A stretch of 61,029 nucleotides of DNA from a virus: IMG/VR virus record IMGVR_UViG_3300027985_000418, positions 1 through 61,029 of that record. The stretch is one strand, 5' to 3'. The notes under the pieces are model-generated. The model did not search any database and was not told the origin of the DNA. It worked only from the letters and a program-made list of their open reading frames with translations. This document shows positions 1 through 61,029 of the stretch, in pieces. A program made the translations under genes and the position numbers. Within the stretch, counting starts at the first letter, position 1; the number at the start of each line of letters is the position of its first letter.

Positions 1-398
1 GATGTAAATTTGCTCGTGAATATGGACTGTTTTTCAAATGTAGCATTGTATTCTTTTACAACCCCACCATGACAATCTGATTTTAAAGGATTGTTTTCAA
101 GAAAGTCTGAAAGTAATTGTTTACTTAGAGATATTTTTTGAAGTTTGGCGTCATTTATATTTAATTCAATAAGGTCATATTTTTTATAAATATTAATTTC
201 ATCTTCTTCAAATCTTTCTTTAATACTATATAAAGTATTATCAAACGTTGGCATTTCGCTTTCAATAACATGTTTTCCAATTCCAAGCTTATCCAATAAT
301 TCATCGTTTACAGGTGAAGTTATAACTGTATTATCATTGATTATTTGCTCAACCGAAAGAATTTCTATGGGGTTACCATCTTTCATTAAATATTTCAT
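1..398 (-). CDS. Hypothetical protein downstream of tail fibre, 3' end cut by window edge
   Basis: The reading frame starts at ATG 396-398, with AGGAGGAATT just upstream, and stays open to base 1, giving at least 132 residues. No domain is certain. The stretch 'DFLENNPLKSDCHGG' followed by '...EKQSIFTSK' resembles the N-terminal part of small proteins encoded next to tail fibres in Clostridia phages (DUF4376-like context). It is the last gene of the visible tail-fibre end of the minus-strand late operon. If the two window ends are joined, this frame continues without a stop into the membrane protein at 60786-61029. Confidence 0.7.
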   Translation of the reverse strand, partial: MKYLMKDGNPIEILSVEQIINDNTVITSPVNDELLDKLGIGKHVIESEMPTFDNTLYSIKERFEEDEINIYKKYDLIELNINDAKLQKISLSKQLLSDFLENNPLKSDCHGGVVKEYNATFEKQSIFTSKFT

Positions 399-409
399 AC
401 AATTCCTCC

Positions 410-880
410 TTAATAATTAGACAAATATGGGTTATAAATATCAAGTATTATATAATCTTCTGTCATAATAGTAATATAAATTATGCCTGTAACATTTGAT
501 AAGTCTATTTTTACATTAGTAATATCTGTCCCTTTTGACCAACCTGCATTATAAACATCTTGATAATTTTCATTCCAACCTCTTGTTAATCTAACATATC
601 CATAATTCCCACTACCACTACCACCACCAGTTAAAACAACTAAATGGGGAATCACCAAATAATTATAATTGGTAACATCTATTGCAATATCATGTATTCC
701 CCACATAAAGCCTGTTCCACTATAGTATCGTAGTCTGTCGCTAACACTAAAATCCCTATAAGGTGCATAATAACTTAACATATTATTAAATGAATTATAT
801 CTTAAAGTATAATACAAACTAAAATCAGGCAGCACTTGATTCAACATTAATCTTCGTCTTGTTTCCGTAAACCAATCCAT
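410..880 (-). CDS. Hypothetical virion/tail-fibre-associated protein (156 aa)
   Basis: Not recognised by family. It is rich in Tyr, Asn and Gly, with beta-strand-like alternation and a glycine-rich turn (GGGSGSGNYG, about residues 85-94), as in receptor-contacting tail tips. The start codon overlaps the stop of the upstream tail-fibre gene by one base (TAATG), indicating translational coupling. GGGGTGGTG precedes the ATG. Its place after the fibre gene suggests a host-range tip or fibre accessory role, which is inference only. Confidence 0.7.
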   Translation of the reverse strand: MDWFTETRRRLMLNQVLPDFSLYYTLRYNSFNNMLSYYAPYRDFSVSDRLRYYSGTGFMWGIHDIAIDVTNYNYLVIPHLVVLTGGGSGSGNYGYVRLTRGWNENYQDVYNAGWSKGTDITNVKIDLSNVTGIIYITIMTEDYIILDIYNPYLSNY

Positions 881-1989
881 TACACCACCCCATTAATTAT
901 AATAAATACTACACCATTATTCTTTTTAAATGACATTTCATAAAATTTGCTTGTTTTTGGTGTAAATACATTATTACTACAATCAGTACCACTTATTTTA
1001 CATCCTGTAGGCAAAGATACAGATATACTAGTTCCTGTTTTAAATGAAATATATCCATCTTTAAAACCACTTGCAAATGCCGTTATTATTAAGCTTGTAA
1101 GTGTGCCTAATTCATAAGCATAAATATTATCAAAAGTCGAAATGGTTTTGGTTGTTGATACTAAATCAGAAATATTGATTACTAGTGATGTAGGTTTATA
1201 TTGTGAGCCGTCATATATTTGCACTTGCCCAATTGTAGGCATAACATTAGATACATTTACACTTTGTATTGCAAAAGCATTAGTTTTCTGTGCTCCAGAT
1301 TCTATAGCAAAAATTCTGCTATTTAATAATTTACCTTGATTAGCCGACAACCCATTAACAATACTTGTTGAGGTTAAAACATTTTCAATAATATTGTTAG
1401 TTGCACCAGTAGCGATACTATCTAATTTTGCTTTATCAGCACTTGCCATTAAACCATTAGTCGAAGTGGTTGCAACAGGTTTATTAACATCAGATGTATT
1501 ATCCACATTACTTAGACCAACCATTGCTTTTGTTATACCATTTACTGTTCCAGTAAAAGTAGGACTATTTTTATCTGCTTTAGTATCATTTAGTATCTTG
1601 CCCTGGTTAGCAGACAATCCATTAACAGTGCTAGTTGAGGTAAGCGTATTTTCAATAATATTTGTATTGATCCATCTACCACCACCAATAGTTGGTGCAA
1701 TAATGTTAATATTATCATCTACGTCAGTATTGGCTCTAACAAAATAGAATATACCAATACCTATAACATTAATTAATTTACCATCAGTAAATATATCAAT
1801 ATCAGATGTATTTATCGCCCTTAATGTAGCTATGGATGATGTCGGTAGTATAATTGTCTTAATATTATTGATATATAAATTTTCTAATATTTCAATATTA
1901 TCTACAAACATCTTTTGTGGGTCAATTTTATCAAAACTAATATTCTGTGGTCTATTTAATCCACTATATGCTTTATTTATATGTGCCAT
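880..1989 (-). CDS. Tail fibre protein
   Basis: 369 aa. The centre carries phage fibre shaft motifs: 'GLSNVDNTSDVNKPV', 'NGLMASADKAKLDSIATGA', and two copies of a segment reading about 'LTSTS-VNGLSANQGK-LN' (roughly residues 115-135 and 205-225). Such motifs are typical of trimeric fibres of tailed phages. The C-terminus is Ile/Ser/Thr-rich and beta-rich and probably forms the receptor-binding tip. A strong AGGAGGATAATAT site precedes the ATG. It lies directly after the baseplate genes, the expected place for the fibre. Confidence 0.85.
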   Translation of the reverse strand: MAHINKAYSGLNRPQNISFDKIDPQKMFVDNIEILENLYINNIKTIILPTSSIATLRAINTSDIDIFTDGKLINVIGIGIFYFVRANTDVDDNINIIAPTIGGGRWINTNIIENTLTSTSTVNGLSANQGKILNDTKADKNSPTFTGTVNGITKAMVGLSNVDNTSDVNKPVATTSTNGLMASADKAKLDSIATGATNNIIENVLTSTSIVNGLSANQGKLLNSRIFAIESGAQKTNAFAIQSVNVSNVMPTIGQVQIYDGSQYKPTSLVINISDLVSTTKTISTFDNIYAYELGTLTSLIITAFASGFKDGYISFKTGTSISVSLPTGCKISGTDCSNNVFTPKTSKFYEMSFKKNNGVVFIIINGVV

Positions 1990-2010
1990 ATATTATCCTC
2001 CTTTATATTA

Positions 2011-2625
2011 TTAATTACCTATATCGCCATATATTGTATTACTTAATTCATTATATGTTAATTGTGGTAATTCATAATAGTATGTTAATATTAGATTTAA
2101 AAATATAATATATGATACAATTCCAGATGCTTTAGAATCATTAATAGCATCTTGTATAATACTTCTTAGATCTTCACTAAATTCCCTATATTTAAGGTCT
2201 ATTATACATACAATAGTACCATATTCATAATCATCACTATATTCCCATCCATCATATACCTTAATTGCATTATTGATATCAGTATCTGGTAGATTTTGTA
2301 AATCCAAACTAATTGCAATAGCATATATAATAGATTGTTTTGTGCCACCAGATATTGATGTACACGATAATTTTAATCTATTTCTATATGCATCATCAGA
2401 TTCATTATATCTTTTTGGTATATTTAATAGACTTCCCCATCTATTATATAAATCACTACTATTAGTATTATTAATGCCTATTAAGTCATCAATTTGATTG
2501 ATTAATATTTGTAAATCATCTAATTCTTCTGAAATAGCCTTAATAATATTATAAATAATAGATCTTGTATCATCATAATTATAAAACTGTGGTATAGTAG
2601 ATAATATATTAGATAATCTATCCAT
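2011..2625 (-). CDS. Baseplate wedge/tail protein, P2 gpI / YmfQ-like
   Basis: 204 aa. The helical N-terminus ('LSNILSTIPQFYNYDDTRSI...') and 'LYNRWGSLLNIPKRYNESDDAYRNRL' match the DUF2313/YmfQ-like proteins that follow baseplate J in PBSX- and Mu-type tails. These connect the wedge to the fibre. The gene overlaps the end of the baseplate J gene by 8 bases. GGGGTGATATGGA precedes the start. Family assignment is by motif and position. Confidence 0.7.
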   Translation of the reverse strand: MDRLSNILSTIPQFYNYDDTRSIIYNIIKAISEELDDLQILINQIDDLIGINNTNSSDLYNRWGSLLNIPKRYNESDDAYRNRLKLSCTSISGGTKQSIIYAIAISLDLQNLPDTDINNAIKVYDGWEYSDDYEYGTIVCIIDLKYREFSEDLRSIIQDAINDSKASGIVSYIIFLNLILTYYYELPQLTYNELSNTIYGDIGN

Positions 2626-3691
2626 TCCATATCACCCCATCTATAGTAATAGTACCACATGATATAATTTCTGTATTCAACACTGATATATTATCTGTAG
2701 GTGATACCGTTGATATATCCATATTATGGACATTACACTCGCTCAATATATATCGTTCCATTTGATTAATAATAAATGAATCAGATATTTTTAATGTTTC
2801 AAAATATTGTACAATAGCATTACCTATGTCATCTATATCACCAATACTGTTATATCTATTTACTGAAACATTTATAGGAACTAATGTTGGGTATATAACT
2901 GCAACATCTATACCTGCAGGTTTAATTTCTATAATTGTTTCATTTATTTTTGCAGATAATTCGTCTGATGGTGGTATTGTATCTGTTACTATAATTAGGT
3001 CTGTTGTTCCGATACCCCTAGCCATATCTATGGCAGAAACATCGATTACACCAATAATATCCATTATACCATTTTCTAATGCTATATTTGTACCTCTACC
3101 AAGTTTCTGTAGTGCATTCTTAGCACGTACCCTAACATCTTCATCAGATTCTGTATTAGTACCACCATATATAACATCTGCATTATATACTGATTCTATA
3201 CCAATAATTGGTGTATTCATAACACATAATGCATTTGCAGGAATAAAAATATTTCCTGCATCAATCGCTTCAACATTTACATTAACACTCAATTGACCTG
3301 CAGGAATATAAGCATTATCATCGGTTACTATAAATTGTATATTACCATCAACCGTACTAATAATCTGAGCATATTCAATATATATATCATTAATAGATGG
3401 TTCTGTCATACTAAATGTAACAACACCGATGCATTTTGTTGCAGGTTTACGTATAATACCTAATATCATAACTAATGCATCTAAATCGCTACCAATTGAT
3501 GTATCAATACATTTAGCATTATAAACCTGTTTTACATTGAATTGTTGTATGTCTAATTCTGACATTATTGATTCTACAATTGTTCTAATAACTGATCCAT
3601 CATTGATATTTGTAATACCAATATTAGAATTGACAATCTTAGTTAATACATTGTCTGTCATATTATCAAAATCTTTTAATTGTAATCCCAT
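2618..3691 (-). CDS. Baseplate J family wedge protein (Mu gp47 / XkdT-like)
   Basis: 357 aa, about the length of XkdT. It carries the family signature 'GGTNTESDEDVRVRAKNAL' near residues 171-189, followed by 'LGRGTNIALENGIMDI'. Baseplate J proteins form the wedge ring of contractile tails. It lies between the gp25-like gene (3696-4049) and the gpI-like gene, the conserved order J-I-fibre. RBS AGGATGGTGATAG. Confidence 0.9.
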   Translation of the reverse strand: MGLQLKDFDNMTDNVLTKIVNSNIGITNINDGSVIRTIVESIMSELDIQQFNVKQVYNAKCIDTSIGSDLDALVMILGIIRKPATKCIGVVTFSMTEPSINDIYIEYAQIISTVDGNIQFIVTDDNAYIPAGQLSVNVNVEAIDAGNIFIPANALCVMNTPIIGIESVYNADVIYGGTNTESDEDVRVRAKNALQKLGRGTNIALENGIMDIIGVIDVSAIDMARGIGTTDLIIVTDTIPPSDELSAKINETIIEIKPAGIDVAVIYPTLVPINVSVNRYNSIGDIDDIGNAIVQYFETLKISDSFIINQMERYILSECNVHNMDISTVSPTDNISVLNTEIISCGTITIDGVIWNG

Positions 3692-3695
3692 TCTA

Positions 3696-4049
3696 TCACC
3701 ATCCTATATTAACATTACTAGAAATTACATTATTATTACAGTCTATAACAAATGCTATTTCACACATATTGTCTGATAATGGTGTCACAGTTAACGATAT
3801 AACCTTAGAAATTCTATTATCTTGTAATATGGTATTTTTACAATCATCTGCTATAATACTTATGTATGAATTAGACACCTTAATACGTCTACTATATACT
3901 TTATTACCCATATTTGTATGAAACGGATTCTCTCCATATACTGTCCATATATTATGTATTACACTTTGTATTATCTCATTATCATCATATATGATATTAA
4001 TATCACCATTTTTTAATGATATATCATTGCCGCACATAATATCTCCCAT
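3696..4049 (-). CDS. gp25-like / DUF2634 baseplate wedge protein (XkdS-like)
   Basis: 117 aa from ATG 4049, placed 5 bases after GAGGTGGATAAT. A GTG nine bases further upstream is in frame but lacks a site. 'GDINIIYDDNEIIQSVIHNIWTVYGENPFHTNMGNKVYS' is the usual gp25/XkdS pattern: a start-of-baseplate query followed by an E/N-P-x-x-x-x-x-G motif. The gp25 protein initiates sheath attachment at the baseplate. It lies just before baseplate J. Confidence 0.8.
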   Translation of the reverse strand: MGDIMCGNDISLKNGDINIIYDDNEIIQSVIHNIWTVYGENPFHTNMGNKVYSRRIKVSNSYISIIADDCKNTILQDNRISKVISLTVTPLSDNMCEIAFVIDCNNNVISSNVNIGW

Positions 4050-4113
4050 ATTATCCACCTCATTTATTTAAAATTATAGTATATCCTATAAATATTGTAA
4101 AGTTATTATCATT

Positions 4114-4746
4114 TTAAAATAATGTACCGTTTATATCTACAGATAATGCAGACAATACAATACCACCATTTGATATACTAACATTACTAGAACCATTACT
4201 CATATCAATTGCAGAATCAGATATATTAACGCTAACAGAATCATTACTCATATTAATTGCAGATCCAGATATATTAATATGTGATTTATCATTATCAATA
4301 GAAATTTCAGAATCAGATATATTAATATGTGATTTATCATTATTAATAGAGATATTCTTACAACTTTCATCCATAATAATACTAGTATTGGTATTATATA
4401 TTTTTATATTATTATTAATATCTAATACTATACGTGCAGTACCTTTATTATATAATATTGTTTCTCCAGGTTTCGTTGCAGGTCTATTTCTATTGAATAC
4501 ACCAATTGATGATACATGCTGATTATTATTATTAATAGTCTGTGATAACATACCCTTTAATGGTGATGATGATATACCATATGGTAGTATTGATAAAGTA
4601 CTTCTTGAATCACTACTAACATCTACTTGTACATTTGGATTTTTGCCATCAATTGGCATCGATGATATGCTACCAATACAATGATCATATGATTTAGGTT
4701 TCTGAGAACGTCTAAAATCTTGTATTGTTTTATACCTATAATTCAT
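4114..4746 (-). CDS. Baseplate spike protein, gpV/gp45-like, with repeat needle
   Basis: 210 aa. Residues about 20-110 look like the OB-fold of phage spike proteins ('CIGSISSMPIDGKNPNVQVDV' shortened, 'KPGETILYNKGTARIVLDI'). Residues 136-199 are four tandem 16-residue repeats of pattern N-D/G-x-S-x-x-x-I-S-x-S/G-x-I-x-x-S, alternating in polarity as in a trimeric beta-helix needle. It lies between the hub protein gene and the gp25-like gene, the normal position. RBS AAAGGGGTAATATAAT. Confidence 0.8.
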   Translation of the reverse strand: MNYRYKTIQDFRRSQKPKSYDHCIGSISSMPIDGKNPNVQVDVSSDSRSTLSILPYGISSSPLKGMLSQTINNNNQHVSSIGVFNRNRPATKPGETILYNKGTARIVLDINNNIKIYNTNTSIIMDESCKNISINNDKSHINISDSEISIDNDKSHINISGSAINMSNDSVSVNISDSAIDMSNGSSNVSISNGGIVLSALSVDINGTLF

Positions 4747-4752
4747 ATTATA

Positions 4753-5850
4753 TTACCCCTTTCTAGATGCTATTACATCACTTATCGTCATTTTTGGAGT
4801 ACCAGTTATACCACCATTGGTTTCTGTACCCTGTCCATTCCATAATACATTAAATGTTGTATCACCTGGTATCATAGTTATATCTATTATGCCACCATTA
4901 GTGGTATTCTTATGATATGTAACACCCACTATGAAAAATATAGCATTTAATTTTGTGATTGTATCAACTACTAGGGCAGTTTTATTTGGTAATATAATTG
5001 TATCTTTAATAGGTACTGATACTACTAATTGTATATTGTCTTTAAATCCATCTCTAATATCTTCTAATGCATTAGCAGAATATTTTGTCACACTATCATC
5101 ATTTGATGATCGTCTAGTCGATCTACGTCTTATATTATTATTTATCATCCAATCATTTCGTGCTGTTCCGACTATTTTATTTGCACCATTATTGGTTGAT
5201 CCATATATCTTAATCTCACTCTTGGTATCAGTACCATCTTCTGTTAATGATAAACTTTTGATGTGTGTACCATAATTTACCCCTCTAGTGAAAGTATATG
5301 AATGTGCATCAGATGTTGACCATTTACCAGAATATAATGTGTCATAGATATACCATAATCTATGTCTATCATTAATTAATAAATTATTCATAATAGATAT
5401 CTCTGATTCAGATGTACCTATAATTAATTTATTAATAGTGGTAGTATTACTATTAATATTACATTTAATGCCATATTCAGAACATTTACTTATGATATAT
5501 TTAGATGGATTAATGCTATATAGTGTAGATGGTAATGCATCATTATCAATAAGTATATGTGCCATATCTCTACCATTTACTTGTATAGTATTATTATCAG
5601 AGCCATATTGATATATTACTCTATCAACCTCACCACTTATAATACCAATACCATTGATTGATATAGATACTTTATCAAATCTATTTATAATACCAGTATA
5701 TATACCACCTACATTACTAATAATAAAGCTAAATATATCAGCATCGGTTTCTAAATCAATATCAATATTATACTCTAAAAATTTATTTATGGTAAATATT
5801 TTATTTAAACGTCTACTAGTAACTGTTAATGTTGTATTTGAAGATTTCAT
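4753..5850 (-). CDS. Baseplate hub / late control protein D family (XkdQ-like)
   Basis: 365 aa. The N-terminus ('LNKIFTINKFLEYNIDIDLETDADIFSF') followed by 'VSINGIGIISGEVDRVIYQYGSDNNTIQVNGRDMAHILID' is the hub pattern of XkdQ/Mu gp44: a beta-barrel, then a 'xGRD' motif near residue 98. These proteins form the tube-baseplate hub that carries the spike. It sits immediately upstream of the spike gene and downstream of the LysM tail protein, the PBSX order. Confidence 0.8.
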   Translation of the reverse strand: MKSSNTTLTVTSRRLNKIFTINKFLEYNIDIDLETDADIFSFIISNVGGIYTGIINRFDKVSISINGIGIISGEVDRVIYQYGSDNNTIQVNGRDMAHILIDNDALPSTLYSINPSKYIISKCSEYGIKCNINSNTTTINKLIIGTSESEISIMNNLLINDRHRLWYIYDTLYSGKWSTSDAHSYTFTRGVNYGTHIKSLSLTEDGTDTKSEIKIYGSTNNGANKIVGTARNDWMINNNIRRRSTRRSSNDDSVTKYSANALEDIRDGFKDNIQLVVSVPIKDTIILPNKTALVVDTITKLNAIFFIVGVTYHKNTTNGGIIDITMIPGDTTFNVLWNGQGTETNGGITGTPKMTISDVIASRKG

Positions 5851-5873
5851 TATTTATCACCACCATTTATTAT

Positions 5874-6662
5874 TTAAGGTAATCGTAATATTTGACCAGG
5901 TTTTAAATCTAATGGATTTTTAATATTATTTGCCGACAATATTGCTGTTATACTAATACCAGTAGCTGTTTCTATACTGCGTGTATTATCAGTATTTTTT
6001 ATTACATATGTATTATTTGTACTAGATGTATTATCAGATGAATATAATTTCACATCAGATACTTGCATCCATCCCTTACTGCCAACATGTACTGGATAAT
6101 TAACACCACTTTTATAGTTTGTATATGTTACCGTAAATTTTTCATTTACAAGCAATCTTGTTTTTGGTAAAGTACCATATGATGTGTAATATGCATATCC
6201 ATTTACAATAACTATATCACCAACATTAAAATTCCTATTTATTGTTGGTGATATAGATGTATTTGCACTAGGTATCACAACCAATTGTTTTGGTTCGATG
6301 CCTAATGCTTTTATATAGATTATAAATTCTGCTTTATATTCTATATAATCCACTGATGCCCCTAATGTAGCTTGTAATTTTATCATTAGTGCATTATTAT
6401 ATTTATTATATACTGGGTGGTAGAATTCTCCAGGACCAGTTTTGTGATATTCTTCTAATAATGATTGCCATTGTTTATATGCATTAGCACCGAAAAATGC
6501 ACCGTCTGCTGTCATTATAGCAAAACTTGTATTTGTATCTTCTACATCAATACCAACACATTCTGGATAAATATGACTAATATAATTACGTTCAGTTGAA
6601 AATTCACTTATCTTCGGATTATTCTCCCATTGAAATGATTTATATCTCATTTTCCCTAACAT
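5874..6662 (-). CDS. LysM-domain tail/baseplate protein (XkdP-like)
   Basis: 262 aa from ATG 6662, after GGGGTGAATAAT; a GTG at 6671 is an alternative. The C-terminal 45 residues form a LysM domain ('ETATGISITAILSANNIKNPLDLKPGQILRL'). A middle segment (about residues 145-205) resembles an SH3-like 'NVGDIVIVNGYAYYTSYG' module. PBSX XkdP and many myovirus homologues carry a LysM that binds the hub region or peptidoglycan. The TMP stop (TAA) and this start are adjacent, so the genes are translationally coupled. Confidence 0.75.
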   Translation of the reverse strand: MLGKMRYKSFQWENNPKISEFSTERNYISHIYPECVGIDVEDTNTSFAIMTADGAFFGANAYKQWQSLLEEYHKTGPGEFYHPVYNKYNNALMIKLQATLGASVDYIEYKAEFIIYIKALGIEPKQLVVIPSANTSISPTINRNFNVGDIVIVNGYAYYTSYGTLPKTRLLVNEKFTVTYTNYKSGVNYPVHVGSKGWMQVSDVKLYSSDNTSSTNNTYVIKNTDNTRSIETATGISITAILSANNIKNPLDLKPGQILRLP

Positions 6663-6663
6663 A

Positions 6664-9447
6664 TTATTCACCCCACATATTTCCTATCCCAAATCTTGAT
6701 CCCTGTTGTTTGAACCAATTATTTATATCTATTGGACCTTGTTTCATATCTAATATAGATTTTGATTTTACTTGATTACCATCAACAAATACCGTAACAT
6801 TTACATTTGGACTAACATTAATAGATTGATTATTTTGTAATATTGATTTATCCCAATCATATTTACTAGAATCACCTATACCCATTGCCTTATCCATTGA
6901 ATATGGATCATTTGGTAAATTTTTAAAATCTAATTTATCTGCCATAGTATTTGATAATGCATCCATATACATATTAAATTGCTCAACAGACATATTATCA
7001 TCTTTATTTTGTAAATAATATCGTGTTGCCATACCACGAAAATATTGCTTGCCAATAGACCATTTATCCATACCATCTATATTGTTTACATAATTCTTTA
7101 ATTTATTACTGTATTCCTTTGGCATTATATTATCATTCATTTCATATTGGTCATATTTATTAGGCATATATGATTTATTTCTATCTAAATTCGTTTTAGG
7201 ATCTGCATTAAAATTATATGTTTCATTTATACCAGTTCGAAATGCAGCAGGTCTTACATCACTAGATCCAGTCATACTTAATACTAATACACCTGCAGTT
7301 AATGCACCACCCAATCTTAATGCACCACTAGCAATTGTACCTGCCTTAGATGCCACAGATGGTACTGCCCTATATACACCATCTTTACCTGCCTGCATAG
7401 TTATTGCTTTTGCACCTGTACCACCTAATGAAGCACCACTAGTACCTAATCCTTTTAATCCATATCCTAATGCACCACCACCTAATGCACCACCTAATCC
7501 AGATCCAATATTAGGTCCAGATGATGGCAATGTTGGAGTATTTGGTAATGTTGGAGTATTTGGTAATGTCGGAGTACCACCAGATTTACCAGGTGTTCCA
7601 CCACTCTGTCCATATACATTAACTATATTGGCTCTAACTGTCATAGTCTGTAATGTAGCAGATACTGCACCACTAATGTTTGCAGTAGCTGTCTTTATAT
7701 TAGCTACTGGAGTATTAACATCAGTTACAGGACTTGTTACCGTAGTTTTAGCTGATATCATTTTGCCTAATACCCCACCAGTATATCTCCATATAGTAGT
7801 GAGAGAACCTAATATCTTAGCTAAGAAATTAATACCTGCCAATGTTGATAATGCAATTACTGCTCTATGTGCATTTCTTGCTAATCCCTGTAGTTCTGGT
7901 GGTAAATCTTTTATCTTATCATTGGTATCATCAACAGCTGTACTCAATATTTCAAATGCACCACTTAAATCACCACCTAATAATGATATTGTAGCACTTG
8001 GTATACCTAATAATGTAGGTGATATTGCATTAGTAATCTGAATACCGTCTGCACCTGTATCCATTATATTTCTAACTAAACTGCCAATACGTTCTCCATA
8101 TCTTTCAGATATTAGATCACCAGATTCTGATATAGAAGTACGTAATGCACTAAAATCAATTTCATAACTACCAGGATCTGATAGAAAATTAAATAATTGA
8201 TCTGATATATTATTAACAACTGGTGATAATCTAGATCCAAAATCTGTCTTAACACCACTCCATGCTATTTTCATCTTAGCAATATTACCGTATTGAGATT
8301 CCATCATCAAATCCCACTTAGCATCAGATAGTCCATCAGATGTATTAGTAATCAAATCAATAGCTTCAGATAGTAGGTTCTCACCATTTTCTCCTTTTCT
8401 ACCTAATGCATATGCAGCTTTCATTTGGAATAATCCAAATAATTTCTTAGCAAACCATGCTTGTTCTTCATCATTTAATGCACCCATTGCTTCATCCAAT
8501 AATGGTGTAACTTCTTCCATTGACTTTAAATTACCGTCAGCATTAGTAATCTCATTTAAGAATGCATTATACATACTACCTGCTTGACCAGGTGCATTAC
8601 CAATAACCGTAGCAGAAGCATCACTAGATGCTAACATACGTGTAAATAATGCTTGTGCACCAGTACCTGCTAATGATCCCTTAAGACCTGCATTACCCAT
8701 TGTGGCAATCATGCCTAATACTTCTTCCATCGGTCTATCTAAACCAGATGCAATACCACCTACATATTTCATTGATTCAACAATGTCCTCAACATCAATG
8801 ATAGAAATATCTGCCGCACGAGATACTTTATCTAACATATCCTCCCATTCATCCATAGGAACACTAAATTGTGTACCTAATGATACAGCAAAATTTGTAG
8901 CAGTTTCAAGCTGTAGGTCATTACCACCTGCAAATTTCATTATACCCTCTACAGCATTTGAATTTAATATCTCTGGTGCTGTTCTACCTGCCTTGATCAA
9001 TGCTGTTTGAATACCTGCTATCTCTCTAGCATCATATAATGAGCCTTTGCCATTAGGTCCAGTAATACCAAAATTGATAGCCATATCTCGTAATTGTTTC
9101 TGATCCTGTATAAATTTGGCTTGTGACTCTGCTGTTTTATTATAATTGTTAGACATAGCACCCATTGTTTTAGCATGTTGCTGTTCTAAATTTGTAAAAT
9201 TACTAATTGCATCAGATGTGAAATCAACAACTGATCTACCAACACCCCTAAATACAGACATAGCAACACGATTAAAATCTCGCATTGCTGTGTTGTACCC
9301 ACGTAAACCTCTATCTAAAGACAATAGTCCATTATTTACCTTAGATAGAGCCATGGCAGAACTTTTGGTGATATTTCTAAGAGCATTAGTAGCATAATCA
9401 TTGACCAAAACATCAATAGTAATTTTTTGGGACAATGTATCCACCAC
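6664..9447 (-). CDS. Tail tape measure protein (TP901 family)
   Basis: 927 aa. The long alpha-helical N-terminal half contains the TP901 TMP core: 'AREIAGIQTALIKAGRT', '...ISIIDVEDIVESMKYVGGIASGLDRPMEEVLGMIATMGNAGLKGSLAGTGAQALFTRM' in pieces at about residues 140-270. A hydrophobic Gly/Ala region and a short T-P-T-L-P-N repeat (three copies, about residues 627-645) follow. The family sets tail length and enters the cell envelope on injection. The start is uncertain: GTG 9447 or 9444, or TTG 9435 after AGGTGGTGGATACA. Confidence 0.9.
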   Translation of the reverse strand: MVDTLSQKITIDVLVNDYATNALRNITKSSAMALSKVNNGLLSLDRGLRGYNTAMRDFNRVAMSVFRGVGRSVVDFTSDAISNFTNLEQQHAKTMGAMSNNYNKTAESQAKFIQDQKQLRDMAINFGITGPNGKGSLYDAREIAGIQTALIKAGRTAPEILNSNAVEGIMKFAGGNDLQLETATNFAVSLGTQFSVPMDEWEDMLDKVSRAADISIIDVEDIVESMKYVGGIASGLDRPMEEVLGMIATMGNAGLKGSLAGTGAQALFTRMLASSDASATVIGNAPGQAGSMYNAFLNEITNADGNLKSMEEVTPLLDEAMGALNDEEQAWFAKKLFGLFQMKAAYALGRKGENGENLLSEAIDLITNTSDGLSDAKWDLMMESQYGNIAKMKIAWSGVKTDFGSRLSPVVNNISDQLFNFLSDPGSYEIDFSALRTSISESGDLISERYGERIGSLVRNIMDTGADGIQITNAISPTLLGIPSATISLLGGDLSGAFEILSTAVDDTNDKIKDLPPELQGLARNAHRAVIALSTLAGINFLAKILGSLTTIWRYTGGVLGKMISAKTTVTSPVTDVNTPVANIKTATANISGAVSATLQTMTVRANIVNVYGQSGGTPGKSGGTPTLPNTPTLPNTPTLPSSGPNIGSGLGGALGGGALGYGLKGLGTSGASLGGTGAKAITMQAGKDGVYRAVPSVASKAGTIASGALRLGGALTAGVLVLSMTGSSDVRPAAFRTGINETYNFNADPKTNLDRNKSYMPNKYDQYEMNDNIMPKEYSNKLKNYVNNIDGMDKWSIGKQYFRGMATRYYLQNKDDNMSVEQFNMYMDALSNTMADKLDFKNLPNDPYSMDKAMGIGDSSKYDWDKSILQNNQSINVSPNVNVTVFVDGNQVKSKSILDMKQGPIDINNWFKQQGSRFGIGNMWGE

Positions 9448-9464
9448 CTATCATAGTTCTATAT

Positions 9465-9800
9465 TTAGTTATTAATTTGTTTTAATAAATCAATGTCTAT
9501 TTCTCCATTATTCGTTAGATTTAATTTATTGAAACGTTCATAGTCAAAATTCGGATTAATAAATGCACCTTTACTTGATAATACCTTACCACATTTTATA
9601 CATTTATCCTTAGAGGTAACCTCGGTTTTACACTTATCACACATTGATTCCATATGTTCATCATGATCAACAGCTTCATTTACAAATAGCCATAACCATT
9701 GGCTATCGGTCATATTTCTGAAACTATCGTCTGATGGCAATTTTTTAAATGTACGAGCAATACGGTACTTAAATCGCTCAATGGGGTTACCTCTAAGTGT
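9465..9800 (-). CDS. Tail assembly chaperone, frameshift extension (gpT-like part)
   Basis: This frame has no credible start of its own: the first possible start is TTG 9740 without a ribosome site. It stays open upstream to the slippery A7 run at 9800-9806 in the preceding gene. Reading from 9800 gives 111 residues beginning 'TLRGNPIERFKYRIARTF', a plausible protein sequence, with a CxxC-x-CxxC zinc ribbon (CDKC...CIKC) in the middle. It is therefore best read as the C-terminal part of a -1 frameshift fusion (about 246 aa total) with 9710-10204, as in lambda gpG-gpT. It lies just upstream of the TMP gene, as expected. Confidence 0.8.
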   Translation of the reverse strand, partial: TLRGNPIERFKYRIARTFKKLPSDDSFRNMTDSQWLWLFVNEAVDHDEHMESMCDKCKTEVTSKDKCIKCGKVLSSKGAFINPNFDYERFNKLNLTNNGEIDIDLLKQINN

Positions 9801-10204
9801 TTTTTTATGATGTCTAATTCCTCCTGTGTCAATGTTTCCAGTTTAGGTGCTTTATTGATAATTAATTCACCATATGCACCACATATCCTGGAAATATCCT
9901 CATTATCTAAGCACTCACCCACTTCTGCAGGCGATGATGCAATCTTAGTAGATAATGTAGGATCAGATGGATCTCGCATACAGTTATATGCCAAAAGTTT
10001 ATTATACATCTGTTGTTTTACGGAATCACTCATTTTGTTTGGATTAATATGTGCATACTCTTCCACTTTTTCATTGATCATTTGCATTTCGTCAATAGAT
10101 AACATTACCACAACAACGGTAATGGAGTCTTCCCCATTACCGAGTACAATTTTCTTGTGTTGTGGTGCACCATTTCTTAAACGTCTTAAAATATTGTCAC
10201 CCAT
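9710..10204 (-). CDS. Tail assembly chaperone (gpG / XkdN-like)
   Basis: 164 aa from ATG 10204, nine bases after GGAGG; a TTG 10213 is in frame upstream. Its position between tail tube and tape measure and its acidic helical content match XkdN/gpG chaperones, which coat the TMP during tail assembly. 'IDEMQMINEKVEEYAHINPNK' and 'MRDPSDPTLSTKIASSPAEV' are family-like. A slippery heptamer (9800-9806) lies in its 3' part, allowing a fraction of ribosomes to make the longer GT-type product. Confidence 0.8.
   Translation of the reverse strand: MGDNILRRLRNGAPQHKKIVLGNGEDSITVVVVMLSIDEMQMINEKVEEYAHINPNKMSDSVKQQMYNKLLAYNCMRDPSDPTLSTKIASSPAEVGECLDNEDISRICGAYGELIINKAPKLETLTQEELDIIKKHLEVTPLSDLSTVLLVHLKNCHQTIVSEI
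9800..9806 (-). promoter_or_regulatory. Programmed -1 ribosomal frameshift site
   Basis: On the minus strand the codons read ATA AAA AAA CAC, so the heptamer is A AAA AAA in the X XXY YYZ register. Shifting -1 here leads into the open frame that ends at 9465. A second canonical heptamer, T TTA AAA (9746-9752), lies further on and would also lead into that frame. The first is preferred because the -1 frame between the two sites reads as good protein sequence. Confidence 0.7.
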
Positions 10205-10224
10205 ACTATACAACCTCCAGATAA

Positions 10225-10620
10225 TTATTCTTCTACTCTATCAAGAGCAACTAGTGAAATTTTCTCAGCAACTTTATCTTTCAATGAGCCATCTTCAGAA
10301 ATATCTGAAATAATACAACTCTTAAATACAACCCTCTTGCCATTCTTAATAATAACAAAATTGAATCCCCAATCAGATAGGTTATAAAAGTTTATACCAT
10401 CGGCAATTGCAGTATCCTCTAGGTATACTCTGCTGATATCAATATTATATTTCTTAGATCCATTAGTAAAGCCAATAGGTGTTGATTGACCAAATGCATC
10501 AATTGTTTTAACATCATTTGTGTACTTGGTACTATAAGATTCAACTCCTGCAATACGTTTGCCATCTATTTCGAAAAAAATATCATCACTATTCGTGATT
10601 TTTACTCCAGGTGCAGCCAT
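10225..10620 (-). CDS. Tail tube protein (XkdM-like, DUF2001)
   Basis: 131 aa, close to XkdM length. 'FEIDGKRIAGVESYSTKYTNDVKTIDAFGQ' and 'KKYNIDISRVYLED' follow the tube-protein pattern: a beta-sandwich with an early 'G...V....' strand. It lies directly after the sheath gene and before the chaperones, the invariant sheath-tube-chaperone-TMP order of contractile tails. AGGAGGTAATAATT precedes the ATG. Confidence 0.85.
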   Translation of the reverse strand: MAAPGVKITNSDDIFFEIDGKRIAGVESYSTKYTNDVKTIDAFGQSTPIGFTNGSKKYNIDISRVYLEDTAIADGINFYNLSDWGFNFVIIKNGKRVVFKSCIISDISEDGSLKDKVAEKISLVALDRVEE

Positions 10621-10639
10621 AATTATTACCTCCTATAAA

Positions 10640-11737
10640 TTATATTGAAACATGTTGTTTGATACTAATTACATATAATGGTGTTACAACATTGATTGTA
10701 TATTCAACTATTGCACCATATATATTATTAGGATCTTGCTTAACAGATACCATTGATTTATCAAAGTCTTTGATTATCTCAAAGTCCTGTTTGGATGATA
10801 ATACATCAATTATATCTGTCTTAATTGAATTTAATACTCTTACAACGTTCTTGGTTCTTGGATAATTGGCTCTTAATCTGTTTATTACAGATTCCAAAAT
10901 ATTATCTGCGATAAATCTGGTTGTAGCATCTAACCAAGCCTTTGATAACGTACCATCAATAGTAGTACATGTTGTAGTCAACCTATATATTGTAGGCTTA
11001 CCGTCTAACATAACAATAGGTGTTATACCTGCATTCACCAATGTATCTCTTTCAACCTTATTTATAGTTCTGTCAACACCACCAAAGCCAATAAGTTTGA
11101 TATTATTCATTGGTAGTGCAGGATCTTTCATAGCTTCATTTACGGCTATAGCAGTTAATGCCGATGCACCATATACTGGATTTAATACATTATTACTAGA
11201 ATCGACCAATGATGGTCCATATATAATAATTCTGCTGTTATTAATGCCAGATGCTACAGTAGATAGATTAGCACTTGATGTATCAACACACCCAGTAATA
11301 CTATATCTTAATTTGTCCTCTGATTCTGCATAGGTTAGATGTTCAGACAATTTAGTGATTACTGTAGCATCTACTGTGTCACACATAATAAACCCAATTG
11401 TACCATCACTTAATGACTTATCGAATGATGCCTTATATGCCGATGCAATATCTGTGTATGTTTTGCCATCACCATATTCACCAACAGCAATACCTCTAAT
11501 ATCTGTTGCACCATTCACGATCATTAATCTTGTCATTTCTCCGATTACTGAATCAGTACCGAATTTTGATACTGCATCAACAACACTTGTAATCGGAAAA
11601 ATTGATTCTCTGGATGTAGTAATAATTTCACCACTACCAGGTTTTATTTCTCCAACAATTAAAATGGACTTAGGTGCTATTGATCCTGCCGATGTATTTG
11701 CTACGATATCGGACATGCCAGTTATAACATTTGCCAT
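10640..11737 (-). CDS. Tail sheath protein (XkdK-like)
   Basis: 365 aa. The N-terminus ('GSIAPKSILIVGEIKPGSGEIITTSRES'), the mid-domain ('SRIIIYGPSLVDSSNNVLNPVYGASALTAIAVN') and the C-terminal 'LEIIKDFDKSMVSVKQDPNN'-like segment match sheath proteins of PBSX/Mu-type phages. It polymerises around the tube and contracts on infection. Its presence defines the phage as a myovirus. RBS AGGAGGTATATAAT. Confidence 0.9.
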   Translation of the reverse strand: MANVITGMSDIVANTSAGSIAPKSILIVGEIKPGSGEIITTSRESIFPITSVVDAVSKFGTDSVIGEMTRLMIVNGATDIRGIAVGEYGDGKTYTDIASAYKASFDKSLSDGTIGFIMCDTVDATVITKLSEHLTYAESEDKLRYSITGCVDTSSANLSTVASGINNSRIIIYGPSLVDSSNNVLNPVYGASALTAIAVNEAMKDPALPMNNIKLIGFGGVDRTINKVERDTLVNAGITPIVMLDGKPTIYRLTTTCTTIDGTLSKAWLDATTRFIADNILESVINRLRANYPRTKNVVRVLNSIKTDIIDVLSSKQDFEIIKDFDKSMVSVKQDPNNIYGAIVEYTINVVTPLYVISIKQHVSI

Positions 11738-11749
11738 ATTATATACCTC

Positions 11750-12361
11750 CTATATATTTATTGTATGTTTAATCTGAATTTTACTTAGATCAATATATTT
11801 ATCCTGTGGTACAATACATTGTATTATACTTATATCGAATCTTATAAATGATATATAATCATAATTTTGACTTGTCTGTGTGTCAACCATATCAAAATCA
11901 TTAATTAATTTACATTCACCAATTTTAACTGGGTTTTCAATATCATCAATAAAATCTAATATATCGATAATGCCATGATTGCATATTACTATTTCATTTA
12001 ATATATCATCACTTATTATCGATTTAAATATACTCCTATGTGTATTATTATCACACACTATATCGATTTGTGATGTAATATTTGTTTCATTTCCATACAC
12101 ATCCATGTATGTATTTGTATTGGTATCGTAATTTTGACCAATAAAATTACCAAATGCAATAGCACCCTGTGTGGTCGCTACCTTTTGTATAATAATAGAT
12201 GGTTTATTAAATTTAGATAGATCTCTTGGGTATGATGGCAATATATCTATACTGATGTTATTAAGATTATATAATGATGTGATATCTGGTATTTTATCAC
12301 TAAATAATTTAATAAGTGTCATTAATATATTATAATCAATACATCTTATTTTATCTATCAT
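11750..12361 (-). CDS. Hypothetical tail terminator / completion protein
   Basis: 203 aa and not recognised with confidence. The segment 'PSIIIQKVATTQGAIAFGNFIGQN' followed by alternating beta strands, and the position between the gp10-like protein and the sheath, match tail terminator proteins of contractile phages. Those cap the sheath/tube and join head to tail. The start ATG 12361 follows GGTGGTAGAAG and lies three bases before the end of the upstream gene's coding region. The function is inferred from gene order. Confidence 0.6.
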   Translation of the reverse strand: MIDKIRCIDYNILMTLIKLFSDKIPDITSLYNLNNISIDILPSYPRDLSKFNKPSIIIQKVATTQGAIAFGNFIGQNYDTNTNTYMDVYGNETNITSQIDIVCDNNTHRSIFKSIISDDILNEIVICNHGIIDILDFIDDIENPVKIGECKLINDFDMVDTQTSQNYDYISFIRFDISIIQCIVPQDKYIDLSKIQIKHTINI

Positions 12362-12364
12362 CTT

Positions 12365-12850
12365 CTACCACCCTGCCTTACTTAATGCATTTTTAATTTC
12401 ATTCTCTATTATATCTCTACAATGTTCGCTTTCCTCTTCTTGTGTAACTCTAATCGGATCTCTCATTGGGACATTAGCACCAGGTGCACCATATATGTGA
12501 TGTATTAGATAATCACAATCAGTACCTACTGATGCGGCTAATCTATTGACTCCACCCTCAATAATAATAAATGAATCTTTAGCCTTACCACTAGCTATTA
12601 ATGGTCCTCTATCATGTCCATATTTCCTAATTTTTCTTACACGTGTTTCAAATTTTAATGATTTCCATGCACCATACCCTTTTGGATCTCCACCAGTTGG
12701 ATTTTTCTTACCAAATTTTTCAACAATACAACGTTTTAAATGTTCAGCTGACAATGTAGTACCTTTCCTTGCGGCATTATATGTTACATCAGATGTATTT
12801 GCTAATGAACGTAAAGTTTTATTAATACCATGGATTCTAAACTTTAACAT
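12365..12850 (-). CDS. Head-tail joining protein, gp10 / Mu gpG-like
   Basis: 161 aa starting at ATG 12850, which follows AAGGA by nine bases; an upstream ATG (12871) has no site. Residues about 20-90 ('NAARKGTTLSAEHLKRCIVEKFGKKNPTGG...WKSLKFETRVRKIRKYGHDRGPLIASGKAKDSF') follow the HK97 gp10/Mu virion morphogenesis pattern. 'GPLIASGKAKDSF' corresponds to the common 'L..TG.L..S' motif. It acts in head completion or tail joining. It overlaps the upstream connector gene by 14 bases. Confidence 0.75.
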   Translation of the reverse strand: MLKFRIHGINKTLRSLANTSDVTYNAARKGTTLSAEHLKRCIVEKFGKKNPTGGDPKGYGAWKSLKFETRVRKIRKYGHDRGPLIASGKAKDSFIIIEGGVNRLAASVGTDCDYLIHHIYGAPGANVPMRDPIRVTQEEESEHCRDIIENEIKNALSKAGW

Positions 12851-13286
12851 ATATATCATTCCTTGCACCATCTAATTTTGATATTGTTATAATATTTTCA
12901 CCGATACGGTGTTTTATATTCTTTATCCGATACCTATTATCAGTATCATCAATCTGTATAATCCAATCAGTATCAATAATAATATCTGTTAACTTATTAT
13001 CAATAGTATACCGTAATGGTATTGCATACATATATTCCTCTATAACTCTATCTCCTGCAACATCAACTTGTGGTTTAATATCATTTATACTTGCTATAAA
13101 TTTACGTTCTGCAGGTATCATCATAGTTGTGTATACAATAGGTCCATTATATTCATGTAATAATTTATTCCAATTAATTTGTTGGTCAATTGGTGCAGGT
13201 ATAAATATTGTTAATGAAGTATCCCACATATTAATAATATTATCAACACAATTCTCCATAAAATTAATATCATAGGCTGTGATCAA
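12837..13286 (-). CDS. Head-tail connector, minor virion protein
   Basis: 149 aa if started at TTG 13286, eight bases after AGGAG. The frame extends upstream to ATG 13358, but that part overlaps the preceding gene by nearly 90 bases and has no ribosome site. The product ('IDQQINWNKLLHEYNGPIVYTTMMIPAERKF' region, then beta-rich 'WIIQIDDTDNRYRIKNIKHRIG') resembles the small head-closure proteins encoded after the gp6-like adaptor. No firm family. The 'YRIKNI' strand is typical of head-tail joining proteins with a beta-barrel core. Confidence 0.65.
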   Translation of the reverse strand: MITAYDINFMENCVDNIINMWDTSLTIFIPAPIDQQINWNKLLHEYNGPIVYTTMMIPAERKFIASINDIKPQVDVAGDRVIEEYMYAIPLRYTIDNKLTDIIIDTDWIIQIDDTDNRYRIKNIKHRIGENIITISKLDGARNDIYVKV

Positions 13287-13698
13287 TCTTATCACTCCTA
13301 TCCCATATACCATGAGCATTAGATCCAGTAAATCTTTTATATTCATTATCATATTCATTAATAATATTTGATAACATTTTAGGAATCATTGATTTGTCAA
13401 CAGATTTACCATCAACGGCTGTACTAAATTTAAAAAATACAGCACCAGTCATACGAAATCTACGCAATGCATAGTATACGACACGATTTTCAAACATTAA
13501 TTCTGCTGTTGACATATCTTCTATACTATCAACAGATTTAATACTGGCACATCGTAATGCATCCTTAAAATCGATACCCAGATACTTATCAAGGTCATTT
13601 TCTGTCATTTCATCACTATATCTTGGTATACCAAATGATAATGGCAATGCATCCAATTTCTGATATGCATTAGATAATATATTAATCTTAGTTGACAT
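13270..13698 (-). CDS. Head-tail adaptor (gp6 / YqbG-like)
   Basis: 142 aa, mostly helical, with 'DLDKYLGIDFKDALRCASIKSVDSIEDMSTAELMFENRVVYYALRRFRMTGAVFFKF' in the middle. This is the shape of gp6-like adaptors that dock under the portal. It is placed after the small decoration-like gene and before the closure protein. AGGTGATATT precedes the ATG. Confidence 0.7.
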   Translation of the reverse strand: MSTKINILSNAYQKLDALPLSFGIPRYSDEMTENDLDKYLGIDFKDALRCASIKSVDSIEDMSTAELMFENRVVYYALRRFRMTGAVFFKFSTAVDGKSVDKSMIPKMLSNIINEYDNEYKRFTGSNAHGIWDRSDKIDHSL

Positions 13699-13709
13699 AA
13701 TATCACCTA

Positions 13710-14069
13710 CTATTCATCTACAACGATATGTTGCATAACACCGTATTCAACCATAAATTTGATATCATCACGTTTTTCATATTCTTCATCGCTAAATGTC
13801 TTAGTTGAAATAAATAAATTATCTGCCTTATTTTTCCAACCGATACCGTTATTGTCTGTCCATATACCATTTCCAACAAATGTAATAACATGTTGTGGCT
13901 TATGATCTTCTGCCTGTGGTGCTGTTTCTGTTTCTGCCTTTGTTTTTTGATTTGAAGATACATCAACAGGTTCAGTAGATTTAATGTCGATATTAGCATC
14001 GTCATTGTGCATATCAACACCATTCGCATTATTTAATTTATTTAATTCAATTTTATTCATATTTGACAT
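13710..14069 (-). CDS. Hypothetical protein between capsid and adaptor genes
   Basis: 119 aa starting at ATG 14069 after AGAGGAGGACATAAT. An upstream in-frame start (14126) lies inside the hairpin and is unlikely. Residues 20-65 are hydrophilic, Glu/Lys/Thr-rich and probably disordered. The C-terminal 50 residues ('VITFVGNGIWTDNNGIGWKNKADN', then 'FSDEEYEKRDDIKFMVEYGVM') look folded. Similar short acidic proteins with a 'G.W.d..g..W' motif follow capsid genes in Gram-positive phages. Function unknown. Confidence 0.7.
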   Translation of the reverse strand: MSNMNKIELNKLNNANGVDMHNDDANIDIKSTEPVDVSSNQKTKAETETAPQAEDHKPQHVITFVGNGIWTDNNGIGWKNKADNLFISTKTFSDEEYEKRDDIKFMVEYGVMQHIVVDE

Positions 14070-14096
14070 ATTATGTCCTCCTCTTATATATTGAGA

Positions 14097-14126
14097 TTGG
14101 GCAACCCTATAATAAGAGTTGCCCAA
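14097..14126 (-). terminator. Hairpin between major capsid and downstream genes
   Basis: Perfect 9-bp inverted repeat TTGGGCAAC / GTTGCCCAA with a 12-base loop, located 48 bases after the capsid stop. There is no clear T tract after it on the minus strand. It may be a partial terminator or mRNA-end stabiliser that keeps capsid mRNA abundant relative to downstream genes. Confidence 0.6.
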
Positions 14127-14173
14127 CTCCTTGTATAGTATGGTTGGTGACTATGTTATATTGTTAATGATAA

Positions 14174-15043
14174 TTAACATCCAGTAATCTTGTATACATT
14201 ATCGCCATATAGAACCGCAAATGTATAAGCTTCAAGTGTGCGTACTTCCTCTGCGGCATTTGAGAAATTCTCCTGTCTATCTAAACGGAGTTCCTCTCTA
14301 ACGCAGTATAAAAGCTTATCTTTTGCACGAACTAGTAGTGCAACACCAGGAGTTACCCAAGCTGTTGTAATTACTGATAGTCCACATACACCCTTAATGT
14401 CGCCAGTATTAGGATCAAGAACAATTCCTGGAGGAACTTGATCTAATGTTGCAGGTAATAGATCATCTTGTTGATCTGGGTTCATAATAAGGTGTGTAAA
14501 GTATACTGGTCTTGGAATATTTGTTTCATCCTCAACAAATTGTGCCGCAGATTTCTTAGCATCTCTAATATCCTTAATAGCAAGTGTACCTGCAGTAATT
14601 GCAGCCTTACTATTTCCTGCAGATGCTTCAAGAGCCTTAAATGCAACTCTGTTCTTAGTACGAGTGTGTGCCTTACCAAGTTCAATAGTTGTAAATCTGA
14701 TAACGTCAACTTGATCATCACGAATCATCTGATGTGTAAATCCACAGCGAACACCGTAGTCTTCTGCAGAGATTGTTTGTTTACCAGTTCCAAGATTTAC
14801 AAATGGAATATCTTGCCCCTCAATGATCTTACCAACAGCAAGACCCTTGAATGTTGGGAATGGGACATTGTTACGTGTAAGTTCGAATTTTGAGAAAATA
14901 GTTTCAAATTGTGATGGCTCTTCATTTGCACCATCCAATAGTAATGGATTTAATCCATATACCATAATGTCGGCAAAATCAGATCTGCCTTGAAGTTCTG
15001 AGATTCTTACATCTTTAGATGTAAAATTAATTGTTTCACCCAT
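14174..15043 (-). CDS. Major capsid protein
   Basis: 289 aa. It has the composition and order of HK97-fold capsid proteins: N-arm, E-loop-like 'VGKIIEGQDIPFVNLGTGKQTISAEDYG', spine helix 'ELGKAHTRTKNRVAFKALEASAG', P-domain 'PVYFTHLIMNPDQQDDLLPA', and the C-terminal A-domain 'EEVRTLEAYTFAVLYGDNVYKI'. It follows the scaffold and decoration genes. It uses more CTT, ATC and GTA codons and fewer ATA/TTA codons than its neighbours, consistent with very high expression. RBS AAGGAGGACATAATAA. Confidence 0.88.
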   Translation of the reverse strand: MGETINFTSKDVRISELQGRSDFADIMVYGLNPLLLDGANEEPSQFETIFSKFELTRNNVPFPTFKGLAVGKIIEGQDIPFVNLGTGKQTISAEDYGVRCGFTHQMIRDDQVDVIRFTTIELGKAHTRTKNRVAFKALEASAGNSKAAITAGTLAIKDIRDAKKSAAQFVEDETNIPRPVYFTHLIMNPDQQDDLLPATLDQVPPGIVLDPNTGDIKGVCGLSVITTAWVTPGVALLVRAKDKLLYCVREELRLDRQENFSNAAEEVRTLEAYTFAVLYGDNVYKITGC

Positions 15044-15062
15044 TTATTATGTCCTCCTTATA

Positions 15063-15464
15063 TTATAGACTTAGATTTACAAATACATCCGCACCAATAG
15101 TCGCAGACGATAATGCAATACCTACAATTTGTGATGGTGATCCTACATCATATGATGCAACGTCACCGTCTGCACCCGCAACAATTCTATCGCCTGCAGT
15201 AATAGCACCAGATGCTGTAAGTTTACATAAACCTCTACATTCAACAGCTACTGGTTTAGTGTCTTCTGTATCAAACATTGCAACACCAATAAGTGCATTA
15301 CTTCCCACTGTAGCATGTGCAACTTCCAAATCGCCAGTAACCATTAAAAGTTTACCCTTTGTAATAGCACCATTAGCAATAATTTTCTTGTCTTCTGCAG
15401 ACGAATCAACAGTAGACATGTACCCAATACGATTTCCATCACTTACAAAATAATTCTTGCTCAT
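15063..15464 (-). CDS. Capsid decoration / DUF2190-like protein
   Basis: 133 aa. Ala/Gly/Val-rich with beta-strand repeats: 'ANGAITKGKLLMVTGDLEVAHA', 'GVAMFDTEDTKPVAVECRGLCKLTASGAITAGDRIVAG' and a terminal 'IVGIALSSATIGADVFVNL'. This is the usual layout of DUF2190 proteins, encoded just upstream of the capsid gene and thought to decorate or fibre the head. RBS AGGAGGTAAAATGAT. Confidence 0.8.
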   Translation of the reverse strand: MSKNYFVSDGNRIGYMSTVDSSAEDKKIIANGAITKGKLLMVTGDLEVAHATVGSNALIGVAMFDTEDTKPVAVECRGLCKLTASGAITAGDRIVAGADGDVASYDVGSPSQIVGIALSSATIGADVFVNLSL

Positions 15465-15477
15465 ATCATTTTACCTC

Positions 15478-16020
15478 CTATTTAGTAGCAGTTGGCTTAA
15501 ACATATTTGCTACAGCATCTCTGACATCAGCATCTGCATGTGGCTTATATGCACCAACTGGTGGATTTATACCTGTTGTAGATCCCCTAATTTCTGTAAT
15601 AAATGCTATTTCCTTATTGATAGAATCAACAATTTCTGATTCTGTCCTACCAACAATTCTTGGCTTTACCATTTCACAGATATCAGCAGGAACTAATTCT
15701 GATACCTTACTCGCAATCATTTCGATCACTTTGGCATCTTCAATATCCTTATTAAGTTTACTGATTGTATCCTCATAACCTGCAAGGATTGATTGTAATT
15801 CTGTAATTTTAATTGTCTTGCTCTCTCCACCGATGTCTAGTGCCAATTCTGTGATTTTAGCACTTTCCTTGATCTCATTAACTAATGATGGATTAGAATT
15901 CTGTAATTCTGTTAGAGTAGCAGATTCAAGAATTTTCCCAAGAATTGTTGGATTATATGCCTTTAATTCTGTTACAGAAACATTCCCAATAACCTCTTTT
16001 GTTGCTATTACGTCCGCCAT
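15478..16020 (-). CDS. Internally initiated scaffold protein (180 aa)
   Basis: In-frame ATG at 16018-16020 inside the protease-scaffold gene, preceded by AGGAGGAGATAATATC, one of the strongest ribosome sites in the operon. The product begins 'MADVIATKEVIGNVSVTEL' and equals the scaffold part. Nested scaffold genes made this way are known from lambda C/Nu3 and many other phages. The separate translation here is inferred from the site. Confidence 0.7.
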   Translation of the reverse strand: MADVIATKEVIGNVSVTELKAYNPTILGKILESATLTELQNSNPSLVNEIKESAKITELALDIGGESKTIKITELQSILAGYEDTISKLNKDIEDAKVIEMIASKVSELVPADICEMVKPRIVGRTESEIVDSINKEIAFITEIRGSTTGINPPVGAYKPHADADVRDAVANMFKPTATK

Positions 16021-16644
16021 GATATTATCTCCTCCTATATTTTGATTTTGTTCACTTACAATACTAATTGCTTGTGATGTACCCATACCCTCTGTGCCTG
16101 GATTCGCCCAATCTATAGATTGTAATATATTAAGTCTAATAACATCAATAGTGTCATTAGTACCCCTAATTATATCACCAGATCCATTAATTGAAACTGT
16201 CATCGGATTTTTAGCTGCAATACTTTTAGGTATCCATTCACGTAATGGTGATGTCTTGAATAAATAAGCCTTAGCAATTATCCTATGGATACCATCTTCC
16301 ATGATATCTACTTTTGATCCGACGAATATACATTGTGGTTCTCTAAATTCAAATCCATATTTTGATGGATCTGGATGTCCAAGAAAACCTTGTACACCAG
16401 GTATCATATTATTTATGCTGTCGACAACACTATTCGAGTATCTCCTATTATTACCTTTGGATATACCAGATCTAATGACCTCGACATTTACAAATTTTGG
16501 ATCACTATCATCATTTGTAATTGCATCAACATTAATACGTGGATCAATTGGTACATCATAATCATTTGATATAGATCCATTAACTGCGACCATCTCTAAT
16601 ATCATATTATTTGATATAAACATATCATTGATAATGTCACTCAT
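15478..16644 (-). CDS. Prohead protease fused to scaffold
   Basis: 388 aa. Residues about 50-190 look like a prohead protease: 'NRRYSNSVVDSI', then 'GFLGHPDPSKYGF' with a candidate catalytic His90, and 'NPMTVSINGSGDI' with candidate Ser151. This His...Ser layout matches HK97-like (U35/S78) proteases. Residues 209-388 are helical and Glu/Lys/Ile-rich, as in scaffolds, with coiled-coil 'LQSILAGYEDTISKLNKDIEDAKVIEMIASKVSEL' in pieces. An internal start at 16020 can make the scaffold alone. It matures the capsid with the genes just downstream. Confidence 0.8.
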   Translation of the reverse strand: MSDIINDMFISNNMILEMVAVNGSISNDYDVPIDPRINVDAITNDDSDPKFVNVEVIRSGISKGNNRRYSNSVVDSINNMIPGVQGFLGHPDPSKYGFEFREPQCIFVGSKVDIMEDGIHRIIAKAYLFKTSPLREWIPKSIAAKNPMTVSINGSGDIIRGTNDTIDVIRLNILQSIDWANPGTEGMGTSQAISIVSEQNQNIGGDNIMADVIATKEVIGNVSVTELKAYNPTILGKILESATLTELQNSNPSLVNEIKESAKITELALDIGGESKTIKITELQSILAGYEDTISKLNKDIEDAKVIEMIASKVSELVPADICEMVKPRIVGRTESEIVDSINKEIAFITEIRGSTTGINPPVGAYKPHADADVRDAVANMFKPTATK

Positions 16645-16681
16645 AATCTCACCACCTTATTATATAAATAGTAGAATATAA

Positions 16682-17914
16682 TTAATGCTTTGTAATATCA
16701 TATAATTTATCTAATAATTTATTAAATTCAAATAATTGTTTATTATTCCAATCAAAATTATTCATAATATTTTTGATAGACAATATAATACCATTAATAT
16801 TATTACTATTATCTACTATTGATTCTGCAACTAGATTTGACCATAATTTCATTTGATCATTATATAATCTACTAGTATTACTATGCGATTTATCATAATA
16901 TATATCTAGTTTTGATATAATATCATTTATTGCATTTTGTCTTGCATATGAAATAGCTGTTAATACATTTTGACTTCTATCTCCACCAATATATCTGTAT
17001 GATATATCTGGATCTATATAATCACCATATTTTATACCTAATCTACTATTCATTTTATCTTGTATTTCATTTATAGTATAACGATCTTTCAAGGATTGTG
17101 TTTCAGTAACCATTGCTATTGTCTGTTCTTCCGTCCAACCATCTTTATATGGTAACCATACACATCTACATCTAACATGTGCAGGTAAAACCTCCATATT
17201 ATCGTCAATATCAAATATATTACCTATTCTAGGTCGACAATATGTACATGTAACTTCTGAATATTTGAAGCCATGCCAATACTTCTTTACCTTATCTGTT
17301 GGGTTTGCTTTATTATAATTATATAAATTACTAATTGTACCATAATTATATGCTCTACTAAGTTCAGTTTGAGTAATTTCCTCTGCCTTAGATGCATTAG
17401 TACCCAATATCTTTATAATACTATTTTTTACATTATCCTTATCAGATCTACCTGTTAAGAATAATGTTTGTAATTCAGATCTAATTTTTTCGACCTTAGA
17501 CGAACTATATCCTTTTAATAAATCAAATGCATGCTCTTGTATATATTTGACTGATTCATTATTGTATGATATTTGCATTTCTGTTATATTCTTATTAAAT
17601 TTACGTGATAATTCGTTAGCAATATCAATATAATTATTTACATTATGATAACCTAAATTATAATGATTATCAAATGCATCTAATAATATACGTTTCACAT
17701 TTGATGTATATTCTTCAAATTTTGCCTGTACCTTAATCATAAATTGTGACAGTATTAATTGACTTGTGATTGATGATACATATATCAATATTCCATTATC
17801 TAATTTATTTTTATATAATTTAATTTGTGATATAATATCCTGTTCAATTTGTAGAATATGTTTATCATTTCTGTCTGCTTGTTCAATCACATATCCCATA
17901 ATTGTATTATACAT
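16682..17914 (-). CDS. Minor head protein, Mu gpF / SPP1 gp7-like
   Basis: 410 aa. The C-terminal half carries the head-morphogenesis signature: 'EEITQTELSRAYNYGTISNLY' followed by 'WHGFKYSEVTCTYCRPRIGNIF' and 'LPAHVRCRCVWLPYK', including the Cys/His metal-type residues CTYC...H-x-x-C-x-C. The N-terminal 200 residues are helical. Such proteins bind the portal and are packaged or injected. RBS AGGAG nine bases before ATG 17914. A shared promoter-like repeat lies just upstream (17958-18038). Confidence 0.88.
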   Translation of the reverse strand: MYNTIMGYVIEQADRNDKHILQIEQDIISQIKLYKNKLDNGILIYVSSITSQLILSQFMIKVQAKFEEYTSNVKRILLDAFDNHYNLGYHNVNNYIDIANELSRKFNKNITEMQISYNNESVKYIQEHAFDLLKGYSSSKVEKIRSELQTLFLTGRSDKDNVKNSIIKILGTNASKAEEITQTELSRAYNYGTISNLYNYNKANPTDKVKKYWHGFKYSEVTCTYCRPRIGNIFDIDDNMEVLPAHVRCRCVWLPYKDGWTEEQTIAMVTETQSLKDRYTINEIQDKMNSRLGIKYGDYIDPDISYRYIGGDRSQNVLTAISYARQNAINDIISKLDIYYDKSHSNTSRLYNDQMKLWSNLVAESIVDNSNNINGIILSIKNIMNNFDWNNKQLFEFNKLLDKLYDITKH

Positions 17915-17957
17915 ATGTCATCACTCCTATCATAATAAATATCGTATCGACAATGAT

Positions 17958-18038
17958 TTTATAACAAGCCTTTGACAATACGATAACATTTTTGACAAAT
18001 TTTTTCGAAAAGAAAAACATATACAGTAAGAAAAAAAA
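17958..18038 (-). promoter_or_regulatory. Repeated promoter-like cassette, copy B
   Basis: Read on the minus strand this 81-bp intergenic segment is almost identical to 27003-27084 on the plus strand. It contains a T run, CTTACTGTATATG, CTTTTCGAAAA, two TTGTCAA words and TTATCG-17 bp-TATAAA, with TG one base before the last box (extended -10). It lies between the portal stop and the gpF start and would boost transcription of head and tail genes. Confidence 0.6.
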
Positions 18039-19553
18039 TTAATTGTTAGTTTTTCTATCTCCCATTATTTGTGTGGTGATATTCTTTGATTCTGCCCTTG
18101 CTTTTCTATCATCAGTACCATCATCTTCACTATTTTCTCCATTAACTTTAGTTGTAAATCTTCCACCAATAGCACCTGCAAAATCAGAATTATCCATCAA
18201 ATCACCCAATAACTCACGTTCCTCTGTTATTTGTATTTGTTCTATATCCCAATTGTGTCCCATATTCATACATGCTGTCTTTCTTGAGCATATATTCGCA
18301 CCAACCTTTAGTACATATGTTTCTGCTTTTGATTTCTCGGACATTGTACTAATCTCTGGGAATACTATTTGACCTTTATCAATATTAGATATTTCTAATC
18401 CTGCAATAGCAACAACAAATTTATGAATATCCATAAACATATCATGAAATGCTTGTTGCCTATTCTCGGCGATTTTATTAAGTGCGAATGTATTATCAGC
18501 TGTAGTCGCATCTTGATTGAATAATAGATATTCTGGGAATCCTGTACCTGCACATAATAAACCTCTTAACATAGCATTGTCATCTTTAGCATCTAATGCA
18601 CCATTTTGAAATTCTAATGGTTTCCATGTTTCTTGTTTGTTATGTACTGGGTTCGATCCTATTTGGAAATTAGCAAGTTCTTCAATGCGATCCATTATAA
18701 CTTTATTGTCATCGGTATCTATCGTTATATCATATGATGGACATCCATACAATTGATGAATTGATAGACGGTCACCAACAAAATTAATATAATCAGCCAC
18801 TATATCATATATTTGTTTGAAATCTGATGTTCCATGTATTTCATTAGATGCACAATTAAATTTTACATGTGCCATTACACCTTTACCGCCATCAATTTTT
18901 ATATTTATACCTAACAATTTTCTAACCTTATTGATTATTTTACTATTTACTGGATTAGAATATTCTATATTATTTATAAAATTTGATATTGGCATCATAT
19001 CAAATTGTTCATCTTTACCAGTTTCTTCATTTTTGTATGCAACAATATATCTATTTACTGCATTAGGATTTGCAGGATCAAAATCTATTGTTACTTGACT
19101 CGATTCATATGCTGTCAACATTATATCACCAGATGGCTGTGGATACAATCCTATAAATACTTCACCATACAATTGTGCATCTGTACTTATAGCATCAAGT
19201 TTTGATCTTAATTTGTTTGTTCTCCAAAATCGATTAATAACCTCTTGTGTCTGCTTATCATCGTAAACACACTTAATGCCTTTACCAAATATTAAAGCAT
19301 TTAATTGTGTTACTCTGTTTTGGATAATTGGATTTGTTTTCCATAATGAATACATATTATTATTTGTTATCAGTCTACTTGAATTCCACCTGTATGAAAC
19401 CCTAGCATTTGTTATCGTACCACTAGATTTACCACTTTGTCCTGCAATCATTTCTGTGATTGCATGATTTACTGCATTTGTATCATAATTGATTTTATTA
19501 TCTGTACCTAATGTTCCGATTATATTATTATTTAATAATACATCATATCCCAT
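18039..19553 (-). CDS. Portal protein
   Basis: 504 aa, normal for portals. 'YSLWKTNPIIQNRVTQLNALIFGKGI', 'FWRTNKLRSKLDAISTDAQLYGEVFIGLYPQPSGDIMLTAYESSQ' and 'ALDAKDDNAMLRGLLCAGTGFPEYLLFNQDATTADNTFALNKIAENRQQAF' are read as wing, stem and clip elements of phage portals. It forms the dodecameric DNA gate at the head vertex. The start follows AGGAGGAGATAATT, and the gene begins three bases after the terminase gene ends. Confidence 0.88.
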   Translation of the reverse strand: MGYDVLLNNNIIGTLGTDNKINYDTNAVNHAITEMIAGQSGKSSGTITNARVSYRWNSSRLITNNNMYSLWKTNPIIQNRVTQLNALIFGKGIKCVYDDKQTQEVINRFWRTNKLRSKLDAISTDAQLYGEVFIGLYPQPSGDIMLTAYESSQVTIDFDPANPNAVNRYIVAYKNEETGKDEQFDMMPISNFINNIEYSNPVNSKIINKVRKLLGINIKIDGGKGVMAHVKFNCASNEIHGTSDFKQIYDIVADYINFVGDRLSIHQLYGCPSYDITIDTDDNKVIMDRIEELANFQIGSNPVHNKQETWKPLEFQNGALDAKDDNAMLRGLLCAGTGFPEYLLFNQDATTADNTFALNKIAENRQQAFHDMFMDIHKFVVAIAGLEISNIDKGQIVFPEISTMSEKSKAETYVLKVGANICSRKTACMNMGHNWDIEQIQITEERELLGDLMDNSDFAGAIGGRFTTKVNGENSEDDGTDDRKARAESKNITTQIMGDRKTNN

Positions 19554-19555
19554 AA

Positions 19556-21346
19556 TTATCTCCTCCTATTTCTTTTTATAAATACTGGAAATGAATCTTT
19601 GTTTATATTGCGTTTTTCTCTTCTAGTATTAACTATTGGTGCAGCACTATTGCCTAATGGTTTATATATTGCACCACCAGATGCTACATCGGCATATATT
19701 TTAGCATGTAAAAAGTGATCTGGTCCTGTATTTACATACATAATATACTGGTTTCCTGATTTTGTGGTAGCTTTCTCAGCCGCAATATTAGTAAAATGTT
19801 CAATCAATAGATCTACTTTATCTAAACTAATATCTTCACCAGGTAATATCAATCTACCATCATGAATTTCGTCTATTACTTGTTCAATAGCTTCTGATCT
19901 ACCTACTGTTACTATATGTTCTTTTTCATTCCATGAAATTTCTGTTTTAGCAGGTGGTGTAGCATAATAACAAGCAAATACTTGATTTGTAACACCCAAT
20001 AATTTCAATTCATCGGCAAGATTATTATGACGTGTTATATCTGGACCTGCATCGTTTACAACCTTTTTAATCTGACTCTTATATTTTGCTAAAAATCTGG
20101 CTATTGATTTTGCATGTTGACGTGGATCTGATTCTCCTGCAATATAACAATCAATCAATCTATGTTCTTTATTCTGTACATAGCACCATGATTTAGCACC
20201 CCAGTCTATTCCTGCAAATAATGGCTCATTATTCGTATCACCCAATCTATAATTATTTTTTGTACATTCTTCCATCATTGCAATGGTGATTGGTATATCA
20301 TCGCCACCATATGATTCTCCTAGTACCTCATTATAGAATCTACGTTTAGGATATGTAGTAGACATTCGCTTTTTCATAATTTCATTTGGCGATAACCAAG
20401 CAACCATTAGCTGATTTATATGATATCCTCTATATTGAGGTCTTTTTTGTGGATTGGTAGCCATCCATTCGCCATTATTACGGTTTAATGGACTTCTACA
20501 ATGTGGACATCCGTAATAATATCCTATTTCATCATCACCAGAATCCAATATATTGTCCATAGTGATTGGTGCTTTTCTCCCACAATGCTCACATGTTACA
20601 AACCAATATAATTTATCACTAGCTTCCCATTGTTGATCAAATTGTATACCAGGTAATTTTGGAGTACCAAGTGTTAATGTCTGTTTAAATTCAGAATGTG
20701 ATGCACCCTCGCCAAGTACCGTTTCTACATCATTTGGATGGTCTTGACGTTCATCATATACTATAAAGTCTAATGTAACACCACGTGAAGCATCGCCAAC
20801 AGTATCTTTTCTAGATTCCCATGTTCCACCAAGAATATAAAAATTATGAGGTTTTAAATTACGTTCATTTTCATCTTTTTCAAATCTTCTCATAACCATT
20901 TCAGAATTTCTATCATCATACCAATGTTTCAGATACTCACTATCCTTGATTGCAGAATCTAATCTCTGTTTTGAAAATTTTAGTGCTTGATTAGCACGTG
21001 GGAATGCATGTAATCCAGATGTATATGGATGTTCATCCAATTTTCTAAGCATCCAATTCATACTGAACTCTGACATTTCTACTTGTCTGCCTTTCATAAA
21101 TATTATATCTTGATAATTGTCACGATATGGTTGTAACAGATAATCTCTATTATAAAATGAAAATGGCTGACCTTTTAATATTCTTCTAGTTTCTGTCCAT
21201 GATACTGGATCTATTTGACATAATATATCCATAAAATCCTGTTGGGACATTGATCCTAATGCCTGTTCCAGACTGGTAATTATATTGCTATCAATCGTGT
21301 TTGATACCTGTTCGTAGCCTGTCGATGATATTATATCCATCGCCAC
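19556..21346 (-). CDS. Terminase large subunit
   Basis: 596 aa. The ATPase domain has the Walker-A-like 'KGRQVEMSE' (residues 85-93), which lacks the usual GK[ST] as in several phage terminases with an RQxExSE loop. Walker B is 'LDFIVYDERQD' (192-202). A zinc knuckle uses C252/C255 and C280/C283. The RNase-H-like nuclease follows: 'AGIDWG' (D381), 'VNDAGPDITRH', and 'DHFLHAKIYADVA' near the end. The start is GTG 21346, nine bases after AAAGGGG, overlapping the small-subunit gene by 56 bases. It packages DNA into the prohead through the portal. Confidence 0.92.
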   Translation of the reverse strand: MAMDIISSTGYEQVSNTIDSNIITSLEQALGSMSQQDFMDILCQIDPVSWTETRRILKGQPFSFYNRDYLLQPYRDNYQDIIFMKGRQVEMSEFSMNWMLRKLDEHPYTSGLHAFPRANQALKFSKQRLDSAIKDSEYLKHWYDDRNSEMVMRRFEKDENERNLKPHNFYILGGTWESRKDTVGDASRGVTLDFIVYDERQDHPNDVETVLGEGASHSEFKQTLTLGTPKLPGIQFDQQWEASDKLYWFVTCEHCGRKAPITMDNILDSGDDEIGYYYGCPHCRSPLNRNNGEWMATNPQKRPQYRGYHINQLMVAWLSPNEIMKKRMSTTYPKRRFYNEVLGESYGGDDIPITIAMMEECTKNNYRLGDTNNEPLFAGIDWGAKSWCYVQNKEHRLIDCYIAGESDPRQHAKSIARFLAKYKSQIKKVVNDAGPDITRHNNLADELKLLGVTNQVFACYYATPPAKTEISWNEKEHIVTVGRSEAIEQVIDEIHDGRLILPGEDISLDKVDLLIEHFTNIAAEKATTKSGNQYIMYVNTGPDHFLHAKIYADVASGGAIYKPLGNSAAPIVNTRREKRNINKDSFPVFIKRNRRR

Positions 21347-21896
21347 TATCTATCGCCCCTTTCAAGATATCTGTTAGTGCTGATTTTACATTTACATTAA
21401 TTGTTGTTGGTTTTAATAATGATGGATCATTTTCTACTGCACCGAATCTTTGTGCTTTCAATACAGTATCGCCATAGATTTTAATTGCATCCAACATATT
21501 TTGTGTAATAAATCTCATATCCTGTGCATTTTTAATTTTTACAACTTCCATATCAACATTGGCTAGCATATTTGCAGATTGATCAATTATATCAGACAAT
21601 TTAGCTAATGTATCTATTTGTTTTACCTGTCCAATACCTAAATTTATTTGATCCTTGATTTCGCCCATCTTTGCTTGATATATTGGATTCTTTTGCAATT
21701 CCTTATTAATAAATTCTTCACGATATTTTTTATATTTTATTACTGATTTATCAGATATTGATTCGCCAAATTTCATTTTTAATTCTTTTGATATCCACAT
21801 CGCTGATTTTCCCTCTGTCAACCAAGTATCAATTTGAGCCTTATTTGGACTTTGTTCGCATGCTGTTTGATAACTTCCTACTGCCATTACCTCCAT
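21291..21896 (-). CDS. Terminase small subunit
   Basis: 201 aa from ATG 21896; an ATG at 21887 is the alternative. The frame is open for 55 codons further upstream, but that part is intergenic and has no ribosome site. The N-terminal ~55 residues ('KAQIDTWLTEGKSAMWISKELKMKFGESISDKSVIKYKKYR') form a helix-turn-helix suited to pac/cos recognition. The rest is helical for oligomerisation. It is the first gene of the late operon and is followed directly by the large subunit. Confidence 0.8.
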   Translation of the reverse strand: MEVMAVGSYQTACEQSPNKAQIDTWLTEGKSAMWISKELKMKFGESISDKSVIKYKKYREEFINKELQKNPIYQAKMGEIKDQINLGIGQVKQIDTLAKLSDIIDQSANMLANVDMEVVKIKNAQDMRFITQNMLDAIKIYGDTVLKAQRFGAVENDPSLLKPTTINVNVKSALTDILKGAIDSGDGYNIIDRLRTGIKHD

Positions 21897-21984
21897 ATTT
21901 TCACCACCATTTCTATTATGTTTAGACCGTACAGTTAATTGATAACGGTAGGTCTTCTTCATTATATTTATTATATTTATCATA

Positions 21985-22013
21985 ATTATAGAAACATATA
22001 ATAATATTTGTAA
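21985..22013 (-). promoter_or_regulatory. Candidate late-operon promoter upstream of terminase
   Basis: On the minus strand a perfect TATAAT (21990-21985) lies 17 bases after TTACAA (22013-22008), which matches only 3 of 6 bases of TTGACA. It is about 90 bases upstream of the small-terminase start. A weak -35 fits a promoter needing an activator or phage sigma factor. The rest of the 21897-22339 gap holds the plus-strand promoter, the parS-like site and no gene. Confidence 0.45.
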
Positions 22014-22204
22014 GTCATTGTTTGTCCGAATATATATTATATATAATATTAATAAGACCATATAAATATTAATCAGAAATGAATAAATACTTTATTATAA
22101 TTGGTTAAGTCTTTGTTGGAAAAGATAAGAAGTGGTAATGAGCAATATCATAATATTCTGATATAAATAGATATAACTATTCCCGTTTGCCTGTTCTCAA
22201 CCCA

Positions 22205-22234
22205 TTGACAAGCACCCCTCTGTCATGTTTTAAT
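22205..22234 (+). promoter_or_regulatory. Candidate promoter of the first early gene
   Basis: TTGACA (22205-22210), 18-bp spacer, TTTAAT (22229-22234) with an extended-10 TG one base before it. A CCCTCT/AGAGGG inverted repeat flanks the -10 box and could be an operator. It points rightward to the gene at 22340. Confidence 0.5.
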
Positions 22235-22309
22235 AGAAGAGGGATAAAGAACACAGCTGATATGGACTGGTACTTTAAACCGCTAAATTAGGTGATGACT
22301 AACATCAAA

Positions 22310-22325
22310 TGTTCCACGTGGAACA
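22310..22325. promoter_or_regulatory. parS-like 16-bp palindrome
   Basis: The sequence TGTTCCACGTGGAACA is a perfect palindrome and differs by one base from the Bacillus parS consensus TGTTCCACGTGAAACA. Both half-sites are the consensus left half, and nearly the same sequence serves as parS in Pseudomonas. It lies in the 5' leader of the first early gene, just before its ribosome site. No ParA or ParB gene was recognised in the window. Confidence 0.65.
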
Positions 22326-22339
22326 GATAGGAGATAATT

Positions 22340-23113
22340 ATGAGAGCAAACAGATTAACAATCAAGGCATTTGCAGATGGAACAGTTAATGGAGATATGG
22401 GTTTTGTCGCAGACTTTTACAAGACACATAAAAAAGTGATGACTATTTATAGTCAGGATATTGATGAAGAATGGATGAAACATGATATGGCAGACAAGGC
22501 AACAACTAGAACTCAATTAAGGGAAGACTTTAGGGAATATGTTATTACTAATGCTAGCACATGGGGCATTGATTGGCAACCACAGGATATGAGGACAGAT
22601 GCAAATATACGCAAAGCCAAGTACACAACTGATGAAGAATTAATTGAAGATGCTATGGCATTAATCGATGCTGATATGAATGAATTTATTAACAACATTA
22701 GCGATGTGACTGGTTATAGTATCACATGTGATGGAATTAATCCTGTCAAGGTATCAGCCAAGGGATATGATCTATCCAAGTTAGGTGTTATTGATGGCAA
22801 ATATGAGAAGAACGGAAATTGGGCATGGGCAGAGGTTATTATCTCTTATGGTATAGAAATAGAAACTGAACATGCATTCATTGATTGCGTAGTACAGCTA
22901 GTATCTGGACAGCTTAAGAAACCATCTGGATTTAATGAGATTAAAGGATATAACAAGACTAATTTTATTAAGATAGTTAGAGATCAAGTACCAGTAAAGG
23001 AAGAAACTCCTACACCTAAGGAAGAAGTCCAACAAACCAAAATATCAGTTGAGCCTAAGGAGGAAATTCCTACACCTAAAAACCGTGGACGTAAACCTAA
23101 AACCGACAAATAG
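22340..23113 (+). CDS. Unknown SGQLxKP-family protein A (257 aa)
   Basis: Not recognised. It is clearly paralogous to 27327-28049. Shared features are 'FYKTH-K--TI-S' near residue 27, a segment of type 'FREYV-TN-S--GI---P-D-R-DA' (about 64-88 here), and 'LVSGQLKKP' (187-195). The C-terminal 40 residues are Lys/Glu/Pro/Thr-rich with two copies of 'PKEE-PTPK' and end in 'RGRKPKTDK', an AT-hook-like basic tail suggesting DNA contact. It is the first early gene, directly behind the parS-like site, with AGGAGATAATT as ribosome site. A nucleoid or nucleic-acid-binding role is a guess. Confidence 0.8.
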   Translation: MRANRLTIKAFADGTVNGDMGFVADFYKTHKKVMTIYSQDIDEEWMKHDMADKATTRTQLREDFREYVITNASTWGIDWQPQDMRTDANIRKAKYTTDEELIEDAMALIDADMNEFINNISDVTGYSITCDGINPVKVSAKGYDLSKLGVIDGKYEKNGNWAWAEVIISYGIEIETEHAFIDCVVQLVSGQLKKPSGFNEIKGYNKTNFIKIVRDQVPVKEETPTPKEEVQQTKISVEPKEEIPTPKNRGRKPKTDK

Positions 23114-23220
23114 AAATTATTGGCTTTCTAGGATTTGAGCCTTAAATCAAGTCCTATCCCAATAGGGATTATATTCGGTATAGGCACAATGTTGAGATAC
23201 TGACAGAAATAGGAAGAAGT

Positions 23221-23342
23221 AGCCAAAATATAGCCAAAATATAGCCAAAATATAGCCAAAATATAGCCAAAATATAGCCAAAATATAGCCAAAAATATAG
23301 CTAAAATATAGCCAAAATATAGTCAAAATATAGCCAAAATAT
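23221..23342. repeat. 11-bp tandem repeat array (iteron-like)
   Basis: Eleven head-to-tail units of AGCCAAAATAT, followed by a decayed unit starting AGTTATAAT. Unit 7 has one extra A; unit 8 has AGCT and unit 10 has AGTC. The 11-bp period is about one helical turn, so the A-tracts fall on one face and the DNA should bend. The 23114-23625 gap otherwise holds a short hairpin (23156-23169), AT-rich sequence and a promoter, with no gene seen. Confidence 0.9.
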
Positions 23343-23550
23343 AGTTATAATCTCTATCAAAGAATACAACAGCAATAATAAAAATATTACCATAAAAGAG
23401 ATATAAAAGTCTAAATATGGACATTAAAGGATTACACATGTACTTAATCAAAGTAAGAATTTAATGAATAAAATATTAAAGGATAACAATTCCAAATGAT
23501 GTATTCTTGCGTACTTAAAGTACTTCACATACTGAATAGGAAATAGTAAC

Positions 23551-23580
23551 TTAACAGGCTGTGATCTGATGTGTTATAAT
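23551..23580 (+). promoter_or_regulatory. Early promoter cassette, copy 1
   Basis: TTAACA, 18-bp spacer, TATAAT (23575-23580) with extended -10 TGT. The spacer and the roughly 40 bases downstream are nearly identical to copies at 24198, 25152 and 29152. Copy 1 has TTAACA instead of TTGACA and a duplicated GAAGGGATAT just before the gene. Confidence 0.75.
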
Positions 23581-23625
23581 TAAAAGGATCAAGCAAATGA
23601 AGGGATATGAAGGGATATGATAAAT

Positions 23626-23850
23626 ATGAAAGAAGATATATTGGCATACATTAATCATCTGATTGATATAGGATATTCAAACGAAGATGCAGAAATATGT
23701 GCAATGCAAATGTTCCCAGAATATAATGACGAATATTGGAGGAATAAATATGAAAAGATCCTCATGGATAAAATTGTTTATCCTACCAATATTAATAATA
23801 ATTATATTATGCGTAGATTGTCAACCAACAGTAAATTTCAATCTAGATAA
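23626..23850 (+). CDS. Hypothetical small protein
   Basis: 74 aa from ATG 23626, the second ATG after the cassette's GAAGGGATAT; ATG 23617 is the alternative. 'ILAYINHLIDIGYSNEDAEICAMQMFPEYNDEYWRNKYEKIL' resembles a small helical bundle with a UBA-like look, but no family is certain. Its 3' third is overlapped in another frame by the next small gene, which has its own strong ribosome site. Confidence 0.6.
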   Translation: MKEDILAYINHLIDIGYSNEDAEICAMQMFPEYNDEYWRNKYEKILMDKIVYPTNINNNYIMRRLSTNSKFQSR

Positions 23851-23923
23851 AGGAGATAATTATGAAGAAAATATTAGCTATATTAGCTATAATGAGTATG
23901 CTATTAACAGCATGTGCGGATAA
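23750..23923 (+). CDS. Small membrane or exported peptide, overlapping
   Basis: 57 aa. ATG 23750 follows GGAGGAATAAAT. Residues 2-17 form a strongly hydrophobic helix ('WIKLFILPILIIIILCV') after two basic residues, ending in 'CVDC', so it is a membrane anchor or lipoprotein-like leader. It overlaps both the upstream gene (to 23850) and the downstream lipoprotein (from 23862) in different frames. Coding status rests on the ribosome site and the signal-like sequence. Confidence 0.5.
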   Translation: MKRSSWIKLFILPILIIIILCVDCQPTVNFNLDKGDNYEENISYISYNEYAINSMCG

Positions 23924-24167
23924 ATCAATAAATCCCAAATTAAATGAAAATGAAACTTATGAAAAAATTGTCGAGGATGATGACGAATATATCAATACAG
24001 TTGATAGATATGAGGGTGAGTATGCTGTGGTAGAAATATATAATATAAATACTAAGCAGATATCACATATTGATGTGTTGATTGATGATTTGGATGAATA
24101 TAATATTACTGATGATCCAATACGTAAACAGCACATATTAGAACTGCAAGATAAATTATTTGAATGA
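23862..24167 (+). CDS. Phage-encoded lipoprotein
   Basis: 101 aa. The N-terminus is a type II signal peptide: MKK, a hydrophobic core, then the lipobox LLTAC with Cys18 as the lipidated residue. The mature part is acidic ('DDDEYINTVDRYEGEYAVVEIYNINTKQ'). AAAGGAGATAATT precedes the ATG. Small phage lipoproteins are known to block superinfection (T5 Llp, streptococcal phage TP-J34 Ltp). That role is possible here because of early expression, but the sequence does not show it. Confidence 0.8.
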   Translation: MKKILAILAIMSMLLTACADKSINPKLNENETYEKIVEDDDEYINTVDRYEGEYAVVEIYNINTKQISHIDVLIDDLDEYNITDDPIRKQHILELQDKLFE

Positions 24168-24197
24168 TATTAGCCTTGAAACGTTATAAATAGTAAC

Positions 24198-24227
24198 TTG
24201 ACAGGCTGTGGTTTGATGTGTTATAAT
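24198..24227 (+). promoter_or_regulatory. Early promoter cassette, copy 2
   Basis: TTGACA, 18-bp spacer, TATAAT (24222-24227) with extended -10. It differs from copies 3 and 4 in the spacer (GTGGTTTGAT for GTGATCTGAT). The following AAAGGATCAAACAAATG and AAAGGATATGATAAAT are shared, the latter supplying the ribosome site of the next gene. Confidence 0.85.
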
Positions 24228-24264
24228 TAAAAAAGGATCAAACAAATGAAAGGATATGATAAAT

Positions 24265-24486
24265 ATGAGAGAAAATAAAATCACCATGGATAGTGATGGA
24301 ATTATAATCGATGGACATATAGGCACATGGTATGTAATCGATGAAGAGTATGTAATTGGAGGTAAAATATTCTTATTAGAACATGAAGAATATGGTGATG
24401 AAACAGCAAATATTATCATCAATGAAGATGGAGAATTACTCATGGAAGATGTATGGAACGGTTTTGATGATTACAATAATGATTAA
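24265..24486 (+). CDS. Small LPD28-like conserved protein
   Basis: 73 aa from ATG 24265 (ATG 24256 alternative). 'IDGHIGTWYVIDEEYVIGGKIFLLEHEEYGDETANIIINEDGELL' and 'EDVWNGFDDY' follow a pattern seen in small phage/mobile-element proteins and in the large-polyvalent-protein-associated domain usually called LPD28. Function unknown. It is read from promoter cassette 2. Confidence 0.65.
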   Translation: MRENKITMDSDGIIIDGHIGTWYVIDEEYVIGGKIFLLEHEEYGDETANIIINEDGELLMEDVWNGFDDYNND

Positions 24487-24510
24487 ATAAATTATAAGGA
24501 TGTTGAAATT

Positions 24511-24735
24511 ATGAAAAAGATAAACTATAAACGTATAGATACATGTATTACAATCTGTACAATATTAATACTGATTGAACTTGCCATTGAAATATTTATT
24601 GTATGCTCAGCTTATGAACAAGATATTATTAGCTATTTACAATTTCTATTATATGGATTAATAATCACAATAGTAATATTTATCGAAACTATTTTTGTAG
24701 CATGGTTACAATCTATTGATGATAGGAGGAAATAA
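24511..24735 (+). CDS. Small membrane protein, two transmembrane helices
   Basis: 74 aa. There are two hydrophobic segments, about residues 11-32 and 42-66, with a short polar loop and basic ends (KKINYKR at the N-terminus, DDRRK at the C-terminus). AAGGATGTTGAAATT precedes the ATG. No family recognised. It is followed two bases later by another membrane peptide gene. Confidence 0.7.
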   Translation: MKKINYKRIDTCITICTILILIELAIEIFIVCSAYEQDIISYLQFLLYGLIITIVIFIETIFVAWLQSIDDRRK

Positions 24736-24737
24736 TA

Positions 24738-24884
24738 ATGTGGATTATATCAGCAATTATAATGGTTCTAAAGATAATAATTATATTTACAATAATAAAT
24801 GCTGTTGTGCTAATATTTTGTAAAAGGGGTAAGAAGAACAATAAAGAAAATTGTCAAAATAATGACATAAATGAAGGGAATTAG
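24738..24884 (+). CDS. Small single-pass membrane peptide (48 aa)
   Basis: A strong ribosome site (AGGAGGAAATAATA) precedes ATG 24738. Residues 2-28 are a hydrophobic helix ('WIISAIIMVLKIIIIF...'), followed by a Lys/Asn-rich cytoplasmic tail. No homologue recognised. It is directly behind the two-helix protein gene. Confidence 0.65.
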   Translation: MWIISAIIMVLKIIIIFTIINAVVLIFCKRGKKNNKENCQNNDINEGN

Positions 24885-24889
24885 AATTT

Positions 24890-25141
24890 ATGAATAAAAC
24901 AATTAAATGCCATAAATATTGTGCAGAAGATATTGATACAGGTATAATCAAACAGTATTCAGATTTGCCATCATTATTGGCTGATTTAAGGAAAAAGATA
25001 TTATATATATCACATGGTAATTTTGTGCGTACAAAGATACTTGAAGATGGTGAATTTATAATAGATACACCAGGCAAATTTAATCACAGAATAAGGTATA
25101 GATATAGAATATATATCTACAGATGGACAACATCAGAATAG
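24890..25141 (+). CDS. Hypothetical protein (83 aa)
   Basis: Not recognised. 'CHKYCAEDIDTGIIKQYSDLPSLLADLRKKILYI' looks like a small alpha/beta domain. The C-terminus alternates Arg and Tyr (RIRYRYRIYIYRW). GAAGGGAATTAGAATTT gives the ribosome site. It ends just before promoter cassette 3. Confidence 0.6.
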   Translation: MNKTIKCHKYCAEDIDTGIIKQYSDLPSLLADLRKKILYISHGNFVRTKILEDGEFIIDTPGKFNHRIRYRYRIYIYRWTTSE

Positions 25142-25151
25142 AAATATTAAC

Positions 25152-25181
25152 TTGACAGGCTGTGATCTGATGTGTTATAAT
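25152..25181 (+). promoter_or_regulatory. Early promoter cassette, copy 3
   Basis: TTGACA, 18-bp spacer, TATAAT (25176-25181), extended -10, followed by the same AAAAAGGATCAAACAAATG and AAAGGATATGATAAAT as the other copies. Confidence 0.85.
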
Positions 25182-25217
25182 TAAAAAGGATCAAACAAAT
25201 GAAAGGATATGATAAAT

Positions 25218-25487
25218 ATGGATAAATTCATAATAGCATCTATAATACCAACAAAATATGTAAGAGGTTTATATTTAGCGAGCAAAAATACATGTATGAG
25301 TGGTATGACACATGACATTAACCAAGCAAAATTATTCAATAAAGGTGAAATATATCAAACCGCTGAATATGGTGTAGGGATAATTAATCTAAATACAAAT
25401 CAATACACATTTAATACTTATGATTGTAGTAAATGGTATGATTTGCCAGTAGATTTGGGATGGGTAGGTGAACAATATCATGGATAA
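25218..25487 (+). CDS. Hypothetical protein (89 aa)
   Basis: From ATG 25218; ATG 25209 is the alternative. 'YVRGLYLASKNTCMSGMTHDINQAKLFNKGE' and 'YGVGIINLNTNQYTFNTYDCSKWYDLPVDLGWVG' read as a compact globular protein. No family recognised. It is read from promoter cassette 3 and overlaps the next small gene by 8 bases. Confidence 0.6.
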   Translation: MDKFIIASIIPTKYVRGLYLASKNTCMSGMTHDINQAKLFNKGEIYQTAEYGVGIINLNTNQYTFNTYDCSKWYDLPVDLGWVGEQYHG

Positions 25488-25644
25488 TCATGCACGATAT
25501 GTAATTACTGGTGTAACACGTAATGGTAAAAGATTTAAACCAATATATACCAATTGTCCACAACATTATAATATATGGAGAGGTAGGATATGGAGGTTAA
25601 ATAATGATGGATCAAGGACTCTAGTGAGAACAATAAATAATTAG
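25480..25644 (+). CDS. Small conserved phage protein (54 aa)
   Basis: ATG 25480 overlaps the stop of the previous gene; AGGTGAAC lies upstream. 'RYVITGVTRNGKRFKPIYTNCP' followed by 'NIWRGRIWRL' and 'GSRTLV' matches a small basic protein seen in many Bacillota phages (G-K-R-F-K-x-I then N-x-W-R-G). Function unknown. The conserved pattern supports a real gene despite its length. Confidence 0.7.
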   Translation: MDNHARYVITGVTRNGKRFKPIYTNCPQHYNIWRGRIWRLNNDGSRTLVRTINN

Positions 25645-25655
25645 GAGGAAGTCAA

Positions 25656-26159
25656 ATGGTAAAATTATCAGAAATCTATAAGGAATTATTTGATATGGTA
25701 CAATCTGCAATAAATGTTACTAATACTCAGCATGATGCATTTATATTATTGTGTGGCAAATTGAATGGATACAATGTATTAAATGACATGTTCGATTTCA
25801 ATTACAAGCAAATTACATCTACAATATATTTATTAGACGATGCTGTCAGTATATCTAAACATTGTGATATATATATCACTAATGAATCGTGTGCAACACA
25901 TACAAATTGGAAGTGGACAGATGAATTAGTATTAACAGATGAATTAGTATTAACAGATGAATATTTTATCATGAATAAAATATCAGTTAATCAATGCTCA
26001 TGCTGTTATGATAATAATAAAATATTATCACTTGATGGATATGAGATAATAGGTGTTAATAGTAATAAAAAATTAATAATTTGCGATAATTGTATGGATA
26101 ATATTATTAAAGGTTATAAAATTATCAATGAAAATAATCTGATAGGTGTTATAATCTAG
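25656..26159 (+). CDS. Hypothetical zinc-binding-like protein with internal duplication
   Basis: 167 aa, strong AGGAGGAAGTCAA site. The C-terminal part has CSCC (about residues 113-116) and CDNC (about 147-150), a possible zinc ribbon. An 18-bp tandem duplication gives TDELVL twice before TDE, probably a recent slippage. No family recognised. The stop codon lies inside the first base pairs of leader element L1. Confidence 0.65.
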   Translation: MVKLSEIYKELFDMVQSAINVTNTQHDAFILLCGKLNGYNVLNDMFDFNYKQITSTIYLLDDAVSISKHCDIYITNESCATHTNWKWTDELVLTDELVLTDEYFIMNKISVNQCSCCYDNNKILSLDGYEIIGVNSNKKLIICDNCMDNIIKGYKIINENNLIGVII

Positions 26160-26214
26160 CAACATTGCCCATCTGAAATATTAGGTGGGTAAGATGGTGG
26201 ATTAAACACTAAAT
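26153..26214 (+). ncRNA. Structured leader element, copy L1
   Basis: This segment closely matches 27241-27300: ATCTAGCAACATTGCCCATC, a short loop, GGTGGGTAAGATGGTGGATT and AAACACTAAAT. TGCCCATC pairs with GGTGGGTA (8 bp including wobble). In L2 the arm is GGATGGGTA and still pairs. It is placed 35-90 bases before the gene at 26250. Candidate regulatory RNA or recombination linker; class unknown. Confidence 0.6.
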
Positions 26215-26249
26215 ATGGTGGCAACCAAAAATGCAAGGAGGATAATATT

Positions 26250-26579
26250 ATGGGAAAAATTTATGAGGGCGACACAAAATTAACAGTTGTACAAGTATGT
26301 AGTAAATTGGCAAATGATGTCAATACGGAACAGGCAATAATACTTAGTAATCATATTCAAGCAGAGGAAATCAAAAATAGTAGAAAATGTTTTGCACATG
26401 CTGTATTGGATGCATACAGATTATTACCAAATAAAAACGATGCAGATATGGAAATTAAAAAATTATGTAAGCATTTGATGGATAAATATATGAAATCTAC
26501 TGCATCCAACGAACAAGATATTGGTGCATATCATAATTTGATTAATATAATTATGGATAAGGCAAAAGGAACAATATAA
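26250..26579 (+). CDS. Hypothetical protein behind leader L1 (109 aa)
   Basis: Helical, no family recognised. 'VCSKLANDVNTEQAIILSNHIQAEEIKNSRKCFAHAVLDAYRLLPNKNDADMEI' has a regular helical pattern. AAGGAGGATAATATT precedes the ATG. Its stop and the next gene's start overlap (TAATG), so both are made from one message. Confidence 0.7.
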   Translation: MGKIYEGDTKLTVVQVCSKLANDVNTEQAIILSNHIQAEEIKNSRKCFAHAVLDAYRLLPNKNDADMEIKKLCKHLMDKYMKSTASNEQDIGAYHNLINIIMDKAKGTI

Positions 26580-26998
26580 TGACATATACAAAGAAGTCTA
26601 TAGAATTGTTCAATTCAATTCCAAATATGCAGAGAAAACAAATTGTAATGTTACAAAGACGTTATGAATTATTGGATAAATACGTAACATTAATCAAGAA
26701 AAATCTGACGTGCAAATTACAGGATATATACAATAATGATATTGGGATTTATATTAGTATTGGTAGGATAAACATTAATTTAAATTCTAGTCCATATATT
26801 ATTACTGTCACAGATGTTAATAATCAAAATATCAAATATCAAATAAAATTATCTGCGGTAGATATGTTAAATAATGGTACTAATATTAATAATCCATTAT
26901 CTGATTGTCTGAAAAAATATGATATATTGGACACAGCATCAATACTACTATTAAATCAATTATTATTGTCAGAAAAACAGCAAGAAGAGTTATATTAA
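26579..26998 (+). CDS. Hypothetical protein (139 aa)
   Basis: Not recognised. Helical N-terminus ('NSIPNMQRKQIVMLQRRYELLDKYVTLIKKNL'), a beta-rich middle, helical end. Translationally coupled to 26250-26579 by one-base overlap. The T run that opens promoter cassette A follows its stop and may help terminate this message. Confidence 0.65.
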   Translation: MTYTKKSIELFNSIPNMQRKQIVMLQRRYELLDKYVTLIKKNLTCKLQDIYNNDIGIYISIGRININLNSSPYIITVTDVNNQNIKYQIKLSAVDMLNNGTNINNPLSDCLKKYDILDTASILLLNQLLLSEKQQEELY

Positions 26999-27002
26999 TT
27001 TT

Positions 27003-27084
27003 TTTTTTTTTCTTACTGTATATGTTTTTTCTTTTCGAAAAATTTGTCAAAAATGTTATCGTATCGTCAAGGGTTTGTTATAAA
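27003..27084 (+). promoter_or_regulatory. Repeated promoter-like cassette, copy A
   Basis: Near-identical to 17958-18038 in opposite orientation, including TTATCG (27056-27061), 17-bp spacer and TATAAA (27079-27084) with extended -10 TG, and the direct repeat TTGTCAA / CGTCAAG. It is pointed at the gene at 27327. The 26999-27326 gap holds this cassette, about 150 bases of unassigned AT-rich sequence and leader L2. Confidence 0.6.
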
Positions 27085-27240
27085 CTATCAATCTGTATAA
27101 TATTTAATAACGTTAATCTTATAAGACAAAAATATATAATTTACAAAAATTTTTTCTATGGTTATGTTGATACAATACGGTTAATGCAAGACATGAAACA
27201 CTTGCTACTTGCTACTTCCATAATTTTTACATTCTACGTT

Positions 27241-27300
27241 AATCTAGCAACATTGCCCATCTGAAATTTGGATGGGTAAGATGGTGGATTAACACCAAAT
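27241..27300 (+). ncRNA. Structured leader element, copy L2
   Basis: Second copy of the leader at 26153-26214, starting AATCTAGCAACATTGCCCAT. The 8-bp hairpin is kept although loop and arm bases differ. It lies 27 bases before the start of the SGQLxKP protein B gene. Confidence 0.6.
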
Positions 27301-27326
27301 TAATAATTATATAGGAGGATATGACT

Positions 27327-28049
27327 ATGTCAAACACAACAGAATTAACAAGAGCAAACAAAATTACATCATATTGGGAGGGAGATGGAATTGCAGTAGC
27401 AATTTTTTACAAGACACATGATAAACTTGTAACAATTAAATCTACTGATGATGCAGTAATCGCTGCAGGATTTACATTTCCAGTTGGTACTGATGAAGCA
27501 CCAATTTCAGCCACAAAGAAACTTGAAGCATTTAAAACATTTGTTGCTACAAATTCAACATTATTCGGTATCACATATGATCCAGTTGACAGACGTGCTG
27601 ATGCTTTCAAATTCCCTGGCAAATATGATGCAGAAACTTTTGGTAAATTTGCTAAGGATATTCTTGTTATGGCACTTGAACCAGTATTGGAAAATGTTCA
27701 AACATCTGCTATCGACAAAATGGTATCAAATGATCTACTTCCTGTAGGTTCTGCAATTTCATATGGAGTATCTGATGCGGAAATTGCAATCACAGAATCC
27801 TATTCAAATGGAAATATCAAATACGGAACGGCTACATGTAATGTTGCTATTGCTGTAAATGGTAAAACAACCGAAGTCGTTGCTACAATTGATTTAGTAT
27901 CTGGTCAGCTTAAGAAACCAAGACAATTGGGTGAAACAGCTATGACTATGACAAGTATCAAGAATATGCTAATTGAGAAAGAACTATTACCAAAACCTGT
28001 TGTTAAAGAAACTACTGAAACTGTCGATACCAATGCTGAAAACAAATAA
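27327..28049 (+). CDS. Unknown SGQLxKP-family protein B (240 aa)
   Basis: Paralogue of 22340-23113. Shared blocks are 'FYKTHDKLVTIKS' (about 28-40), 'FVATNSTLFGITYDPVDRRADAF' in the middle (72-94, given in part), and 'DLVSGQLKKP' (189-198). The tail is acidic and Thr-rich rather than basic. ATG 27327 is eight bases after AGGAGG; ATG 27321 is too close. Codon use (CTT, ATC, GTT) resembles the capsid gene, and the promoter copy is shared with the late head genes, so this may be an abundant late protein. Function unknown. Confidence 0.8.
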   Translation: MSNTTELTRANKITSYWEGDGIAVAIFYKTHDKLVTIKSTDDAVIAAGFTFPVGTDEAPISATKKLEAFKTFVATNSTLFGITYDPVDRRADAFKFPGKYDAETFGKFAKDILVMALEPVLENVQTSAIDKMVSNDLLPVGSAISYGVSDAEIAITESYSNGNIKYGTATCNVAIAVNGKTTEVVATIDLVSGQLKKPRQLGETAMTMTSIKNMLIEKELLPKPVVKETTETVDTNAENK

Positions 28050-28063
28050 GGAGTAATTCAATA

Positions 28064-28177
28064 TTGGAAACCATTAAAGATATATTTTGGGTGATTATTA
28101 TAATTGCACTCATAATATCAACTCAACTTGCTAAATACGAAGATCGTAAAAAAGGCAGACGATGGTGGGAAGACTAG
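28064..28177 (+). CDS. Small membrane peptide (37 aa)
   Basis: TTG start at 28064 after AAGGAGTAATTCAATA. A single hydrophobic segment ('IFWVIIIIALIISTQLA') is followed by a charged tail 'KYEDRKKGRRWWED', a form seen in small phage membrane peptides. It lies between SGQLxKP protein B and a terminator, in the same message. The TTG start is inferred from the ribosome site. Confidence 0.55.
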   Translation: METIKDIFWVIIIIALIISTQLAKYEDRKKGRRWWED

Positions 28178-28205
28178 ACTATACCATAAATTAATGAATA
28201 GGAAT

Positions 28206-28245
28206 AAAGTGGTGATAGTCAATATAGATTATCACCACTTTTTAT
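28206..28245 (+). terminator. Rho-independent terminator
   Basis: AAAGTGGTGATA pairs with TATCACCACTTT, loop about 11-12 bases, followed by TTTATTT. It ends the message of SGQLxKP protein B and the small membrane peptide. Confidence 0.85.
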
Positions 28246-28263
28246 TTGTATAGGAGGATTATA

Positions 28264-28509
28264 ATGAAATATTCATTACCAAACTATGGTGAAATAATAG
28301 AAATTGATGTTTTACCTACAAATCATATAAGTGAAATTATAGGAGTTATATACGTGAGATGGGATGGAATATTACGCTCGCACATAGTATCTAGTCCATC
28401 ACATTATGATTTTATTGTTTTATGTGTAGCATATGATAATGATACTGTATCATATATCTGTTTTAAATCAGATTGTAAGGGTTTATTTTTACTTACAGAT
28501 TTATTATAG
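28264..28509 (+). CDS. Hypothetical protein (81 aa)
   Basis: ATG 28264 follows AGGAGGATTATA. 'EIIEIDVLPTNHISEIIGVIYVRWDGILRSHIV' suggests a small beta-barrel. No family recognised. It is located directly behind the terminator, so it needs its own or read-through transcription. Confidence 0.6.
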   Translation: MKYSLPNYGEIIEIDVLPTNHISEIIGVIYVRWDGILRSHIVSSPSHYDFIVLCVAYDNDTVSYICFKSDCKGLFLLTDLL

Positions 28510-28517
28510 GAGGAAAT

Positions 28518-29126
28518 ATGGAAAATATAAGTCAAGATAATGAATTACAAAGGGTAGATAAGGTCACAGTATTAATTGGTGATGATGATGATTGTGCTAA
28601 GATATCATTATATAGGAATAATGAGAAATTAGGAGAAACAGATACAGACGTATTACACATACCAACATATGATCAAAGTGGTCTGCCAAATAAAGTAATA
28701 TATCAAAATTATTGTAAAGATTATATGATTAATCTTTTAAATAATGGTGGTGTAGATGGCTTCTATTATGAACCGAAACAGGACACACAAACTATACAAT
28801 ATGACAAATCTGTATTTATATCAACAAGTATTAGTAATATTAAACAGTCAATTAGTGATATGTTAAATAAATATAATATTGAAATATATTGTAATGTGGA
28901 TGAAAATAATATTACTACAGACAGATATAAAAACTCATTTATTAAAAATGCAGAATGTCTTGTCGGTACTAAGATTACCAATATCACAACAAATAAAAAT
29001 CTGATTGTAATAATCAAAAGTAATATTAGATCTGGTCAATTGTGTAAACCTAAAATAATGTTATATAATGGTGAGGAAATGCAATTCAATTATACTAACA
29101 TTAATAAATTATTTAAGGGGATATAA
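28518..29126 (+). CDS. Divergent SGQLxKP-family protein C (202 aa)
   Basis: Weaker relative of proteins A and B. It keeps the C-terminal 'IRSGQLCKP' block followed by a region of the form '...NYTNINKLFKGI', comparable to the 'K-NFIKIVRDQ' end of A. It also has 'YQNYCKDYMINLLNNGGVDGFYYEP', aligned with the 'FREYV-TN-S--GI---P' block. It lacks the basic or acidic tail. AGGAGGAAAT is the ribosome site. Function unknown. Confidence 0.65.
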   Translation: MENISQDNELQRVDKVTVLIGDDDDCAKISLYRNNEKLGETDTDVLHIPTYDQSGLPNKVIYQNYCKDYMINLLNNGGVDGFYYEPKQDTQTIQYDKSVFISTSISNIKQSISDMLNKYNIEIYCNVDENNITTDRYKNSFIKNAECLVGTKITNITTNKNLIVIIKSNIRSGQLCKPKIMLYNGEEMQFNYTNINKLFKGI

Positions 29127-29151
29127 TGGTATCTTATAAATAAATATTAAC

Positions 29152-29181
29152 TTGACAGGCTGTGATCTGATGTGTTATAAT
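29152..29181 (+). promoter_or_regulatory. Early promoter cassette, copy 4
   Basis: TTGACA, 18-bp spacer, TATAAT (29176-29181), identical through the spacer to copy 3. Downstream it diverges after AAAAAGGATCAAA. It transcribes into the sigma-like gene at 29277. Confidence 0.85.
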
Positions 29182-29276
29182 TAAAAAGGATCAAATGAAC
29201 GAAAGGAAGAGGATAATATAGGATATAATTAGAAGATATGGAAGTAAAATTAAAGACGTAGAATGGGGAATGTAAA

Positions 29277-30032
29277 ATGGAATATATATCGCAAGATGGT
29301 ATTAATCTTCTTAAACTTGCTCAATCTGGTAATACAGTAGCAGAAGATACTTTAATTAGATTAATCAAGGACAAATTTATGAATAAACGTATCGGTAGGT
29401 ATCTTTACAGGAACAGGCAAGCAGAAACAGATGATCTTAAACAGGAATTTCTAATAGGAGTCGCACTCAATATACATAAGGCAAGAATTGATATTGGAGA
29501 TCCTATTGAATATTTAATTAATCAAGGGGTATATCGAGTTAGGTCTTATTTACGCAAAAATATTATACAGAATACAATTCAAATTTGTAGGGATTGTGGT
29601 AATAAATCAAGATTAAATAAAAATGCTAATGGTAATGGTTACATATGTAAAAAGTGTGGTAGTATACATATTGATACACATGAACTTGACGATCACAATG
29701 ATATATTGCTAGAAAACATCATTGAAGAATTAGATATTGAGGATCAGGTATTATCAACATTATTTATGAAAGAATTTGAAAATACATTAACCCAGGGAAC
29801 AAATGTTTGTAGGTTATATGAATTATTAAAATCTGGAATAAATCGCCAAAATCCCGAAATAAAGAATTATATAAAAGAAATTGCAAAGTTGTGGGGTAAT
29901 TGTTCAGAGCAAAACGTAGTTAGAAATATAGAGAAACTACGTAACCGAATTGAAGCTTTTGCAAGACAGAATAATGCAATTATTAAAAATGGTGTCTTTA
30001 TTATAATAGATGGTGGTGATAATATTGGCTGA
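29277..30032 (+). CDS. Sigma-factor-like protein with inserted zinc ribbon
   Basis: 251 aa. Residues 20-95 resemble sigma region 2: 'EDTLIRLIKDKF', 'NRQAETDDLKQEFLIGVALNIHKA', and 'YLINQGVYRVRSYLRK'. A zinc ribbon follows with C104/C107 and C124/C127. The C-terminal 'KEIAKLWGNCSEQNVVRNIEKLRNRI' has the spacing of a region 4 helix-turn-helix. It probably directs host RNA polymerase to a phage promoter class. It is the first gene behind promoter cassette 4 and overlaps the next gene's start. Confidence 0.7.
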   Translation: MEYISQDGINLLKLAQSGNTVAEDTLIRLIKDKFMNKRIGRYLYRNRQAETDDLKQEFLIGVALNIHKARIDIGDPIEYLINQGVYRVRSYLRKNIIQNTIQICRDCGNKSRLNKNANGNGYICKKCGSIHIDTHELDDHNDILLENIIEELDIEDQVLSTLFMKEFENTLTQGTNVCRLYELLKSGINRQNPEIKNYIKEIAKLWGNCSEQNVVRNIEKLRNRIEAFARQNNAIIKNGVFIIIDGGDNIG

Positions 30033-30984
30033 TAATCAAAAAGAGTTTAAATGTACGGCATGTGGTAAAATAATAATGGCTACAAAGTTTGCATCGGCTA
30101 AAACTATTAAATGCGATGAATGTAAACAGAAGAAAGTATCATCAAATCCACAGATTGTGAGTGAAATATTAGAAGAATGTAAAAAGAAAGATACTACTCC
30201 TAATACACAACCAAATACTAGCAATACAAAAATGTTACCATGTATACAATGTGGCAAAATAGTTGAGGTAACTAAATTTGCATCAGCAAGTAAGGTATTA
30301 TGTAATGAATGTAAAGGTACGGATACTATCAAAAAATCCAATACACCAAAAAATCTAAAGATTGACATTAGTAAATTGCATGGTATGCCACCAATTACTG
30401 AATATTATGTAATACCATCAATAATCAATAACCCTAGATTAAGGGATGTTCAATGTCCTGCATGTGGGCAACCACATATGAAGATATTAAATATCTTGGA
30501 TTATAGTATCTATGGATTAATAATTCATTATCAATGTGAAAATTGTTATGCATTATGGAGTATATCAGAGCAATGCAACCATATAGTCAAAACATATAAA
30601 CAAGGCGAATTATATGATTATAGTGGAGATGCAATAAATCAGTTATTGTCTGCAACTGATCATACAAGATTGCATACAACAATTAGATATTTATTGGATA
30701 TATTGATACAACACAATATATCAATACCACCCATGGATATACCATTGTATAGATTCTCAAAAGAAAAACCAATACCTGTTGGATTCACTATAGATAAAAA
30801 TACTGAATTAATTGGCATGGCGAAACATTTAGCAGATATGTTCAAAACAGCAACACGACAAGGTGAAAGTGATGATACTATTGAGGGAAGTAGATATATT
30901 ACGATTAGTGATACATTAGCAAATAAACTATCTACTAAATTATTACAATTATTAGAAAATCTTGATTATAATACAAATGATTGA
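30025..30984 (+). CDS. Multi-zinc-ribbon protein
   Basis: 319 aa from TTG 30025 after GGTGGTGATAATA; ATG 30010 is possible. The N-terminus has two copies of a zinc ribbon of form 'C-x2-C-GK-I---TKFASA-K---C-x2-C' (about residues 9-34 and 71-96). A third ribbon uses 'CPACGQPH...CENC' in the middle. The C-terminal half is helical. No family recognised. It overlaps the sigma-like gene, so a transcription or DNA-binding role is plausible but unproven. Confidence 0.7.
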   Translation: MADNQKEFKCTACGKIIMATKFASAKTIKCDECKQKKVSSNPQIVSEILEECKKKDTTPNTQPNTSNTKMLPCIQCGKIVEVTKFASASKVLCNECKGTDTIKKSNTPKNLKIDISKLHGMPPITEYYVIPSIINNPRLRDVQCPACGQPHMKILNILDYSIYGLIIHYQCENCYALWSISEQCNHIVKTYKQGELYDYSGDAINQLLSATDHTRLHTTIRYLLDILIQHNISIPPMDIPLYRFSKEKPIPVGFTIDKNTELIGMAKHLADMFKTATRQGESDDTIEGSRYITISDTLANKLSTKLLQLLENLDYNTND

Positions 30985-31004
30985 AATTAAATAATTTATT
31001 ATGG

Positions 31005-31052
31005 ATGATGCCTAATACTATATACTTATTACAAGGTGATGTTAGGCATCAT
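31005..31052 (+). promoter_or_regulatory. Inverted repeat before the nuclease gene
   Basis: ATGATGCCTAA pairs with TTAGGCATCAT (11 bp, 26-base loop). It ends 25 bases before the nuclease start. With no T tract it is more likely an operator or leader hairpin than a terminator. Confidence 0.55.
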
Positions 31053-31076
31053 AAATCATATTTAGGAGGAATAATA

Positions 31077-32366
31077 ATGGGATTAGAAAGAAACAATATT
31101 CTATTACAGATTTATAGAAATAGGTCTGAAATGGAATGTGATTTAGTGTTAAAGGATACTGGTGAGATAATCGATAGGATACCTGTTCAATTTAAGTCAA
31201 GGGAAAATAAATTGGATTATCTATCGGTATCTAAGATCCATGCTTATGAGCAATGTCCTGCATGTTTCTATAAACAATATATATCAGATGATGGTATCAC
31301 AAATGATGGTAGTAATTTCTTTACTGTGTTTGGTAGTATATTACATGAAGTTGTTGAATTGGCATCAAGATATTATACAGACAATGGTGTAATAGTTGAT
31401 CCAATTACAATATATGATGATGTATGGAAAAATCACAACTTATCAGATTTTAATGCATACAAAGAGGGCAAGACCTTGATAAGAGATTATTTCACTAATA
31501 ACCCAATAGACCAACGTAAAGATAATACATACGGTGTCGAAGTGGAGTGGCGAGGAGAGTTAGGTGGTGTAACATTTGGACTAATGTTTGACTATATTGG
31601 AATTATGAAAGAAGATCCTACAGTTGGTGTATTAAAAGATTACAAAACAAACAGAATGCCATTTACTCCAGGCGAACTTGAAGATAGTTTGCAATTATGT
31701 ATTTATGAGATAATATTACGAAGACATATCTTACCAGATATAAAAACATGGGTTACTGGATATGAAATGTTCAGATTTGGTTGGCAACAATGTCCACAAC
31801 GTTCTGAAGAAGATTTATTAAATGCTGAAAAATATGTTGAAAATATTGCATATCAGATTAAGCATGATAATAAGTGGGAAGAAAAATTGAATAACTATTG
31901 TGGATATCGTGATTGCAGATTTACTTGTAAGAAATATAAAGATTTTATAGAAAACCCACAAAATTATATTGATGTTATACTCACAGATACTACGGATCTC
32001 GAAAAATTAGAAAAGGAACGTGAACTGCTAACTACGTATGAAAAAATAGCAAAATCACGTAAGGAAGATGCCGCAAATATTATTAAGACTAAACTTGAAC
32101 AATGTATGATAAATGGCGAAAAACTTATCATTGATGGCAAAGAATTATCATTATATTCAAGTGGTAAGTCAACTTATGACTACTATGATACAAAAAATGT
32201 ATTATTAGTAAATAATAAGTTAGATATCTTGGACAAATGTTTGTCGATACAGAAGACTAAACTTGATAAGGAAATCGCAAACATACCAGAATTAGCATTG
32301 CAATTAGCAGGTTGTCAGCATACAAGTTATGCTTCACCATATATTGTTAAGAAAAAGGCGAAATAG
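31077..32366 (+). CDS. Cas4/RecB-like PD-(D/E)XK nuclease
   Basis: 429 aa from ATG 31077 after TTTAGGAGGAATAAT; an upstream in-frame ATG (30981) would run through the hairpin. Motifs in order: 'LSVSKIHAYEQCPACFYKQYI', 'FGSILHEVVELASRYY' (motif with H), 'GLMFDYIGIM' (D), 'GVLKDYKTNR' (D-x-K), 'SLQLCIYEIIL' (Q/Y), and C-terminal cysteines 'CGYRDCRFTCKKY'. With the early CPAC this can form a 4Fe-4S cluster as in Cas4/AddB. It probably trims DNA ends in phage recombination or replication. Confidence 0.85.
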   Translation: MGLERNNILLQIYRNRSEMECDLVLKDTGEIIDRIPVQFKSRENKLDYLSVSKIHAYEQCPACFYKQYISDDGITNDGSNFFTVFGSILHEVVELASRYYTDNGVIVDPITIYDDVWKNHNLSDFNAYKEGKTLIRDYFTNNPIDQRKDNTYGVEVEWRGELGGVTFGLMFDYIGIMKEDPTVGVLKDYKTNRMPFTPGELEDSLQLCIYEIILRRHILPDIKTWVTGYEMFRFGWQQCPQRSEEDLLNAEKYVENIAYQIKHDNKWEEKLNNYCGYRDCRFTCKKYKDFIENPQNYIDVILTDTTDLEKLEKERELLTTYEKIAKSRKEDAANIIKTKLEQCMINGEKLIIDGKELSLYSSGKSTYDYYDTKNVLLVNNKLDILDKCLSIQKTKLDKEIANIPELALQLAGCQHTSYASPYIVKKKAK

Positions 32367-32373
32367 ACATTAT

Positions 32374-32401
32374 AAATGGTGGCGAAAGTCACCATTATTT
32401 T
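32374..32401 (+). terminator. Rho-independent terminator after nuclease gene
   Basis: AATGGTGGC - GAAA - GTCACCATT, 9-bp stem with one wobble pair and a GAAA tetraloop, followed by ATTTTT. Confidence 0.85.
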
Positions 32402-32415
32402 TAGGAGGACATAAT

Positions 32416-33075
32416 ATGAAATATAAATTTAAAGAATATATTTTATCAATTATATTAATATTAATATTATTAGTAGGTATATCGATTGGAATACATATTG
32501 AATTATATAAACAAGAGGATATTACTAATAGCAGTAATATCGATTGTATTGATGAATATGTTGTATCATCAATACCTATTATAACACAGTTAGCGATTTC
32601 AGAAGAAATCGAGGAAATACATAATCATTATGTTGATGTAGATTTTGATATAATATATCAAGATTATTTATATTCATTATGTGATGGTAATGATCAAAAA
32701 TATTATATCATAATGGCAATGATATATCACGAGAGTCATTATAATATAAATATAACATCACCTATCAGAAGTGATGGTTCGTGTGATATGGGATTAGTTC
32801 AAATGAATAGCAAATATTTAGAATATGAACAGGATAGATTAAACTATAAATTTGATCCATATAATCCATATGATGCTATAAAATATATTAGTATTAGATA
32901 TGATGAAGAATATGAATATTGGTCAAATAGTGAAAGTGGTATCAACTTAATAAAATGTATCTTAGGATCATATAATAAAGGCAGACAAGGTTATAATAAA
33001 TATAAGAATAATAATGGATATGATTATTATTATACAAATAACGTATTAGATACATATAATACAATGATTTTATAA
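32416..33075 (+). CDS. Membrane-anchored lytic transglycosylase-like (SLT) protein
   Basis: 219 aa from ATG 32416 after TTAGGAGGACATAAT. Residues 8-28 are a transmembrane helix. The C-terminal domain has the SLT motifs: 'IIMAMIYHESHYN' (catalytic Glu in HES), 'DMGLVQMN' and 'GSYNKGRQGYN'. SLT enzymes cut the peptidoglycan glycan strand. It is encoded in the early/middle region, far from lysis and tail genes, so a role in lysis timing, envelope remodelling or exclusion is possible. Confidence 0.8.
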   Translation: MKYKFKEYILSIILILILLVGISIGIHIELYKQEDITNSSNIDCIDEYVVSSIPIITQLAISEEIEEIHNHYVDVDFDIIYQDYLYSLCDGNDQKYYIIMAMIYHESHYNINITSPIRSDGSCDMGLVQMNSKYLEYEQDRLNYKFDPYNPYDAIKYISIRYDEEYEYWSNSESGINLIKCILGSYNKGRQGYNKYKNNNGYDYYYTNNVLDTYNTMIL

Positions 33076-33114
33076 TCAATCCACAATATAATATATAATC
33101 ATTGAAACACAGAA
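33070..33114 (+). promoter_or_regulatory. Candidate middle promoter before purZ
   Basis: TTATAA (33070-33075), 18-bp spacer, TATAAT (33094-33099), then ATTGAAACACAGAA. The same arrangement and downstream motif occur before the ssDNA-binding gene (34808-34853), and TTATAC-18-TATAAT occurs before the kinase gene at 44374. The TTATAA box differs from host TTGACA. Confidence 0.55.
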
Positions 33115-33144
33115 TAAATGTTAATAAAATAAAGGAGTGAGATT

Positions 33145-34323
33145 ATGAGAGATAATCAAAGCAGAGGTAAGGTAACAGTAGTTTTAGATTCTCAAGCAGG
33201 TTCGTGTGGCAAGGGTAAATTTATAGGATATTTAGCCACACATGACAATATTGATATTGCTATGAACAATTTTATGTCAAATGCAGGTCATACAATGGTG
33301 ACTAATGATGGTAATAAAATCATGACACAGCATCTGCCAACATCACTAGCAGATCCAAACATTTTCTTATTAATAGGTCCAGGTTCAGCTATTACACCAA
33401 ATATCCTATTTGATGAAATACTTAAATTCTGTGATTTGCTTGATGATAGAAGAATTGTAATTCATCCAAGAGCAAATGTAATCCTCCCTAAACATTCAGA
33501 AATTGAAAGACAAACTATAAGATCTGGATCAACATTTAAGGGTTGTGGTGCGGCATGTGCAGATAAGGTTATGAGGACTGCAATATTATTTGGCGAATGG
33601 TTTAAAAATACTGATTGGTCAAATATGCTGAACACTAAAGGTGAGAAATACTCACAAGAAGATATTTCGTACATTTATGATACAATTGATATTGAAGACA
33701 CAATGCCAATAATCAATCAATATATTGATTGTAATTATAATGTTCTAATTGAGGGATCACAAGGATGTGATCTTGATATCAATTATGGATTGGGGTATCC
33801 ACACACAACAAGTCGGCAATGTCATGCAGGACAGCTGATAGCTGATTGTGGTATATCGCCAAAGCTTGTTGATGAAATCATTATGATAATGCGACCATAT
33901 CCAATCCGTATCAGTAATGAGACAAATATTGGTATTAATATATCAAGTGGTGATTATGATGGTGCTGATGAAATATCATGGGATATCGTTAAAGAAAGAT
34001 GTGGTGCACCTGCTGAAATGGACTTCGGTGAAATGACTACTGTTACAAAGAAACAACGTAGGGTATTTGAAATGAATTGGAGTAGACTCGAGTATGTAAC
34101 TATGCTAAACAGACCAACGCAGATTGCATTAAATTTCGTACAATACATTGATTTCAATGCATATGGTTGTACGTCTTATGATCAATTATCACAAAAGGTA
34201 ATTGATTTTATTAATAAGGTTGAGGATGTTACTGGAGTACCAGTTACATTGATTGGTACTGGTGAGAGAAATGATCAGATTATTGATCTGAGAGATATTA
34301 AAATTGGAGGTAAAAACAAATGA
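33145..34323 (+). CDS. purZ: Adenylosuccinate synthetase homologue, PurZ type
   Basis: 392 aa. Clear PurA superfamily features: P-loop-like 'QAGSCGKGKF' (18-26), 'SNAGHTMV' with His49, 'IEGSQGCDLDINYG' (202-215), 'TTSRQC', and 'TGVPVTLIGTGERNDQIIDL' at the end. In PurA the first motif is QWGDEGKGK with a catalytic Asp; here it is QAGSCGKGK, so Asp is replaced by Ser20. That Asp-to-Ser change marks phage PurZ, which condenses dGMP with aspartate toward dZMP, the 2-aminoadenine nucleotide. AAAGGAGTGAGATT precedes the ATG. It sits among replication and dNTP genes and overlaps the next gene by 4 bases. Confidence 0.85.
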   Translation: MRDNQSRGKVTVVLDSQAGSCGKGKFIGYLATHDNIDIAMNNFMSNAGHTMVTNDGNKIMTQHLPTSLADPNIFLLIGPGSAITPNILFDEILKFCDLLDDRRIVIHPRANVILPKHSEIERQTIRSGSTFKGCGAACADKVMRTAILFGEWFKNTDWSNMLNTKGEKYSQEDISYIYDTIDIEDTMPIINQYIDCNYNVLIEGSQGCDLDINYGLGYPHTTSRQCHAGQLIADCGISPKLVDEIIMIMRPYPIRISNETNIGINISSGDYDGADEISWDIVKERCGAPAEMDFGEMTTVTKKQRRVFEMNWSRLEYVTMLNRPTQIALNFVQYIDFNAYGCTSYDQLSQKVIDFINKVEDVTGVPVTLIGTGERNDQIIDLRDIKIGGKNK

Positions 34324-34796
34324 AAATTGTAGACTTACCAAAATACGGTATTGATGATGTTATTGATTTATCTAGTAAGATTGATGGCTTGGCTGATAGG
34401 ATTAAGATTATCAAAGCTATAGTAGACAGATCTGGCAAATGGTCATATGAAGTGAAATCAGAAAAGAATGGTGGGAAAATTGAACTGACGGAACAATTCA
34501 TATCTAAGAATAAAATTAATAAGAATTATCATGGAGTATATAATAATACTACAATTATTGATCTTATGGCACAGGGATATAGATTCTGTGGTAATGATGA
34601 GGTATTTGCTGCTAGAGCAAAAGCTGAAAAGATAAAAGATCTAAAATTGCCGAGTATTATTGCTATTAGAATATATAATGCATATGACCATCGTGGTAAT
34701 ATACTTGGTAATAATATGAGAGGAGTATGGGTTAAATATTCAATGAGTATATTTGATCCATGTGATAATAAGGGTGAATATGAAAGAATTCTATAA
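34320..34796 (+). CDS. Unknown protein coupled to purZ (158 aa)
   Basis: The start overlaps the purZ stop (ATGA), with GGAGGTAAAAACA inside the purZ end, so both are co-translated. No HD motif (DatZ) or MazG-type E-x2-E...E-x2-D helices (MazZ) are visible. The N-terminal helix 'DLSSKIDGLADRIKIIKAIVDRSGKW' precedes an alpha/beta region with 'LPSIIAIRIYNAYDHRGN' and 'GVWVKYSMSIF'. Not recognised. The tight link makes it a candidate helper of Z-DNA synthesis or of the phage replisome. Confidence 0.7.
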   Translation: MKIVDLPKYGIDDVIDLSSKIDGLADRIKIIKAIVDRSGKWSYEVKSEKNGGKIELTEQFISKNKINKNYHGVYNNTTIIDLMAQGYRFCGNDEVFAARAKAEKIKDLKLPSIIAIRIYNAYDHRGNILGNNMRGVWVKYSMSIFDPCDNKGEYERIL

Positions 34797-34807
34797 ACAC
34801 AGATATT

Positions 34808-34853
34808 TTATAATTAGTCAACGATGTGATATATAATAATTGAAACACAGAAG
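34808..34853 (+). promoter_or_regulatory. Candidate middle promoter before ssDNA-binding gene
   Basis: TTATAA (34808-34813), 18-bp spacer, TATAAT (34832-34837), then AATTGAAACACAGAA, matching the element before purZ over about 45 bases. Confidence 0.55.
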
Positions 34854-34885
34854 TGTTTACTTTAAGAACAGAGGAGTGATCATTA

Positions 34886-35947
34886 ATGGGATGGGATAAC
34901 GTAACAGGTGATGCGAAAATCGTTCCAAGTGCAGGTGGTAATAGTAATGAGATCAAATTGGAAAATGGTAAGGCTCGTAGGGTAAGAATATTGGATAATG
35001 AACCATATTCATATCTTGAACACACATTGGAAATTGATGGTTTAGAAAATGGGCAACCTACAAAAACATTCAGAACAATCAGATGTCCAAAAACATCAGA
35101 TAATCCAAATGCACATTGTCCATTATGTGATGGACAGGTATTGAAGAGAAGAATAAGACATGCGATAAATGTATGGGATTATGAAACAAATTCCGTTCAG
35201 AAATTGAATGCAGGTGAAAATGTCTTCAAACCAATTGCAACAACACGCAAACTGGGTGTCGATATTCTGAGTGTTGATTGGGCGATCCTAAAAACTGGTG
35301 AGGGAAGAAATGATACTACATATAGTGCCACAAATCTTGGACCATCACCATTTACACTATCAGAGGGTACAAGCCTTTATGATTTAAAATCTGACTATGC
35401 ACCACATAGTGTGGATGATATGAAACAGATTATTGAATCTTGTGGTGGAAATTGGGATACTTGTATTACACAACCAACACTAATGTATCCATCATTACAA
35501 GATGCACTTGCTCATGTAATGCCAAATGGCAAATATAAGGACAAAACTTTTCAACAGATTTGGGATTTAGACAAATCTCCAAAGGGTATGATCAATTATT
35601 TGGCGACAAAATCTGATCGTATTACAATGGAAAAGGCATGTGCTCAAGTAATACTTGTTAATTTGGGCGGTGCTAATATTCCAGGTGTCCCACTTGATGG
35701 ACAAACATCTACTGCTGCATCAACTGCAACTGTATCAACTGCACCAACTGCAACTGCACCAACTGCAGACAGAACAAATAAGATTAATAACATTAATCAA
35801 CTTTTGGCAACAAAACCAAAGTATGTTAATGGTGGATTTAATCTTATTATGGAAGTTATGAAATCAGTTGGTAATGGGAAAACCAATATCAGCGATTTCA
35901 CCGATGCCGAACTTGATGCAATGCTAACAGAGTGTAACAAAGACTAA
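34886..35947 (+). CDS. gp32-like single-stranded DNA-binding protein
   Basis: 353 aa. The N-terminal domain has 'ARRVRILDNEPYSYLEHTLEID' and a zinc site 'CPKTSDNPNAHCPLCDGQ' followed by 'WDYETNSVQKLNAGENVF', the layout of T4 gp32-like proteins with an OB fold and zinc finger. 'NGKYKDKTFQQIWDLDKSPKGMINYLA' in part resembles the DUF3820/exonuclease-X-associated motif. A Thr/Ala/Pro linker (about residues 272-296) leads to a helical, acidic C-terminal end suited to partner binding. Codon use is richer than neighbours, consistent with high expression. Confidence 0.75.
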   Translation: MGWDNVTGDAKIVPSAGGNSNEIKLENGKARRVRILDNEPYSYLEHTLEIDGLENGQPTKTFRTIRCPKTSDNPNAHCPLCDGQVLKRRIRHAINVWDYETNSVQKLNAGENVFKPIATTRKLGVDILSVDWAILKTGEGRNDTTYSATNLGPSPFTLSEGTSLYDLKSDYAPHSVDDMKQIIESCGGNWDTCITQPTLMYPSLQDALAHVMPNGKYKDKTFQQIWDLDKSPKGMINYLATKSDRITMEKACAQVILVNLGGANIPGVPLDGQTSTAASTATVSTAPTATAPTADRTNKINNINQLLATKPKYVNGGFNLIMEVMKSVGNGKTNISDFTDAELDAMLTECNKD

Positions 35948-35990
35948 GTAATTGTATTACGGACAAAATTAAATCAAATTTTACAACAAA

Positions 35991-36036
35991 CTTAGGCTAC
36001 CACTCTATTAATTTGGGTTTGGTAGCCTAAGTTATA
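35991..36036 (+). terminator. Terminator-like hairpin after ssDNA-binding gene
   Basis: CTTAGGCTACCA pairs perfectly with TGGTAGCCTAAG (12 bp, 17-base loop), followed by TTATATT. The T tract is weak, so some read-through is likely. Confidence 0.7.
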
Positions 36037-36055
36037 TTAAAGGAGTATGATAGGT

Positions 36056-36367
36056 ATGGTAATTTATAATAAATGTAAAAGTTGTGGACAAGATTTTCCA
36101 ATTTATGACAAAGAGCAAGAATACATCAAGGAGAAACAATTTGATATGCCTACAAGATGCCGAAAATGTAGGGAGAAATTAAAGGGGATACATCCAACTA
36201 TCTTTACTTGTAAGGATTGTGGTAAGGAATTTCGCCTTACAAATAAGGAATATAATTTTTATACATCACGCAATCTAGAGATTCCAAAACGATGCAAATC
36301 ATGTGCGATTATTAAGAAAAAATTTAATGAGAACGAAAAGAAAAAGGAATTATCTAACAATGGATAG
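36056..36367 (+). CDS. Double zinc-ribbon protein (103 aa)
   Basis: ATG 36056 follows AAAGGAG by ten bases. Two tandem ribbons of form C-x2-C ... P-x-R/K-C-x-x-C: 'CKSCGQDF...MPTRCRKC' and 'CKDCGKEF...IPKRCKSC'. These match the probable zinc-ribbon domain of small phage proteins. It is likely nucleic-acid or protein binding. It overlaps the nuclease gene that follows by 8 bases. Confidence 0.75.
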   Translation: MVIYNKCKSCGQDFPIYDKEQEYIKEKQFDMPTRCRKCREKLKGIHPTIFTCKDCGKEFRLTNKEYNFYTSRNLEIPKRCKSCAIIKKKFNENEKKKELSNNG

Positions 36368-36908
36368 GGATAAGCAGAAAAAGATAAACAGAAATAACCG
36401 TAAACGTGGTAGTGCATTTGAAAAACGTGTAGCAAGTATCCTGGATATGGACTTAGTGCCATATTCGGGATCAAATGCTAGATTTGGATATGGTGATATT
36501 CGTGATAGCCTATGGTTAGGTGAATGTAAAAATATCACAGCCGATGTTAATAATCGTGTAACAATATTACATTCATGGCTTGATAAGAATATAAAACGTG
36601 CTGAAGATATTGGACATATACCATTTCTGGCATTTGTTGCTAATGGTAGACCATCAAAATATATTATATTAGATGAATCAACATTTTATATGATGAATGC
36701 ATTGATACATGATAGAATAACATTACCAAAGGCATCAAAGAAATCAGTCAATCTAATTATATCATTGGATGTAATATCAAAGATTAATAATAAGATTATA
36801 CAATTAGATTTTGATGGCGAATACTGGTATATTATGAGTATTGAGAGATTTAAAGATTTAATTAATAAATCTCAACTTAAAGGGTGTCGCTATCATATAA
36901 TGAATTAA
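36360..36908 (+). CDS. Holliday-junction-resolvase-like PD-(D/E)XK nuclease
   Basis: 182 aa from ATG 36360 (AAGGAATTATCTAACA upstream). 'NRKRGSAFEKRVASIL' matches the Hjc-type opening R-G-x-x-x-E. Then 'VPYSGSNARFGYGDIRDSLWLGECKN' carries the D...E-x-K catalytic set. The rest is a mixed alpha/beta domain. It probably resolves recombination or replication junctions before packaging. Confidence 0.75.
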   Translation: MDRDKQKKINRNNRKRGSAFEKRVASILDMDLVPYSGSNARFGYGDIRDSLWLGECKNITADVNNRVTILHSWLDKNIKRAEDIGHIPFLAFVANGRPSKYIILDESTFYMMNALIHDRITLPKASKKSVNLIISLDVISKINNKIIQLDFDGEYWYIMSIERFKDLINKSQLKGCRYHIMN

Positions 36909-36919
36909 TGGAGGTATAT

Positions 36920-37210
36920 ATGATATTATTAGAATCATATAGCTGTAAACAATACTACAATGATGGTTGTGTAGAATTTACAGATTTCATACAATTGGAC
37001 AATGGTAATAGAATATGTATTAATGATATTAATCCATACAATAATATTGATTGTATAGTAGTGGATTGTTATGTGCATCCTGAATCTGATGCATATTGGA
37101 TTATATGTAAACACAAAGATGGGCAATATTTTGAAATAGATGTACCAAATGGTATTGGTTATGGTGAATTTAAAGATACTTCAAAATTGAGTGGTGGTTC
37201 ACAATGGTAG
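36920..37210 (+). CDS. Hypothetical protein (96 aa)
   Basis: ATG 36920 after GGAGGTATAT. Beta-rich: 'YNDGCVEFTDFIQLDNGNRICINDINPY' and 'DCYVHPESDAYWIICKHKDGQYFEIDV', suggesting a small barrel. Not recognised. It overlaps the helicase gene by 7 bases and is probably co-translated with it. Confidence 0.65.
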   Translation: MILLESYSCKQYYNDGCVEFTDFIQLDNGNRICINDINPYNNIDCIVVDCYVHPESDAYWIICKHKDGQYFEIDVPNGIGYGEFKDTSKLSGGSQW

Positions 37211-38670
37211 TTAAAATTGAGGTAAGCAATACACAATGTAAGATAATAAATAAACTTAATACAACACAACTATCGGTACTACAGGAAATATGTTCATTTA
37301 CTGTTGAGGGATCAGAATTTAAGAAAGCACAATATAAATCTAAATCTATTGATTGGGATGGAAGAAGAAAATTATTTAATATACAATATCAGACATTTCC
37401 AATAGGTTTATTATCATTAATATGTAAAACATTTAATAATGCGGGTATAAATACCGAGATCATCAGCAATAGGAAAAATGCAAGTAATAATATATCATAT
37501 CATATGAATAATACATTTGAAATGAGAGATTATCAGACACAAGCCGTAATAGCATCAATATTACATGGTAATGGGATTATTAAAGCGGCTACTGGTGCAG
37601 GCAAAACTACTATAGCAGCCAGGACTATTGGTGGGTTACGTGGTAGGGCTATATTTATTGTACCTACACGTGATTTATTGTATCAAACTAAGAATTCATT
37701 CAGCAAGATATTTTGTGAAGAAACTATTGGTCAGATAGGTGATGGCAAGATTGATTATCAAAATATTACTGTTGCCACCATACAATCTTTAGCAATATTA
37801 GGTGATATCACATATTCGTCATATAAATATGATGAAGAAAAGCAGGATAAGGAAATATTGAATATTAATAAATATGATAAAACTGTATTTAAGAAATATA
37901 TTAATACTGTTGACATATTAATGTTTGATGAAGTACAGAGGATATGTAGTAGGACAGCATATGCTATTCGATTTATGTTTGATAAATCAAATTATGCATT
38001 TGGGTATTCTGCATCACCATGGAGAGATGATGGATCTGATTTAATGATTACGGCATCATTTGGCGATAGAATATGTGATATATCTGCAAGTGAATTGATT
38101 GATAAAGGATATCTAGTTCAACCAACTATTATTATCAAAAATAATACAAACTGTCTATGGGATGGTACTGAATATGGTACAGTATATCGTACAGCTATTG
38201 TTGAAAATATGTTTAGAAATATGATGATTGTACAAGACGCTATAGATTATTATAATCAACATAAAAATACACTAATATTAGTAACACAATTAAAACATGG
38301 TGAAATTATACAAAATATGTTGAATAATATGGATATACCTGCTATATTTATATCTGGTAAATCTGGTATGAAAAAACGTACTAAAATAATTACTGATATG
38401 AGAAATGGTAATTGTCCGATAGTAATAGCATCAACCATTGCAGATGTAGGTTTAGATGTTCCCAGATTAGAGGTATTAATTGAAGCAGGTGCAGGTAAAT
38501 CATCGGTAACAGCATTACAAAGATTAGGTAGAATTATGCGACCATTTCCAGGTAAATCACAATGTACATTTATAACATATGATGATAATGTACCATATAT
38601 TGCACACCATATTAAAAAGAAAATCAATATATGGTCAACAGAGCCGAATTTTATAATACGATATGAATAA
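37204..38670 (+). CDS. Superfamily II DNA helicase (UvsW-like)
   Basis: 488 aa. Motif I 'AATGAGKTT' (128-136), Ia 'FIVPTRDLLYQT', motif II 'ILMFDEVQR' (a DEVQ box), motif III 'FGYSASPWRDDG', motif V 'IVIASTIADVGLDVP' and motif VI 'ALQRLGRIMRPFPGK'. This is the RecG/UvsW-type SF2 layout. The N-terminal 100 residues ('KSIDWDGRRKLFN') match the UvsW DNA-binding part. It is likely to remodel forks and recombination intermediates. Confidence 0.88.
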   Translation: MVVKIEVSNTQCKIINKLNTTQLSVLQEICSFTVEGSEFKKAQYKSKSIDWDGRRKLFNIQYQTFPIGLLSLICKTFNNAGINTEIISNRKNASNNISYHMNNTFEMRDYQTQAVIASILHGNGIIKAATGAGKTTIAARTIGGLRGRAIFIVPTRDLLYQTKNSFSKIFCEETIGQIGDGKIDYQNITVATIQSLAILGDITYSSYKYDEEKQDKEILNINKYDKTVFKKYINTVDILMFDEVQRICSRTAYAIRFMFDKSNYAFGYSASPWRDDGSDLMITASFGDRICDISASELIDKGYLVQPTIIIKNNTNCLWDGTEYGTVYRTAIVENMFRNMMIVQDAIDYYNQHKNTLILVTQLKHGEIIQNMLNNMDIPAIFISGKSGMKKRTKIITDMRNGNCPIVIASTIADVGLDVPRLEVLIEAGAGKSSVTALQRLGRIMRPFPGKSQCTFITYDDNVPYIAHHIKKKINIWSTEPNFIIRYE

Positions 38671-38720
38671 ACCATATAAAGAATGAAACCGATAATGGCT
38701 AAATTTAAGGAGGAATTGTA

Positions 38721-39650
38721 ATGAAAATTATAGAACAGGGTTATGAGATTCTTAAACCTAAAGGGGTATTACAACACATTGAACAAATTGGGAGAGTGTG
38801 TTATAAAAGTGAAGATAAAATTACAGAAGGTTCTGCATCTAAATTTGTAAATATGCTATTCAATAATGGACATTATGCAATGTTGGAACACTACAGATTT
38901 ATTATCCAAATCCCACGTGAATTATATAAAAACATAATATGGTATAATCCACATTATATTACTATGACATTCGATAATTCAAGGTCTAGATTCATTATCT
39001 CATTCTCAGCAAGAGGTATATATGAATTATATTTAACTATCAATCGTTTCGGTGATGACTATGAAACACTTTACCAAATTTCAGACATTATTTATCAAAT
39101 TTGTGAAAAACATAATTGTCATGAGATGTTTGGTAATAAATGGATTAATGTATATAATGCAGATAATGAAAAATATAATGAGATTGAAGTTACTGATATG
39201 TCAGATTATGAGAAATTGCATCATAATTGGATGTCTGTCAAATTTATTACTGATCGTGGTATATCACATGAGTTAGTAAGACATCGTGATGCATCATTTG
39301 CACAAGAATCTACAAGATATTGTGATTATTCAGCAGATGGGTGTACATATATTAAACCGTCATATTGGAAAGATGGATCTCAATTAATGTTAAATCTTGA
39401 AGTACAATGCCAAATGGACGAAGAAATGTATAATAAAATGAAAGTATTAGGTGCTGTACCACAAGAACGTAGGGCAGTATTAAATAATGCAATTAAAACA
39501 GAAATTGTTGTTACTGCTACGGAAAATGAATGGAATCATATATTTGATCTACGAGCAATTGGTACAACTGGATCTCCACACCCACAAATGAAAGCTTTGA
39601 TGTTACCATTATATGAAGAGTGTATGTTGCATAATGGCTGTATTAGATAA
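38721..39650 (+). CDS. thyX: Flavin-dependent thymidylate synthase
   Basis: 309 aa. The ThyX signature is 'RHRDASFAQESTRY' (187-200; consensus RHR-x5-S-x-R with a variant middle). The early 'ARVCYKSED'-like segment and 'MLEHYRF' are also typical. ThyX converts dUMP to dTMP using FAD and folate and is common in anaerobes and phages. With dUTPase and NrdD it supplies dNTPs. AAGGAGGAATTGTA precedes the ATG. Confidence 0.92.
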   Translation: MKIIEQGYEILKPKGVLQHIEQIGRVCYKSEDKITEGSASKFVNMLFNNGHYAMLEHYRFIIQIPRELYKNIIWYNPHYITMTFDNSRSRFIISFSARGIYELYLTINRFGDDYETLYQISDIIYQICEKHNCHEMFGNKWINVYNADNEKYNEIEVTDMSDYEKLHHNWMSVKFITDRGISHELVRHRDASFAQESTRYCDYSADGCTYIKPSYWKDGSQLMLNLEVQCQMDEEMYNKMKVLGAVPQERRAVLNNAIKTEIVVTATENEWNHIFDLRAIGTTGSPHPQMKALMLPLYEECMLHNGCIR

Positions 39651-39801
39651 TGATATAAGGGTATGTCCACATTGTGGTAAAAGGTTTATATATAGACCTG
39701 CTACAATATATAAACACAAGCGAAATGGGATGACATACATATATTGTAGTTACACATGTTGGAGAGAAAATAGACCTAGAAAATACAGGAGGAAGCTATG
39801 A
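39634..39801 (+). CDS. Small zinc-finger protein (55 aa)
   Basis: Starts at ATG 39634 inside the end of thyX. 'RVCPHCGKRFIYRPATIYKHKRNGMTYIYCSYTCWRENR' has CPHC...CSYTC spacing and a basic centre, typical of small phage zinc-finger DNA-binding proteins. No strong ribosome site, so it is probably coupled to thyX translation. Its stop overlaps the next start. Confidence 0.7.
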   Translation: MAVLDNDIRVCPHCGKRFIYRPATIYKHKRNGMTYIYCSYTCWRENRPRKYRRKL

Positions 39802-40400
39802 ATCATTTAATTATCATGAATGGAAAACCATTGTCTGGCAAAGACACATTCGTCAAACATTGTATGTTACATACCTTTGATATTGATTATTTATCATATG
39901 CATTTTCATCGATAGATCCAATCAAGGAGATATGTATAAAACTTGGTTGGGATAGTAGGACTAAAAATGATTATTGGCGAGATATTATGTATAAATTAAA
40001 ACAAATATGGATTGCATCATGTAATGGTCCTATGGTATATATATCTGACACAGTAATAGAAAGAATAAGGGTTAGTGGTCACAACAATAATATAATATTT
40101 GTTGATATTCGTGAGATATCTGAAATCGAAGCTGTTGTAGCAGAATTTAGTAGGCTATCATTTATCAAATGTCATACAGTATTAATTCATCGTGATGAAG
40201 TATCACACATTAATCATGGGAATGTCGCAGATGATGATGTCAATAATTATAAATACGATTATGTATTTAATAATATCGATATTAATGATATTGGTGCAAT
40301 TACAATAGCTTTCATTAATAATATTACACAGAATTCTGTGACAAAGAATATTAGTAATGGCAATTATATTAAAGAAACATTTATTGGAGGTATTAATTAA
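39798..40400 (+). CDS. Deoxynucleoside monophosphate kinase-like protein
   Basis: 200 aa. P-loop 'MNGKPLSGKDTF' near the N-terminus, LID/NMP-like 'LGWDSRTKNDYWRDIMYKLKQ' and a middle 'IIFVDIREISEIEAVV' follow phage dNMP kinases (T4 gp1 type). It would turn dNMPs, possibly including dZMP, into diphosphates. AGGAGGAAGCT precedes the ATG. It overlaps the zinc-finger gene before it and touches the next gene. Confidence 0.75.
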   Translation: MNHLIIMNGKPLSGKDTFVKHCMLHTFDIDYLSYAFSSIDPIKEICIKLGWDSRTKNDYWRDIMYKLKQIWIASCNGPMVYISDTVIERIRVSGHNNNIIFVDIREISEIEAVVAEFSRLSFIKCHTVLIHRDEVSHINHGNVADDDVNNYKYDYVFNNIDINDIGAITIAFINNITQNSVTKNISNGNYIKETFIGGIN

Positions 40401-40837
40401 TGGAAAATACAATAGAATCATTTCGTGCATTACTCGATGGGATGGATGACGAAGAATTGGTACAAACATTAGAATCAATGATGAAGAATCATAATGAACG
40501 TGAAGTATTTATATTGATTAAGGATCATATCCCTAATATGAGGATACAATTATTAAGAAAAAATATCCCACTATATCAAAGATTTCAAATTGTTAAGCAG
40601 GAATCACAAGCTTCATGGGATTATGATAATAAGTCTGCAAAAATGTATGATGTAAATGTTGCGTGTACTAAGGTTTATGGGATTCTGCTCAGAATGATTA
40701 AAGCGACTAACGATGATGCAAAACAACAATTTAATCAAATGAAATCAGCACTCAATAAAATAGAAGAACATCTTGGTATCGAAATTACAAAATGGGAGAG
40801 TGACGAACCAAATGCAAATGAGCAGGGAAACACGTAA
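40400..40837 (+). CDS. Hypothetical helical protein (145 aa)
   Basis: Not recognised. Mostly helical: 'SFRALLDGMDDEELVQTLESMMKNHNEREVFILIKDHI' and 'QQFNQMKSALNKIEEHLGIEI', ending in a hydrophilic tail. TGGAGGTATTAATTA gives the ribosome site, and the start overlaps the kinase stop (TAATG). No MazG, HD or helicase-loader motif is visible. Confidence 0.65.
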   Translation: MENTIESFRALLDGMDDEELVQTLESMMKNHNEREVFILIKDHIPNMRIQLLRKNIPLYQRFQIVKQESQASWDYDNKSAKMYDVNVACTKVYGILLRMIKATNDDAKQQFNQMKSALNKIEEHLGIEITKWESDEPNANEQGNT

Positions 40838-41480
40838 GGTATTCGATTTATTGAATGAAATATCTAATAAAGATGGTGTGCAGGGTATAATTGTACCTGC
40901 ACATCTTTTTATATGTGATCAATTAGTCTATAAATATTATACACCAATTATTTGTAATATATTAAAAAAACAGATATTATCAATTAAGAAAAAGGAATAT
41001 AAGCATTATACAATAGATTATTGGTATCCAATATTAAATAATATGTTGAGCAATAATATACAGGCACATAGAAAAGATATAAAGGAATTACCACATATAA
41101 TATATCAGGAATCATTTGGGATTATAATTAAATATTTGATTGTGGATTATTCTATAGATGACATATATAGTATATTTGATATATGTGCAACATACAATAC
41201 GATCGATATATCAGATGCTTGTAATACAGCAATAAAATGTGAGGTTAGATCTGTTCCATATATTAAAGCAATATTAGAAAAAGTTGATGCATACAAGCAA
41301 GTCAAAATGGCAGAAATACAAAAAATTAATGACAAAGCCAATAAATCCAATACAATTCTTGAACAAGAAAAACATGTACATACAATAATGGATTTAGCTA
41401 CCATGCAATATAATTATAATGTAATGAGAGAGAATTCTTTAATTGAACGTAAATTCAATGAAAAATTTGGAGGTAAGTAA
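40812..41480 (+). CDS. Hypothetical protein upstream of the primase-helicase (222 aa)
   Basis: Starts at ATG 40812 or 40818, overlapping the preceding gene's end; GGGAGAG is the nearest site. Helical protein with a coiled-coil end ('VKMAEIQKINDKANKSNTILEQEKHVHTIMDLATMQYN'). A terminator-like hairpin lies inside its first 40 codons (40875-40913). Its place before the primase-helicase makes a helicase loader or replication accessory possible, but no motif supports it directly. Confidence 0.6.
   Translation: MQMSRETRKVFDLLNEISNKDGVQGIIVPAHLFICDQLVYKYYTPIICNILKKQILSIKKKEYKHYTIDYWYPILNNMLSNNIQAHRKDIKELPHIIYQESFGIIIKYLIVDYSIDDIYSIFDICATYNTIDISDACNTAIKCEVRSVPYIKAILEKVDAYKQVKMAEIQKINDKANKSNTILEQEKHVHTIMDLATMQYNYNVMRENSLIERKFNEKFGGK
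40875..40913 (+). terminator. Terminator-like hairpin inside coding region
   Basis: GTGCAGG pairs with CCTGCAC (arms extend to GATG...CATC), loop about 11 bases, followed directly by TTTTT. It lies within codons about 22-35 of the 40812 gene. It could attenuate transcription into the primase operon, or be fortuitous. Confidence 0.5.
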
Positions 41481-41674
41481 TGGATATAAAGACTGTTAAT
41501 ATAGATAAAATATTATCTAATACTAAAAATATAATACCAATAAAATTAAACGGCAAAATGATTGGTAATGGACTTGTAGTAAATAATGAGATACATTGTC
41601 AATTATGGGATGAAGATACCCATAAATCTTTGCTTAAAAATAATAAAATATCAATATCTATGGAGGTAAGATAA
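41480..41674 (+). CDS. Small hypothetical protein (64 aa)
   Basis: The start overlaps the previous stop by one base (TAATG) after GGAGGTAAGTA. 'IIPIKLNGKMIGNGLVVNNEIHCQLWDED' looks like a small beta domain. No family recognised. It is directly followed by the primase-helicase start. Confidence 0.6.
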   Translation: MDIKTVNIDKILSNTKNIIPIKLNGKMIGNGLVVNNEIHCQLWDEDTHKSLLKNNKISISMEVR

Positions 41675-41675
41675 T

Positions 41676-44291
41676 ATGCCAATATTTAACGACATAGAAT
41701 TGGTAAGACAAGAATTAAAAAGGAATATGCCATTAAATGAATTAATAGCATTGGTTGATCATAAATTCACCATCGATACTGGCACAAAATGTGATGGTAT
41801 CGAAAGAGTTAATGATGAGTTGTATAAGAAAAGATGTGATCTATTGTCACATAAGATAGATAGTGATGGTACACGTGATAGTACACCATCATTTACTATA
41901 TGTCCGCCAAAAGAATTATGGTATTGTTTTGGGTGTGGTGCTAGTGGCGATAGATTTGAATACATATCACAAAGATTTAATGTTGACCATTATGAATCTA
42001 TTGTCATGTGTGCAGAAATACAAGGATTTGACTTGAATCCATATTATAAGGATATGTCAATAGAAGAACAGGCAAGACTTAATTTATATCTAGAGAATGA
42101 TGGTGCAAGAGATTTAGCACACAACACACTACTGATGGATGATAATGCTAGGAATTATCTATTACAACGTGGTATTACTGATGAATCAATAGATAGATAT
42201 CAGATAGGATATGCACCACCATTAAATGATGGCAAAACGATATTTGATAATATTGCTAATTGTAAAACATTACAATTACATCGCAAAAACCAATTTAATG
42301 ATGCCATCGTCTTTCCAATTAATAATATAGATGGGCATATGAGATACTTCCAATCTAGACCATTCAATCCATTACCAGGACAAAAATATATATGTGCTGA
42401 TGATACACATCCATTATTTGAAGATTATAAAATATTTGGATTAGACATCGCTCGTAGAATGGTATCAAAACACAATGGTAAAATGATATGTGTAGAGGGT
42501 GCACCAGATACTATTGCCTGTACACAACAGGGCATATGTGCATGTGGTCTATTAGGTACTGTATTTAATGAAAATACATATGAACTATTTAGTAAGTATC
42601 ATATAAATGAAATCATATTGTTGCTTGATGGAGATTTACCAGGAAGAACTAAATCATTCAAGATAGCAGAAAAATATCTAGAAATGAATACCAATATTGT
42701 ATTGAAAATAGCTACAATTGACGAAGAATTAGATCCAGAAGAATATATTAATAAGAATGGTAAAGACAAACTTATTAATATTATTGATAATGCGAAATAT
42801 GCTATACAATATCTTATTGATTTAAAATGGAATGAAGCTAAAACACCTACAGATAAAATGAACTTCATGCAATCAATCAAGATATATATGGATGCTGTAC
42901 ATGATAAAATATCAAAGAGTATAATGATTACGGATATTGCTGAAAAATTATGTATAGATCCAATACAAGTGCAAGATTTCTATAATGCATCTATAGCAGA
43001 TAAATCTGGTATTCTTGTTACTATTAATGGTGAAGCAACTGTATTAGGACAGGCTATTAGGGATAAAGATTTTGTTACTGAATTATGTACAAGATTTAAG
43101 GAAGATGATTGGTATCTAATAAAACATAAATATTTGTTTAATATCTTAAAGAAAGCCGAATTCACAGATATAGAGTCATTATATACAATAGCAAAGAATC
43201 TAAATATTGATAATATTATAACACGCACTTGGCTACAATCATTGTATGATGATAGTGGTAATGTTACATTCTGCTTAAAGGATATGGAAGACAAATTGAT
43301 AAGAAGACGCTCTATCGAATTACTAAATAAAACAAAATCAAATATATCGGATATGTCATTAGATGTATCGGTGATGTTAGAAAAACATACTGTAGATATA
43401 TTCAATATTACACATAAATCAACCAATAATAAAGTATTTGATGCACACACACAAGTAAGCGATGCAATGAATATAATACAAGAACGCATGAAAAACCCTG
43501 GTGAAATAATTGGATATAGTTTAGGTAGCAACTTTAGAAAAACTACTCTAGCAATGTTGGGTGTACAAACCAAAACACTTACAATAGTTGCCGCTAATCA
43601 ATCAGTAGGTAAAACTCTAATGTGTGAAAACTGGGCATTACATCAAGCTGTTGATTTGGGTATTGGTGTATTATGGTTTACATTAGAAATGGATAAAGAT
43701 AGAATGACATTCAGAAATTTATCCATATTAAGTAATGTACCATGTACTGGTTTAATGACTGGTAACATCACACAGGAACAAAAGCATGAAATTGATATGT
43801 CTGCAATTAAATTAGATGGATCAACATTATTCTTATCAGAACGTGGTCACGATTTGAATGAAGCATTAGCAATAGCTAGAAAATATGTTATTAAGGATAA
43901 AGTTAAGATAATATATGTCGATTACATACAATTACAATATATTAGTGATAAACGTACTGATGCTAGACATAGAGAATTAGGTATGATATCAAAAGCATGG
44001 AAACAATTTTCACAGGATATGGATGTAGCTGTTATAGCTTTATCACAATTAAATAAGGAAGCATTATCTACCAAAACAGCCGAAGCATCACAAGGTGCAG
44101 GGAGTTATGAAATTGCACAAGATGCCGATGTATATGTTACATTGAAAGATAAATCAGAGGAAGAGATATCACAACGTGGAATTGACCATGGTAATATCAC
44201 TTTAAACTTGTCTAAGAATCGTATGGGTGAGAGGGAGATATTAATCGATATATATGCAGATAAGCCAGTGTATAGAATGTCAGAAGTATAA
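41676..44291 (+). CDS. Bifunctional primase-helicase (DnaG/DnaB-like)
   Basis: 871 aa. N-terminal CHC2-type zinc finger region ('KKRCDLLSHK', 'LWYCFGCGASGDRFEYI'). Toprim core: 'KMICVEGAPDTIACTQ' (acidic motif) and 'ILLLDGDLPGR' (D-x-D). The C-terminal DnaB helicase has P-loop 'AANQSVGKTLM', 'VLWFTLEMDKDRM', Walker B 'IIYVDYIQLQYI', 'VIALSQLNKEA' and 'LSKNRMGERE'. This is the T7 gp4-like layout of primase fused to replicative helicase. TGGAGGTAAGATAAT precedes the ATG. Confidence 0.92.
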   Translation: MPIFNDIELVRQELKRNMPLNELIALVDHKFTIDTGTKCDGIERVNDELYKKRCDLLSHKIDSDGTRDSTPSFTICPPKELWYCFGCGASGDRFEYISQRFNVDHYESIVMCAEIQGFDLNPYYKDMSIEEQARLNLYLENDGARDLAHNTLLMDDNARNYLLQRGITDESIDRYQIGYAPPLNDGKTIFDNIANCKTLQLHRKNQFNDAIVFPINNIDGHMRYFQSRPFNPLPGQKYICADDTHPLFEDYKIFGLDIARRMVSKHNGKMICVEGAPDTIACTQQGICACGLLGTVFNENTYELFSKYHINEIILLLDGDLPGRTKSFKIAEKYLEMNTNIVLKIATIDEELDPEEYINKNGKDKLINIIDNAKYAIQYLIDLKWNEAKTPTDKMNFMQSIKIYMDAVHDKISKSIMITDIAEKLCIDPIQVQDFYNASIADKSGILVTINGEATVLGQAIRDKDFVTELCTRFKEDDWYLIKHKYLFNILKKAEFTDIESLYTIAKNLNIDNIITRTWLQSLYDDSGNVTFCLKDMEDKLIRRRSIELLNKTKSNISDMSLDVSVMLEKHTVDIFNITHKSTNNKVFDAHTQVSDAMNIIQERMKNPGEIIGYSLGSNFRKTTLAMLGVQTKTLTIVAANQSVGKTLMCENWALHQAVDLGIGVLWFTLEMDKDRMTFRNLSILSNVPCTGLMTGNITQEQKHEIDMSAIKLDGSTLFLSERGHDLNEALAIARKYVIKDKVKIIYVDYIQLQYISDKRTDARHRELGMISKAWKQFSQDMDVAVIALSQLNKEALSTKTAEASQGAGSYEIAQDADVYVTLKDKSEEEISQRGIDHGNITLNLSKNRMGEREILIDIYADKPVYRMSEV

Positions 44292-44311
44292 AATATTGGT
44301 TTGTGTCAATT

Positions 44312-44341
44312 TTATACGGTTATATCATGGTGCTATATAAT
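44312..44341 (+). promoter_or_regulatory. Candidate middle promoter before kinase/nrd genes
   Basis: TTATAC (44312-44317), 18-bp spacer, TATAAT (44336-44341), in the 82-base gap after the primase-helicase gene. Same spacing class as the elements before purZ and the ssDNA-binding gene. Confidence 0.45.
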
Positions 44342-44373
44342 AAATAGACTTTATAAAGATAGGAGGGATAATT

Positions 44374-44913
44374 ATGAAAACATGTATCGTAATGACTGGT
44401 TATCCATGTAGTGGTAAATCGGCAATAGGCAAAAGTGTAGCATTGTTACTCAAAATACCATATATATCATCTGGTGATATTGCAAGACAAATGGCTGAGG
44501 AAGAAATAAATGCAGATGTAAATACAGCATTAAAGAATGGTATGATGGCAACGGAAGACAAAATGAGATCGAGAATGTATGAAATATTAAAAGAAACCAT
44601 TAAACACAATAAAATATTTATATTAGATGGTTTCCCACGATTTGATGATCAAAGATTGTGGATAGAAAAGCAATTTGATATTAATTATGTATATATTGAC
44701 ATACAGGCACGTCTAGACAATATTCTAGCTAGAGCAAAATCTAGATGCAGACAAGACGATGATAAATCTATATTAATAAGACGTATAGAATGGTATGAAG
44801 AAAATACTATGCCAATGCTTAAACAAATAAATCCAATTGTAATATCTGGCGATGCGTCAATTGAAGATGCATCAAATGAATTGATTCGCATAATATCGGA
44901 GGTCATATTATAA
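44374..44913 (+). CDS. Adenylate-kinase-like nucleotide kinase
   Basis: 179 aa. P-loop 'MTGYPCSGKSAIGKS' (7-21), 'ISSGDIARQMAEEE' (NMP-binding), 'IFILDGFPRFDDQ' (the DGFPR motif) and 'RAKSRCRQDDDKSILIRRIEWYEENTMP' (LID/Arg region). It is the best candidate for phosphorylating dAMP or dZMP to the diphosphate. AGGAGGGATAATT precedes the ATG. The stop overlaps the nrdG start. Confidence 0.82.
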   Translation: MKTCIVMTGYPCSGKSAIGKSVALLLKIPYISSGDIARQMAEEEINADVNTALKNGMMATEDKMRSRMYEILKETIKHNKIFILDGFPRFDDQRLWIEKQFDINYVYIDIQARLDNILARAKSRCRQDDDKSILIRRIEWYEENTMPMLKQINPIVISGDASIEDASNELIRIISEVIL

Positions 44914-45398
44914 TGTTGGATTATACAATGTGGGTAGAATCAGTAGATCGATATGATTTTATTAATAATCCAACTGATGAAACACCATCTATTACAATAT
45001 GGTTTAGTGGTTGCACATTTAATTGTCCTGGATGTCACAATTATAGACTACAGAATAGAAATGAGGACCAACAAATTTCAGTAAATAGATTATTAAGTCA
45101 AGTAATAGAATATGCACAAAATGTTAAATCTATTGTATTACTTGGTGGTGAACCATTACAACAACCAAATATTATATTATTCCTAACAAAATTAAGGGAG
45201 ATATTAGGACATGGATATAAAATATGGTTATATACTGGTTATGAATTTGCTGATATACCAATCCCAATATTAAATTTAGTAGATATTGTTAAATGTGGTA
45301 AATTTGACAATACAAAATTAACTGGTGGTTTCCCATCATCATCCAATCAACAATTATGGAAATATACTACTGGATGGGATAAATTTACAATAAATTGA
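44913..45398 (+). CDS. nrdG: Anaerobic ribonucleotide reductase activating enzyme
   Basis: 161 aa radical-SAM activase. 'WFSGCTFNCPGCHN' gives the C-x3-C-x2-C iron-sulfur motif, then 'IVLLGGEPLQQPN' (GGE for SAM). It makes the glycyl radical on NrdD. The start overlaps the kinase stop after GGAGGTCATATTATA. It works only without oxygen, so the host is an anaerobe or the phage replicates under anoxia. Confidence 0.92.
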   Translation: MLDYTMWVESVDRYDFINNPTDETPSITIWFSGCTFNCPGCHNYRLQNRNEDQQISVNRLLSQVIEYAQNVKSIVLLGGEPLQQPNIILFLTKLREILGHGYKIWLYTGYEFADIPIPILNLVDIVKCGKFDNTKLTGGFPSSSNQQLWKYTTGWDKFTIN

Positions 45399-45416
45399 TT
45401 ATGGGAGTTGACATCT

Positions 45417-47372
45417 ATGAAAATAGGTATGAATTTAATTAAGGAATTTGAAGACCTGTATGATAGTTTTATCCAATCTGATAAAGGGTTGGAATTATTA
45501 AAAATCGAGGGCATTGCACCATCAGATTTAGATATTGGTATTCTAAGTCACAATTTCTTCGATAATAAGTTATCAGATATTGCAACAGATTCTAATTCAA
45601 ATGCAAATGAAGATATATCTCCAACAAGCTATCGTACATATACAACAAATGGTCAAATGAAATTACTTGGATATCATTTATTATGGTATTATGCTAATAG
45701 GAGATTTGGTCTAGAGTGGGCAAACCAAGCAATAACTGCTATATGGAGTGGTGATTTATATTTCCATGATGCACATGGTGTGAAGATCCAGATGCCATAC
45801 TGTTATGCGTTTAGTTTAGATAAACTGGTATTTGAGGGTAGACCTTATGGATCATCGCCAAATACACCACCTAAAAACAGAAAATCATTCTTATCACAAG
45901 TTGATAAGTTAATATCAGATTTGAGCAAACAATTTGCAGGTGCTACTGCACCGAGTGATTTCTTCCTATGGTATGCATATTATTGTAAACTGGAACATAT
46001 TGATATTGACACAGAAATCGGTAAACATACTGTGGTACAGGATATGCAGGGAATTGTTTGTTTATTTAATGAATCGAATCGTTCTGAGGGAGAACCACCA
46101 TTTACAAATTTGTCAATGTATGACTCTACAGGATTACATTCATTGTTTGGTCATATTGTATATCCAGACCATACAACACCAGATTTAGATTATATAATGA
46201 AATTACAAAATATATTCTGCGAATGGTTTAGTCATGGTGATCCTATTAGTGGATTCCCATATAAATTCCCAGTTGTAACCCAAAATTTAACTATTGATGA
46301 AAATCGAAATTTTGTAAATGAAAATGATGCCATGAATGTTGCAAGATTTAATTTGGAGAAGGGTAATTTTAATCTACATTTTGGTAAAAAGAATAAGATT
46401 GCTATGTGCTGTAGATATGAAAATGATCTTGATGACATGGAAATGACACCAGATTCATTTGGTAATGGTGGTGTTAATATCGGTTCTCATAGAGTCGCAA
46501 CACCAAATTATGGTAGAGCGGCATTATTAGCAAATAAGGATATTACGAAATTTATTGAAATTCTTGATGATTATTTTGATATTTGTGCAAAATTATTATA
46601 TATCCATCGTGTTGATATCCTACAAGGCAGGATTAACAAAAATCCACAATACCTCAAATTCTTTGGAAGTCTTGGATGGTTTGATTTGAATACAATGTTT
46701 AGTACATTTGGTGTTGTCGGTATATATGAAGCAATATCATTTTTAGGCTATGATATACTTGAAGACGATGGTACTGATCTTGGTATGGATATCATGCAAT
46801 ATATCAAGTCTAAAGTTAAACAATATAGAAACGAATATGGCTTTGTGTTTAATGCAGAGGAAATTCCAGGTGAGCAAGCTTGTGTATCATTATTGAATAA
46901 GGACAAGATCATAATAGATAAATCAACATTATCTAGTGATGTTGTTAGATTATTTGATGAATGCTATTTGTACTCAAATCAATATATACCATTAATAAAT
47001 AAAGCAGATATATTAACAAGAATTGATATATCTGGTAGATTCATGAATATGATATCTGGTGGTGGTATAGTACATGCAAATGTTGAAGCACCTATAGATA
47101 CTGTCGGCAAAATGTATGAATTAATGAAATTTACTGCTAAAAGTGGTGTACCACATATGGCTGTGTGTTATCGATTTGGTAGATGTAAATATCATAAGGC
47201 TACGATTATTGGACAAGATACGAAAGTATGTCCAATATGTGGAGAACCAATTGTACATACTAGGGCGAGAGTTATTGGATACTTTAGCGATGAGCATAAC
47301 TGGCATCCAGTAAGACAAGTTTACGATGCACCAAACCGTCACTATACAAAAAATGAACAAATAAACATCTAG
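45417..47372 (+). CDS. nrdD: Class III anaerobic ribonucleoside-triphosphate reductase
   Basis: 651 aa from ATG 45417 after GGGAG; a TTG at 45408 is in frame. 'DGQMKLLGYHLLWYY'-like start, 'SGDLYFHDAHGVKIQMPYC', 'MCCRYENDLDDME', 'GGVNIGSHRVATPNYGR' and 'LGWFDLNTMFSTFGVVGIYEA' match NrdD. The C-terminal zinc cysteines 'GRCKYH...VCPICGEPI' are followed by 'RARVIGYFSD', the glycyl-radical loop (R-V-x-G-Y). It reduces NTPs to dNTPs with formate and supplies DNA precursors. Confidence 0.92.
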   Translation: MKIGMNLIKEFEDLYDSFIQSDKGLELLKIEGIAPSDLDIGILSHNFFDNKLSDIATDSNSNANEDISPTSYRTYTTNGQMKLLGYHLLWYYANRRFGLEWANQAITAIWSGDLYFHDAHGVKIQMPYCYAFSLDKLVFEGRPYGSSPNTPPKNRKSFLSQVDKLISDLSKQFAGATAPSDFFLWYAYYCKLEHIDIDTEIGKHTVVQDMQGIVCLFNESNRSEGEPPFTNLSMYDSTGLHSLFGHIVYPDHTTPDLDYIMKLQNIFCEWFSHGDPISGFPYKFPVVTQNLTIDENRNFVNENDAMNVARFNLEKGNFNLHFGKKNKIAMCCRYENDLDDMEMTPDSFGNGGVNIGSHRVATPNYGRAALLANKDITKFIEILDDYFDICAKLLYIHRVDILQGRINKNPQYLKFFGSLGWFDLNTMFSTFGVVGIYEAISFLGYDILEDDGTDLGMDIMQYIKSKVKQYRNEYGFVFNAEEIPGEQACVSLLNKDKIIIDKSTLSSDVVRLFDECYLYSNQYIPLINKADILTRIDISGRFMNMISGGGIVHANVEAPIDTVGKMYELMKFTAKSGVPHMAVCYRFGRCKYHKATIIGQDTKVCPICGEPIVHTRARVIGYFSDEHNWHPVRQVYDAPNRHYTKNEQINI

Positions 47373-47386
47373 GAGGAATAAACAAA

Positions 47387-47935
47387 ATGAAGCAGTTACA
47401 GGTATTACGTAGTGAGATGGCTAAGGAATTCCCATTAATAGCAATCGCAAAAGATGGTGATGTTGGTATGGATTTATTTGCGTGTTTGCCATTAAAAGAA
47501 AATCATGAGCAATTACTTAAGGATTATTATGATGAATGTGGTCGCAAGGATGAAAAACCCTGTAGTATGGATTCACAATTTATCAAGGAATTAATTCATG
47601 AAACAATTACAATTATGCCAGGCGAAAGGGGTGTAATTCCAACAGGGATTAGATTAGGGTTACCATCAGATCGTTGGGCATCAATTGAAGCAAGAAGTAG
47701 TACATCAAAGAAAATGTTGGTAGTACCTAAAGGAGTTATTGACCAAGGATATCGTGGAGAATTATTTGCTGTCATATTGAACCTTGGGACAAATCCAGTA
47801 ACAATTTATCATGGCGACAGATATGTACAATTAATTCTGCATAAACGTGAGATTGCAGACATCGAAGTTATAGAGGTTGATAAATTATCAGAAACAGAAC
47901 GTGGAGATAGTGGTTTCGGATCAACTGGAAGATAG
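47387..47935 (+). CDS. dut: dUTPase
   Basis: 182 aa trimeric dUTPase. Motif 1 'DGDVGMDLFA', motif 2 'ARSSTSKKM', motif 3 'GVIDQGYRGEL', motif 4 'GDRYVQLIL' and the C-terminal motif 5 'RGDSGFGSTGR' are present. A 50-residue insertion (about 33-65) lengthens it over the usual 145 aa. It keeps uracil out of phage DNA and makes dUMP for ThyX. AGGAGGAATAAACAAA precedes the ATG. Confidence 0.92.
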   Translation: MKQLQVLRSEMAKEFPLIAIAKDGDVGMDLFACLPLKENHEQLLKDYYDECGRKDEKPCSMDSQFIKELIHETITIMPGERGVIPTGIRLGLPSDRWASIEARSSTSKKMLVVPKGVIDQGYRGELFAVILNLGTNPVTIYHGDRYVQLILHKREIADIEVIEVDKLSETERGDSGFGSTGR

Positions 47936-47945
47936 GTGATATAAT

Positions 47946-48695
47946 ATGGGTAGACTACAAGCAGGTGAAAATCCAAAAATAGACATGATCAATGCTTTAG
48001 TTGCCGATATAAAGTCATATAGTAGTACAAGCAAGGAGAGTATGACTGCTCTCCTTGATTTGTTTCATCCAATGTTATTAAATATATGTAGTAGATGGAG
48101 CAGGCATTTTGCTGATGATACACATACATTAATAAGATTTGACGAATTACTATCTGATGCACAATATTGGTTTATGAAATATACTATGGAGACATATACA
48201 ATAAATGGTTCGGCAGCATATAATAAATTTATTAAAGATCATATGACACAACGTATTAGATATATCTATGAATGCAAAATAAAATATTACAAGAATAACA
48301 TATTTCCAGATCCTAATAAACAAACAGATAATGATAATGATGATGATATGTTAGAAAATGTTACATATAAATATAAATCAGATCATGGTATTACTATTGA
48401 AGACGAGTATGAAGATAATTATACACAATATAGTAGAAATGAATTGGCAAATCAAATATTAACAATAGTGTCTGATACCAATAATTTTAATGATCGTGAT
48501 AGTCTTATATTTATCAGCATAGTATATAAAGGCAAAACACATGATGAAATTGCTAAACAATTAGATATATCACGTACTAGGGTTACACAGATTTTAAAAA
48601 GAGTTAAAGGCAGATTATATAAACTTTTAGAAAACAATCAAGATATCTGGACATTAATTAATTGTACAGATATTACATTTAATGAACAGGAGTGA
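47946..48695 (+). CDS. Sigma-factor-like transcription protein
   Basis: 249 aa. 'RFDELLSDAQYWFMKYTMETYTINGSAAYNKFIKDHMTQRIRYIYE' resembles sigma region 2 of phage and sporulation-type factors. 'GKTHDEIAKQLDISRTRVTQILKRVKGRLYKLL' is a clear region 4 helix-turn-helix. An acidic linker sits between them. It may turn on the late minus-strand operon. It is the second sigma-like gene in the window, after 29277. Confidence 0.75.
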   Translation: MGRLQAGENPKIDMINALVADIKSYSSTSKESMTALLDLFHPMLLNICSRWSRHFADDTHTLIRFDELLSDAQYWFMKYTMETYTINGSAAYNKFIKDHMTQRIRYIYECKIKYYKNNIFPDPNKQTDNDNDDDMLENVTYKYKSDHGITIEDEYEDNYTQYSRNELANQILTIVSDTNNFNDRDSLIFISIVYKGKTHDEIAKQLDISRTRVTQILKRVKGRLYKLLENNQDIWTLINCTDITFNEQE

Positions 48696-48706
48696 TGTCA
48701 TAATGA

Positions 48707-49018
48707 ATGATGTGTATGTGTCCACTTTATAGCTATGAATTTTGTTGTCCAATAGACAAAGATTGGGAGAATTGTAAGGTGAATAAATCACTAAATAACA
48801 ATAATAATGAGAATGTGAGGATACAGATAATGAATAATATGGAAATCAAAGAAGTATGGGATGGTCTGAGGGATTTGTGCGAGAATGGTACTACACATGA
48901 AATAAGAGAAATCGCTAGAAAAAGTCTAAATTTAATAACAGATATGTCTGCACAATCTGAGAGATTATGCAATCAAATTGTTAGACTAACTGGCATAGAT
49001 GTAAATAAGGGGTGTTGA
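48707..49018 (+). CDS. Hypothetical small protein before the polymerase genes
   Basis: 103 aa from ATG 48707 (or 48710), but no site sits at the right distance. ATG 48830 ('MNNMEIKEVWDGL', 62 aa) has AGGA eight bases upstream and may be the real start. The N-terminal part has 'CPLYSYEFCCPIDKDWENC', a Cys pattern. The C-terminal part is helical. A 9-codon frame (48703-48732) after AGGAG also exists. Not recognised. Confidence 0.5.
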   Translation: MMCMCPLYSYEFCCPIDKDWENCKVNKSLNNNNNENVRIQIMNNMEIKEVWDGLRDLCENGTTHEIREIARKSLNLITDMSAQSERLCNQIVRLTGIDVNKGC

Positions 49019-49022
49019 AATA

Positions 49023-49949
49023 ATGCCAAAGATTACATATACTGATCTTCATATTCACTCAGAATTTAGCCTTCAAGACGGTATGATTAAAATTGCTGAT
49101 GATGATGATCCAAAGCATATTAAAACCGAATTAATTGAAATAGTTGAAAAACGTGGTACAGGTGCAGTAACTATTACAGACCATGGTAATATGTATGGAC
49201 ATGCAAGTTTGGCTTCAGTATGTCGCACATTTGGATTAAAACATATTCCAGGATGTGAATTCTATATAGCAACAGATTCTAGACATGATAAATCATATAC
49301 AAAACGTAGCGATAGTTATATGCATATCAATGCATGGGCAAAAAATAAGATTGGTTATGCTAATATGTGTAGATTGCAAAAAATATCATTCAATGAGGGT
49401 TTCTATTATGTGCCACGTATAGATAAAGAATTAATAGAAAAATATCATGATGAAATAATGTGGTCTGATGCTTGTATTGGTGGTACAATTTGTTCACATA
49501 TAATGACAGGTAATATCGATAAGGCATATGAAGAATTTATGTGGTATTTAAATCTATTAAGAGATGATTTCTATATAGAGTATCATAATCATCATATTGA
49601 TGATGAGGATGTGTGCAACAAATACAAAGTAGAATGGGCAAATAAACATGGTGTACCAATTATTGCATGTACCGATTCGCACTTTGTAAGAAAAGATGAT
49701 ATTGATGCACACAAAGCATTATTATGTATACAATATGGTAAGGTATATGATGATCCGACATTCAATGGGTTTCCTGGCGATGGATATTGGTTGATGAATG
49801 AGAATGAATTAATTGAAAGATTCCCAATTGAATATCTCAATAATACACAATTAATTGTTAATAAAGTTGATAATGGAATTATTGAATTTGGTGATATTAG
49901 ACCACCACAATTCAAAATTCCACAATGGTTTAAGGAGGAATTAAAATGA
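49023..49949 (+). CDS. dnaE: DNA polymerase III alpha, PHP-domain subunit (split)
   Basis: 308 aa matching only the N-terminal PHP domain of DnaE: 'YTDLHIHSEFSLQDGM', 'GAVTITDHGNMYG', 'PGCEFYIA', 'WYLNLLRDDFYIEYHNH' and 'PIIACTDSHFVRKDD'. Metal-binding His and Asp of PHP are kept (H10, H12; DH in TDHG; DSH). It ends at 'IPQWFKEELK', just where the thumb/palm of a normal DnaE begins. The polymerase core is encoded separately at 50760. It is probably the proofreading or structural half of a two-subunit enzyme. Confidence 0.85.
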   Translation: MPKITYTDLHIHSEFSLQDGMIKIADDDDPKHIKTELIEIVEKRGTGAVTITDHGNMYGHASLASVCRTFGLKHIPGCEFYIATDSRHDKSYTKRSDSYMHINAWAKNKIGYANMCRLQKISFNEGFYYVPRIDKELIEKYHDEIMWSDACIGGTICSHIMTGNIDKAYEEFMWYLNLLRDDFYIEYHNHHIDDEDVCNKYKVEWANKHGVPIIACTDSHFVRKDDIDAHKALLCIQYGKVYDDPTFNGFPGDGYWLMNENELIERFPIEYLNNTQLIVNKVDNGIIEFGDIRPPQFKIPQWFKEELK

Positions 49950-50095
49950 TAACAGAAAATCAAAAGCAATATATTCTAGGTCTATATAAGGATTTAGATA
50001 TGGAATGTGAAACATATTTAGATGGGTTAACAAAATCACAGGCAAGCGATTTAATACAAGAATTAATCGCATTAAAGGAGGAACAAGATGGATAA
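49946..50095 (+). CDS. Small DUF3072-like protein (49 aa)
   Basis: ATG 49946 overlaps the PHP gene stop by four bases (ATGA), with AAGGAGGAATTAAA upstream. 'ITENQKQYILGLYKDLDMECETYLDGLTKSQASDLIQELIAL' follows the pattern of small DUF3072-type proteins (Q-x2-Y-I-x2-L ... L-T-K-x-x-A-x-x-L-I). Function unknown. First gene of the insertion between the polymerase halves. Confidence 0.6.
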   Translation: MITENQKQYILGLYKDLDMECETYLDGLTKSQASDLIQELIALKEEQDG

Positions 50096-50301
50096 ATTAA
50101 AATTAAGATCTTGTACATTCAAAGTCTTTGATGATACATCACTTGAATGGGTAGAAAGGATGGCTATTTTCACCAATGGGTTCTTCATACGAAGAATTTA
50201 ATGTTATCGATAGTGTAATGCAAATAACGGTTGCAATTATCGAAGATACGACAGGTCAAATATATAAAGTAATACCATTATATATTAAATTTATAAATTA
50301 G
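50088..50301 (+). pseudogene. Frameshifted small gene (two overlapping frames)
   Basis: Frame 1 runs from ATG 50088 (AAAGGAGGAACAAG site) to TAA 50199-50201 (37 aa) and ends '...TNGFFIRRI'. Frame 2 runs from ATG 50176 to TAG 50299-50301 (41 aa): 'MGSSYEEFNVIDSVMQITVAIIEDTTGQIYKVIP...'. Related small phage proteins read G-F/L-F-H-x-W-G...Y-E-E-F...V-A-I-V-E...G in one frame. This looks like a deletion that removed the H-x-W bases and shifted frame, possibly between short direct repeats. Alternatively two short genes overlap. Confidence 0.5.
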
Positions 50302-50310
50302 GAGGTTACT

Positions 50311-50676
50311 ATGAGTATTATTAAGGATTTATTAAATAAGAAAAAAGAAGTCGGTGGTTATAATATAACTGTTAATGATGCATCTGATAATCTAATAAAT
50401 GAAACATTCACAACAAATAAATGGAGTCATAGTTGGTTAGCACAAGTGTCTAAGCAACATAATTTTGTCATTAATGACGATATGAAAAAAGTTAATGGTG
50501 TATTAGATGCACTTAATCGTAAATCTGGACAATGTCCATGTGGGGGTACTGGTGAACAATTTAAATGTCCATGTACAATTATGAGAGAACATGGGATATG
50601 TAAGTGTGGTCTTTTTAAAAGTATACCAAATAGACCTATTACAGGCAGATCCGATACTCCACAAATAATAAAATAA
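50311..50676 (+). CDS. Ferredoxin-thioredoxin-reductase catalytic-like protein
   Basis: 121 aa. The C-terminal half has 'GQCPCGGTGEQFKCPCTIMREHGICKCGLF', given here as the pattern C-P-C ... C-P-C ... C-x-C-G-L-F. This is the Fe-S and redox cysteine layout of the FTR catalytic subunit. The N-terminal 60 residues are helical. It may use electrons from host ferredoxin to reduce disulfides or thioredoxin. It lies inside the insertion between the PHP and polymerase genes. TTAGGAGGTTACT is the ribosome site. Confidence 0.7.
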   Translation: MSIIKDLLNKKKEVGGYNITVNDASDNLINETFTTNKWSHSWLAQVSKQHNFVINDDMKKVNGVLDALNRKSGQCPCGGTGEQFKCPCTIMREHGICKCGLFKSIPNRPITGRSDTPQIIK

Positions 50677-50694
50677 ATCAATAATAATTATTTT

Positions 50695-50719
50695 ATAGAT
50701 CACTTAATGTGGTCTATAT
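50695..50719 (+). terminator. Hairpin before the polymerase gene
   Basis: ATAGATCAC - TTAAT - GTGGTCTAT, 9-bp stem with one wobble, followed by ATTTATG. Only a short T-rich end, so a weak terminator or leader structure about 40 bases before the polymerase start. Confidence 0.55.
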
Positions 50720-50759
50720 TTATGTTAGGAAATTCAATAAATCTATTAGGAGGTATACA

Positions 50760-53699
50760 ATGGAAAAGAGTATGTCGGAACAATATCTATGGAGATTAAT
50801 ACATGATGGCTTATATAAATTGTATGGTGATAATATACCACAAGAAGTTATTGATCGCATTAATATTGAAATGGATGTAATCGTTCCAAACAAATTTGAT
50901 GATTATATCCTAGTTATATGGGATATACATGATTTCTGCAAAACACCATCAAGGGTATTTGAATTCTGTGAGAGAAAAGGAATTACACCACCACCAGATG
51001 GTATTATACCATTAGGTCCAGGCAGAGGATCTGTGGGCGGATCATATGTATGTTATTGTATTGGTATCCATGAATGTGATCCGTTATTATTTGGTCTTTA
51101 TTTTGAAAGATTCTTAAATCCTGAACGTATTGCATATCCCGATATAGATTTTGATATCAGTCAAAAATATAGACATATAGGATTAGCTTATATTGCAGAC
51201 ACATATGGCGAAGAATACGTATCACAAATCATTACATATGGTACATTATCATTAAAAACGGTAATACATGATGTAATGGTTACTGCATGTATACCAAATT
51301 CTGTTATTAATACTGTGAAAGCAACAATTCCAGATGATCCATCAATTACATTATCTAAAATGTTAGACGATAAAAAATTTATAGATGCATTAAATGCTAT
51401 TGAATTTCCTAATCAAATATTTACCGTCGATGCTTCAAATATACAACGTATTATTAATAATAATAAATTTGAATGCGATGATGATAAAATTAATAAACAT
51501 AATAGGGAAACTATATTAGGTATAATGTCAAAAACAATACAATCTGGCACATTAATTATCAAATCATCATGGAATGTTGACAGATTGATATACGTCATGA
51601 GTAGATTAGAGGGATTATGTAAAAATGAGTCTACGCATGCTGCAGGAGTAGTAGTTGCACCAGTAACTTTGGAAGATAATATACCACTATTTAGAAAAAG
51701 TGGTACTGGTGTATTAGCAAGTCAATATGATATGATATCGCTTGAAGAAATCGGATATCTTAAGATGGATGCACTTGGATTACGTACAGTTGATGTTAAT
51801 CATGAAGCTGAGAGATTGGTGAAGCAATGGTATGATCCACAGTTCTCAATCAGAGATATACGATATGATGATAAGGATACAATTGATCTTATTAATAGTG
51901 GCGATACAATTGGTATATTCCAGATAGAATCAACTGGATTTACTAAAATGATGCAAGACCTTGATATTGGTGGATATGAAACAGAAAGATATGCTGATCG
52001 TAATAATAATCTATTATCACAGGTAGAGAAGATACGTGGATTAGAGGTTAAAGATTTTATGTGGATATCTGCAGGATTAGCATTATATCGCCCTGGACCA
52101 TTAGATGCGATTATTGATGGCAAAACAATGGTACAGCATCTAATAGATCGTAAGTCTGGCAAAGAGCCTATAATCTATCTATTTGACGAAGAAAAAGGAT
52201 ACCTAGAAGAAACATATGGTGTACTAGTATATCAAGAGCAGGTTATGGCGAGAGTTAGACAAATGACAGGATGCTCACTTGGTAGAGCCGATATTTTACG
52301 TAAGGCAATGGGTAAGAAGAATCCTGTGTTAATGAAAGAACAGATGGATTGGTTCGTAGAATCTGCTATGAAACATCAATTTTCTGAAAAAATAATAGTA
52401 AATAAATCCCAAATAGTTGATAGAGCAAAAGAAGAAATAGAAAAATTCGCTAGATATGGATTTAATAAGGCTCATACAGTAGAATACGGACATATATGTT
52501 ATCGTAATGCATACTTCAAAAAACATTATCCTACAGCATTCTATACAGCGATATTAAATTCAGAAAATGGTAATCCAAAAAGACAAACAATATTAATCAG
52601 AGATATGTTGGCACATGATATACAGCTATCTCCACCAGATATTAACAAGTCAGATTTAGAATTTACTATGACAGACATTAATACAATAAGCTTTGGGTTA
52701 TCATCAATTAAGAATATTGGTGGCAGGGCAGTTGGTACAATTATTGATGATAGATCAAAAAATGGTGATTATAAATCATTACATGATTTTCGTATCAGAA
52801 TACCATCAACCGATTGTAATATTACTGGTATTACAAATCTAGCAAAATGTGGTGCATTTGATAATATTTGTATCAATGTTGATGGTGAGTATAGTTTTAA
52901 TAATAGAGCATCATTGGTAGAAACAATACCTGGTATATGTGATATTATTAAGAAATTATCTGCTAAAAAGGGAAAGGACAAACCTAAGCCAACTGTGGCA
53001 GAGGTTAAACAAAAATGGATTAATGGTGGATATAAATATTCAATAATACATGGAGAAGATGATCCTATTCAATATGCATTGTGGGAAAAAGAGATATTAA
53101 CATATTATATTTCTGCACATCCAATAGATAAATATACTGACGAAATACGCAGGTATGGTTCAATAGAAGATACTGAATTGGAAGATCTTCCTAATGAATT
53201 TTATATCGTTGGATTTGTTGAAAGTTGTCATGAAACAGTAATAAAAAAAGAGGGTAGGAACAAAGGCAAGGCAATGGGATTCTTGTCTATTGGTACTGCA
53301 TATAAAATGTATGAAGCTACTATGTTCCCAGGTATTTATGAATCATGTTTACCATATATAAAAACAGGTAATCCAATAGTATTAAAAGGTAAACGTGACA
53401 CTTATCGTGATGTTGTAACAATACAATGTATATATGTTAGAGGTATTACAAATACTGGAGTGAGAGATTGTCCAGAATGTCATTTGAGGATAGATAAATC
53501 TATTACACCTGCCCAAATTATTCAATTAAAATCAATATGTAATGAGCATCCAGGAATGACAAAAATGTTTATACACATATTAGATGGATACAATGATATT
53601 ACAATTGAATGCACACAAACGATAGCATTGAATGATCATATTATTGAATTTGCAGAATCTATTGGACAATTATCATATAAACCGATTCCATTAAAATAA
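50760..53699 (+). CDS. dnaE: DNA polymerase III alpha, polymerase core subunit (split)
   Basis: 979 aa starting at ATG 50760 after TTAGGAGGTATACA. It begins where DnaE continues after PHP ('EQYLWRLIHDGLYKLYG'). Motifs: 'GPGRGSVGGS' (86-95), 'YPDIDFDIS' with candidate catalytic D128/D130, 'YLKMDALGLRT' with D337, 'LYRPGPLD', 'YGVLVYQEQVM', 'GRADILRKAMGKK' and 'GFNKAHTVEYGHICYRNAYFKKHYP'. Helix-hairpin-helix and OB-fold regions follow. It is the phage replicase, with the PHP part encoded separately. Confidence 0.92.
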   Translation: MEKSMSEQYLWRLIHDGLYKLYGDNIPQEVIDRINIEMDVIVPNKFDDYILVIWDIHDFCKTPSRVFEFCERKGITPPPDGIIPLGPGRGSVGGSYVCYCIGIHECDPLLFGLYFERFLNPERIAYPDIDFDISQKYRHIGLAYIADTYGEEYVSQIITYGTLSLKTVIHDVMVTACIPNSVINTVKATIPDDPSITLSKMLDDKKFIDALNAIEFPNQIFTVDASNIQRIINNNKFECDDDKINKHNRETILGIMSKTIQSGTLIIKSSWNVDRLIYVMSRLEGLCKNESTHAAGVVVAPVTLEDNIPLFRKSGTGVLASQYDMISLEEIGYLKMDALGLRTVDVNHEAERLVKQWYDPQFSIRDIRYDDKDTIDLINSGDTIGIFQIESTGFTKMMQDLDIGGYETERYADRNNNLLSQVEKIRGLEVKDFMWISAGLALYRPGPLDAIIDGKTMVQHLIDRKSGKEPIIYLFDEEKGYLEETYGVLVYQEQVMARVRQMTGCSLGRADILRKAMGKKNPVLMKEQMDWFVESAMKHQFSEKIIVNKSQIVDRAKEEIEKFARYGFNKAHTVEYGHICYRNAYFKKHYPTAFYTAILNSENGNPKRQTILIRDMLAHDIQLSPPDINKSDLEFTMTDINTISFGLSSIKNIGGRAVGTIIDDRSKNGDYKSLHDFRIRIPSTDCNITGITNLAKCGAFDNICINVDGEYSFNNRASLVETIPGICDIIKKLSAKKGKDKPKPTVAEVKQKWINGGYKYSIIHGEDDPIQYALWEKEILTYYISAHPIDKYTDEIRRYGSIEDTELEDLPNEFYIVGFVESCHETVIKKEGRNKGKAMGFLSIGTAYKMYEATMFPGIYESCLPYIKTGNPIVLKGKRDTYRDVVTIQCIYVRGITNTGVRDCPECHLRIDKSITPAQIIQLKSICNEHPGMTKMFIHILDGYNDITIECTQTIALNDHIIEFAESIGQLSYKPIPLK

Positions 53700-53705
53700 A
53701 TTACT

Positions 53706-53761
53706 AACCGTTATTATATAGGTTATATTATAGATGTAATTTTATAGAATAACGGTTTCTT
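53706..53761 (+). terminator. Terminator-like inverted repeat after polymerase gene
   Basis: AACCGTTATT pairs with AATAACGGTT (10 bp, 32-base loop) and is followed by TCTTC. The large loop makes it a weak terminator candidate. Confidence 0.5.
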
Positions 53762-53791
53762 CATATATTAAAATTGAAAGGGTGATTAATA

Positions 53792-54004
53792 ATGGGAAAT
53801 AAATATCAAATATCGGCACGTCTGAATGGATATTGTATGTTTGATACCGATGGAAAATCAACAGAATCATTTATAGTTGCAATATTCTATCTAATCAAAT
53901 TTAGGATTAAATATCCAATAGTAGATCTAAAAATAAGAAATGGATATATCAAATGTAGAGATTGTGATGATGATGATTGTCCATGCAGAGGGGGTAATAA
54001 ATAA
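53792..54004 (+). CDS. Small Cys-rich hypothetical protein (70 aa)
   Basis: ATG follows GAAAGGGTGATTAATA. 'SFIVAIFYLIKFRIKYPIVDLKIRNGYIKCRDCDDDDCPCRGG' has a hydrophobic centre and a C-x2-C...C-x-C end. Not recognised. Its stop overlaps the next start (TAATG). Confidence 0.6.
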   Translation: MGNKYQISARLNGYCMFDTDGKSTESFIVAIFYLIKFRIKYPIVDLKIRNGYIKCRDCDDDDCPCRGGNK

Positions 54005-54372
54005 TGTGCGAAAGACTATGTTCGCAATGTGATTGTTATGATGAAGATTTTGGGTGTACAATGCCTAGTATAGATAAATCATATGCATGTCCATTACAAT
54101 CAAATGAAGAAGAATTCTTATCAGAGGAAGACGAGAGAAATCTTGAATTAATTATACAATTTATACATGATAATGATGATTTATGTGACTATTGTAGGTA
54201 CAAATCAGATTGTCCACATGGTATAGGGTGTGCAGGTGGAGAACCAATTTATCCACCATGTGCAGGCACTGATCCTAGTCGATATTTAAATTATGATGCA
54301 ATATTAAGGGCAATAAAGGAAGATCAAGATAATGAAAGTGAGGGAATTCAAGATGAAAAATCTCCTAAATAA
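54004..54372 (+). CDS. Cys-rich hypothetical protein (122 aa)
   Basis: Clusters 'CERLCSQCDCYDEDFGCTMPSIDKSYACP' (N-terminus) and 'CDYCRYKSDCPHGIGCAGGEPIYPPC' (about 60-90) look like small zinc or disulfide modules joined by an acidic helix. Phage proteins with such clusters are common, but no family is certain. It overlaps the next gene by 20 bases. Confidence 0.65.
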   Translation: MCERLCSQCDCYDEDFGCTMPSIDKSYACPLQSNEEEFLSEEDERNLELIIQFIHDNDDLCDYCRYKSDCPHGIGCAGGEPIYPPCAGTDPSRYLNYDAILRAIKEDQDNESEGIQDEKSPK

Positions 54373-54658
54373 AATATTTACCAAGAAATCTAATAAAATA
54401 AATGTACCAGAAGATGATAAAACTTTATTAGATAAGGCTTATACATTAATTGGTCAATGGTGTGTGGTTGCATTTAGTGGTGAATTCAATAATGTAAAAA
54501 TAACAGGTGTTAGTGATATTATACATTATAGTGATGGCACAACAGATGTTAGATTTAAGACCGATGATTCATTTTATAATACAATATTATATGATGCAGA
54601 TACAGTAATGAACTGGGTGTATAATTGTGATGGTAAAGAATTCAAGGATTATAAATAA
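54353..54658 (+). CDS. Hypothetical protein (101 aa)
   Basis: ATG 54353 after GAGGGAATTCAAG; the longer frame from 54332 lacks a site. A basic start ('KNLLNKIFTKKSNK') is followed by an alpha/beta part 'LIGQWCVVAFSGEFNNVKITGVSDIIHYSDGTTDVRF'. Not recognised. It is followed 12 bases later by the GHKL ATPase gene. Confidence 0.6.
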   Translation: MKNLLNKIFTKKSNKINVPEDDKTLLDKAYTLIGQWCVVAFSGEFNNVKITGVSDIIHYSDGTTDVRFKTDDSFYNTILYDADTVMNWVYNCDGKEFKDYK

Positions 54659-54670
54659 AGGAGAATCAAA

Positions 54671-55801
54671 ATGAAAAAGTGCGAACTAACAATATCTAGT
54701 AGTTATGTCCCAAATTGGACAATATTCAATGCTATTAGAGAATTAGTGCAGAATGCATTAGACCAGGAATTTGTTGATGCAAATAATACTATGAATATGC
54801 AATATGATGAAGATAAATGTGAGTTGACGATATCAAATAAGAATTCATCATTAACAACCAATACACTACTGTTTGGATCAACATCCAAAGCGAATGATGA
54901 AAATCAGATTGGTCAATTTGGTGAGGGATATAAAATAGCAACAATGGTGCTATTACGTGAGGGTAAGAATATTACATTCTACAATTATGGTGCTAAAGAA
55001 ATTTGGAAACCACGTATGGTAAAGTCACGCAAATACAATAATGAAAATATATTAACATTCTTCATTGACAATCAATACATATGGAATCATATACCAAATA
55101 ATAATTTATCCATTGTTATATCTGATATCTCTGCAAAAGATTATGATTATATCATAAATTCTGTTATGATTAACAGAGATACGGTCGGTAATAATTTTGT
55201 AAGTACCGAATATGGTGATATTATAACATATGATGGATATGTTGGAGATATCTTTGTTAATGGTCTATTCATAAAACACCTGGATGGGTTAGTATATGGA
55301 TATGACATAAAGCCTAAATATATTAAGATTAATCGTGACAGAACTATGGTTGATTCATTCGATATATTATACAGAACATCATCAATGGTATTATGTACAG
55401 GCAATCATGGTATTATTGACAAGGCATTGGATACTGATGATGGTAAATATATATCATATATGAATTCATTGTCATCAGAAGGTATAACTGAACAGATATG
55501 GGATAATTTTGTTGAACAGTATGGAGATCATGCAATTCCAGTTTCATCACAATATGATGCAGATAAGATTAAGTCATCAAAAATCAAACCAATTATTGTA
55601 TCACAATCAAGAATGTCTATATTAAAATCAAGTACATGCTATGGCAGTATATATCATACATCTTGTGAGGAACAACCATCTATTAAAAATATGTTAAGTG
55701 AATGGTTTAACAAAATTAATCATAGCTATTTAACATTTGATGAAGAAGATGAATTTAATAAAATCCTTAATAAGATATCTGATGAATATACAGGGATATA
55801 A
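54671..55801 (+). CDS. GHKL-fold ATPase (rIIA/Hsp90-like N-terminal domain)
   Basis: 376 aa. 'AIRELVQNALDQ' (about 22-33) is the N-box with E-x2-Q-N-A-x-D, and 'NQIGQFGEGYKIATMVLL' (about 79-96) is the G-box of GHKL ATPases (Hsp90, MutL, histidine kinase, T4 rIIA). The middle 'DIFVNGLFIKHL' and 'KINRDRTMVDSFDI' fit the transducer part of phage rIIA-type proteins. A role in exclusion/anti-defence or membrane lysis control is possible. AAAGGAGAATCAAA precedes the ATG. Confidence 0.7.
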   Translation: MKKCELTISSSYVPNWTIFNAIRELVQNALDQEFVDANNTMNMQYDEDKCELTISNKNSSLTTNTLLFGSTSKANDENQIGQFGEGYKIATMVLLREGKNITFYNYGAKEIWKPRMVKSRKYNNENILTFFIDNQYIWNHIPNNNLSIVISDISAKDYDYIINSVMINRDTVGNNFVSTEYGDIITYDGYVGDIFVNGLFIKHLDGLVYGYDIKPKYIKINRDRTMVDSFDILYRTSSMVLCTGNHGIIDKALDTDDGKYISYMNSLSSEGITEQIWDNFVEQYGDHAIPVSSQYDADKIKSSKIKPIIVSQSRMSILKSSTCYGSIYHTSCEEQPSIKNMLSEWFNKINHSYLTFDEEDEFNKILNKISDEYTGI

Positions 55802-55818
55802 TATAATATAGTATTTTA

Positions 55819-55870
55819 TTACACCATTGACTGATGTTATACAAATAATGAACATCAATCAATGGTGTAA
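55819..55870 (+). repeat. 20-bp inverted repeat between genes
   Basis: TTACACCATTGACTGATGTT and AACATCAATCAATGGTGTAA form a 20-bp stem with one wobble position and a 12-base loop. No T run follows, so it may be a strong leader hairpin or operator 20 bases before the next ribosome site. Confidence 0.75.
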
Positions 55871-55893
55871 ATTTATAGTAAGGAGGTGTTAAT

Positions 55894-56121
55894 ATGATAC
55901 ATAAAGATTCATCTTCTATATTAGATGATGCTAGGGCAGATCGATTGCAGGATGAATTTGATAGAAATATGCCATGTGCATCATGCTCTATCAAAGATGT
56001 GTGTAAATATCGTAATACAATACGTAAAGTGGATTATAATCCAGAAGTATTTAGTATACGAGTACAATGTAAGATCAAATGCAACTATAATAGCAAAATG
56101 CAAGACAATTACAACCCATAA
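55894..56121 (+). CDS. Small Cys-containing protein (75 aa)
   Basis: AAGGAGGTGTTAAT precedes the ATG. 'DEFDRNMPCASCSIKDVCKYRNTIRKVDYNPEVFSIRVQCKIKC' carries C-x2-C...C...C-x3-C, a short zinc-binding motif seen in small phage proteins. Function unknown. Confidence 0.65.
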   Translation: MIHKDSSSILDDARADRLQDEFDRNMPCASCSIKDVCKYRNTIRKVDYNPEVFSIRVQCKIKCNYNSKMQDNYNP

Positions 56122-56145
56122 ACAAATAAGATTGGAGAGATTAAA

Positions 56146-56463
56146 ATGAAAATTGCAAATGTTGTTATCAAATTAGTTGGTGTAACATTCAACAATGAGA
56201 ATGGTATGAGCAGACAAGGGATATTAGCCAACCTATCTAAAGGTAATGAAGTTACATTAAAACGTGAACCACAAAATCCACATGATAAGAACGCTATCGC
56301 TGTTTTATCATCATTAGGACAAATTGGGTATATCGGTAGGGATTATGCACAAATATTATCCAATATGATAGATAATGAAGACAGATTATTTACAGCTAAA
56401 ATACATGAGGTTGACACATATAAAGGAACACGATATGCATCAATTCTTATTAATGAGGTATAA
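56146..56463 (+). CDS. HIRAN-domain protein (105 aa)
   Basis: 'LVGVTFNNENGMSRQGILANL' then 'VTLKREPQNPHDKNAIAVLSSLGQIGYIGRDYAQILSNMI' is the HIRAN domain, known to bind damaged DNA or 3' ends in helicases such as HLTF. A stand-alone copy in a phage fits fork repair. GGAGAGATTAAA precedes the ATG. Position near RNase H and ligase supports a repair role. Confidence 0.82.
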   Translation: MKIANVVIKLVGVTFNNENGMSRQGILANLSKGNEVTLKREPQNPHDKNAIAVLSSLGQIGYIGRDYAQILSNMIDNEDRLFTAKIHEVDTYKGTRYASILINEV

Positions 56464-56466
56464 ATT

Positions 56467-56628
56467 ATGAGATGTAGACCGATTGAATACGTAAAGAAAA
56501 ATGAAGAATTGATTCCATCATGTACAAACTGCAGAAATAAAAAATGTAAGTATGGTTACAACGGTAGACGTAAGCTAGCATCTATAACCAATAATACAGT
56601 TATCGCATGTAATGATTGGAGGAAATAA
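56467..56628 (+). CDS. Small basic Cys protein (53 aa)
   Basis: Starts three bases after the HIRAN stop. 'IPSCTNCRNKKCKYGYNGRRKLA...NNTVIACNDW' has C-x2-C-x4-C...C and many Lys/Arg, fitting a tiny zinc-finger protein. No family recognised. It ends two bases before the next start. Confidence 0.6.
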   Translation: MRCRPIEYVKKNEELIPSCTNCRNKKCKYGYNGRRKLASITNNTVIACNDWRK

Positions 56629-56629
56629 T

Positions 56630-56737
56630 ATGGATCAACAATTGCCATGGGAAACACCACTAATTGCTTTTATATTATCAACTATGGTTGGTAGGGTAAT
56701 TGCAGTAGATATAATAAGAACGGAGATATCAAAATGA
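56630..56737 (+). CDS. Small membrane peptide (35 aa)
   Basis: ATG 56630 after TTGGAGGAAATAAT, a strong site. Hydrophobic middle ('PLIAFILSTMVGRVIAV') and a polar end. Its stop overlaps the HAD gene start (ATGA). No homologue recognised. Confidence 0.55.
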   Translation: MDQQLPWETPLIAFILSTMVGRVIAVDIIRTEISK

Positions 56738-57231
56738 GTAAATTTTATAATGATAATAGTATTGCACCAATTATTGCAATAGATTTTGATGGTACATTCA
56801 ATATTGAAAATGTCTATCCAGACACTGGTATAATTAGACCATATGCTAAAGAGATATGTGATTTTCTTCATGATATCGGTGTTAAAATTATTGTATGGAC
56901 ATCTAGGGATCATAATCATTCAACAAATAATATGGTCACATTCTTAAATGAAAATGATATTCCATATAACTCAATCAACAGTTCAATTGACTTTGCACCA
57001 TATTATTATGAAAGCAGAAAAATTTATGCACATATGTATGTTGATGATCGTGCATATGGATGGACGGATACACCAACAGTTATGTGTGATGTATTGAGAG
57101 AATTCTTAATATCTGTATTACATATTGAGGATCACTATGCATATACGATTGCAAGTCAAATAAAACATAACAGAAAGGTAGATAATATATATTATGATAT
57201 GTGCAAAGACGTTATCAGACAATGGAATTGA
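56734..57231 (+). CDS. HAD-like phosphatase
   Basis: 165 aa. Motif I 'IAIDFDGTFNIE' (about 11-22, DxDGT), motif II 'IIVWTSRDHN' (T/S), and 'HMYVDDRAYGW' near the end (DD). This is the short HAD layout of phage nucleotidases and phosphatases. It may remove phosphate from nucleotides or polynucleotide ends. It overlaps the RNase H gene by 38 bases. Confidence 0.8.
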   Translation: MSKFYNDNSIAPIIAIDFDGTFNIENVYPDTGIIRPYAKEICDFLHDIGVKIIVWTSRDHNHSTNNMVTFLNENDIPYNSINSSIDFAPYYYESRKIYAHMYVDDRAYGWTDTPTVMCDVLREFLISVLHIEDHYAYTIASQIKHNRKVDNIYYDMCKDVIRQWN

Positions 57232-57775
57232 TGTATTTTATACAGATGGTGGCTGTTATAATAATGGTGATAGTAAAGGTATAGGTGCATGGGCATTTAC
57301 TCAATATGATCCACATTATACCAATAAATCACTAGTATATGGACAATTTATTAATGGATCTGATAACACCAATAATCGTACTGAAATGTTGGCAGTTATT
57401 AATGCCATTAAATTATACAATCAAAAATCAGTTAATATAATTAGCGATAGTGGATATGTTGTTAATGGATATAATCATCCATCATATTTAGACAAATGGA
57501 AAATAAATGGATGGAAAACATCTAAGGGAGATCCAGTATTAAATCGTAGCTTATGGGAAGAATTGATATTATTATCATACTCAAATCCATTCAGATTACA
57601 ATTAATACGTGGTCATAAAAAGGATAAAGATCCAACTCACGCATATTGGAATAATATTGTAGATCATGCATGTACACTATTGATGAAAGATAGAACATTC
57701 CCAAATAATATCAATATTATGGAATATGATCATTACACACAAAGATTAACTATTATTGGAATATTGGAGGTATAA
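57194..57775 (+). CDS. rnhA: Ribonuclease HI
   Basis: 193 aa. 'VFYTDGGCYNN' (first catalytic Asp18), 'NNRTEMLAVINAI' (Glu), 'NIISDSGYVVNGYN' (Asp), and 'LIRGHKKDKDPTHAYWNNIVDHA' (His and last Asp) match RNase HI. It removes RNA primers in lagging-strand maturation. The first codons overlap the HAD gene; TTGGAGGTATAAA of the ligase lies in its 3' end. Confidence 0.9.
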   Translation: MICAKTLSDNGIDVFYTDGGCYNNGDSKGIGAWAFTQYDPHYTNKSLVYGQFINGSDNTNNRTEMLAVINAIKLYNQKSVNIISDSGYVVNGYNHPSYLDKWKINGWKTSKGDPVLNRSLWEELILLSYSNPFRLQLIRGHKKDKDPTHAYWNNIVDHACTLLMKDRTFPNNINIMEYDHYTQRLTIIGILEV

Positions 57776-57776
57776 A

Positions 57777-58841
57777 ATGAATTTAATATTGGCACAAGGT
57801 GCAGAGCATACTAATCCAGTAAATCTCAAGAAGATTATTGATATTATCAATAATCAACATACTTTCATAGACCAAGGTAAATTTTATGATGCCCAACGTA
57901 AAATCTATGATATTTATGGTATAGAATGTCATACAATTAATACATATGATTATTCTGTAGAAGAAAAATATGATGGATATAGTTATATCAACTATGAGGG
58001 TAGATTCTTCTCCAAGCGACTATCACAAGCAATAGGTAATGAGGGACAGCCTATTGAAAAGACTGGTCACCTACCATATATGCGTGATATTCTACTAAGG
58101 GCATATGAAATGACTGGTTGTGATCTTCATGGCGAATTATATATCCCAGGTGGGATTTCAGATGATGTTACAAGAATATTAGGTTGCAATGAGGATGAAG
58201 CAATTAATAGATTATCAAATATGGCTGAATCTAAATTTCCACATTTTATGTTAATTGATATCAGACAAGCATATGGGCATAATCTTACTAATGTACCACA
58301 TTATATTAGAAGAGCCATATTACAATATGTCTATGATAATCATATTAAACCGTTTGATAAACATGGATTTATCAAATTGACGGAAGAATTATATGGAGAT
58401 CCTCGACAAGAATTTACAAGGATTGTACGTAATGGTGGTGAGGGTATTATTATTAAACGTAGCAATGCCTTATATATTCCAGGAAAGAAACCTGCAAATA
58501 ATTGGATTAAGGGTAAAAAGAAAATTACGTATGATGTAGTTATTATGGGATTTAATAATGGTACTGGCAAAAACAAATCATTATTTGGATCAATTGAATT
58601 TGGTCATTATATTGATGGAAAACTCACAAAATGTGGTAATGCTAGTAGTGGATTAAGTGATGAAATTAGACAAACAATTGCTAACAACCCAGATTCTTAC
58701 ATCGGTACTGTTATGGAGATTGAAGCAATTCAAGAAAGTATTAAATCATTCAGAAATGCAGTATTTTTAAGATTACGTGATGACAAAGATGCAACAGAAT
58801 GTACACCAATCAACATAAGAGTTAAAGATCAACTTTTATAA
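57777..58841 (+). CDS. ATP-dependent DNA ligase
   Basis: 354 aa from ATG 57777 after TTGGAGGTATAAA. 'VEEKYDGYSYINYEGRFFSKR' has the K-x-D-G active site Lys64 and following R. 'LHGELYIPGG' (motif III-like), 'NGGEGIIIKRSNALY' (motif IV) and 'NNWIKGKKKITYDVVIMGF' (motif V). The C-terminal OB fold includes 'GSIEFGHYIDGKL'. It seals nicks after RNase H action. It is the last plus-strand gene before the strong terminator. Confidence 0.9.
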   Translation: MNLILAQGAEHTNPVNLKKIIDIINNQHTFIDQGKFYDAQRKIYDIYGIECHTINTYDYSVEEKYDGYSYINYEGRFFSKRLSQAIGNEGQPIEKTGHLPYMRDILLRAYEMTGCDLHGELYIPGGISDDVTRILGCNEDEAINRLSNMAESKFPHFMLIDIRQAYGHNLTNVPHYIRRAILQYVYDNHIKPFDKHGFIKLTEELYGDPRQEFTRIVRNGGEGIIIKRSNALYIPGKKPANNWIKGKKKITYDVVIMGFNNGTGKNKSLFGSIEFGHYIDGKLTKCGNASSGLSDEIRQTIANNPDSYIGTVMEIEAIQESIKSFRNAVFLRLRDDKDATECTPINIRVKDQLL

Positions 58842-58862
58842 ACAATAATGTAACAATATAAA

Positions 58863-58906
58863 TAAGAGCCACCGATATTATTAAGCTTCGGTGGCTCTTT
58901 CTTTAT
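58863..58906. terminator. Strong bidirectional terminator
   Basis: AGAGCCACCG pairs with CGGTGGCTCT, loop about 14-15 bases, followed by TTCTTT on the plus strand and preceded by an A-rich stretch for the minus strand. It separates the convergent plus-strand replication genes and minus-strand lysis genes. Nothing else is seen in the remaining 90-base gap to 58997. Confidence 0.9.
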
Positions 58907-58996
58907 GTTTTGTTTAATCTGTCTTTAGTTTCTCTTAATTGTTAAATGAATTGTAAACATTGCATCGTACATAAAGACAATTGAATGTTTGACATT

Positions 58997-59410
58997 TTAC
59001 AATCTGTGTTTGAATCTCAACATATTTAACTCCTCTTCACTAGTAACTATTGGATATTCATTTATAGTAGCTAAATATTTCTTCTTAGTTGGTCCATTCC
59101 CTTTTTGTTTCTCATAGAGGGTATATGCTTCTTCCAATTCTCTGAATTGATAATCCCACATATATCCTTGCATTACTATTTCTTCACACATATCCTTTAC
59201 TACTGGACGCAATAGTATCTTATTTGTTGCGGCATTAATTTCATTGATTTCTTGCTGTTTAAGAATTAATCTTGTTTGTTCTTCACATTTTAATTCCTTT
59301 TCTCTTGCCGATTTTCTAATTTTGGTAGTTACAAAGGCAGTAATCAATGAACCAAGTCCAAGACTTCCAAAAACAAATTTAATTATATCTAATACAATTT
59401 CAGCTTTCAT
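58997..59410 (-). CDS. Holin-associated membrane/coiled-coil protein
   Basis: 137 aa. An N-terminal transmembrane segment ('IIKFVFGSLGLGSLITAFV') is followed by a charged coiled coil and 'LEEAYTLYEKQKGNGPTKKKYLATINEYPI', which resembles small proteins beside holins in Clostridia phages. It may be a second holin-like or regulatory lysis protein. AGGAGACATATT precedes the ATG on the minus strand. Confidence 0.7.
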   Translation of the reverse strand: MKAEIVLDIIKFVFGSLGLGSLITAFVTTKIRKSAREKELKCEEQTRLILKQQEINEINAATNKILLRPVVKDMCEEIVMQGYMWDYQFRELEEAYTLYEKQKGNGPTKKKYLATINEYPIVTSEEELNMLRFKHRL

Positions 59411-59446
59411 AATATGTCTCCTATATTGTCTATTTATTTATGTAAT

Positions 59447-59794
59447 TTATTCAGATATCTCGGCATTGATTATTTCAGTTTCTTGCTGTATTAATGCTTT
59501 TGGAGGAGATATTCCAAAGATTTTATATAAATTCATTGCTATCTTTGTAGCATACAATAATATACCACCAGTTAGAATAGCAAGGGCATCAACTACTCCA
59601 AGATTTATATAAGTTGAAGCTATTGCAAGAGAAACTACTGCAAAAGCAATAATGAAAGCTTTAATAATTCCATTAATCAAGGTCTTTTTGCTAAATGGAA
59701 TTTTCTCTTTTCCTACCTTGTTATATAAACCTGTTAGAATGTTTGCTACCATTAGTAAAAACAATATGCCCAGTAGTTTTAAAATAATTGTCAT
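59447..59794 (-). CDS. Holin (phage holin 4 family)
   Basis: 115 aa. Two to three transmembrane helices ('LKLLGILFLLMVANILTGLY', 'IIKAFIIAFAVVSLAI', 'VVDALAILTGGILLYATKIAMNLY') and the loop 'KEKIPFSKKTLINGI' match toxin-secretion/lysis holins. It lies downstream of the amidase gene. Glu-rich C-terminus. GGAGGAATACTA precedes the ATG. Confidence 0.85.
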   Translation of the reverse strand: MTIILKLLGILFLLMVANILTGLYNKVGKEKIPFSKKTLINGIIKAFIIAFAVVSLAIASTYINLGVVDALAILTGGILLYATKIAMNLYKIFGISPPKALIQQETEIINAEISE

Positions 59795-59809
59795 TAGTAT
59801 TCCTCCCTT

Positions 59810-60685
59810 CTATTCCAAAGCTGTTTTAACTTTATTTATCTTTGCTCTAAGTTCATTACATTGAGCACAATAGTTATCTCTATCTTTTGTAATAGCAGAC
59901 AACTGAAATTTTAAAGCATCAATCTCTTTATCTTTACTTGCAATTATTTTATCCTTTTCAGCAATAATTGCAGAGTAGTCAGTAGTAGTATCTTTTACAG
60001 GAATCTTAATAACATCACCAGGGTGAATAACGTGATTTTCAGAAAATCCATTAATCTGTAATATTTCCTTATATCTATTACCATCGCCTAATACTGATTG
60101 AGCAATTTTCCAAAAACTATCATTAGCTTTAACTATATAATCTGCAGAATTTGTAGGAGAAACAATCAATTGTTTATTAACCTGTTCAGCAATGTAAGGG
60201 AATTTTCCACCTAAGTAAGGACCAGGACAAGTAGTCGCTATGAAATACTTGTGCATTGTAAGATTTCCATTTGCATTTCCTGTAAAATTAATCTTCTGAA
60301 TTCCATTCCTCTTACATATATCAACACATAATGTAATTAGAGTATTAAGAGCCTTGTCCGAAACATGCCAATCTGGTGCACCACCATCATTAGCAACCTC
60401 AATAGTAATTGCGTGATAATCATTAGCAGGATTAGAACTAGTCCATGCTCTGTCTTTCTCATCAACATATAATGCAATTCTGCCATCAGTACCTATTCCA
60501 TAATTTGAAGAACCTTGTCTTGTAGGGTTAGCAAAAGCATTACCAATAGTTTCAATAGCACCATTACAAGCCATGTGGTGAATTGTAATCTTATCAATTA
60601 TACCCTTAGGGTTGTAAGTGTTATGCACTCTCCCAACATTTTTGTTAGGAGATATTTTTGTGTAGCAAATTAAAGAACTATTCAT
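59810..60685 (-). CDS. N-acetylmuramoyl-L-alanine amidase endolysin with LysM
   Basis: 291 aa from ATG 60685; upstream starts at 60694 and 60706 overlap the site. The amidase_2 domain has 'ITIHHMACNG' (zinc His), 'NYGIGTDGRIALYVDEKDRAWTS', 'ITIEVANDG' and 'MHKYFIATTCPGPYL' (His and Cys ligands). Then a LysM domain ('YIVKANDSFWKIAQSVLGDGNRYKEILQINGF') and a coiled coil at the end. It cuts the stem-peptide amide bond of host peptidoglycan and is released by the holin. Confidence 0.92.
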   Translation of the reverse strand: MNSSLICYTKISPNKNVGRVHNTYNPKGIIDKITIHHMACNGAIETIGNAFANPTRQGSSNYGIGTDGRIALYVDEKDRAWTSSNPANDYHAITIEVANDGGAPDWHVSDKALNTLITLCVDICKRNGIQKINFTGNANGNLTMHKYFIATTCPGPYLGGKFPYIAEQVNKQLIVSPTNSADYIVKANDSFWKIAQSVLGDGNRYKEILQINGFSENHVIHPGDVIKIPVKDTTTDYSAIIAEKDKIIASKDKEIDALKFQLSAITKDRDNYCAQCNELRAKINKVKTALE

Positions 60686-60773
60686 CTTTATCATCACCCT
60701 TTCCATTTGATAATTCAGCTAAAGCATTTTCATCAGATTCAATATCTAATAATTCCTCTAGTAAATTGTCCAT
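60678..60773 (-). CDS. Tiny acidic protein in lysis operon (31 aa)
   Basis: ATG 60773 follows AGGAGGATAAAAGG. 'NLLEELLDIESDENALAELSNGKGDDKDE' is acidic and helical. Its stop overlaps the amidase start by eight bases, so it may couple translation of the endolysin. No homologue recognised. Confidence 0.5.
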   Translation of the reverse strand: MDNLLEELLDIESDENALAELSNGKGDDKDE

Positions 60774-60785
60774 CCTTTTATCCTC

Positions 60786-61029
60786 CTAAATAATTTTATA
60801 TTTTGGTTTATCTTCATTAAACCATTTATATCGTATTATATCATCAAGAACAATTCCTACACCCGAAAGCCAAAACCAAATGAAGCTAAATTGAGGACAT
60901 ATTTGCCCTTTAAAATTAAAAGGCAATTCAGCATAATCCCAAACGTTCCACCCAAGCTTTATATTTACTATGTATCCGACTATAAACTCCAGTATGGTGG
61001 TTATAACTGCACCGATAAGCATTTGTAAC
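60786..61029 (-). CDS. Putative ABC-transporter type IV (CmpB-like) membrane protein, 5' end cut
   Basis: The visible part is 80 residues, with the first possible start ATG at 61022. 'ILEFIVGYIVNIKLGWNVWDYAELPFNFKGQICPQFSFIWFWLSG' and '...KPKYKII' match the C-terminal half of CmpB-like (ABC_trans_CmpB) proteins found beside phage lysis genes. The family normally has another 50-70 residues upstream, so the gene is probably truncated by the window edge. It may be a membrane protein in the lysis set. Confidence 0.7.
   Translation of the reverse strand, partial: LQMLIGAVITTILEFIVGYIVNIKLGWNVWDYAELPFNFKGQICPQFSFIWFWLSGVGIVLDDIIRYKWFNEDKPKYKII

Follow-up and report, generated by a model that had tools for sequence, protein, structure and literature searches.

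The synthase PurZ, phage genomes containing 2-aminoadenine (Z) and partner enzymes of the dUTPase fold are already known. The Z phages described in the accessible papers carry a PolA-family DpoZ, or a PrimPol in S-2L alone (PMC8342488, PMC12884076), and all phages with ZTGC-DNA except S-2L have PolA (PMC8342488). Phages with PurZ0 (Wayne, Ghobes) have a PurZ0/DutZ/DpoZ-1 system in which DutZ has the dUTPase fold but takes dATP and dGTP as substrates, and the two groups of DpoZ follow PurZ and PurZ0 (PMC12884076).

The stretch of viral DNA analyzed here (61,029 nucleotides, IMG/VR record IMGVR_UViG_3300027985_000418; hereafter the window) contains a predicted purZ gene and a gene for a C-family DNA polymerase. 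Replicases of this family are the type that copies bacterial chromosomes. Like the Z-cluster of S-2L, the window has PurZ without DpoZ and a replicative polymerase outside the PolA family, but the S-2L cluster, unlike the window, includes PrimPol, DatZ and MazZ. Its likeness to the PurZ0/DutZ/DpoZ-1 system (PMC12884076) lies in a dUTPase-fold gene that accompanies the synthase instead of DatZ and MazZ; it differs in having PurZ, DnaE instead of PolA, no recognized DmtZ, and a dUTPase-fold group that is only a DutZ candidate. As far as the accessible literature was searched, with many subscription papers lying outside it, no description was found of Firmicutes phages that pair PurZ with a C-family replicase lineage dedicated to it, and this combination appears to be new.

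The gene at 33145-34323 (+) is an intact open reading frame of 392 amino acids with an ATG start and no internal stops, and a GGAG run lies approximately 8-11 bases 5′ of the ATG. Its product is predicted from profiles, residues, tree and fold to be a succino-2-amino-deoxyadenylate synthase using dGMP, aspartate and ATP. The protein matches the adenylosuccinate synthetase family of Pfam (PF00709, E=1.7e-45), and the virus family that it matches best is phrog_1211, '2-aminooxy adenylosuccinate synthetase' (E=4.6e-66), so that assignment to the family is far beyond chance. With the NCBIfam PurZ model NF038379 the protein scores 196 bits, below the 300-bit cut-off, which is a naming threshold and not a biological criterion, probably because the protein belongs to a deep and divergent separate branch. 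The archaeal PurA-like model of NCBIfam gives 220 bits, also short of its own cut-off, and no rival model passes.

Residues were compared in an alignment in which the window protein was joined by eight PurZ proteins, four PurZ0 proteins and PurA, with residue roles taken from S-2L PurZ (PMC8342488). The preliminary description had pointed to a serine replacing the catalytic aspartate of PurA in QAGSCGKGK, with the NAGHT and EGxQG motifs kept, and the exact reading frame and motif positions bear this out: in SQAGSCGKGK, Ser20 occupies the catalytic position and aligns with S23 of S-2L PurZ, and NAGHT (46-50) and EGSQG (203-207) are retained. Serine is also found in every relative aligned at this position. 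At the positions of S23, T273 and N305-F306..Q308 in S-2L, the window protein has S, T and NF..Q, where PurA has D, G and TK..D and PurZ0 has S, T and either TM..D or SF..D; the aspartate loop reads TTVT, as opposed to GA.T in PurA. On this alignment, the window protein has the residues of an ATP-type PurZ at all three sites: the serine of the putative dGMP pocket, the threonine in the aspartate loop and the Asn-Phe..Gln that would bind ATP. The one departure from the PurZ pattern is an isoleucine at the position of V241, which in S-2L PurZ lies near the 2′-carbon and is said to exclude the 2′-OH of ribose (PMC8342488); because PurA also has valine there, valine at this position alone is not diagnostic.

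Maximum-likelihood phylogeny places the window protein within the PurZ clade (100/99); PurZ0 is the sister group of that clade (100/100), and PurA, including that of P. horikoshii, lies outside. This is the comparison by which the preliminary description proposed to separate the enzyme from ordinary PurA, and together with the substrate-contacting residues it upholds the assignment to the PurZ type made there. The AlphaFold2 model of the protein (pTM 0.86) matches the solved complexes of phiVC8 and S-2L PurZ (TMt 0.84-0.86, rmsd 2.8-3.1 Å). Since PurA of P. horikoshii, the closest fold, and the PurZ complexes match the model about equally (TMt 0.84-0.91), bacterial PurA matching it worse, the fold alone cannot decide between PurZ and PurA. 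An ordinary phage PurA acting on IMP, which would raise the supply of AMP or dAMP, might be suggested by the shared superfamily, by this closeness to the archaeal fold and by the higher score of the archaeal PurA-like model. Nevertheless, serine stands in for the catalytic aspartate in all aligned relatives, the base pocket is of the ATP type and the tree excludes PurA, so a PurA identity was rejected; this explanation is already largely refuted, and we give it almost no weight. The product of the gene is therefore, as judged from its sequence, almost certainly a true PurZ. It has in common with the PurZ of phiVC8, S-2L and SH-Ab 15497 the clade, the serine for aspartate, the threonine of TTVT, the Asn-Phe pocket and the fold, and differs from them in forming a separate deep branch of Firmicutes phages with approximately 30% identity, in the isoleucine for V241 and in its partner genes.

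A tail sheath gene (10640-11737, -; E=4.3e-23), indicating a contractile tail, and a baseplate wedge subunit gene (2618-3691, -; E=9.2e-51) agree with the earlier view of the phage as a myovirus. The module that contains purZ begins with a gene for a sigma-like protein with a TFIIB-type zinc domain (29277-30032, +), a homologue of the first sigma gene of Bacillus phage vB_BpsS-140, followed by a PD-(D/E)XK (Cas4-like) nuclease gene that is kept upstream of purZ (30981-32366, +). The end of purZ overlaps by 4 bases a gene for a 158-residue protein (34320-34796, +) that three relatives retain a short way downstream of purZ. The model of this protein is SH3/Tudor-like, and a significant match to it was not found in the PDB; the idea that it is a hidden DmtZ or MazZ was rejected, the model being neither MazG- nor NDT-like. 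Next comes a single-strand DNA-binding protein-like gene (34886-35947, +; a weak match), also conserved downstream of purZ, and then genes for an SF2 helicase (UvsW-like; 37204-38670, +), the flavin-dependent thymidylate synthase ThyX (38721-39650, +), a deoxynucleoside monophosphate kinase (phrog_139; 39798-40400, +), a fused DnaG-DnaB primase-helicase (41676-44291, +) and an adenylate-kinase-like NMP kinase (44374-44913, +). The last of these is a candidate dZMP/dGMP kinase. In the IMG/VR contig L011, thyX directly adjoins purZ, and in another contig (L014:8556-9984) the stretch immediately upstream of purZ encodes a thymidylate-kinase-like P-loop protein and ThyX, with thyX one gene upstream.

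Further along are the genes for NrdG, the activase of the anaerobic ribonucleotide reductase (44913-45398, +), for the class III reductase NrdD itself (45408-47372, +), for a dUTPase-fold protein (47387-47935, +) and for a sigma-70 family factor (47946-48695, +). The presence of NrdD and NrdG supports the suggestion of an anaerobic phage. The module continues with a PHP domain encoded in a frame separate from the polymerase (49023-49949, +) and the C-family DNA polymerase III alpha subunit (DnaE) without a PHP domain (50709-53699, +). A small open reading frame (50311-50676) lies between the PHP frame and the body of DnaE, and the PHP stretch is apart from the polymerase frame in relatives too, including vB_BpsS-140. 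The preliminary description had set purZ amid the polymerase, kinase and nucleotide genes, which is right in that all belong to one module on the same plus strand; they are, however, not adjacent to purZ but 5-19 kb downstream of it. A PolA domain of the DpoZ type was found in none of the window proteins scanned, and PF00476 in none of the whole records of vB_BpsS-140 and G001-G005.

A nucleotide-level search of phage records did not find a near relative of the window. At the protein level, close relatives of its PurZ occur in four IMG/VR contigs (L003, L011, L012 and L014; 56-67% best-segment identity), and more distant ones in L013 and L015. The only close isolate is vB_BpsS-140 (MH884512), whose PurZ is 42% identical and whose gene is annotated purA, 'putative homolog of adenylosuccinate synthetase [Vibrio phage phiVC8]'. 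The pairing of PurZ with PolIII was thus already in the public record of this phage, apparently unremarked as far as we could find. Gene order is nearly collinear between the two phages: sigma-like protein, PD-(D/E)XK nuclease, PurZ, single-strand-binding-like protein, nuclease, SF2 helicase, DnaG-type primase, adenylate-kinase-like protein, dUTPase-fold protein, sigma factor, PHP and DnaE. vB_BpsS-140 differs in being an isolated siphovirus of an alkaliphilic Bacillus, as opposed to the contractile-tailed window phage, and in giving no NrdD match in the part searched, where the window has NrdD. The module, with purZ, split DnaE, dUTPase-fold gene, primase-helicase and usually an adenylate-kinase-like gene, is present in at least seven records.

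The C-family polymerase context noted in the preliminary description is real and is conserved across a lineage. In a tree of DnaE, all PurZ-associated sequences, together with those of three truncated records (G131, G132 and G133), form one clade (SH-aLRT 99) that leaves 41 other phage DnaE outside. When IMG/VR was scanned for DnaE relatives and 38 whole records were then searched for PurZ, it was found in three (G004, G134 and G135), all with a dUTPase-fold gene next to DnaE; the three truncated records also have the dUTPase-fold gene but break off within the module short of where purZ would lie, and G133 and the PurZ-positive G134 have identical DnaE. Arg582 (codon 52452-52454) immediately precedes the YGFNK motif of the O-helix, the helix that in E. 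coli DnaE carries the steric gate (PMC8485763); this residue is invariant in PurZ-associated DnaE and occurs in only 2/40 of the others. It is a candidate determinant of Z handling, although it could be a mere mark of the lineage. As with DpoZ, the polymerase lineage tracks the synthase, in this case in a different polymerase family.

The dUTPase-fold gene lies beside DnaE in all seven PurZ-positive PolIII records that span the region (the window, G002, G003, G004, G134, G135 and vB_BpsS-140) and in one of 32 PurZ-negative PolIII records (Fisher 5e-7, for rows that are not phylogenetically independent). Because the PurZ-positive DnaE sequences form a single clade, this association represents one shared history and not many independent events. 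Matches to DatZ or MazZ (HD/YfbR, MazG, DUF550 and DUF5664) were absent among the module proteins scanned, and PurZ0 phages use DutZ; control of the nucleotide pool would thus fall most naturally to the dUTPase-fold protein, alongside the ThyX, dNMP kinase, adenylate-kinase-like and NrdD/NrdG genes that make up the rest of the nucleotide set. Among 1712 phage records, its best E-values are to vB_BpsS-140 (1e-32) and then to DutZ of PurZ0 Microbacterium phages (approximately 5e-19). The pattern IDxGY(R/T)GELF(A/S) is common to the protein and DutZ, G004 having GELKA, and FIV dUTPase has part of it; the group also keeps the canonical dUTPase motifs. In a tree, the group forms a clade of its own (99/96) that joins DutZ at only 59/61, and membership of DutZ on the basis of the tree was dropped for this reason. 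The protein may be a DutZ-like dATP/dGTP pyrophosphohydrolase or a plain dUTPase.

From the homology, residue identity, clade, fold, conserved module and distinct polymerase lineage, we infer the substrate and product of the synthase, the activity of the dUTPase-fold protein, the preference of the polymerase and the presence of Z in the virion. In the proposed pathway, dGTP derived through NrdD would yield dGMP, which PurZ would join to aspartate at the expense of ATP (or dATP) to form N6-succino-2-amino-dAMP (dSMP). Host PurB would convert dSMP to dZMP, and phosphorylation to dZTP would be carried out by the phage adenylate-kinase-like enzyme or dNMP kinase, or by host Gmk/Adk, together with Ndk. 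The DnaE-type PolIII of the phage would then place Z opposite T, replacing much or all of the adenine, while the dATP level would be brought down by the dUTPase-fold protein or through consumption by PurZ itself, the S-2L enzyme being able to take dATP as energy donor (PMC8342488). The likely benefit would be protection of A-containing sites from restriction. We consider it rather likely that the virion DNA holds substantial Z. The fuller reading, in which Firmicutes phages, including contractile-tailed ones, separately assembled Z-DNA replication from PurZ, a DnaE lineage adapted to dZTP and a DutZ-like dUTPase-fold enzyme in the role of DatZ and MazZ, has in our estimate a probability of roughly 45%. 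If it is correct, a C-family replicase works with Z, so that Z chemistry would not be bound to one polymerase fold, and convergent assembly around PurZ would have a third example.

Evidence from the isolated relative bears on how much adenine might be replaced. In the isolation study, vB_BpsS-140 is reported as the only phage whose genome was left undigested by DraI, EcoRI having digested all (PMC6483233); the resistance appears not to have been tied to PurZ there. The record of the phage contains 21 DraI sites (TTTAAA; 21.1 expected) and 24 EcoRI sites, with no methyltransferase among its annotated features. Resistance to DraI fits a modified adenine; the plain alternative is methylation of the site by the host or by an unrecognized enzyme. 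Cutting by EcoRI, as reported in that study, implies that substitution may be partial or that EcoRI may tolerate Z. It is accordingly conceivable, though we think it unlikely, that an active PurZ leads to replacement of just a fraction of the adenine by Z and the dUTPase-fold protein is an ordinary dUTPase feeding ThyX; a phage without a dedicated dATP-removing enzyme and with a non-discriminating DnaE would replace adenine incompletely. The EcoRI digestion (PMC6483233), the lack of a recognized DatZ or MazZ in the module proteins scanned, the canonical dUTPase motifs in the presence of ThyX and the weak link to DutZ (59/61) are in keeping with such a phage. On the other hand, failure of DraI at 21 sites needs high substitution or another modification of A, the dUTPase-fold gene follows the PurZ-PolIII lineage strictly, and the PurZ-associated DnaE lineage is distinct. 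Because the phage is deposited as DSM 29700, according to the same study (PMC6483233), the question of Z-DNA is testable now in a relative.

A different concern arises from bacterial chromosomes. The sister group of the window PurZ (100/99) consists of PurZ-like genes of approximately 430-443 amino acids that lie amid ordinary host genes in Clostridia/Christensenellaceae MAGs of about 1 Mb (L016-L032, e.g. L024:9983-11311 and L016:9974-11263) and have the serine and the ATP-type residues. A PurA/PurZ homologue was detected in 11 of 118 Christensenellaceae genomes, six having canonical PurA, five a PurZ-like gene and none both; PurB was detected in four genomes, of which three had canonical PurA and none had a PurZ-like gene, counts that are limited by the incompleteness of the MAGs. 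In the PurZ-like-bearing genomes of this sample of incomplete MAGs, both PurA and PurB went undetected. That sister genes occur in genomes where PurB was not found casts doubt on the product of the window enzyme. The enzyme might instead make a different or unfinished product, such as a purine deoxynucleotide that is succinylated or joined to an amino acid in another way, which is put to direct use or is toxic and feeds no Z genome. The sister clade would suggest this, as PurA and PurB were not found in its genomes and a recognizable PurB could not there convert dSMP to dZMP. Against this, the phage gene forms part of a full module for nucleotide metabolism and replication, and the MAGs are incomplete. 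Bacillus, the host of vB_BpsS-140, should also possess PurB. We regard a product other than the precursor of Z as quite improbable, and a true PurZ that probably supplies Z for the phage DNA remains our preferred reading. The chromosomal genes themselves could be relevant to the occurrence of Z, or of some other modified purine, in bacteria.

The composition of the window in restriction sites is a further, weak indication. The palindromes GGCC, CCGG, GCGC and CGCG are all absent from the window (1-61029; 0 versus 65.3 expected), whereas tetramers of G and C only that are not palindromic occur at normal frequency (1.08) and tetramer palindromes containing A at nearly normal frequency (0.93). 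Loss of G/C-only sites is expected if A-containing sites are already protected, but the signal is non-specific. The ratio for G/C-only palindromes is at most 0.22 in seven of ten records of the PurZ-PolIII lineage; the same loss is seen in 6/30 low-GC PurZ-negative phage loci and not in three PurZ-positive records or in S-2L, and the difference in depletion between lineage and low-GC controls has a Mann-Whitney p of 0.011 for rows that are not independent. The A-containing GGTACC and GGATCC are also absent from the window, with about 12 of each expected.

One of the distant relatives, L015 (G006), is a viral contig in which a PurZ of 36% identity, branching at the base of or near the proteobacterial PurZ, is accompanied by a PolA-family polymerase.

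Follow-up and report, generated by a model that had tools for sequence, protein, structure and literature searches.

A phage DNA polymerase III alpha with PHP domain and polymerase core encoded by separate genes

All members of the C family of DNA polymerases are described as holding the PHP, palm, thumb and fingers domains in a single polypeptide (PMC3666897). Forms in more than one part have been reported from jumbo phages, where a minimal Pol III alpha homologue likewise resides in separate proteins (PMC7824862), and from cyanobacteria, where DnaE is also encoded by two genes and one chain is restored by trans-splicing (PMC3919608). In the stretch of viral DNA analysed here (61,029 nucleotides, hereafter the window), we found a natural C-family polymerase with PHP and core on separate genes, which departs from the single-polypeptide description in PMC3666897. 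The role of the PHP domain for C-family polymerases is still debated, and a natural two-gene form, in which PHP can be added, removed or mutated without breaking the polymerase chain, makes this question directly testable.

The standalone PHP gene (positions 49,023 to 49,949, plus strand) encodes 308 amino acids with a clear Pfam match (PF02811, E 6e-32) and stops 8 residues past the conserved FKIP. The core gene (50,760 to 53,699, plus strand; 979 amino acids) comprises palm, thumb, fingers, HhH, OB and C-terminal region; it starts at the ATG at 50,760, which is preceded by AGGAGG, while the same frame is open already from a GTG at 50,709. Its Pfam matches (DNA_pol3_alpha, E 2e-62; finger, E 1e-38; HHH_6, E 5e-21), its TIGR00594 score in NCBIfam (567 bits against a cut-off of 434) and its acidic residues of catalytic type (D128, D130, D132 and D337) give it the palm/NTPase, finger and (HhH)2 domains and the acidic triad of a DnaE-type C-family enzyme, and the four core domains of the family do not lie on one chain in the window. 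PHP and core map to adjoining stretches of PHROG_405 (residues 41-341 and 336-1156), and to residues 5-297 and 287-1157 of E. coli Pol III alpha (5fku) and 9-324 and 315-1169 of M. tuberculosis DnaE1 (7pu7), so that together they cover a single-chain DnaE in full, with no missing segment. Domains, domain order and catalytic residues are the same as in the single-chain DnaE1 enzymes of E. coli, Thermus and M. tuberculosis, which are one polypeptide where the window has two genes. A PolC identity was rejected, as the 308-aa PHP carries no DnaQ insert and the RNase_T/DnaQ exonuclease family (PF00929) has no match in the whole window.

Between the two genes lie 810 bp with ORFs of 49, 37, 41 and 121 amino acids. 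Neither a homing endonuclease between PHP and core nor, in the Pfam and PHROG scans, an intein-type domain was seen, and no N- and C-intein halves flank the cut. We take the cut site of the cyanobacterial split-intein DnaE to be a different one from the PHP/palm cut of the window. These results bear out a preliminary description of the locus, which had placed the ends of PHP and core at adjacent points of DnaE, with about 800 bases and three or four small genes between them (the 41-aa ORF is doubtful), intact catalytic motifs and no homing endonuclease or intein. The cyanobacterial arrangement differs in that its chain is rejoined by trans-splicing (PMC3919608), and the jumbo-phage Pol III in that, as described, it is cut within the catalytic module, between an NTP-binding and a DNA-binding part, with genes distant from each other and the remaining Pol III domains missing (PMC7824862), whereas the window keeps all domains.

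The PHP subunit has all nine metal ligands (H10, H12, D19, H54, E79, H101, C151, D218 and H220), which match those of metal-binding PHP domains. Among loci that passed the coverage filter (L146, L147, L148 and L151 were dropped, with a PHP frame of 254 aa only), the motif HHDHEHCDH is intact in 12/12 split PHPs as compared with 88/127 fused ones, where the split set counts L144 and L145, identical in PHP and core, and the fused set holds near-duplicates (e.g. L116-L118, which score like L115). The AlphaFold2 model of the window PHP (pLDDT 91.4) can be superposed on the PHP domains of Pol III alpha, and its best fold match is 4iqj (TM 0.85). Over 36 pairs within the split clade, PHP identity tracks core identity, as in the window and L086 (0.73 for PHP, 0.64 for core) or the window and L005 (0.39 and 0.35). 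In the one informative pair tested, L002/L003, dN/dS is about 0.04 (PHP) and 0.09 (core); a comparison of rates between split and fused enzymes is not clean, because the fused pairs include PHPs that have lost the active site. Co-divergence and intact ligands are also compatible with a PHP role apart from the polymerase. A scan of viral contigs with the PHP protein alone as query led to nothing.

The split is common to all ten records of one clade (the window, L002-L004, L086, L144/L145, L005, L006 and L007), of which L005 is Bacillus phage vB_BpsS-140, a phage isolate of Bacillus pseudalcaliphilus. PHP precedes the core in each member of the clade that was seen, and the order dUTPase - (sigma) - PHP - polymerase is kept in L002-L007 and L086; in the window, the upstream genes are a dUTPase-like gene (47,387 to 47,935, plus strand; Pfam dUTPase, E 1.5e-19) and, directly upstream in the conserved block, a sigma-factor-like gene (47,946 to 48,695, plus strand; Sigma70_r4, E 5e-7). 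In an IQ-TREE analysis of 50 cores, whose bootstrap had not fully settled, the split rows (window, L086, L004, L002, L145, L005, L006 and L007) form one clade with support 100/100, and this eight-row clade contains no fused member. Further splits occur outside the clade, in L027, L110 and L147, and may or may not share its origin: a single origin of all 11 split rows appears in 0/200 bootstrap trees but is not rejected by the AU test (p 0.253); under parsimony, three changes are counted. A scan of genome contigs with a five-member clade alignment found no relative, and hence no host or prophage.

The most probable reading, in which we have good though not complete confidence, is a two-subunit DnaE-type replicase with PHP as a separate proofreading and scaffolding subunit, in which the split is ancestral to the clade and the small genes came later in some branches. 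Fission would have taken place within the linker that connects the two domains, where a stop codon came to overlap a start codon (ATGA); as the tree is unrooted, the direction of change, from a fused to a split form, is taken from the general occurrence of fused enzymes in the C family. Such an overlap could keep translation of PHP and core coupled, the PHP subunit would dock back on a polymerase subunit that begins exactly at the palm domain, and it may act there as a 3'-5' proofreading exonuclease. The probably active two-subunit enzyme proposed in the preliminary description is also the reading that we prefer, and the close unsplit relative without small genes that could have spoken against it was not found, as all eight rows of the clade in the 50-core tree have PHP and core on separate genes.

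The alternative that survives best, although we consider it unlikely, is that PHP has ceased to be a polymerase partner and acts as a free nuclease or phosphoesterase, perhaps in the processing of nucleotides or DNA ends, and that the core replicates alone. PHP and core are indeed separate genes, up to 1.4 kb apart in clade members, and PHP folds exist as free enzymes (fold matches 7ug9 and 2yb1); the window PHP is, however, far closer to the PHP domains of Pol III alpha than to these, its gene stays upstream of the core throughout the clade, and it co-diverges with the core. The integrity of PHP is moreover described as required for the stability and activity of Pol III (PMC3666897), which also argues against a detached function.

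Less probable still is an insertion of mobile or cargo DNA that broke a single-chain gene of which both halves were kept. In the window, L002-L004, L086, L144/L145 and L007, small genes do separate PHP from the core, and an ORF adjoining the L007 core looks HNH-like by eye, but has no HNH match in Pfam or NCBIfam. In L005 and L006, however, the split lies at the homologous point without any gap gene, PHP stop and core start overlapping as ATGA (4 nt), so the small genes are not the cause of the split, and the preliminary idea that their insertion was part of it finds no support. In the window and L004, PHP shares this same overlap with the first gap gene. As the contents of the gap differ between lineages, these genes arrived after the split. 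A homing endonuclease as cause was rejected in view of the gapless split relatives.

That the two frames still yield a single chain, by trans-splicing or by a -1 frameshift where they overlap, is highly improbable: L005 and L006 do have the core at a -1 offset from PHP, but this offset comes with any ATGA overlap, neither overlap holds an X_XXY_YYZ slippery site (for which reason frameshift fusion was rejected), and in the window the genes are 810 bp apart, with four ORFs between them and no intein-type domain in the Pfam and PHROG scans. Most records being metagenomic, an error of sequencing or assembly, or the decay of a pseudogene, could be thought of, but is practically excluded, since the split recurs in nine other records, which come from separate metagenomes and, in one case, from an isolate with a PacBio sequence (PMC6483233), the frames are open and dN/dS is low in the one informative pair; separate, intact PHP and core genes are real.

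The phages with the two-protein Pol III also carry a gene resembling those by which phages place an unusual base in their DNA, and may therefore show another way of copying such DNA. In the cited literature, genomes with 2-aminoadenine are copied only by family A polymerases and one PrimPol (PMC8599892, PMC12884076, PMC8775771). The window encodes a PurZ-like adenylosuccinate synthetase homologue (33,145 to 34,323, plus strand; PHROG_1211, E 5e-66) with Ser20 at the position of the catalytic Asp of PurA; its match to the NCBIfam PurZ model NF038379 (E 7e-58) reaches 196 bits, below the cut-off of 300. PurZ-like genes are present in 7/10 clade records, and Ser replaces the catalytic Asp (QxGxxGKG) in all six that include the region (window, L086, L004, L005, L006 and L007), the seventh, of L145, being cut by the contig end. 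Of 36 records with fused DnaE, several of them short fragments (9-30 kb), one has a PurA/PurZ homologue, of PurA type. The association (7/9 distinct phages against 1/36; Fisher p 6e-6) ignores kinship within a single lineage; as the clade is one lineage, it amounts to one evolutionary coincidence and not seven. Family A polymerase (DpoZ; PF00476) was matched in 0/10 clade records, while the control gave matches in 10 of 14. Among partners that would clear dATP or dGTP, a search for DatZ gave no YfbR-like match in the ten records, and DUF550 (MazZ; 0/10) and DUF5664 (0/11 records) were silent, as were the controls for both everywhere.

From these gene contents, the clade members look like 2-aminoadenine phages that use the split Pol III in place of DpoZ. 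DpoZ is comparable as a replicative polymerase with a 3'-5' proofreading domain in PurZ phages, but belongs to family A (PMC8599892, PMC12884076, PMC8775771), whereas the split enzyme is of the C family. Phage S-2L likewise carries PurZ and replicates without DpoZ, but does so with a PrimPol and relies on DatZ (PMC8775771), which was not found in the split clade. That PurZ-like genes are present while DpoZ is missing suggests that C-family enzymes offer one more way to copy genomes with 2-aminoadenine. Tentatively, the two-subunit Pol III may have replaced DpoZ as dedicated Z-DNA replicase, and the detached PHP exonuclease could contribute to the selection of Z against A if A:T ends, being weaker, are excised preferentially; we regard this as possible, though somewhat doubtful.

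Gap genes, which vary by lineage, are represented in the window by four plus-strand ORFs, and AGGAGG-type sites precede those of 49, 37 and 121 aa as well as the core. The 49-aa gene (49,946 to 50,095), whose ATG overlaps the PHP stop, has a weak match to Pfam DUF3072 (E 9e-4, below cut-off), the 37-aa ORF (50,088 to 50,201) belongs to no Pfam or PHROG family, and the doubtful 41-aa ORF (50,176 to 50,301) matches PHROG_11000 only at E 0.003; an NCBIfam search of the gap genes led to nothing. The 121-aa cysteine protein (50,311 to 50,676; CPC-x8-CPC-x8-CKC) resembles the catalytic chain of ferredoxin-thioredoxin reductase, sharing the CPC..CPC..C[HK]C motif in what we take to be the spacing of that enzyme; the Pfam match to FeThRed_B is below cut-off (E 0.005) and the AlphaFold2 model reaches a pLDDT of only 38.5. 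Its gene lies between PHP and core in the window, L086, L002, L003 and L004 and is absent there in L145, L005 and L006, and its six cysteines are invariant across the five sequences.

The alpha subunit of DNA polymerase III is encoded in the window by two intact genes, and an ORF check bears out the coordinates that the preliminary description gave for both: a PHP gene (49023-49949, 308 aa), assigned to the PHP domain by Pfam and PHROG, and a core gene (50760-53699, 979 aa), in which Pfam and PHROG place the Pol III alpha palm/NTPase, finger and HhH domains. Profile searches against solved structures arrange the two products end to end on single-chain enzymes. On E. coli Pol III alpha (5fku), PHP covers residues 5-297 and core residues 287-1157; on M. 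tuberculosis DnaE1 (7pu7), the ranges are 9-324 and 315-1169. This places the cut in the PHP-palm linker, with no segment missing. The predicted PHP model (pLDDT 91.4) aligns structurally with the PHP domains of Pol III alpha (4iqj: TM 0.85, normalised by query length, at 2.4 A).

The same arrangement recurs in related viruses. A scan with the core protein retrieved three IMG/VR contigs (L002-L004; core identity 62-63%), the PHP alignment added L086 (PHP identity 73%) and the clade alignment L144/L145 (identity 44%), all with PHP and core in separate genes. Bacillus phage vB_BpsS-140 (L005), the top match among named phages, likewise uses two genes, and L006 and L007 are additional cases. The architecture tables put the split at the PHP-palm junction in the window and all of these records, and further in L027, L110 and a look-alike group (L146/L147/L148/L151). 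In nearly all remaining loci that have the two parts, PHP and palm share one frame; some are cut at other points of the polymerase. Among the papers listed by our literature search, which did not reach some subscription papers, none reports a split DnaE/PHP in phages; the closest case among them, the jumbo-phage minimal Pol III, differs in being cut inside the catalytic module (PMC7824862).

One ancient split underlies this clade. In a careful maximum-likelihood analysis covering 50 cores and 735 columns, the window, L086, L004, L002, L145, L005, L006 and L007 form a single clade (support 100/100) with no fused member inside it, and a 105-row quick tree is concordant for its eight split rows (support 99). 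The split is old, as core identities within the clade go down to about 30-35%. L027, L110 and L147 are placed outside the clade in the careful tree; a single origin of all 11 split rows appeared in 0 of 200 bootstrap trees and was not rejected by the AU test (p 0.253).

The 810-bp interval between the window genes contains ORFs of 49, 37, 41 and 121 aa, and AGGAGG-type sites precede the first small gene, the second small ORF, the 121-aa gene and the core. A causal role of the small genes in the split is not supported, because L005 and L006 are split by a direct ATGA overlap of PHP and core alone, and because gap content varies by member. No slippery heptamer was found in either overlap. The 121-aa cysteine protein occupies the gap in the window, L086, L002, L003 and L004; L145 and L007 have different gap ORFs. 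In the window the PHP stop lies within ATGA, but the ATG start is that of the 49-aa gene, and in L004 the start codon at this position belongs to the cysteine protein. The cores of L005 and L006 begin with MSEQ and MSET, respectively; close to its start, the window core also has MSEQ. Taken together, these junctions indicate that the small genes are later than the split.

All 12 split PHPs tested, versus 88 of 127 fused ones, retain the nine metal ligands of the motif HHDHEH[C/H]DH, the criterion for an active PHP in the accessible text of PMC12926913. PHP identity tracks core identity across 36 clade pairs. Between L002 and L003, dN/dS is about 0.04 for PHP, 0.09 for the core, 0.06 for the cysteine protein and 0.27 for a 134-aa gene; some of the dS values approach saturation. 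The window yielded no match to an RNase_T exonuclease, which leaves the separate PHP protein as the sole recognised proofreading candidate; the window also yielded no match to a beta-clamp, which may come from the host. From the kept gene order, the co-divergence and the importance of PHP integrity for Pol III stability and activity, as reported in the available part of PMC3666897, we infer that PHP and core re-associate.

An adenylosuccinate synthetase homologue (Pfam PF00709) is encoded by seven of the 13 split records searched (window, L004, L086, L145, L005, L006, L007) and is absent from clade records L002, L003 and L144 (37-44 kb contigs) and from the out-of-clade L027, L110 and L147. 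Only one of 36 fused-DnaE records (L115) has it, with the PurA-type motif QWGDEGKG. At this place, all six clade genes with the N-terminus present have QAGS or QVGS, and the solved entry 6fm1, which we take to be phage phiVC8 PurZ, has QFGSTGKG. The clade gene matches PHROG_1211, labelled '2-aminooxy adenylosuccinate synthetase', and the NCBIfam PurZ model with E 7e-58, yet below that model's cut-off. The vB_BpsS-140 annotators noted a homologue in Vibrio phage phiVC8.

A search of 10 clade records found no family A polymerase. Searching in reverse with the PurZ-like alignment gave 11 contigs, four known before and seven new. A family A polymerase is present in five of the new ones (L198 and L199 seem to represent a single phage). 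In L197 the contig end truncates a C-family core, so that split and fused forms would look alike, and L195 (36 kb) has neither kind of polymerase. A fused Pol III was seen in none of the PurZ-like records with the motif serine. In the accessible portions of PMC8775771 and PMC12884076, DpoZ is used by most or all PurZ phages, S-2L with its PrimPol being the exception, and a switch into proofreading mode is proposed as the source of the DpoZ preference for Z over A (PMC8599892, available in part). Whereas DpoZ is a family A route and S-2L relies on PrimPol, the clade has a C-family enzyme made in two parts, the candidate exonuclease being separate. In the light of these precedents and the proposed proofreading switch, this enzyme is a plausible third solution for Z phages, with putative Z-DNA, a putative Z preference and a putative complex. 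A DatZ-type YfbR turned up in none of 10 records, a result that speaks against a standard Z pathway. The conserved block includes a dUTPase-like gene, and by analogy with DutZ, dUTPase-family enzymes that remove dATP and dGTP in PurZ0 phages (PMC12884076, in the part available), it could be a DutZ-type dATP/dGTP clearer, as a lead only. Among the papers listed, our search found none on PurZ combined with a DnaE or other C-family polymerase; it did not extend to subscription content, the 2021 Science articles on Z genomes included.

PHP and core are unannotated in MH884512.1, the vB_BpsS-140 record (48891-52495), from which locus tags 00061 and 00062 are absent; the examined parts of its paper contain no discussion of its Pol III (PMC6483233). 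Many of the fused phage DnaE proteins no longer have a full set of PHP metal ligands: 39 of 127 are not intact. A second recurrent cut, inside the polymerase, lies at nearly one place (model positions ~333-349) in different phages, including Mycobacterium phage Fowlmouth (L064 4966-9289, L082 5296-9350, L140 3047-6246). At L120 4474-7074, and likewise in L121 and L123, about 300 residues, possibly an intein or other insert, interrupt the PHP domain (matches aa 21-162 and 503-675), and the frame stops shortly past the palm start. L098 (5926-7476) encodes PHP and the first 70 palm positions followed by a tail that looks by eye like an intein; the locus yielded no core. Adenylate-kinase-like, NrdG-like and NrdD-like genes stand in a row at window 44374-47372 (anaerobic ribonucleotide reductase), and ThyX lies at 38721-39650; because of these genes, the host is probably an anaerobe. 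The gene at window 54671-55801 matches a sacsin-type ATPase model weakly (NF047352, E 2e-6, below cut-off) and PHROG_6077, a family without assigned function, strongly.
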